22,531 nt of DNA from positions 1 through 22,531 of the IMG/VR virus record IMGVR_UViG_3300020222_000954; one strand, given 5' to 3'. The position numbers were made by a program, and so were the translations under genes. The notes beneath the pieces are model-generated. The model was not told where the DNA came from. It did no database searches and saw only the letters and a list, made by a program, of their open reading frames with translations. This DNA is from a virus. This document shows, one piece after another, positions 1 to 22,531 of the stretch (position 1 is its first letter; the number at the start of each line of letters is the position of its first letter).

Positions 1-1104
1 AATAAATGAAGCCCAATTAGATTGATTAGTTGATACCTCCAGTCCAGCAGGGCAAATAACAGATGTTAACATATCAATTCCAGTAATGGATGGGGATTGA
101 ATTTGGTATTGTGTATTAGGTTGTAAATTATTAATATTTACGCCAGATGTTGTAGTTGACGGTAAATTAAAATCATTTGGTGTGTTGTCATTAAAAACAA
201 AAACAGTAGCATTAGCAGTAACAGTTCCTCCAGGACCACTAGCAGTCATTGTATAAGTTTTAGATGCTGGGCTGTTGCTTCCAGCAACAGATTGTAAATT
301 ACTATCAATATTAATGATGCCACTGCTTCCAATTCCAATTACAGATCCAACACCATTATTAATAGAAATACTATTAGCATATTGTGTTGCCCAAGATAGT
401 GAAACAGTATCGCTAGGAGTTCCACTAATACTAGTTTGTGTACTACCAGTAAATGACGTAATTACAGGAGCATAATAATCCCATTGTATTCTAACAGCTC
501 CATCTGCACCAACTCCACCAAAACCACTATTATTTCCCCCGCCACCTCCGCCATATGTACCACCATCTCGGTCACCAGTACAAGATCCACCAGCAGCAGA
601 TCCATCTAAAGCAGTTCCTCGACCACCAGCTCTAGGTGAATTACATCTACCAGAATTTCCATTTTGATTTCCAGCTCCACCACCTTTACCACCATCATCG
701 TCATCTTCACCATTTTGACCAGATGTTTGAATATCACCAGTAGTTCCATCTCCAGCCTGTCCGCCACCATTATCATCAAACCCAGCTTCACCACCGTCGG
801 CAACTACAATCAGAATACCCGTAGTTGCACGGCAAATACTAGCTTGACCATCTCCACCAGTACGGGTATTATTTCCTAATCGCTGACCCCCTCTTCCAAC
901 AGTAATTAAAAATGTAATCCCAGCACCAACAGTTCTAGTGGATCTAGCAAATCCACCGCCGCCGCCTCCTCCTCCCCTGTCATCGGCGGTCTCGTCCTTA
1001 TAACCAGATCCGCCCCCGCCAATACAAGTAGCTGTGACATTTTTAGTGGCAAATGGAGTTTGAAAACTATAATTTCCTGGACTAGTGTAGTCATTTGTTG
1101 GCAT
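1..1104 (-). CDS. Glycine-rich adhesin-like tail fibre protein (3' end outside window)
   Basis: Only the first 368 codons are inside the window and the frame is open at the left edge, so the protein is partial. The start is ATG at 1104, preceded by a clear AAGGAG ribosome site about 7 bases upstream. Residues 1-30 read like the opening beta strands of phage glycine-rich domains. A long Gly-rich stretch with runs of Gly and an acidic EDDDD segment follows, ending in a VRIQWDY strand. Next comes an Ig-like domain (SFTGSTQ to VFVFN) and then the NDNTPNDF module shared with the next two upstream genes. Polyglycine regions are known from T-even tip adhesins such as gp38 of T2 and S16, so a surface-binding role is inferred. 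It is the last visible member of a four-gene paralogous array. It shares 128 of 131 bases with its neighbour over one segment. Confidence 0.8.
   Translation of the reverse strand, partial: MPTNDYTSPGNYSFQTPFATKNVTATCIGGGGSGYKDETADDRGGGGGGGGFARSTRTVGAGITFLITVGRGGQRLGNNTRTGGDGQASICRATTGILIVVADGGEAGFDDNGGGQAGDGTTGDIQTSGQNGEDDDDGGKGGGAGNQNGNSGRCNSPRAGGRGTALDGSAAGGSCTGDRDGGTYGGGGGGNNSGFGGVGADGAVRIQWDYYAPVITSFTGSTQTSISGTPSDTVSLSWATQYANSISINNGVGSVIGIGSSGIINIDSNLQSVAGSNSPASKTYTMTASGPGGTVTANATVFVFNDNTPNDFNLPSTTTSGVNINNLQPNTQYQIQSPSITGIDMLTSVICPAGLEVSTNQSNWASFI
62..192 (-). repeat. 131-bp near-identical segment, copy 1 (pairs with 1573-1703)
   Basis: Aligned at a constant offset of 1511, this segment differs from 1573-1703 at only three positions. 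Both copies encode the NDNTPNDF/ITGIDM part of the shared C-terminal module. Flanking coding sequence on both sides is much less alike. Confidence 0.9.
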
Positions 1105-1115
1105 ATTTTATCTCC

Positions 1116-2786
1116 TTATGTGCTCCTAGGTGTCTGCCAATTGCCAAATACAGCACTTCCTTGTGGTTTTATTCTAATTTGAACATTTGGATTATTTACT
1201 TTTATCTCTACAGGAATTTCAGCATCTGGTGGTGTACCAGAATCTCCCATAACAACTACTGTTGGACTAGTCATATATTGAGATGGTGTGTTAGTTATTT
1301 GATCAATATCTGGATATGGATAATTTACTGAACTGTCACCAAAATCAAATATTTCACTAACGTCTGGTGCTCTAGTAGATATTGTAAATGATTTAGATAA
1401 TGTTCCTACAGTATAATTATATGTTCTAGAATTAATTGCTCCATTAGGATCGCTATTAAATGGTTGAGAAGTAAATCTCAAGAAAAAAGTTTGACTATTA
1501 CTAATGTAAGCCACCGAAGACCAATTTGAACCATTAGTAGAAACTTCTAATCCAGCACTAGTTGTTACTACTGATGTTATCATATCAATTCCAGTAATGG
1601 GTGGGGATTGAATTTGGTATTGTGTATTAGGTTCTAAATTATTAATATTTACGCCAGATGTTGTAGTTGACGGTAAATTAAAATCATTTGGTGTGTTGTC
1701 ATTTCTAACTGAAATAGTAAGATTTTGTGTTGTCGAAACATTTCCAGCATAAAACTTTAAAGTATAGGTGATTGTTGCTGGAGAATTAGTACCAGCAACA
1801 GATTGGAGATTAGTGTCAACGTTGAGAGTTCCAGTAGTTTGCTCAAAGATACTACTAGTACTATCAGTATAAATAAGACTTGGTAGAGGATCTAATTTAT
1901 ATATTTCCAACAAATTTCCATCTTTACAATTCCATTGTAAAGTAGTAGTATCTTGTGGAACTCCAGCATTACCGCTATTTTGAGGATTTGGATTGGCAAT
2001 AAAACTTACTATTTCTGGTGTATATAATGTATACGAAACCCCGACAGATCCATTAGGACTCGCCTCAGATGTATTTAAACTAGAAGATCCATTTACAAGT
2101 GTAGCATAAGACGAATCATATCTACTAGTTCCCCCCATCCCGCCTTCAGCATTCCTCCCACCAGTATTAAACCCAGGTGGTGGATGGTCTCTACCAGAAT
2201 TTCCACCAGCGCCTCCACCAGCGCCCCCGCCGCCACCGCCTCCACCGCCTCCATCGCCGCCCTGAGTTACACCATTTAATCCAGCTCCAATAAGACTATC
2301 AATCAAACCAGTATTCCAACTACTACCATCATTACCTTCAAACCCAGGCAACCTAGGATGACTAGCACCACCGCCACCGCCGCCACCACCTGCGACTATA
2401 ATCCATTTATTAGCAACACTGTCATAGACACCAGTGGCGCCACCACCGCCGCCGCCACCACCAGATGATCCACTGCCCCCACTGCGTCCACCAAATCCAC
2501 CATTTACAAGACCAATACCAAAAATTCCTCTACAATTAGCACAATTAGATGGACCATTTGTGGTTGGAGCAGCCCCAATACTAAATGTTAAATCTCTAGC
2601 AGTAAAATTAGATAGAATAAAAGTTCCTGTTCTACCATCTCCCCTATTACCACCTGGCTGTGAAGCATCATTTCCTCCTCTAGCACCTCTAGCACCAACA
2701 ATTGCTACAGTAACATTTCCAGCATCAGATGGTATGTTAATACTAGTATTAGAAGTATATGTATTGGTAACAACAGTAGAAGCCAT
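1116..2786 (-). CDS. Glycine-rich adhesin-like tail fibre protein, 556 aa
   Basis: A virion surface protein is inferred from composition and context; no enzyme motif is visible. Residues 1-255 form a Gly-rich head with long Gly runs (about 105-117, 133-140, 178-196), an NCANC motif near 81-85 and a closing GVSYTLY strand. Residues about 256-365 (SFIANPNPQ to ISVRN) look like an Ig-type beta domain. Residues about 366-480 form the NDNTPNDF/ITGIDMI module shared by the array. The C-terminal 75 residues carry the FDFGDSSVNYPYPDIDQ and VRIKPQG motifs. A strong GAGGAG ribosome site precedes the ATG. The ATG overlaps the stop of the upstream paralogue by one base (TAATG), so translation is probably coupled. 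The Gly-rich head resembles polyglycine tip adhesins of T-even phages by composition only. Confidence 0.85.
   Translation of the reverse strand: MASTVVTNTYTSNTSINIPSDAGNVTVAIVGARGARGGNDASQPGGNRGDGRTGTFILSNFTARDLTFSIGAAPTTNGPSNCANCRGIFGIGLVNGGFGGRSGGSGSSGGGGGGGGATGVYDSVANKWIIVAGGGGGGGGASHPRLPGFEGNDGSSWNTGLIDSLIGAGLNGVTQGGDGGGGGGGGGGAGGGAGGNSGRDHPPPGFNTGGRNAEGGMGGTSRYDSSYATLVNGSSSLNTSEASPNGSVGVSYTLYTPEIVSFIANPNPQNSGNAGVPQDTTTLQWNCKDGNLLEIYKLDPLPSLIYTDSTSSIFEQTTGTLNVDTNLQSVAGTNSPATITYTLKFYAGNVSTTQNLTISVRNDNTPNDFNLPSTTTSGVNINNLEPNTQYQIQSPPITGIDMITSVVTTSAGLEVSTNGSNWSSVAYISNSQTFFLRFTSQPFNSDPNGAINSRTYNYTVGTLSKSFTISTRAPDVSEIFDFGDSSVNYPYPDIDQITNTPSQYMTSPTVVVMGDSGTPPDAEIPVEIKVNNPNVQIRIKPQGSAVFGNWQTPRST
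1573..1703 (-). repeat. 131-bp near-identical segment, copy 2 (pairs with 62-192)
   Basis: See copy 1: same frame, same protein module in the adjacent paralogue, three mismatches in 131 bases. The sharp edges suggest recent recombination or gene conversion rather than an old duplication. Confidence 0.9.
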
Positions 2787-4447
2787 TATATACTCCTCAC
2801 ATTTTGCCAGCTTCCAAATGTAGAAGTCCCTTGTGGTTTTATTCTTACTTCAACATTTTGATTATTTACTTTTACTTCAACTGGTATTTCAGCATCTCCA
2901 GAAGGTCCGACTTCATTGCCGATTGTCACAGTTGTTGGACTAACTATATATTGAGTTGGAGTATTAGTTACTTGGTCAATATCTGGATATGGATAATTTA
3001 CTTCACTATTGCCAAAATCAAATTTTTCATTTATATTTGGTGCTCTTGTTGTGACATTAAAACTACCACTAGTAGTTCCCACTGTATAATTAATTGTTTT
3101 TTGATTTGTAAGTCCAGATTGACTAGTATTGAAAGGTAATGACGTAAATCTAAAATAAACTGGTTGACTATTTGTTATATAAATTGGATTACTCCAATTA
3201 GATTGATTAGTAGAAAAATCTACACCAGGAGAACTACTTTCTACTTTTGTTATCATATCAATTCCTGTTATTGGTCCAACTTGAACTTGATATTGAACTC
3301 CTGATTCTAAACTACTTAAAGAAATTCCACTTGTGGTTGTAGATGGTATACTAAAACTACTAGGTGAATTATCATTATATACAGATACTGTTATTGGAGC
3401 TGTTGTCACGCTAAAACTATTAGCAAAAAGTCTTAATCTATAAATTTTTTGAGCAGGAGAAACGGAACCAGCAACAGATTGAAGTCCTGTACTGAAAGTA
3501 ACATTACCGTCTGGATTTAAGTTATCGTATAATACAAATGTAGATCCAGTAGATCCTTCTAATATTTGAACTTTTGTTGCATCTGTTGTATCCCAAGTTA
3601 GAGTAATGGTATTACTAGGAACGCCAGCAACGCCACTAGTTTGGGGATTTGGATTGGCAAAAAAAGTATTTAATTCTGGTGTAATAGCAGTATACTTTAA
3701 CCTAATATATCCTGTTGTATTACCAGCACCAGCAGTATTACTTTGAGAAGTTAATGTGGTGACATTACTACGATATCCACTAGAGCCACCGCCGCCGCCA
3801 CTAGTTGAACGAGGGTTACAAAAATCACCACCACCTTGCCCTCCGCCGCCACCACTAGTTCCAGCTCCACCGCCGCCGCCAGATCCACCATCACCAGCCG
3901 CAGCATTACCACCACCGCCACCAGGAGCAATAGATAATGTTCCAGTTGTTGCAGTAAAAGTGCCGCCAGCGGACCCACCCGATCCAGCAGTACATCCCAT
4001 ACCGCCACCACCGCCACCGCCTCCACCAGCAGCAACAATTATATAACTATTCGACAAGGAATCAAAAACTACACTAGCAGCGCCTCCACCACCACCAGCG
4101 CCAGAACTTCCAGTGCCGCCAGTAACACCACTATTGCCACCCTTGGCATTAATATTACTAGCGCCGCCTGTCGAGCTACATCCTCCACATTGAGCAGGTC
4201 TTGCTTGACCTGCACCGCCAGGTAGAAGATTTAAATTTCTAGTAGTATAATCTGGTAAAGTAAAGACACCAACTCTGGCACCACCCCCTGGTTTCCCATT
4301 CCCCGCAGGGGGACCACCATCAGTACCTCCATTTCCACCTTCACCACCTTGAACTGTTAATTGAATATTAACAGCGTTTACTGGTATTGTTACATTTACG
4401 CTGGCACCAGCACTATTATAGGTTGTATCAAAATTAACTTGAGCCAT
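2786..4447 (-). CDS. Glycine-rich adhesin-like tail fibre protein, 553 aa
   Basis: This is a paralogue of the next gene downstream with the same four-part layout. An N-terminal strand region (VNFDTTYNSAG, VNVTIPVNAV) is followed by a Gly-rich head to about residue 250, containing a CGGC motif and ending at GYIRLKYTA. An Ig-like domain (NTFFANPNPQ to VSVYN) follows, then the NDNSPSSF/ITGIDMI module, and a C-terminus with FDFGNSEVNYPYPDIDQ and VRIKPQGTSTFGSW. The ribosome site is weak, but a late-promoter-like CATAAATA lies 22 bases upstream, so this gene may head its own late transcript. A receptor-binding or virion decoration role is inferred from composition and from position after the tail-collar genes. 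The Gly-rich head differs strongly in sequence from those of its neighbours while the C-terminal modules are conserved. Confidence 0.85.
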   Translation of the reverse strand: MAQVNFDTTYNSAGASVNVTIPVNAVNIQLTVQGGEGGNGGTDGGPPAGNGKPGGGARVGVFTLPDYTTRNLNLLPGGAGQARPAQCGGCSSTGGASNINAKGGNSGVTGGTGSSGAGGGGGAASVVFDSLSNSYIIVAAGGGGGGGGGMGCTAGSGGSAGGTFTATTGTLSIAPGGGGGNAAAGDGGSGGGGGAGTSGGGGGQGGGDFCNPRSTSGGGGGSSGYRSNVTTLTSQSNTAGAGNTTGYIRLKYTAITPELNTFFANPNPQTSGVAGVPSNTITLTWDTTDATKVQILEGSTGSTFVLYDNLNPDGNVTFSTGLQSVAGSVSPAQKIYRLRLFANSFSVTTAPITVSVYNDNSPSSFSIPSTTTSGISLSSLESGVQYQVQVGPITGIDMITKVESSSPGVDFSTNQSNWSNPIYITNSQPVYFRFTSLPFNTSQSGLTNQKTINYTVGTTSGSFNVTTRAPNINEKFDFGNSEVNYPYPDIDQVTNTPTQYIVSPTTVTIGNEVGPSGDAEIPVEVKVNNQNVEVRIKPQGTSTFGSWQNVRSI

Positions 4448-4468
4448 TACAGCACAATATTTTTTTAT

Positions 4469-4498
4469 TATTTATGGAATAGTATTAGAACTTGTCAA
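4469..4498 (-). promoter_or_regulatory. Candidate promoter before the Gly-rich adhesin genes (late-like CATAAATA with an upstream TTGACA)
   Basis: On the minus strand CATAAATA (4476-4469) is one base from the T4 late octamer and 22 bases before the ATG of the 553-aa gene. It sits in the widest gap (24 bases) of the structural operon. A perfect TTGACA (4498-4493) lies 16 bases upstream of CATAAA. The upstream part is coding for the end of the lectin gene, so it may be chance. The late-like element is the better supported half. Confidence 0.5.
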
Positions 4499-5785
4499 TG
4501 TTCCAGAAGATCTGGTAGAAAATAGTGTAGGAGTACTATTTGTAATAATTGATGTTCTGGTTGTGATAGATCCGAAAGGAATTTTTAGCAATCCTTGTCT
4601 TAAATATTTCCAGCTTCCAAACGTAGAAGTTCCAGCTGTTTTAATTCTAACTTGAGTTTCGCTGTTATCGGTAAGCATCTCGGTTCCATATGGATTAGAT
4701 AATTCAACATTGTCTACAACTATAGTTGATGGACTGGTTATATATTGAGTTGGAGTATTAGTTACTTGATCAATATCAGGAAATGGAAATGCTGTCATAG
4801 CATCGCCAAAATCAAATAATTCTTCTAGATTTGGTGCTCTAGTTATAACAGAAAAATACTTCCTTAGTGGTCCAATATCAACATACAAAGATTTTGTATT
4901 TGTTAATGCTAAAGGACTTGTGTTAAAAGGTAAAGTGGTTGTTCTTAATAATAACGATTGCCCAGAAGATACTAAAAGAGAATTAGTCCAATTATTTCCA
5001 TTTAAAGAAATTTCAACTCCCGAACTAACAGTTGATGTAGTTCCCATATCAATACCTGTTATTGGTCCAAATGACCAAATGATTGTAGTGTTAGGTTCCT
5101 GGTCAATTTTAGATGGAACAGTATAATCATTCGGAACATTATCGCTATATGAAGAAACAGTTATGGTAGTGGATACGGATTCATTAAGTTCATTTTTTAC
5201 AACTAAAGTATATGTTCTTGTAGCAGGAGAATTAGTACCTACCGAAGATTGTGGTAAATTTGTAATATTTAAATTACCACCTAAAGAACTAACATTCCAC
5301 GTTTCTCCAGCACTACTAGTAATTGTAGCACTACCACCACTGCCATTAGTAGTTGACCACGTTAAAGTAGTTGTATATTGAGGTGTGCCATTAGGGCTAA
5401 TTTGTGGATTTGGAGAAGCAGAAAAAGAATTTATTACAGGAATTGGAACAAATACCTGCTGTGTGCCAGAAGCAGTTAACTGAATAAAAAGTCTCTTATA
5501 AGTTCCTAGACAAGGGTCACCAAATGTACCATTAACAGGATTTACAGATCCCGAAGTCTTGCCGATAAAAGCATTAGAAACGACCCCAAAAGAAGATCCA
5601 GCATGACATCCACCGTAAGTAAAAGATCCACAAGATCCATTAGGAGTTCCATAGCTAGCAAAAACAACTGAAGTAAATTTTGTTGAGTATGTAGCATTAT
5701 TTGGGGCACTTAAAGATATTGATCCACATCCTTCACAATTAGTACCACAGACTGCGGTGGAATAAGGTACGGCTTTAAATCCCAT
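4472..5785 (-). CDS. Tail fibre-like protein with N-terminal SUEL/galactose-binding lectin domain, 437 aa
   Basis: The N-terminal ~110 residues match the SUEL-type (galactose- or rhamnose-binding) lectin pattern. FASYGTPNGSCGSF is at 42-55, GGCHAGSS at 58-65, VVSNAFIGK at 68-76, then FGDPCLGTYKRLFIQ at 88-102. This order resembles the lectin domain at the C-terminus of plant beta-galactosidases and of sea-urchin and fish egg lectins. Cysteines are kept at 52, 60 and 92, but the two that normally flank the IGK motif are replaced (F73, G79), which may mean one lost disulfide. Residues about 117-210 are Ig-like and 210-437 carry the shared array module (VPNDYTVPS, ITGIDMG, FDFGDAMTAFPFPDIDQ, VRIKTAG). 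A sugar-binding role on host lipopolysaccharide or glycan is inferred. It starts 1 bp after the upstream collar gene. Confidence 0.82.
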   Translation of the reverse strand: MGFKAVPYSTAVCGTNCEGCGSISLSAPNNATYSTKFTSVVFASYGTPNGSCGSFTYGGCHAGSSFGVVSNAFIGKTSGSVNPVNGTFGDPCLGTYKRLFIQLTASGTQQVFVPIPVINSFSASPNPQISPNGTPQYTTTLTWSTTNGSGGSATITSSAGETWNVSSLGGNLNITNLPQSSVGTNSPATRTYTLVVKNELNESVSTTITVSSYSDNVPNDYTVPSKIDQEPNTTIIWSFGPITGIDMGTTSTVSSGVEISLNGNNWTNSLLVSSGQSLLLRTTTLPFNTSPLALTNTKSLYVDIGPLRKYFSVITRAPNLEELFDFGDAMTAFPFPDIDQVTNTPTQYITSPSTIVVDNVELSNPYGTEMLTDNSETQVRIKTAGTSTFGSWKYLRQGLLKIPFGSITTRTSIITNSTPTLFSTRSSGTLTSSNTIP

Positions 5786-5786
5786 A

Positions 5787-6680
5787 TCAAATTTTAATAA
5801 TATATTCTACTAAAACATAAGGCATAATAACATTATCTAATTTTTTAACATTCTCTGTGGATAATTGTATAGTGCTAGTTAATCCGTCAGCAGAAATCGT
5901 TTGATTATCATTATACTTAAATTTAAATGTTGTGGCTGCTTTTAATTGAGTGGAAGTGGGAAAAAGTACTTGGTGGTTATGACTAGGATTGTTAACAGCA
6001 TTACTAGCTCCTTGTATTTGCTCTAAATTGTTAGATCCATCAGTTTTTCCACTATTAGATCCTGATCCACCATTGCTGGTCCAATTACTATCTTTCCATT
6101 TTCCTAGATATGTAAAAACTCCAACATCAGCATTATGACCATGAGCTTGAAAATTATCTTCTGTTAAAAAATCTAATGGAGAATATCCAGCATTATCAGA
6201 TACAAAGAAAGGATTCCCACTGAAGTTTATATCAGTGGCTCCAGTAAGATTAAATGTACCAGCGTAAGTAATTGTTGCTGAACTTCCTACTAGAGAACTA
6301 ACTTCAGTTTCTACTCCAACTTTTGATAGTGTAGTATCTTGAGCTGTTGTTAGATTTAGATATTGACCAGAAGCATTTGAGCATCTAATAAATTTTGATC
6401 CTAAATCTGGTAATTGAATAGAATCTGATGATATAGCGTTTGCTCCAGTAGTCACTTTAGCAAATCTACAACTGGTTCCAATTCCTATTACAGAAGCTAA
6501 TATAGGAAACAAATCAGCTTTGTAAATAGTTCCATCACATCTCAAAAATCCAGCGGGAACATAGTTTTTCCAGTTTCCTTGATCTGGAAAATTTGTTGAT
6601 GGAAGTTGTCTCATAAATGGAATAATAGTTCCAGTTGTACCACCAAATTTTGCCTTTTCTACTGAATAATATTTTGCCAT
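5787..6680 (-). CDS. Phage tail collar domain protein, short tail fibre-like, 297 aa
   Basis: Residues 18-66 carry the tail collar pattern: GTIIPFM, then VPAGFLRCDGTIYKADLFPILASVIG, a hallmark of T4 gp12-like short tail fibres and of microcystin-dependent (Mdp) proteins. IQLPDLGSKFIR (88-99) is the usual next strand. Two HxH motifs (H180-G-H182 and H234-N-H236) resemble the metal-binding histidines of T4 gp12, which coordinate zinc along the trimer axis. The C-terminus (VIMPYVLVEYIIKI) is the typical end of collar-domain proteins. The gene lies 1 bp after the upstream collar gene and 1 bp before the lectin gene, so all belong to one transcript. It is shorter than T4 gp12 (527 aa). The role is inferred as a trimeric receptor-binding or baseplate-attached fibre. 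Confidence 0.85.
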   Translation of the reverse strand: MAKYYSVEKAKFGGTTGTIIPFMRQLPSTNFPDQGNWKNYVPAGFLRCDGTIYKADLFPILASVIGIGTSCRFAKVTTGANAISSDSIQLPDLGSKFIRCSNASGQYLNLTTAQDTTLSKVGVETEVSSLVGSSATITYAGTFNLTGATDINFSGNPFFVSDNAGYSPLDFLTEDNFQAHGHNADVGVFTYLGKWKDSNWTSNGGSGSNSGKTDGSNNLEQIQGASNAVNNPSHNHQVLFPTSTQLKAATTFKFKYNDNQTISADGLTSTIQLSTENVKKLDNVIMPYVLVEYIIKI

Positions 6681-6681
6681 T

Positions 6682-8316
6682 TTAGTATGCTCTAATTAAA
6701 TTGGTTATAGCTAAAGATGCTGTAGGTATAGTAAAAATAATTTGAAATGCTCCAGGAACACTATCTGGAGTTACATTAGGTACAACATTAGCAGCTATCG
6801 AATCTGGAATAAAAAGATTACCATTATCATATGTAACATTAAGACTCCCTTGGTGATCATGACATTGAATAACATCTAAAACAGTAAAATTTGTTCTTAC
6901 TGTTTTAGTAAAACTAGTAGCAGCATTATTGAACATGACCGTTGTTGGTGCTACTGTATTATCACTACCTAATCCAGCTGCTAAACCATCATCATAGTTT
7001 ATATAGAAATTTACTGACTTATCATCACTAAAAGGAATATAAGTTCCTTCACGAATTTTTCCATCGAGCCTTAGTTGTTCCAAAGCATTACCAGCAGAAC
7101 TGACATTTCCATTTCCATCTCTTAATTTTTTAGCATCAGTAAACCATCCTTTACCAACGCCATGGGCACCACTAGATGTAAATAAAGCTGTATGAGTTCT
7201 AGCAGGTAATGTACCAGCGATAGATGCTAGAGCATATCTACCAACCCCAGGTTCAAATGGAGCACTGACTGTAATTGTTCCATCTGTTTGTGAACTTCCC
7301 CAAACATTATATCCCTCAAGGCGACCACCTTGACCACAAGCTTGTACTTCTCTGGCACAGAAAATACCTACAGCTGGAAACAAACAATGGGCAAGTTCAC
7401 CAATCACAATTTGTGGACTATCAAAAACACCAACACCTTGTCCTGGATTATCAGAAACATCATTTTTGTTAATACTTAAATATGATCCAGGGTGAAGATG
7501 CTGAGGCATATGTTGCCTTCCTAACTTCCTAGGAACAATATAGATTGGTGTAATATCAAAACCTGGAGTAAATTTTAATTTATTTCCATCAGTATTTTTA
7601 ATAGTTCCCTGAAAAAATCCATTGCCAACAGATGTAACAGTAATTGTGACATTATTAGCAGTTGAATTACCACCAATCAAATTAAATGGTATTGTTAAAG
7701 TATTTCCAGAGACATAACCAGATCCTTTTTGTTTTAAAATGACAGTATATGTTTGGTTGGTATTTTTTACTACATTAAAAAATGCTCCTGTACCAGTTCC
7801 TGATGTAGTAGTAGCAGGGACATTAGAAAATAAAGTTGTAGTCGTACTAGTTGGAGCAGTTCCAGTGAAAGTAAAAGTATTAATAATACCATCTGGATCT
7901 GGGGTATAAGTAAAATTCAAATCAGTTGTGGCATAAACTGTTTGTGGTGGTCCCAAATCTCCTTCAGTTCCAACATATGATGCCACTACACTAGCAGCGG
8001 TTGGAGTATCTACATTAATTGTTGGTTGTGATAGTGTATTACTTGAAAAATATGCAACAGAAATATCTGCTAGTGATTTTTGGTTTACAGTTGGTAATTT
8101 AAATGTACCAGTATAATTTGGAAATGTACCTCCAAAACCTAGTCCACCATATGTGTCTTTTAATACTCTTGCTAGAAGCGGGAATTCATATGCATTTAAT
8201 TCCGCTCCATTACACAAAAGCCAACCTTTCGGAATCCTAGTTAATGACCCACCCCAAGGAACTAAAGATCCTATGGGTTGAGCTTCAGCAGTACGTACTG
8301 TGTTATAACTTGCCAT
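6682..8316 (-). CDS. Phage tail collar domain protein, long form, 544 aa
   Basis: The N-terminus (QPIGSLVPWGGSLTRIPKGWLLCNGAELNAYEFPLLARVL, residues 13-52) is a tail collar domain, continued by FPNYTGTFKLP at 65-75. Residues about 145-235 form an inserted beta domain (GTGTGAFFNVVKN, GSGYVSGNTLTIP, VTITVTSV) of a kind I recall as repeated in cyanophage structural proteins. Candidate metal-binding histidines are HMPQHLH (269-275) and CHDH (485-488). The length is close to T4 gp12, so it may be the main short tail fibre and its 297-aa neighbour a duplicate with its own specificity. The start ATG lies 1 base after the TAA of the giant upstream gene, which gives tight translational coupling. No ligand can be assigned from sequence. 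Confidence 0.83.
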   Translation of the reverse strand: MASYNTVRTAEAQPIGSLVPWGGSLTRIPKGWLLCNGAELNAYEFPLLARVLKDTYGGLGFGGTFPNYTGTFKLPTVNQKSLADISVAYFSSNTLSQPTINVDTPTAASVVASYVGTEGDLGPPQTVYATTDLNFTYTPDPDGIINTFTFTGTAPTSTTTTLFSNVPATTTSGTGTGAFFNVVKNTNQTYTVILKQKGSGYVSGNTLTIPFNLIGGNSTANNVTITVTSVGNGFFQGTIKNTDGNKLKFTPGFDITPIYIVPRKLGRQHMPQHLHPGSYLSINKNDVSDNPGQGVGVFDSPQIVIGELAHCLFPAVGIFCAREVQACGQGGRLEGYNVWGSSQTDGTITVSAPFEPGVGRYALASIAGTLPARTHTALFTSSGAHGVGKGWFTDAKKLRDGNGNVSSAGNALEQLRLDGKIREGTYIPFSDDKSVNFYINYDDGLAAGLGSDNTVAPTTVMFNNAATSFTKTVRTNFTVLDVIQCHDHQGSLNVTYDNGNLFIPDSIAANVVPNVTPDSVPGAFQIIFTIPTASLAITNLIRAY

Positions 8317-8317
8317 A

Positions 8318-11300
8318 TTAGATTTCCATTAACCACCAACCTTGTTGTGTTGATGGAGCACCTGTGGTTGTTCCATCATAATTAGTAGAACCAATGAAAA
8401 TTAATCCAAGAGCAGCATTAGGTGTTTGGATAATTAGTTCGCCACCATTATATGTAGATCCTGGATCTGGCGTACCACCAGAATTAGTTCCGTCGCCTTG
8501 TATTCTAGTTCCTGTTGGGCATCTAAATTTGAGTGAAACATTATAAGTCAGTAAACCACCGACATCAACAATTCTTATCATGTCACCAGTTGTGGGAGTT
8601 AATGGCAATTTGATGACCGTATTAGCAGAAGGAGCAACAAAATAGTTTATATTTGATTGTACCTCAATTATTTCGGCGCCTCCACTAGCGTAAATCCACT
8701 TTCTAGCACCAGAAGGAGTAAAGAATCCAGTCTGATTAGCATAGTCAATAGATCCAGTATTATTAATTTTAAAGATATTTGTTTCGACATTGCCGACGAG
8801 TTTACTTACTGTTAGATCACCACCAGTTAATTTAATGTCGCCAACGAATACATTTTCACCAGTTCCGCTAGCAGTAAGTGTCCCGCTGATTGTTAAATTA
8901 CCACTAGAATTTTGTAGAGTTAATCTATTAGTTGTTCCGTCAGAAGCAGTAATAGTTAGATTGCCACCTTTTAACAAGGTATTTCCTGACGATCCAGTAA
9001 CTACAAACTTATCATAGAGAGTTCCACCGACACCCAAATTGCCAGCAATAGATGTATTGCCATTAGCACTATCAACTACAAAATTATTAACTGTAGTACC
9101 ATCAGTGATGATAAGTCTATCTGTATTTGCTGTAGTTGATCCAGAAAGCGTTAGATTTTTATATACTGTAGTATTACCATAGATGCTGGTGTTACCAGTA
9201 GTAGATTCAACAACAAACAATTCTGTAGCTGGGGTTCCACCATCATTGACAACAAATTTTTGTACTGATGTTTCCGTTACACCATTAACAAAAGTTAATT
9301 CACCTAAGTATCCTTCAGCATTAGCAGAAAGTCTAAAGATATCACCAACAGTAACAGTTCCGCTAAACGTTCCAGTGGTAGCATTTTGTAGAGTTCCTGG
9401 TGTAGGAGCATTCAAAGTTGTTGTCAGGAAACTAACAGTTTTTGATAGGTTATATCTAACAAGAATAGCATTATCTGGGTGATCATGTCTTAAGAACTTG
9501 TAACCGCTAGGAGCATTGTTATCAACAACCATTCCACCAGAAGAAGTTAATTGGTTTCTTGCTCTCTTAACTGTAATTCTTAAGGATGGAGGAGACGTAA
9601 TATTATTAATATTTGTAATTTCAACAATTTCAAGAAGCTCACTATATTGTTCTCCAACTGGAGACACTGTAGTATTTTGACCAGTAACTGCTACTGATCT
9701 GTCAATTAATAAGTAAGCACCAACTTCATATTCTAACGAAGTTGCTACTTCACCTATGGGTAAGAAATAAGTTTCTGGATCAGTAGTAGATACTTTCCAT
9801 GTAGTATTTCCATATGTAGCTGCTCCTTCAGTATCAATTGTTTTATTAATTGGCTGTCTCTTATAGAGATCAATATTGAAAATTGTTGTGTTGTTGCCAG
9901 CAGTATGTGTTTGTGTTGGAACACTAAAAGAACCTCTTCTTAACTGGAATGAACCAGAATTAAGACCACCCAATAATGTGGTGTCTCCATTCATTGTGGT
10001 ATTAGCAAGAATAGTTAATGAATTTTGTACTGTTGTATTGCCACCTAGAGCACCGATATTTACAGTAGAAGCAGCAGTAGCAAGATTAACTTTTGATGTG
10101 GTAATAGTTAAGAAATCTACTTGCTGAGCATTTGATTGTAATCTAGCAATACCAGTAGCAGTAGCTAAACCTTTACCAAAAGAAACATCGCCATCAAAAT
10201 GAGCATATCTGTTATAAACTTTCAATATGCTACCATTTATCAAGCTGTCACTATTCTTAGAATAAGCACCACCAATTCTTACAACACTAGTACTGTTTGT
10301 ATTTGTATTATTAGCAGTTCCTAAGGAAATTACAGAACTTGTTGTTGAAGAATGGATGTTTAATACACCAGTAGTACTAAAGGCACCAATGTTAAAGGTA
10401 GAATTAGAAGCAATATTACCAAAATTCACTACTTGTGTACCAGTAGTTACGCTGGCAATATTAAGATTATTAGCACCATCAAAAGCATTTACATCAGTTG
10501 GTGTTGTAGTAAGATTAAAGAATGTCGAAGTAGTTGTTAAAGATCCGCCATTTACTTCAAGATTTGCTTGTAATCTAACATCTTGAGTAATTCTAGCATT
10601 ACCAATAACAACAAATGTTCTATCTAAATCTGTTGATACAGTTCCATTAAATGTTGTGTTAATACCAAATCTACCATTATTTGTGGTCATCACACGTAAC
10701 GTGGAAGCATTATTTGGTGCTGAACTATCACCACCAACTAAGAAAGCATTATTTTGAGTTAAGAATGTTCTAGCAGCAAGAGTTGGATTAGCAGTAAAAT
10801 TATTTGGACTCGTTGCTAAAGTTTTACCACTAATAAAAGCAGTACCAACAATATCAAGATTGGCTCTTGGTTTTACAGCCTCAGAAACAAATCCATTAAT
10901 TTGATCTCCACCAGTACCGTGGGATGCTCTAGCAAGAGTATTAATCCCCAATCTAAAATCACCATAATTGTCAGTATTTGTTCTTAGTGCTTCCGCTCCT
11001 AGAACACCAACTTCTTTCCAAGAATTCCTAGAAATTTCAATTGTAGATCCAGTAATAACAGTAGGATCATTAGGACTTGTAGAAATAACAAATGGAGTTG
11101 TTACTGTAAATGTGCTAGCAGTTTTGTCAGTTACTGTTCTAATTCCATTTACATTAGTAAATCTTCCAGTTAATCCGCCAATTCTTAAAGTAGAACCGAC
11201 TACAATATTTACAGCAGCATCAGTTGTACTGACTCCAGCTTGAAGATTAAATCTAACTAAGTTATTTCCTAAAGCAGTTACAGTAAATACACTGCTTGTG

Positions 11301-14300
11301 ATATCGCTATAGAAATTACTAAATACCCACGCTAATGATCCAGTAGATCCAATTTCTTTACCTTTCAGAAGTATATCGCCTGGTTTAGGTCCACTTGTTC
11401 CAAACTGTATAGCAAGACCTAATGTACTTAGTTCTTGATTTGGGGTGTGGTTGGAAGGTGTATTACCATTTGTTTGGTCAACATGAGTTCTAATACTGTA
11501 ATCTTGACCACTCAGTAAAGTATTGCCTCTAGGATTTAAATTGTAAACACCAGCCCAAATTTGATTTTTATGTAGGACAATATCTCCACCTGAAGGTATT
11601 GAACTTAGATCAAATGCTTGTCCATCTAAGGATATATCATCCCCAGCAATTGAAGAAACATTAGATACGACAGTAAGAGCGTTTGGTTCGTTTGCTTCAA
11701 CATTAATAGTAACTGGATTATTGAAATTAGCGTTACCATCAACTGTAATATCTTTTTCAAATACTACAGGAAGTTCAAAAGTGGTTACAAGACCACCAAT
11801 ATCGCCAGTTTCATCAGCAGAATCTGCTAATACAGCTCTTTCTAGATATGTTTCTTCTCCCGTAATGGCGTTGATTTTACGGTTACCAATATAGAGATCA
11901 CCATTAGAGTTTAGACCAGTATAGAATACAATACCACCATCTTCTTTCTTCGATTGAGCATAAAAATCTTGAATATCAGAAAGAACGACTTCTTGGCGTA
12001 GTGGGAAACCAGTTGAGTAGTTACCAGGACCGAATCCAAGATATTCAAACGTGTGGTTACCAGAACGAGCAATCGATGGTCTACGAAGTTCTACATAAAG
12101 TTTTCCTTCTGTTGGATATGGTGAATCTCCACAGATAGGAATTTTTCTATCTTCAGATCCAGATACAGCGTTACCTTCCTGTGCCTTGATTGCATTTGTT
12201 ACATAATCATATCTAGATAAAGATGGATTTTCAATTAAATCTAATACAGATTCTTTAGTTTCACTGTTCTTGTAATCGTTTGTTGTTACTAGACCATGTA
12301 CATAATTATTGGCGGCACAAACAGTAGGAGGAGTATCTATAATAGAAGTATCTCTAGATCCATCTTGTTTAATTTGGAACCACAATGGATCATTCTTATA
12401 ATTTAATGGGTATAGTTGTGAAATTGGTTGAGAGAACTTATAATATCTAAAGTTTTCCCCAACTCCAGCACCAGTAGGATATGGACTGATATTTCCTTTT
12501 ACTACTGTTAGATAGTAAATTCCAGATTGTTGATTTGGAATTCTTCTTTGAATCTCATTAATATCAAAAATATAGAATGTATCTTCAATTTCTCCAGCAT
12601 CTTCTACAGAAAGAACACGATATTGTACGCTATCATCATCCTCGATAATATCGCCAGGTGTAACAGTTAATACGTTAGCATCTTTATTGCTATAAAGGTA
12701 ATCTGCTTTAGCAGATTTACTTAAAGAATTATCAGTACTGCCTACACTGTTTTCTTTAGCAGCAAGATTAGCATAAATTAAAACTGGATTGTTATTACTA
12801 TCAAAAGTTGGATTTCCGTTTTGATCTAATACTGGTTGTGAGAATTTTGTAGTTATTAAAGAATTATAAGGAATAATTTTATTATCGTCAATATTTTTGA
12901 TAATTAAATAGTGTTTACCAGTTTCCTGAACATTAAAGTATCCTTGTAACCATCCACCACCACTTGAATAACCGCTCCAATTGATTCTACTTAGATCTGT
13001 TGTTGTAGAAGCATTTATTCTGAAGCTTCCTCCCTGTGGAGCGGTAATCTCAACTGTAGTAAATTTATCATTTTTAAGAGCATCATTAGTAATTGTGTGA
13101 TCAAATACTGTAAGTTCTAGTAAATCCGTGCCGCTAATATTTACTTTTCTAGCAGATTGGATCGTAAATCCAATTTTACTTGCTGTTTTATCACTGGTAA
13201 TTACTTTAGACTGACCTGAGTTATAAGGATCGTAATCAAAATTAGCATTTAATTCTGATGAAGTTAATCCTAATTGCTGGGTAATTGTTCCTCCCGTTGG
13301 GTTTGGAATTTCAGTTTCAAAATAAGCAACGTTTGGACTACCACTAGCAACTTTCTTAAGAATAATTTTCTGTGGTAGAAGTTTTCTAGTTTCGTCAGTT
13401 CTTGCTTTGATAACAAATCCTCTTAAAGGATCTCTAACTCCTTCAGCATATTCTGGGATTACATAACGTAATCTATAAATTCTATCAGCAGCTGTTCTAG
13501 AATCAGTAAGTCTCTTATAGAAAGTATTCTTACTTCTTTCGTCTTTTACTGTAGCACCTAGTTCATGTAATCTTTTTAAAATATTATATTGTTCTGTAGT
13601 TTCGTCTTTAACATTTATGTACCACAAACCAGTTCTGGTTATATTAGTAGAAGTTTCAATAACTTGAGCAGTAACATCAAATCTAACTGGACTTACTCTT
13701 TTATCAGCAAATACATAGAAATCTTTACCAAATCCAGAAGTAAATGTTACTCTAGGTGTTCCAGCAAGAGCTTCAGCAGCTGTTGTATGTACGCTAAATG
13801 TCTTAGAAGAAACATATCTTACATAGTAATATTCAGTTGTTGATACTGGAGAACTTACACCGTTAACTGTGATTTGTGGTAATTGAGAATCTGCTGGATC
13901 ACCAAATGTTCTAAAGAAAATTTTCTGAACTTGATTAATATTTCCAGGAGTATCAAAGATATGAGGAATATCTGTTTTAATTACATCAGTTTGCCCAGCG
14001 GTAAAATTACAGGTGTATTTGTGTAAATTATAAGTTTCATCGAGAGTATATTGCTGTAATTCGATTTCAACATTTTGATCAACAGAATCAGTTTCAGAAG
14101 AATAAATGTAAATACCAGCAGCAGCATTTTCTTTTGTGCTAGCAAGCATCAGTTTAGTTGATGCGGTAGGTCCAAAAATATTTGGATATATAGCGTCATC
14201 AGCATAATTTTCTGGGTATGTTCCACGCCCAGGAGCAATTACATAATAGATTGTATTTGTATCAAATCCTCTTGGAAGTCTAATAACTCTTTTATCTGGA

Positions 14301-17300
14301 TAAGTTCCATCTTTTGCTCTAGGAACAAGTCTAACAGGCGTACCAGTTTCAAAGTTATGGGGATTCGATGTTCCACCACCAGTATTAACAGTAAATAAAG
14401 TAGCTCTTGTGGCAAGATTAGCAGTATCTAATGTAGATTCTACTCTGGTGATATTAGTAAACTCAGGTGTAGTTTTTGTAATACCATTCAAATTACCAGG
14501 AGTGTCTTCTGTTCCAATCGATTGAATAAGAATAGCCATCAAATTATTGATGGCAGTAGCAACACCAGCACATGCTGGGTTTAATGGATCTTGTAGAATA
14601 GTTAAATCTTTATATTGAGTTAAAGTAGATCCAGTAATTGTAATGGTTTCATTTCTCATGGCTTGAATAGCCATGTCTCTTACTTGCTGATAAACGTATG
14701 TAGATTGTGATCTTTCGCCTGCTAGTAAAGCAGGTTGAGTAGCATAAAGTAATCCAGCTTCATAAATTTTACTATTAGATCCATACTTAACGTTAAATGT
14801 TAGAGCATCAATAACTTTAAGAACATCATCAATACACTCTTGATTACCTCCAGGAATTACAAATCCAGGGAAGTATGTTAACATCCTATCAACAGCAACT
14901 TCAGCAATTAACTGTTTATTAGACTTGATTAAATTAGAAGCATCAATTGCTGTGCTATTTAAAGGAGATAATCCTTGATTTAAAATTAAATTAACGTTGC
15001 TAAAATATCCTTGAATAGTGGTAGCAATATCAACACATTCTGGATATCCTTTTTCAGTTCCAGTCCAAGTACTTGTATCTTGGAGAATAGTAGGATCTTT
15101 AGTAGCAAATTGTGCTGCCCAAGCACCTTGTAAATTGTTATTGCTATCTGTTAAAGAAGCAGTTTGAGGAAGTTCAAAATACAAATACGCACCACTAGCA
15201 GTAGTGGTGTTGGCAACTACAGTTGTTCCTGTGGATAATTTGCTTCCTTGTGTACCGAGTTCAATTTTTGTAGCATCTAAAATTCTTTTTACATAAACAT
15301 TTGAAGGAATAACAGGGAAATCCGTAACAGGAACAGCATTAGCATTCAATCTACCATTAGTAAAATTAGTAGTATTATAAGCATACTGAGTTACTTTCAT
15401 TCCAATTACAATACCGCTAGTATCACCAATATCAACAATTGGAGACCCAGTAGTTGTAGCACAATTTCTAATTAGATAATCAAAGTTTCTCATTGCTGAG
15501 ATACAAAGATTCTTCACATAATCAAGTCCTTCAATGGTTTCATTTAATTCACTAGTAATATAAGAAAGTTGTCCACCAACATAGTATCCTTCAGCAGCTT
15601 GAATCGTATTGATATTTCCACCAAGTCTTAAATCTTGAATAACAGCATCAACAAAGATACCAATATCTCTTTGACATTTAGAGATGGTAATATTAGTATT
15701 TGTAAGAAGATTTGGATATTTTTGTATGATATATCCGTATGCTTCCTGTTGAATGAACGTTTTATTATCTTCAATTCTATTAGCAGCATCTTGTGCTACA
15801 CTATCAATAGAAACTCCATCTGGATTTAAAGTATCTAATGATACGGTATATCTCTTAAATCCTGATGGTGATAAAGTACAATTATATTCGTCTGTAGACC
15901 CACTAGTTGATTTTAACTTTAGAAAAATCTTCTCATCATTTTTAGCACCTAATCTATATGTTTCAATAGTTGTGGTTGGTTTAGTGAATGGATCATAAGC
16001 ATTATCAGCACCATAATATAGCTTTGTATTGTTAGATTCTAATTTTGTTGGTTGTAGAGCAATTGAATAATATTTTAAAGTATTTTCATTGAAAGAACTA
16101 GAATCAATTTCTTTTACTGGAATAATATCTGTAATGTATCCGCCTTTATCTTGATTAAAAGCAAATCCTTTAAATCCAGCAGCATGTAGTGACGTATTAC
16201 CGAAGTTTGAGTTGGAGTTGGTGATAGACATATCACCACCAGATTCCATTAAGAAGTGATCATGGAATCCTACAGCGAATACCGATACACACTGGATGAA
16301 GGCATCATTAGAAGCACGGATGTGGAAGTTTCTCCAATCATCTTTCCAATAAGCGTCACCTTTTGCGTGATAAGGAACAGTAGCAAAAGCATCAGTTAAT
16401 GATGCCTGATTCCAAGTGTTTGTAAATTCATCATAACGAATAAACGCTCTGTCATCTTTCTGTAGAGAAACCCCAGTGTACTGAGCGACAACCATTGAGC
16501 GGAAACCAGTTGCTTTGGCACCATCCGCCCACATACCACAAATACCCCATGTGGATCTAATTGAGCAGTTAAACACATATGGAGAAGCAGATTCTACAGA
16601 ATCAATTTCTGCTTGTCCACGAGCGTTTGTACTTAATGCTGGAGTGCTTCCTGTGCTATATCCATCTTGTGTAATATCTAACCCAAGAATTGCTATCGTT
16701 GAATTTACTTCATATTCAAATACTTTTGGATTATTTCCAACGTTAGTAGCAGTTACTTTAAATGTTCCATTTAAAAGATCATTCAATCCATTATCAATAA
16801 TGGCAATATATTGATCTTTAAAGTATCCATGAGCAATTTTAGTAGTTACACGTACAGTTGTCTTTTCTGTATTTGTATTAGCAACTAGTTTGATATTAAC
16901 AATACTTCTTGTATCAGAAAGAGGTCCAACAATTCTATTTTCTTGTGGTAATGGTTCAAAATCACCATCATCAATTGTTGGTTGGAATAAAGCAAAAGCT
17001 CTAGCAACTTTTTGATAGTAAAGGTCTAATTCCTGGTTTTCTGCATACTCCATAATGCAGATTTTGTGGTGTGAGTACTCAGGAACAGCAAGTTGAGAAA
17101 CATTACCCTTCTGGAAGTAAACTTTACCTACATTATCAGTTTCGTCAAATAATGGAGAATTGCTTGAAAGATCTCCATCTTTAATAGTAAATTGCCAAAT
17201 ATAGCATCCACCAGTTAGATTGAAAATGGAAGTTCTTCCTTGTGTTCCATCTGTAGGGTCTGGAACATAAAGAGGACGTACAATAGTTCTACGAAGATCA

Positions 17301-19300
17301 TAACCAATAAGAGAACAACCTCTAGGTACGATAGCACCACCAGTAGAAGCATTAAATTTGTAAAGTACGTTATCTGGATTGCTGAGATCTAAAACAGTAT
17401 TATCTTGCCATTCTTCTAAAGCTTTGCTGTAGTTAAATACAGGAATTGTTCCAGTAACTTGAATATCAGCAAGATTGTTTAAATTACCAGCATCAATTGT
17501 TGTTGTAATAATGGCAATTAGTGTATCAATGTTTGTTTGTACATCAATACAAGTAGCGGCATTTCCTGAAGGTAGATTTGGGATAACCACCCCACCCAAA
17601 TCATAATCAGCTGGTCCAGGAGAAATTGTAAGATCTTTGGTAGATAGTTGATTTGTTACCGCTTTTTTCATCATATCACGAGCCATGTTAAATGCTGTGA
17701 TAGATTGATCTTCTTCGTCTACTAATCCGTTTGCAATTGGAACACCAGATTTAGAAAAATATGATTTTGTAGCAGCAATAATATTAGCATTTCCGCCATT
17801 AGCCAAATCGGAAGAAACTGCATCAACAATATATCCAATGTCACGCTTACACTTTGTTTCTCCTGGAGTAATATTTGGAACTGTTTCTGCTACCAAATTA
17901 GTTAAATTACCAGCGGTAACTGTTGTTGTAACAATAGCCGTTAAAGATGTTATGGCAGCAGCGACATCAGCACAAGAACTAACACTTGTATTTGATCCAG
18001 TTGCAGGATCTGCTGTAATAGTGAGATCTTTATAATATAATTGATTATTGATTGCCTGAATCATCATATCTCTTGCCTTAGCAAAAGCGGTATTTGATTG
18101 TTCTTGCTCATCTTGCAAGCCGTTATTTACCCAAGATGTTCCAGCAGCATTAAAATAATTTTTGATAAATTTACGAGTATATCTATTTCCACCACCCTGA
18201 AAAATATCTAGTGAAATAGCATCAACAAAAATTCCAATGTCTCTACGACATTTGGGTTCACCTACCAAAGAAAATACTCCATCATTAACTGGATTTGGTA
18301 ATCCAGCGATAGAACCAGTAGAAATAGCTGTAGTTACAATGGTATTTAATGTATCAATAGCAGCTCTAACATCAGCACATGAGTTAGGGCTTGTATTTAA
18401 ACCAGTAAGTGGATCAGCTGTTATTGTCAAATCGTTTACTGCTAATCCATTGACAATAGCAGTTTTCATTAATGCTGCTGCTTCGTTAAAAGCATAGACA
18501 GACTGTACTTCTTCACCAACTAAACCATTAGAAATTGGAACTCCATTATTAAAATATTGAAGAGCAAATTCTTTAGAATATCTATTTCCTCTTGTATATA
18601 CATCCAAAGAAATAGAATCAACAAAGATGCCCAAATCTCTCTTACACTTTGTTTCTGTAGGAGCAGAAGATGGATACTGAGCAAGCATATTTGCCCAGGC
18701 AGTATTAACAATTTGTGTTTTGTTTAGTTTAATTAAACGATAAGAATCAGCATATCTAGATCCAGTATCTGTTTGACTATCACCAGGAAAATAAAAATCT
18801 GGATGTTGTACAGCAACTTCAGCTAATGCTGTATCTACAATAACTGTTCTATTTTTTTGGATAAAACGATAAGCATCCGCATATCTAGAACTGGAATCTG
18901 TTTGATTGTCCCCAGGAAAATAAAAATCTGGATGTTGTACAGCAACTTCAGCAGCGGCACGATCTATAATTTCTTGGCGATTAGCAAGAATTAAATTTTG
19001 AGAATCATAATAACGTTGTCTTCCGCCCTCATTATAATCAACTAATCCAGGTCTGTTATCAATATAGTGATCACCAGGCATCAACATGATGCTGAACTGG
19101 TCAAATCTATCGTTGTCTTTTCCTGGTAAATATGAGTATCTAGCTACTTCAATAAATGCCCTTTGAATTGTTTTAAACGGTCTTAAGGGCGAATTACCCC
19201 TATTATCAAGTTCATCAGTAGCGTTGAAATCATCTGGTGATACATACAGATACTTTCCTGTTTTGCTTGAATAGAGATTATCAAGTCTTGTAAGAGCCAT
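8318..19300 (-). CDS. Giant tail-fibre-like virion structural protein, 3660 aa
   Basis: This 11-kb gene heads the late operon behind a perfect late promoter. Residues 20-80 (VSPDDFNATDELDNRG, SPLRPFKTIQRAF, FSIMLMPGDHYID) resemble the start of right-handed beta-helix proteins, and residues 655-705 (IVPRGCSLIGYD, TIVRPLYVP, IFNLTGGCYIWQFTI) look like further helix rungs. Residues 114-199 hold two 43-aa repeats plus a degenerate third. A larger module opening with C-K/R-R-D-I-G-x-x-V-D-A starts near 218, 350 and 483, with more divergent copies near 1211 and 1490; each copy has a second downstream Cys. The C-terminal third is beta-rich and repetitive (GNTSI, GTTVNNFVVD) like distal fibre shafts, and ends in QQGWWLMEI. 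I infer a proximal or long tail fibre analogue (T4 gp34/gp37 role). A gene name is not justified. Confidence 0.85.
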   Translation of the reverse strand: MALTRLDNLYSSKTGKYLYVSPDDFNATDELDNRGNSPLRPFKTIQRAFIEVARYSYLPGKDNDRFDQFSIMLMPGDHYIDNRPGLVDYNEGGRQRYYDSQNLILANRQEIIDRAAAEVAVQHPDFYFPGDNQTDSSSRYADAYRFIQKNRTVIVDTALAEVAVQHPDFYFPGDSQTDTGSRYADSYRLIKLNKTQIVNTAWANMLAQYPSSAPTETKCKRDLGIFVDSISLDVYTRGNRYSKEFALQYFNNGVPISNGLVGEEVQSVYAFNEAAALMKTAIVNGLAVNDLTITADPLTGLNTSPNSCADVRAAIDTLNTIVTTAISTGSIAGLPNPVNDGVFSLVGEPKCRRDIGIFVDAISLDIFQGGGNRYTRKFIKNYFNAAGTSWVNNGLQDEQEQSNTAFAKARDMMIQAINNQLYYKDLTITADPATGSNTSVSSCADVAAAITSLTAIVTTTVTAGNLTNLVAETVPNITPGETKCKRDIGYIVDAVSSDLANGGNANIIAATKSYFSKSGVPIANGLVDEEDQSITAFNMARDMMKKAVTNQLSTKDLTISPGPADYDLGGVVIPNLPSGNAATCIDVQTNIDTLIAIITTTIDAGNLNNLADIQVTGTIPVFNYSKALEEWQDNTVLDLSNPDNVLYKFNASTGGAIVPRGCSLIGYDLRRTIVRPLYVPDPTDGTQGRTSIFNLTGGCYIWQFTIKDGDLSSNSPLFDETDNVGKVYFQKGNVSQLAVPEYSHHKICIMEYAENQELDLYYQKVARAFALFQPTIDDGDFEPLPQENRIVGPLSDTRSIVNIKLVANTNTEKTTVRVTTKIAHGYFKDQYIAIIDNGLNDLLNGTFKVTATNVGNNPKVFEYEVNSTIAILGLDITQDGYSTGSTPALSTNARGQAEIDSVESASPYVFNCSIRSTWGICGMWADGAKATGFRSMVVAQYTGVSLQKDDRAFIRYDEFTNTWNQASLTDAFATVPYHAKGDAYWKDDWRNFHIRASNDAFIQCVSVFAVGFHDHFLMESGGDMSITNSNSNFGNTSLHAAGFKGFAFNQDKGGYITDIIPVKEIDSSSFNENTLKYYSIALQPTKLESNNTKLYYGADNAYDPFTKPTTTIETYRLGAKNDEKIFLKLKSTSGSTDEYNCTLSPSGFKRYTVSLDTLNPDGVSIDSVAQDAANRIEDNKTFIQQEAYGYIIQKYPNLLTNTNITISKCQRDIGIFVDAVIQDLRLGGNINTIQAAEGYYVGGQLSYITSELNETIEGLDYVKNLCISAMRNFDYLIRNCATTTGSPIVDIGDTSGIVIGMKVTQYAYNTTNFTNGRLNANAVPVTDFPVIPSNVYVKRILDATKIELGTQGSKLSTGTTVVANTTTASGAYLYFELPQTASLTDSNNNLQGAWAAQFATKDPTILQDTSTWTGTEKGYPECVDIATTIQGYFSNVNLILNQGLSPLNSTAIDASNLIKSNKQLIAEVAVDRMLTYFPGFVIPGGNQECIDDVLKVIDALTFNVKYGSNSKIYEAGLLYATQPALLAGERSQSTYVYQQVRDMAIQAMRNETITITGSTLTQYKDLTILQDPLNPACAGVATAINNLMAILIQSIGTEDTPGNLNGITKTTPEFTNITRVESTLDTANLATRATLFTVNTGGGTSNPHNFETGTPVRLVPRAKDGTYPDKRVIRLPRGFDTNTIYYVIAPGRGTYPENYADDAIYPNIFGPTASTKLMLASTKENAAAGIYIYSSETDSVDQNVEIELQQYTLDETYNLHKYTCNFTAGQTDVIKTDIPHIFDTPGNINQVQKIFFRTFGDPADSQLPQITVNGVSSPVSTTEYYYVRYVSSKTFSVHTTAAEALAGTPRVTFTSGFGKDFYVFADKRVSPVRFDVTAQVIETSTNITRTGLWYINVKDETTEQYNILKRLHELGATVKDERSKNTFYKRLTDSRTAADRIYRLRYVIPEYAEGVRDPLRGFVIKARTDETRKLLPQKIILKKVASGSPNVAYFETEIPNPTGGTITQQLGLTSSELNANFDYDPYNSGQSKVITSDKTASKIGFTIQSARKVNISGTDLLELTVFDHTITNDALKNDKFTTVEITAPQGGSFRINASTTTDLSRINWSGYSSGGGWLQGYFNVQETGKHYLIIKNIDDNKIIPYNSLITTKFSQPVLDQNGNPTFDSNNNPVLIYANLAAKENSVGSTDNSLSKSAKADYLYSNKDANVLTVTPGDIIEDDDSVQYRVLSVEDAGEIEDTFYIFDINEIQRRIPNQQSGIYYLTVVKGNISPYPTGAGVGENFRYYKFSQPISQLYPLNYKNDPLWFQIKQDGSRDTSIIDTPPTVCAANNYVHGLVTTNDYKNSETKESVLDLIENPSLSRYDYVTNAIKAQEGNAVSGSEDRKIPICGDSPYPTEGKLYVELRRPSIARSGNHTFEYLGFGPGNYSTGFPLRQEVVLSDIQDFYAQSKKEDGGIVFYTGLNSNGDLYIGNRKINAITGEETYLERAVLADSADETGDIGGLVTTFELPVVFEKDITVDGNANFNNPVTINVEANEPNALTVVSNVSSIAGDDISLDGQAFDLSSIPSGGDIVLHKNQIWAGVYNLNPRGNTLLSGQDYSIRTHVDQTNGNTPSNHTPNQELSTLGLAIQFGTSGPKPGDILLKGKEIGSTGSLAWVFSNFYSDITSSVFTVTALGNNLVRFNLQAGVSTTDAAVNIVVGSTLRIGGLTGRFTNVNGIRTVTDKTASTFTVTTPFVISTSPNDPTVITGSTIEISRNSWKEVGVLGAEALRTNTDNYGDFRLGINTLARASHGTGGDQINGFVSEAVKPRANLDIVGTAFISGKTLATSPNNFTANPTLAARTFLTQNNAFLVGGDSSAPNNASTLRVMTTNNGRFGINTTFNGTVSTDLDRTFVVIGNARITQDVRLQANLEVNGGSLTTTSTFFNLTTTPTDVNAFDGANNLNIASVTTGTQVVNFGNIASNSTFNIGAFSTTGVLNIHSSTTSSVISLGTANNTNTNSTSVVRIGGAYSKNSDSLINGSILKVYNRYAHFDGDVSFGKGLATATGIARLQSNAQQVDFLTITTSKVNLATAASTVNIGALGGNTTVQNSLTILANTTMNGDTTLLGGLNSGSFQLRRGSFSVPTQTHTAGNNTTIFNIDLYKRQPINKTIDTEGAATYGNTTWKVSTTDPETYFLPIGEVATSLEYEVGAYLLIDRSVAVTGQNTTVSPVGEQYSELLEIVEITNINNITSPPSLRITVKRARNQLTSSGGMVVDNNAPSGYKFLRHDHPDNAILVRYNLSKTVSFLTTTLNAPTPGTLQNATTGTFSGTVTVGDIFRLSANAEGYLGELTFVNGVTETSVQKFVVNDGGTPATELFVVESTTGNTSIYGNTTVYKNLTLSGSTTANTDRLIITDGTTVNNFVVDSANGNTSIAGNLGVGGTLYDKFVVTGSSGNTLLKGGNLTITASDGTTNRLTLQNSSGNLTISGTLTASGTGENVFVGDIKLTGGDLTVSKLVGNVETNIFKINNTGSIDYANQTGFFTPSGARKWIYASGGAEIIEVQSNINYFVAPSANTVIKLPLTPTTGDMIRIVDVGGLLTYNVSLKFRCPTGTRIQGDGTNSGGTPDPGSTYNGGELIIQTPNAALGLIFIGSTNYDGTTTGAPSTQQGWWLMEI
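17460..18650 (-). repeat. Three tandem ~132-aa cysteine-containing modules within the giant fibre gene
   Basis: Each unit opens with C-(K/R)-R-D-(L/I)-G-x-(F/I)-V-D-(S/A) (Cys at residues 219, 351 and 484) and continues through GNxY or GN, an F.N.A/F.KARDMM helix and DLTI(T/S). It ends in a second Cys motif (SCADV or TCIDV) followed by a helix with repeated I/L. Two more distant copies occur near residues 1211 (KCQRDIGIFVDA) and 1490 (ECIDDVLKVIDAL). This indicates internal duplication of a structural domain. No known domain name is claimed. Confidence 0.75.
18527..18961 (-). repeat. Tandem 129-bp (43-aa) repeats near the 5' end of the giant fibre gene
   Basis: Residues 114-156, 157-199 and a degenerate third unit from 200 of the giant protein align at a constant 43-residue step. 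The core AEVAVQHPDFYFPGD is identical in units 1 and 2. At the DNA level about 40 bases are shared almost exactly between 18783-18823 and 18912-18952. The third unit keeps only the frame (A-N-M-L-A-Q-Y-P). The bounds are approximate. The repeat is coding and in frame. Confidence 0.8.
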
Positions 19301-19308
19301 AATTACTC

Positions 19309-19320
19309 AAACCTAGGTTT
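19309..19320. other. 12-bp perfect palindrome in the giant gene leader
   Basis: AAACCTAGGTTT reads the same on both strands and sits 8 bases upstream of the ATG of the giant gene, inside the expected 5' leader. No strong Shine-Dalgarno is seen for this gene, so the AGG within the palindrome or the nearer GAGT may serve. Whether the palindrome has a function is unknown. Confidence 0.45.
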
Positions 19321-19339
19321 ACGTTGTTCTTCTTACGAA

Positions 19340-19347
19340 TATTTATA
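19340..19347 (-). promoter_or_regulatory. T4-type late promoter TATAAATA
   Basis: Read on the minus strand, the octamer TATAAATA is a perfect match to the T4 late promoter, recognised by the phage gp55-type sigma factor with the sliding clamp. It lies 39 bases upstream of the ATG of the giant fibre gene and directly after a hairpin terminator. It is therefore placed to start a late structural transcript. Confidence 0.85.
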
Positions 19348-19354
19348 AACAATA

Positions 19355-19376
19355 AAACCCCCTTAAGGGGGGTTTA
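19355..19376 (-). terminator. GC-rich hairpin terminator between the tRNA-Asn operon and the late module
   Basis: A run of five C and a run of six G are separated by TTAA and flanked by complementary AAA and TTT. On the minus strand the stem is followed by TTTTATTGTTT, as expected of an intrinsic terminator for the operon ending in tRNA-Asn. On the plus strand it is followed only by TTTAAAG. It insulates that operon from the late promoter that begins 8 bases downstream. Confidence 0.85.
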
Positions 19377-19418
19377 AAGTCACACGGAAGGGGTTTGGTT
19401 TGATGGCAGTATCGCCAA

Positions 19419-19490
19419 CTGGAGTGGTGGGATTCGAACCTACGACCAATCGGTTAACAGCCGACCGCTCTACCACTGAGCTACACTCCA
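19419..19490 (-). tRNA. tRNA-Asn (anticodon GTT)
   Basis: The cloverleaf folds with a 7-bp acceptor stem (TGGAGTG/CACTCCA), a GCTC/GAGC D stem, an anticodon stem GTCGG/CCGAT with loop CTGTTAA giving anticodon GTT, and a T arm with TTCGAAT and one A-C mismatch. The discriminator is G and no CCA is encoded. It lies 25 bases after the coiled-coil protein gene and before the terminator, so it is probably co-transcribed with that operon. It decodes AAC and AAU. Confidence 0.95.
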
Positions 19491-19515
19491 ATGAGTCAGG
19501 ATTGCTTACAATACA

Positions 19516-20076
19516 TCATTCTACATCCTCGAAAAAGATAGTGTGGTATTCACCTTCTACTTCTTCAAAGGTAAAGTTTTCGTGCCAAGCATAGGATATC
19601 ATCTCCTTGACTGTTAATACTTGATCTTTCTCAAAGACATCTGTATATTTGATGTTGATAAATCTAACTTTGTAAGTCATTTTGCAAGAAGTTTTGGAAA
19701 AATATAAAAGTGAAGAGAACATATCAAGAAGGTCTGCGGCTTGATTACAGATTATACCATGTTTAGTAAAGTATTGGTCAATCATTTCTTCATTTTGAGC
19801 CCAAGAACGAAGTTCAAGTGCAAGTTCTGTTGCGAGTTCTTGATGTTCAATCTTCGCAAGTTCCTTCATTGCATCCGAATGTTCCTCAATAAAGTTCTTT
19901 GCGATGTCTAGGACTTTGTTTTCTTTTTCTCTTCGTGCTGCCTCTTCCAGCATTTCTTCGTGGTTCATAAGTTCTCGGATTTTCTCCTTTCCGTATTGTG
20001 TGAGTTCTTGTTTTTTACTACGAAGTTCTTCAACTTCTTTTTGAGTCAGATTGACCCAGGGCATATCATCGTTCAT
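19516..20076 (-). CDS. Hypothetical coiled-coil protein, 186 aa
   Basis: I do not recognise this protein. I chose the ATG at 20076 because it overlaps the upstream stop as ATGA. The frame is open 5 codons further to a TTG, which is a poorer start lacking a ribosome site. Residues about 8-100 are rich in E, K, L and A with no prolines (KEVEELRSKKQELTQYG, EEMLEEAARREKENK, ELATELALELRSW), consistent with a long helical or coiled-coil segment. The C-terminal 70 residues change to a mixed beta-like sequence (MTYKVRFINIKYTDV, FTFEEVEGEYHTIFF). It is the last protein gene of its operon, followed by tRNA-Asn. No catalytic motif is visible. Confidence 0.75.
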   Translation of the reverse strand: MNDDMPWVNLTQKEVEELRSKKQELTQYGKEKIRELMNHEEMLEEAARREKENKVLDIAKNFIEEHSDAMKELAKIEHQELATELALELRSWAQNEEMIDQYFTKHGIICNQAADLLDMFSSLLYFSKTSCKMTYKVRFINIKYTDVFEKDQVLTVKEMISYAWHENFTFEEVEGEYHTIFFEDVE

Positions 20077-20306
20077 CGTGGTGGAGGACAATATAAAAAA
20101 TACTTGTATTCAGCAAGTGGTCCGTAATGCCACTGTATTATATCACATTCTTTGTAAGTGCCAATCACTTTGGTAGATTGTGATTCAACTGGAGGATTCT
20201 GTGACTGATAGAGTAGAAAAATAATTAGAATAACTCCTCCCACAATAATACCAATAGAACCAGCACCACGTAAAAACTCTTTAAGTGCTACTTTATCATC
20301 GTTCAT
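20073..20306 (-). CDS. Small single-pass membrane protein, 77 aa
   Basis: One strong hydrophobic segment at residues 15-33 (AGSIGIIVGGVILIIFLLY) is preceded by charged residues and followed by a polar tail of about 44 residues with two cysteines (C54, C73) in aromatic surroundings (QWHYGPLAEYKYFLYC). It is likely anchored in the host inner membrane. It has no cleavage motif that would make it a secreted protein. The gene overlaps both neighbours by the ATGA arrangement, with the CpeT-like gene upstream and the coiled-coil gene downstream, so expression is coupled. Its first four residues, MNDD, are also the first four of the downstream gene. I cannot assign a function. Confidence 0.72.
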   Translation of the reverse strand: MNDDKVALKEFLRGAGSIGIIVGGVILIIFLLYQSQNPPVESQSTKVIGTYKECDIIQWHYGPLAEYKYFLYCPPPR

Positions 20307-20755
20307 AACTTATCAAATTCAAACATACCAGTTTCTTTGCCCCATACTAGATTACCATCAGCATCATATCCAGCATCTCTACCATAGTATTTCTTATCGT
20401 TGAACTTGATTTCACTAATAATCTTGATATCTTTGACAATACAAGTATCACAGGGTTGATACACCCAGAACTCACCATCCCAACAAATGGTATGTACACA
20501 CAACTCGTTCCAACTACTGTCGTAGGTATAAAATAAAACCTCGTTATCATTCACCTGTTCAAAGGTATGAAATGATTCCCGATAAGGTTCTGGATTTTCT
20601 TTTTCCACCAGATCAATTTCATAGAAACTTTGAGATCTAATTCTATTACCAAATCCCATGCTATCCCACACCAAGCGGATCATAGCATAATCAAATGGAT
20701 ACATAAAAGCTTGATTTTTATTAGAATATTGTCCTATAATTTCTCCAAATTTCAT
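20303..20755 (-). CDS. cpeT: CpeT/CpcT-like phycobiliprotein chromophore lyase, 150 aa
   Basis: CpeT-type lyases attach phycobilin to phycoerythrin or phycocyanin beta subunits in the host light-harvesting antenna, and several cyanophages carry a version. The family landmarks are present in order: GQYSNKNQA at 8-16 (family form G-x-F-S-N-x-x-Q-A), PYRE at 57-60, the QPCD motif at 100-103, and a C-terminal RDAGYDADGNLVWGKETGMFEF (126-147) that matches the conserved D-x-G-x-D-x-x-G-x-x-V-W-G-x-x-x-G-x-x-x-F ending. At 150 residues it is shorter than host CpeT (roughly 200), in keeping with phage forms. The gene sits 29 bases after the 2OG oxygenase gene and has no clear Shine-Dalgarno. Altered pigment maturation or bilin binding during infection is inferred. 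An exact subfamily (CpeT or CpcT) cannot be set from sequence. Confidence 0.8.
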   Translation of the reverse strand: MKFGEIIGQYSNKNQAFMYPFDYAMIRLVWDSMGFGNRIRSQSFYEIDLVEKENPEPYRESFHTFEQVNDNEVLFYTYDSSWNELCVHTICWDGEFWVYQPCDTCIVKDIKIISEIKFNDKKYYGRDAGYDADGNLVWGKETGMFEFDKL

Positions 20756-20784
20756 ATCAGCACAGTACCAGAGGTTAATTTTTA

Positions 20785-21402
20785 TTAATTAGAGCTAGGG
20801 TGTAAAAATTGAGTAATACAGAATCTACCAAGTTTTTGATCTAAATCCTTTTTTTTCATAACAACAGGATCAACTTTATGAGAAATCATAGAAGGAAATA
20901 TTACCATTCTATTGTTTAACACATTAATCTTGTTTTTATTATAAAAATGTAAATCTCCACCTTTAAATTTTTTTGGTTCTTTATAAAACCAAGTCAAAGA
21001 CGTTATACACGATTCATCAGAGTGAAAGTTGTAATAATCTTTATTTTCATAATAAGAGAGTAATGTAAAATCACTCTCACATTTAAAGTTTTGGTAAAAC
21101 CAATGATTGCTATCTTTAACAATAGAATCCCAATAATCAAATATCTTTCTGTTCACTGTTAAAATATTAGAAGCATCTCTAACGGTATAGATCTCATCCA
21201 CAAATATAGAATAATTACTTTTTTTTAAAGAATTTCCAAATTCATCTACCGCCGCACCAGATCCAACTTGAGACCCAAAATGCATAGCATTTTTCTTTGT
21301 TAAAAAATTTAACTCGTCCCATATTAAATCTAATTCTTTTTCATCATAGTAATCATCAATTACTATAGCAGGAAATTCAAAATTTACATGATTAATTTTC
21401 AT
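20785..21402 (-). CDS. 2-oxoglutarate/Fe(II)-dependent oxygenase, 205 aa
   Basis: The double-stranded beta-helix metal site is visible: H127-S-D129 (in YNFHSDES), distal H175 (in SMISHKVDPV), and R193 (in GRFCITQF), the likely 2-oxoglutarate carboxylate anchor. FKGGDLHF at 146-153 fits the strand after the HxD motif in prolyl-hydroxylase-like enzymes, and MVIFPS fits the strand before the distal His. Such enzymes hydroxylate proteins, nucleobases or small molecules and are frequent in T4-like cyanophages. The substrate here is unknown. The start ATG lies inside the last codons of the 53-aa upstream gene (11-base overlap), so the two are coupled. The length and motif spacing are normal for the family, and no key residue is missing. 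Confidence 0.88.
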   Translation of the reverse strand: MKINHVNFEFPAIVIDDYYDEKELDLIWDELNFLTKKNAMHFGSQVGSGAAVDEFGNSLKKSNYSIFVDEIYTVRDASNILTVNRKIFDYWDSIVKDSNHWFYQNFKCESDFTLLSYYENKDYYNFHSDESCITSLTWFYKEPKKFKGGDLHFYNKNKINVLNNRMVIFPSMISHKVDPVVMKKKDLDQKLGRFCITQFLHPSSN

Positions 21403-21553
21403 GTTTAAAATGCTCTAATTTAATCCAATTAAGAAGAGTGTAATATTGGTTAAGTCTATTTTCATCGTGTTTTGAATAAGATTTCAAATGTAGAATATAA
21501 AATTGTAAAGCGTCTTCAACCATTTTACGGTCTTGTTGGGAAAGCAACGACAT
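21392..21553 (-). CDS. Small hypothetical protein, 53 aa
   Basis: This short frame starts at ATG 21553 behind a good GAGGG ribosome site (6 bases before the ATG) and ends in TAA inside the start of the 2OG oxygenase gene. The protein begins MSLLSQQDRKMVEDALQFYI and continues with a hydrophilic, tyrosine-rich helical-looking sequence ending LEHFKHEN. I do not recognise it. The ribosome site, the 11-base overlap with a real gene and the absence of any competing feature support it as genuine. It may serve mainly to couple or start translation of the oxygenase message. Confidence 0.7.
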   Translation of the reverse strand: MSLLSQQDRKMVEDALQFYILHLKSYSKHDENRLNQYYTLLNWIKLEHFKHEN

Positions 21554-21618
21554 TTTCACCCTCGACTTTTTTAGTGATTTTTTGGCGGAATTTTTTTTCC
21601 TGTTTTTATGTATCTAAG
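21554..21618. other. AT-rich non-coding gap between tRNA-Leu(TAG) and the 53-aa gene
   Basis: The stretch contains A/T runs and, on the minus strand, AAAAAAAATTCCGCCAAAAAATC. I see no TATAAATA late motif and no convincing -35/-10 pair. It may hold an unrecognised early or middle promoter for the oxygenase-CpeT operon, or the operon may be read through from the tRNA cluster. Confidence 0.4.
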
Positions 21619-21640
21619 TTTTGAATTTGAAAATTCAAAA
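21619..21640 (-). repeat. Perfect 10-bp inverted repeat abutting the 3' end of tRNA-Leu(TAG)
   Basis: TTTTGAATTT and AAATTCAAAA are exact inverse complements separated by two bases. The repeat begins at the base directly after the tRNA discriminator. It is too AT-rich and lacks a following T-run on the minus strand, so it is not a classical terminator. A role as a 3' processing hairpin is inferred from position. Confidence 0.65.
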
Positions 21641-21723
21641 TGTCGATGAGAGGACTTGAACCTCCACGTCATAAAGACACTGGAACCTAAACCCAGCGCG
21701 TCTACCAATTCCGCCACATCGAC
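21641..21723 (-). tRNA. tRNA-Leu (anticodon TAG)
   Basis: A type II tRNA of 83 bases. Acceptor GTCGATG/CATCGAC, D arm with GGTAGACGC, anticodon stem CTGGG/TCCAG with loop TTTAGGT (anticodon TAG), a long variable arm (TGTCTTTATGACG), T loop TTCAAGT, discriminator A. No CCA is encoded. It reads CUA and probably other CUN codons. The frame crossing it on the minus strand (AELVDALGLGS) is the usual false ORF over a tRNA-Leu. Confidence 0.95.
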
Positions 21724-21727
21724 AGAT

Positions 21728-21752
21728 GAGTCGGATATGATGGTCCCGACTC
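21728..21752 (-). repeat. 7-bp inverted repeat between tRNA-Thr and tRNA-Leu(TAG)
   Basis: GAGTCGG and CCGACTC flank an 11-base loop, starting 5 bases upstream of the tRNA-Leu(TAG) 5' end. There is no T-run after it. It could be a processing hairpin in the tRNA precursor. Confidence 0.5.
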
Positions 21753-21778
21753 GTATGGAAGAACCGAAGTCCATCCAA

Positions 21779-21850
21779 AGCCTAATGTCAGACTTGAACT
21801 GACGACCGCTCGCTTACAAGGCGAGTGCTCTACCACTGAGCTAATTAGGC
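21779..21850 (-). tRNA. tRNA-Thr (anticodon TGT)
   Basis: Complete cloverleaf: acceptor GCCTAAT/ATTAGGC, D stem GCTC/GAGC, anticodon stem CTCGC/GCGAG with loop CTTGTAA (anticodon TGT), T stem GTCAG/CTGAC with TTCAAGT, all fully paired. The discriminator is T and no CCA is encoded. It lies 4 bases after the end of the 88-aa gene and would read ACA and related Thr codons. Confidence 0.96.
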
Positions 21851-21854
21851 AACA

Positions 21855-22121
21855 TCAATCGTCTTTTGGAAGCAGGTCTGGATTTTCTACCTGGATCTCA
21901 AACATTAAAGGGTGCATTTCTTCCATTATTAGATAGGTAGAACATTTATACAGATCTTCATCATCATAATCACGATGTTGAAGTGCTTCCGTTTGGACTG
22001 ATGGGTGATCTTGTATAATTTGAGGAAGTTCATCAAATGTATACGGAACACCTTGAATGAAATACATACGAACTATTTCACCCATATAAAAGCAATATGC
22101 TTGAGAGAGTGTGTATTTCAT
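21855..22121 (-). CDS. Small acidic hypothetical protein within the tRNA cluster, 88 aa
   Basis: I do not recognise this protein. It is acidic (DYDDEDLY at 51-58, ENPDLLPKDD at the end), lacks membrane segments, and its first 25 residues (MKYTLSQAYCFYMGEIVRMYFIQGV) look helical. It is placed between tRNA-Leu(TAA) and tRNA-Thr with 4 bases to the latter, so it must come from the same transcript as the tRNAs. Its ribosome site is weak (GGAAA), and that GGAAA is part of an inverted repeat that could close over it in the RNA. This leaves open control of translation by tRNA processing. Confidence 0.65.
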   Translation of the reverse strand: MKYTLSQAYCFYMGEIVRMYFIQGVPYTFDELPQIIQDHPSVQTEALQHRDYDDEDLYKCSTYLIMEEMHPLMFEIQVENPDLLPKDD

Positions 22122-22127
22122 TACAAA

Positions 22128-22154
22128 TTTCCACTACAATGTATTTAGTGGAAA
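22128..22154 (-). repeat. Perfect 9-bp inverted repeat abutting the 3' end of tRNA-Leu(TAA)
   Basis: TTTCCACTA and TAGTGGAAA flank a 9-base loop and begin directly after the tRNA discriminator. The far arm ends 7 bases before the ATG of the 88-aa gene and includes its only purine-rich ribosome-site candidate. A role as processing hairpin or translational switch is inferred. Confidence 0.7.
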
Positions 22155-22237
22155 TAGGAGCAGGGAGACTTGAACTCCCACGGGCACTGCCCAACAGATT
22201 TTAAGTCTGGTGTGTCTACCGATTCCACCATGCTCCC
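22155..22237 (-). tRNA. tRNA-Leu (anticodon TAA)
   Basis: A type II tRNA of 83 bases. Acceptor GGGAGCA/TGCTCCT with a closing G-T pair, D arm with GGTAGACAC, anticodon loop CTTAAAA (anticodon TAA), a long variable arm (TTGGGCAGTGCCCG), T arm GGGAG/CTCCC with TTCAAGT, discriminator A. No CCA is encoded. It reads UUA and UUG, which suits an AT-rich phage. It is the first tRNA after the sigma70-like promoter. Confidence 0.95.
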
Positions 22238-22247
22238 TTGGTGATGG

Positions 22248-22278
22248 GACAATCATAGCAGATGCTGCTCAGATTGTC
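22248..22278. repeat. Interrupted inverted repeat overlapping the promoter
   Basis: GACAATC (22248-22254) pairs with GATTGTC (22272-22278), and the inner AGCA (22257-22260) pairs with TGCT (22266-22269), leaving a 2+2 internal loop and a 5-base apical loop. It lies 3 bases after the tRNA(CAT) discriminator. It could be an operator, a tRNA-processing hairpin, or both. Confidence 0.6.
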
Positions 22279-22280
22279 AA
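22252..22280 (-). promoter_or_regulatory. Sigma70-type promoter, TTGACA-17-TATGAT
   Basis: On the minus strand a perfect -35 box TTGACA (22280-22275) is followed after exactly 17 bases by TATGAT (22257-22252), a 5 of 6 match to the -10 consensus. The expected RNA start, near 22245, is about 8 bases before the tRNA-Leu(TAA) 5' end. This would let host RNA polymerase transcribe the downstream tRNAs and genes early in infection. The element overlaps an inverted repeat at 22248-22278. Confidence 0.8.
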
Positions 22281-22281
22281 G

Positions 22282-22354
22282 TGCTCCTTGAGGGGATCGA
22301 ACCCACCTCACATCGATTATGAGTCGATTGCTTTCACCAGATAGCTAAAGGAGC
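22282..22354 (-). tRNA. tRNA with anticodon CAT (Met, or Ile2 with modified C34)
   Basis: Acceptor GCTCCTT/AAGGAGC, anticodon stem ATCGA/TCGAT with loop CTCATAA (anticodon CAT), T loop TTCGATC with one stem mismatch, discriminator A. No CCA is encoded. The D arm is short (GCT/AGC). It is not an initiator type: it lacks the unpaired first base and the GGG/CCC anticodon stem. C4-G69 and C5-G68 in the acceptor and the CGA-loop-TCG core match bacterial tRNA-Ile2, which TilS converts to read AUA, better than elongator Met. Identity therefore stays open between Met and Ile2. Confidence 0.9.
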
Positions 22355-22356
22355 GA

Positions 22357-22428
22357 TGGGAAATGGTGGATTTGAACCACCGACCTCACGATTATCAGTC
22401 GTGTGCTCTACCGCTAAGCTAATTTCCC
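22357..22428 (-). tRNA. tRNA-Ile (anticodon GAT)
   Basis: Complete cloverleaf: acceptor GGGAAAT/ATTTCCC, D stem GCTT/GAGC, anticodon stem CACGA/TCGTG with loop CTGATAA (anticodon GAT), T stem GGTGG/CCACC with TTCAAAT, discriminator A. No CCA is encoded. Only 2 bases separate it from the CAT tRNA and 3 from the TAT tRNA. It reads AUC and AUU. Confidence 0.95.
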
Positions 22429-22431
22429 AAA

Positions 22432-22503
22432 TAGGGATGCTGGGAGTTGAACCCAGACTAACCCGTTATAAGCAGGTCGCTCTAACCATTAAGCTACACC
22501 CCC
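22432..22503 (-). tRNA. tRNA-Ile (anticodon TAT)
   Basis: Acceptor GGGGGTG/CATCCCT with two G-T pairs, D stem GCTT/GAGC, anticodon stem ACCTG/CGGGT with loop CTTATAA (anticodon TAT), T stem CTGGG/CCCAG with TTCAACT, discriminator A. No CCA is encoded. A TAT anticodon reads AUA directly without the TilS lysidine change. This is uncommon in bacteria, which normally use tRNA-Ile2(CAT). Confidence 0.92.
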
Positions 22504-22531
22504 ATGGGGTTCATATTCGCACTAATAGTTT

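Follow-up and report, generated by a model that had tools for sequence, protein, structure and literature searches.

A SUEL-type lectin head on a candidate tail-fibre adhesin of a T4-like cyanophage

Little is known of the parts with which cyanophages bind their receptors, and less still of the host sugars that they use. In the window, the whole 22,531-nucleotide stretch of viral DNA analysed in this study, one gene appeared to begin with a galactose/rhamnose-binding lectin domain, which raises the question of whether this head is a genuine lectin, how it came to sit on a phage protein, and what it might bind.

The lectin domain and its predicted sugar-contact site

The original prediction had placed a SUEL-type lectin on the first ~110 residues of an open reading frame (ORF) at 4472-5785. 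The ORF lies exactly there, on the minus strand, encoding 437 aa, with the following parts:

4472..5785, minus strand: SUEL-headed adhesin-like coding sequence, 437 aa (ORF; homologs in the matching neighbourhood of other contigs)
5447..5785, minus strand: SUEL lectin head, residues 1-113 (profile, PDB matches, AF2 model)
5477-5680, minus strand: PF02140 match within the lectin head, residues 36-103 (Pfam profile)
5147..5446, minus strand: Ig-like domain 1, residues 114-213 (full-length model; Ig/Fn3 fold matches)
4838..5113, minus strand: Ig-like domain 2, residues 225-316 (full-length model; Ig/Fn3 fold matches)
4475..4828, minus strand: C-terminal region, residues 320-437, of no confidently predicted fold and partly common to paralogs (full-length model; paralog comparison)

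All lectin motifs named in the original prediction were found within residues 1-112, including FASYGTPNGSCGSF (residues 42-55), GGCHAG, FIGKTSG and FGDPCLGTYKRL. The DPC motif reads DPCLGTYKRL, and the animal YGR motif is here YGT, a change shared by most of the bacterial and viral domains aligned; both YGR and DPC motifs occur in almost all, but not all, RBL domains (PMC3269628). Two of the checks suggested beforehand, a profile search and a fold comparison, both came out in favour of a lectin. In a Pfam search the 437-aa ORF matched PF02140 significantly (E=7.6e-10, 39.5 bits, curated cut-off 31.4), and phmmer against the PDB matched it to sea-urchin SUL-I (5h4s, 1.3e-19), the lectin-like domain of rice beta-galactosidase (5iaz, 4.5e-08) and salmon CSL3 (2zx0, 2.8e-07). 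The AlphaFold2 model of the head, built on an alignment of 34 sequences, reached a pLDDT of 86.3 and a pTM of 0.71, and its significant Foldseek matches were to SUEL-type lectins alone: all 14 PDB matches at E<=0.001 were SUEL, RBL, latrophilin or beta-galactosidase lectin domains (query TM 0.58-0.72), and the next-best match followed at E=0.2. The head is predicted to adopt the SUEL alpha/beta fold. In the full-length model most blocks of the lectin (residues 1-113) exceeded a pLDDT of 90 and residues 320-437 were poorly predicted, while the non-lectin Foldseek matches were mostly fibronectin-III/Ig-type proteins and bacterial adhesins. The N-terminal head of the 437-aa ORF is confirmed as a real SUEL/rhamnose-binding lectin domain.

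The monosaccharide contacts of CSL3 are Glu7, Tyr27, Asn74, Asp79, Gly83 and Lys86 (PMC3269628, a review). All six are kept in the head when mapped by alignment, and they are conserved in most or all rows of a 150-row domain alignment of bacterial, viral and animal/plant SUEL domains (counts in brackets):

5495..5734, minus strand: whole stretch of the six predicted sugar-contact residues (CSL3 contacts mapped by alignment)
5732-5734, minus strand: E18, predicted sugar contact (148/150)
5651-5653, minus strand: Y45, predicted sugar contact (149/150)
5531-5533, minus strand: N85, predicted sugar contact (146/150)
5516-5518, minus strand: D90, predicted sugar contact (150/150)
5504-5506, minus strand: G94, predicted sugar contact (143/150)
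5495-5497, minus strand: K97, predicted sugar contact (150/150)

Since the full contact site is retained, the head is predicted to bind L-rhamnose/D-galactose-type sugars, and its target would most likely be such sugars on the host surface.

The four disulphides of animal RBLs (C1-C3, C2-C8, C4-C7 and C5-C6) are not present as a full set. The C60-C92 pair, canonical C4-C7, is invariant (150/150 rows), and C13 and C52, which tend to co-occur (both in 68 of the 150 rows, neither in 77, mismatched in 5), probably form the equivalent of C1-C3. The C2 position is Ala27 and the canonical C2-C8 disulphide is lost. Both positions flanking IGK are non-Cys, in agreement with the loss noted in the original prediction; this canonical C5-C6 pair is complete in 20 of the 150 rows, missing in the other 130 and never represented by one cysteine alone, and since so many related domains do without it, it is not defining for the wider Pfam family. 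C17 and C20, predicted to pair in the head, occupy positions that are both Cys in 5/150 rows. Cysteines at positions 24 and 80, absent in the window, occur together in the cyanophage heads of L005, L008 and L009 and never singly in the 150 rows, and this constant pairing suggests a disulphide special to that lineage, unlike those described for animal RBLs.

Cyanophage setting and exchange of heads

A sibling contig of 156.6 kb (L002) contains a 16.3-kb piece that is 99.96% identical to the window across 13.8 kb. Its gp23 shares 89.5% identity with that of Synechococcus phage Sf-FR1 and 88.5% with that of S-PM2, which is classed in Kyanoviridae, and its terminase (TerL) shares 84.6% with that of S-CAM1. 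This kinship supports the cyanophage setting assumed at the outset, and these two markers place the virus among T4-like cyanomyoviruses of the S-PM2/S-CAM1 kind; from the same kinship alone we propose that its host is probably a Synechococcus-like cyanobacterium. Many marine cyanomyoviruses carry psbA; the photosynthesis family PF00124 gave no match in 23 contigs including L002, many of them fragments, a result that counts neither for nor against the assignment.

The genes around the lectin gene are:

8318..19300, minus strand: giant tail fibre protein, 3660 aa (phrog_4527 short tail fiber protein)
6682..8316, minus strand: short tail fibre/collar protein, 544 aa (phrog_4591, PF07484)
5787..6680, minus strand: tail collar protein, 297 aa (phrog_4714, PF07484)
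2786..4447, minus strand: paralog with Gly-rich head, 553 aa (ORF, PHROG match, alignment)
1116..2786, minus strand: paralog with Gly-rich head, 556 aa (ORF, PHROG match, alignment)
1..1104, minus strand: third paralog, cut by the window edge (whole in the sibling contig: 498 aa, Gly_rich_2 PF21722 head)

The order is tail fibre, collar, collar, adhesins, with the lectin gene downstream of the 3660-aa fibre and the two collar/short-fibre genes, and with Gly-rich paralogs matching PHROGs named virion structural protein further downstream. The lectin-headed gene is thus both a member of a tail-fibre cluster and paralogous to matches of virion-protein PHROGs.

Several other features were observed in this region. 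The 3660-aa tail fibre (8318-19300, minus strand) has phycobiliprotein-like repeats of the type 'KC.RDIG..VDA...DL..GGN'; the Phycobilisome family PF00502 matched the whole protein at E=8.1e-12 and 45.8 bits (cut-off 22.2), no single stretch passing, and all 18 weak PDB matches of its residues 1400-1540 were phycobiliproteins or their kin (best E=0.044). A tandem duplication of 129 nt at 80% identity lies inside the gene (18699-18956). Also on the minus strand are a CpeT/CpcT-family protein (20303-20755, PF06206, 2.1e-11), of a family tied to phycobiliprotein handling, a 2OG-Fe(II) oxygenase (20785-21402, PF13640, 1.1e-08), and seven tRNA genes in 19418-22504 (Asn, two Leu, Thr, Met and two Ile).

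Behind its head, the lectin ORF shares ~41% identity with the paralogs at 2786-4447 and 1116-2786, which bear a Gly-rich head in place of the lectin, in agreement with the original description. Among the genes of contig L006, the window head and first Ig domain are nearest that contig's own lectin gene (82% and 75%), and the second Ig domain and C-terminus are nearest a Gly-rich gene at 4692-6386 (69% and 72%, against 42% and 40% for the L006 lectin gene). The location of the lectin head and the nearest tail on different L006 genes points to shuffling of modules, the simplest reading being an exchange near residue 225, close to the start of Ig-like domain 2. At least eight unlike N-terminal heads were found on the shared scaffold in related contigs, with several genes per contig in varying order. 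These heads were sorted by eye from N-terminal sequences, after a scan with the shared tail and inspection of the preceding part, and the contigs carrying unlike heads on the Ig-Ig-C-terminal scaffold are L002, L004, L006, L060 and L223-L232. Together with the L006 exchange, they support the earlier suggestion that the lectin head is a modular unit. Most of the alternative heads have no Pfam match. Two heads correspond to different stretches of a single long virion protein, phrog_29022, which suggests that in other cyanophages these modules are strung into one chain.

Distribution, origin and selection

Ten other contigs of the group (L001-L009 and L223) carry the lectin head; some of these contigs are incomplete, and two are nearly identical to the window. 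No match to it was found in 50,697 isolate phage records, even at E<=1, and among those records the scaffold occurs in Sf-FR1 only, with another head. Relatives of the SUEL domain amount to at least 121 viral-contig stretches and at least 95 bacterial-genome stretches; bacterial domains of this type are widespread, above all in Bacteroidota, and the best cellular matches of the head are bacterial proteins. While the membership in one family with plant beta-galactosidases and animal egg lectins stands, the nearest cellular kin found are bacterial, not plant or animal. In a tree the cyanophage heads fall into a single clade (SH-aLRT 96), separate from the other viral SUEL domains; the tree, a quick one on 98 columns, without bootstraps and with weak deep branches, did not single out a donor, Bacteroidota included, and L154 was left out of it by the motif filter used for cutting domains. 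A plant or animal origin of the head is not supported, as the sea-urchin and rice domains fall outside the cyanophage clade and its closest cellular matches come from bacteria.

Of the other viral SUEL cases examined, most are long proteins of a secreted type that have Pro/Thr-rich stalks, and those of L010-L045 were rejected as relatives of the cyanophage adhesin due to their differing architecture, with a signal-peptide-like start and a Pro- or Thr-rich stalk. At least one of these contigs, L017, also encodes a WhiB protein (PF02467, 7.6e-15), suggesting an actinophage origin. SUEL domains in other phage tail settings support an adhesin: a lambda J-like (gpJ-like) tail tip protein at L154:1659-4163 (phrog_31, 1.8e-87) holds a SUEL-like domain scoring below the PF02140 cut-off, and SUEL-type small genes adjoin tail-fibre genes in L196 (PF02140 above cut-off) and L173 (no PF02140 match reported).

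The dN/dS of the head was 0.08-0.2 for the window versus L003, L004 and L005 and 0.42 for L004 versus L005, and that of the rear half was 0.24-0.32 among the window, L003 and L004; these values indicate purifying selection on the lectin head, which is not hypervariable. Two uncultured Caudovirales proteins are already named SUEL lectin in BFVD, thus SUEL in phages is already annotated, and a search of the open-access literature turned up no phage tail described as bearing a SUEL/rhamnose-binding lectin. What seems to be new is the swappable head of the cyanophage adhesin, the SUEL domain in uncultured phages being known from databases. For cyanomyoviruses at large, we lean slightly towards a recombining rack of adhesins, in which an Ig-Ig-C-terminal scaffold would take any of at least eight N-terminal heads, each genome having several of them. 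SUEL would have been acquired a single time in this lineage and on separate occasions by other phage tails, and the putative rhamnose/galactose reader would move as a unit with the first Ig domain.

Proposed function and comparison with known systems

The gene product is likely to be an adhesin associated with the tail fibres of a T4-like cyanophage, with a SUEL head that grips host-surface sugars and with heads recombined on a common scaffold. The protein would consist of a single SUEL-type rhamnose/galactose-binding head, two Ig-like spacers and the C-terminal region shared with its paralogs. We infer that it is part of the virion, that its head lies distally, and that it takes part in adsorption, during which the head would most likely grip L-rhamnose- or D-galactose-like residues of the host O-antigen or exopolysaccharide through its Glu/Tyr/Asn/Asp/Gly/Lys site, as animal lectins do. 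The phage would keep several adhesins side by side and vary its binding by recombining heads onto the common scaffold. Some cyanophages use LPS as receptor, and both rhamnose and galactose are present in cyanobacterial exopolysaccharides (PMC4390846). Strong conservation of the head, in contrast to the variability of many receptor-binding tips, counts against an adhesin. So does its position: tail fibres usually attach by the N-terminus and the heads here are N-terminal, which leaves the distal end of the adhesin uncertain. Pam3 gp24, for example, docks to the baseplate through its N-terminal domain (PMC9608196).

That same conservation would fit a general rather than a strain-specific target, as expected if the lectin sat in the virion and bound non-receptor sugars of algal mucilage, organic aggregates or exopolysaccharide, concentrating phages near hosts. 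The several paralogous heads per genome would leave the receptor role to another head, and Ig-like domains of phage structural proteins have been proposed for weak glycan adherence; we nevertheless regard this explanation as improbable, because a place next to collar/short-fibre genes suggests adsorption machinery and head exchange among paralogs fits host-surface recognition. The latrophilin lectin domain, of the same fold, acts largely by protein binding, thus a SUEL fold alone is no proof of sugar binding, and the head might be a protein-protein module or structural cap without sugar recognition, as in latrophilin-teneurin binding. The fold matches include latrophilin lectin domains that have protein partners, and the canonical C2-C8 and C5-C6 disulphides are lost, but the six monosaccharide-contact residues are all kept in the window and in nearly all of the 150 relatives, and we give this possibility still less weight. 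A protein outside the virion, either released at lysis or serving as a fibre-assembly chaperone, is very unlikely. The paralog at L002:12682-14178 does weakly match a tail fiber assembly PHROG (E=0.0005), but inspection by eye shows no hydrophobic signal peptide at the N-terminus of the lectin protein, and the PHROGs matched by its paralogs bear the name virion structural protein. A chance resemblance of short motifs, to which the cysteine losses relative to animal lectins might point, is refuted by the PF02140 match and other E-values, the AF2 model and its Foldseek matches, dN/dS well below 1 and the homologs on ten other contigs.

For the favoured adhesin, the lectin head has a known animal counterpart and keeps the sugar site in full, which predicts a ligand class open to direct testing; heads that can be exchanged on one scaffold are a clean system for studying changes in phage binding. 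Compared with the SUEL/RBL family (CSL3, SUL-I, latrophilin Lec and the C-terminal domain of plant beta-galactosidase), the window head is alike in profile match, predicted fold, DPCxGTYK, the six sugar-contact residues, C4-C7 and probably the C1-C3 cysteines; it differs in having YGT for YGR, in the loss of the C2-C8 and C5-C6 disulphides, in an extra CxxC at 17-20, and in being a single domain on a phage Ig scaffold. Bacteroidota SUEL domains (e.g. L061-L067) share ICGT.xEG...FASYGTPNGSCGSF...GGCHA with it at no more than 57% identity, but belong to cellular proteins, often with a signal-peptide-like N-terminal stretch and with no common flanking domains seen. The uncultured Caudovirales proteins A0A6J5PD65 and A0A6J5NGG5 (BFVD) have the same fold and 36-43% identity over the domain; compared by length and domain, they resemble the stalked L010-L045 proteins at ~650 aa rather than the 437-aa adhesin. 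Pam3 gp24 and S16 gp38 carry a Gly-rich receptor-binding module in a tail protein, and the sister genes in the window have what appear to be comparable Gly-rich heads; the Gly-rich domain of Pam3 gp24 lies distally, on the C-terminal side of the attachment part (PMC9608196), whereas the window heads are N-terminal and one is a lectin. The Sf-FR1 gene SfFR1_22 occupies the same place after the collar gene and has the same scaffold (35% over residues 172-393), but bears a non-SUEL head where the window protein has its lectin.
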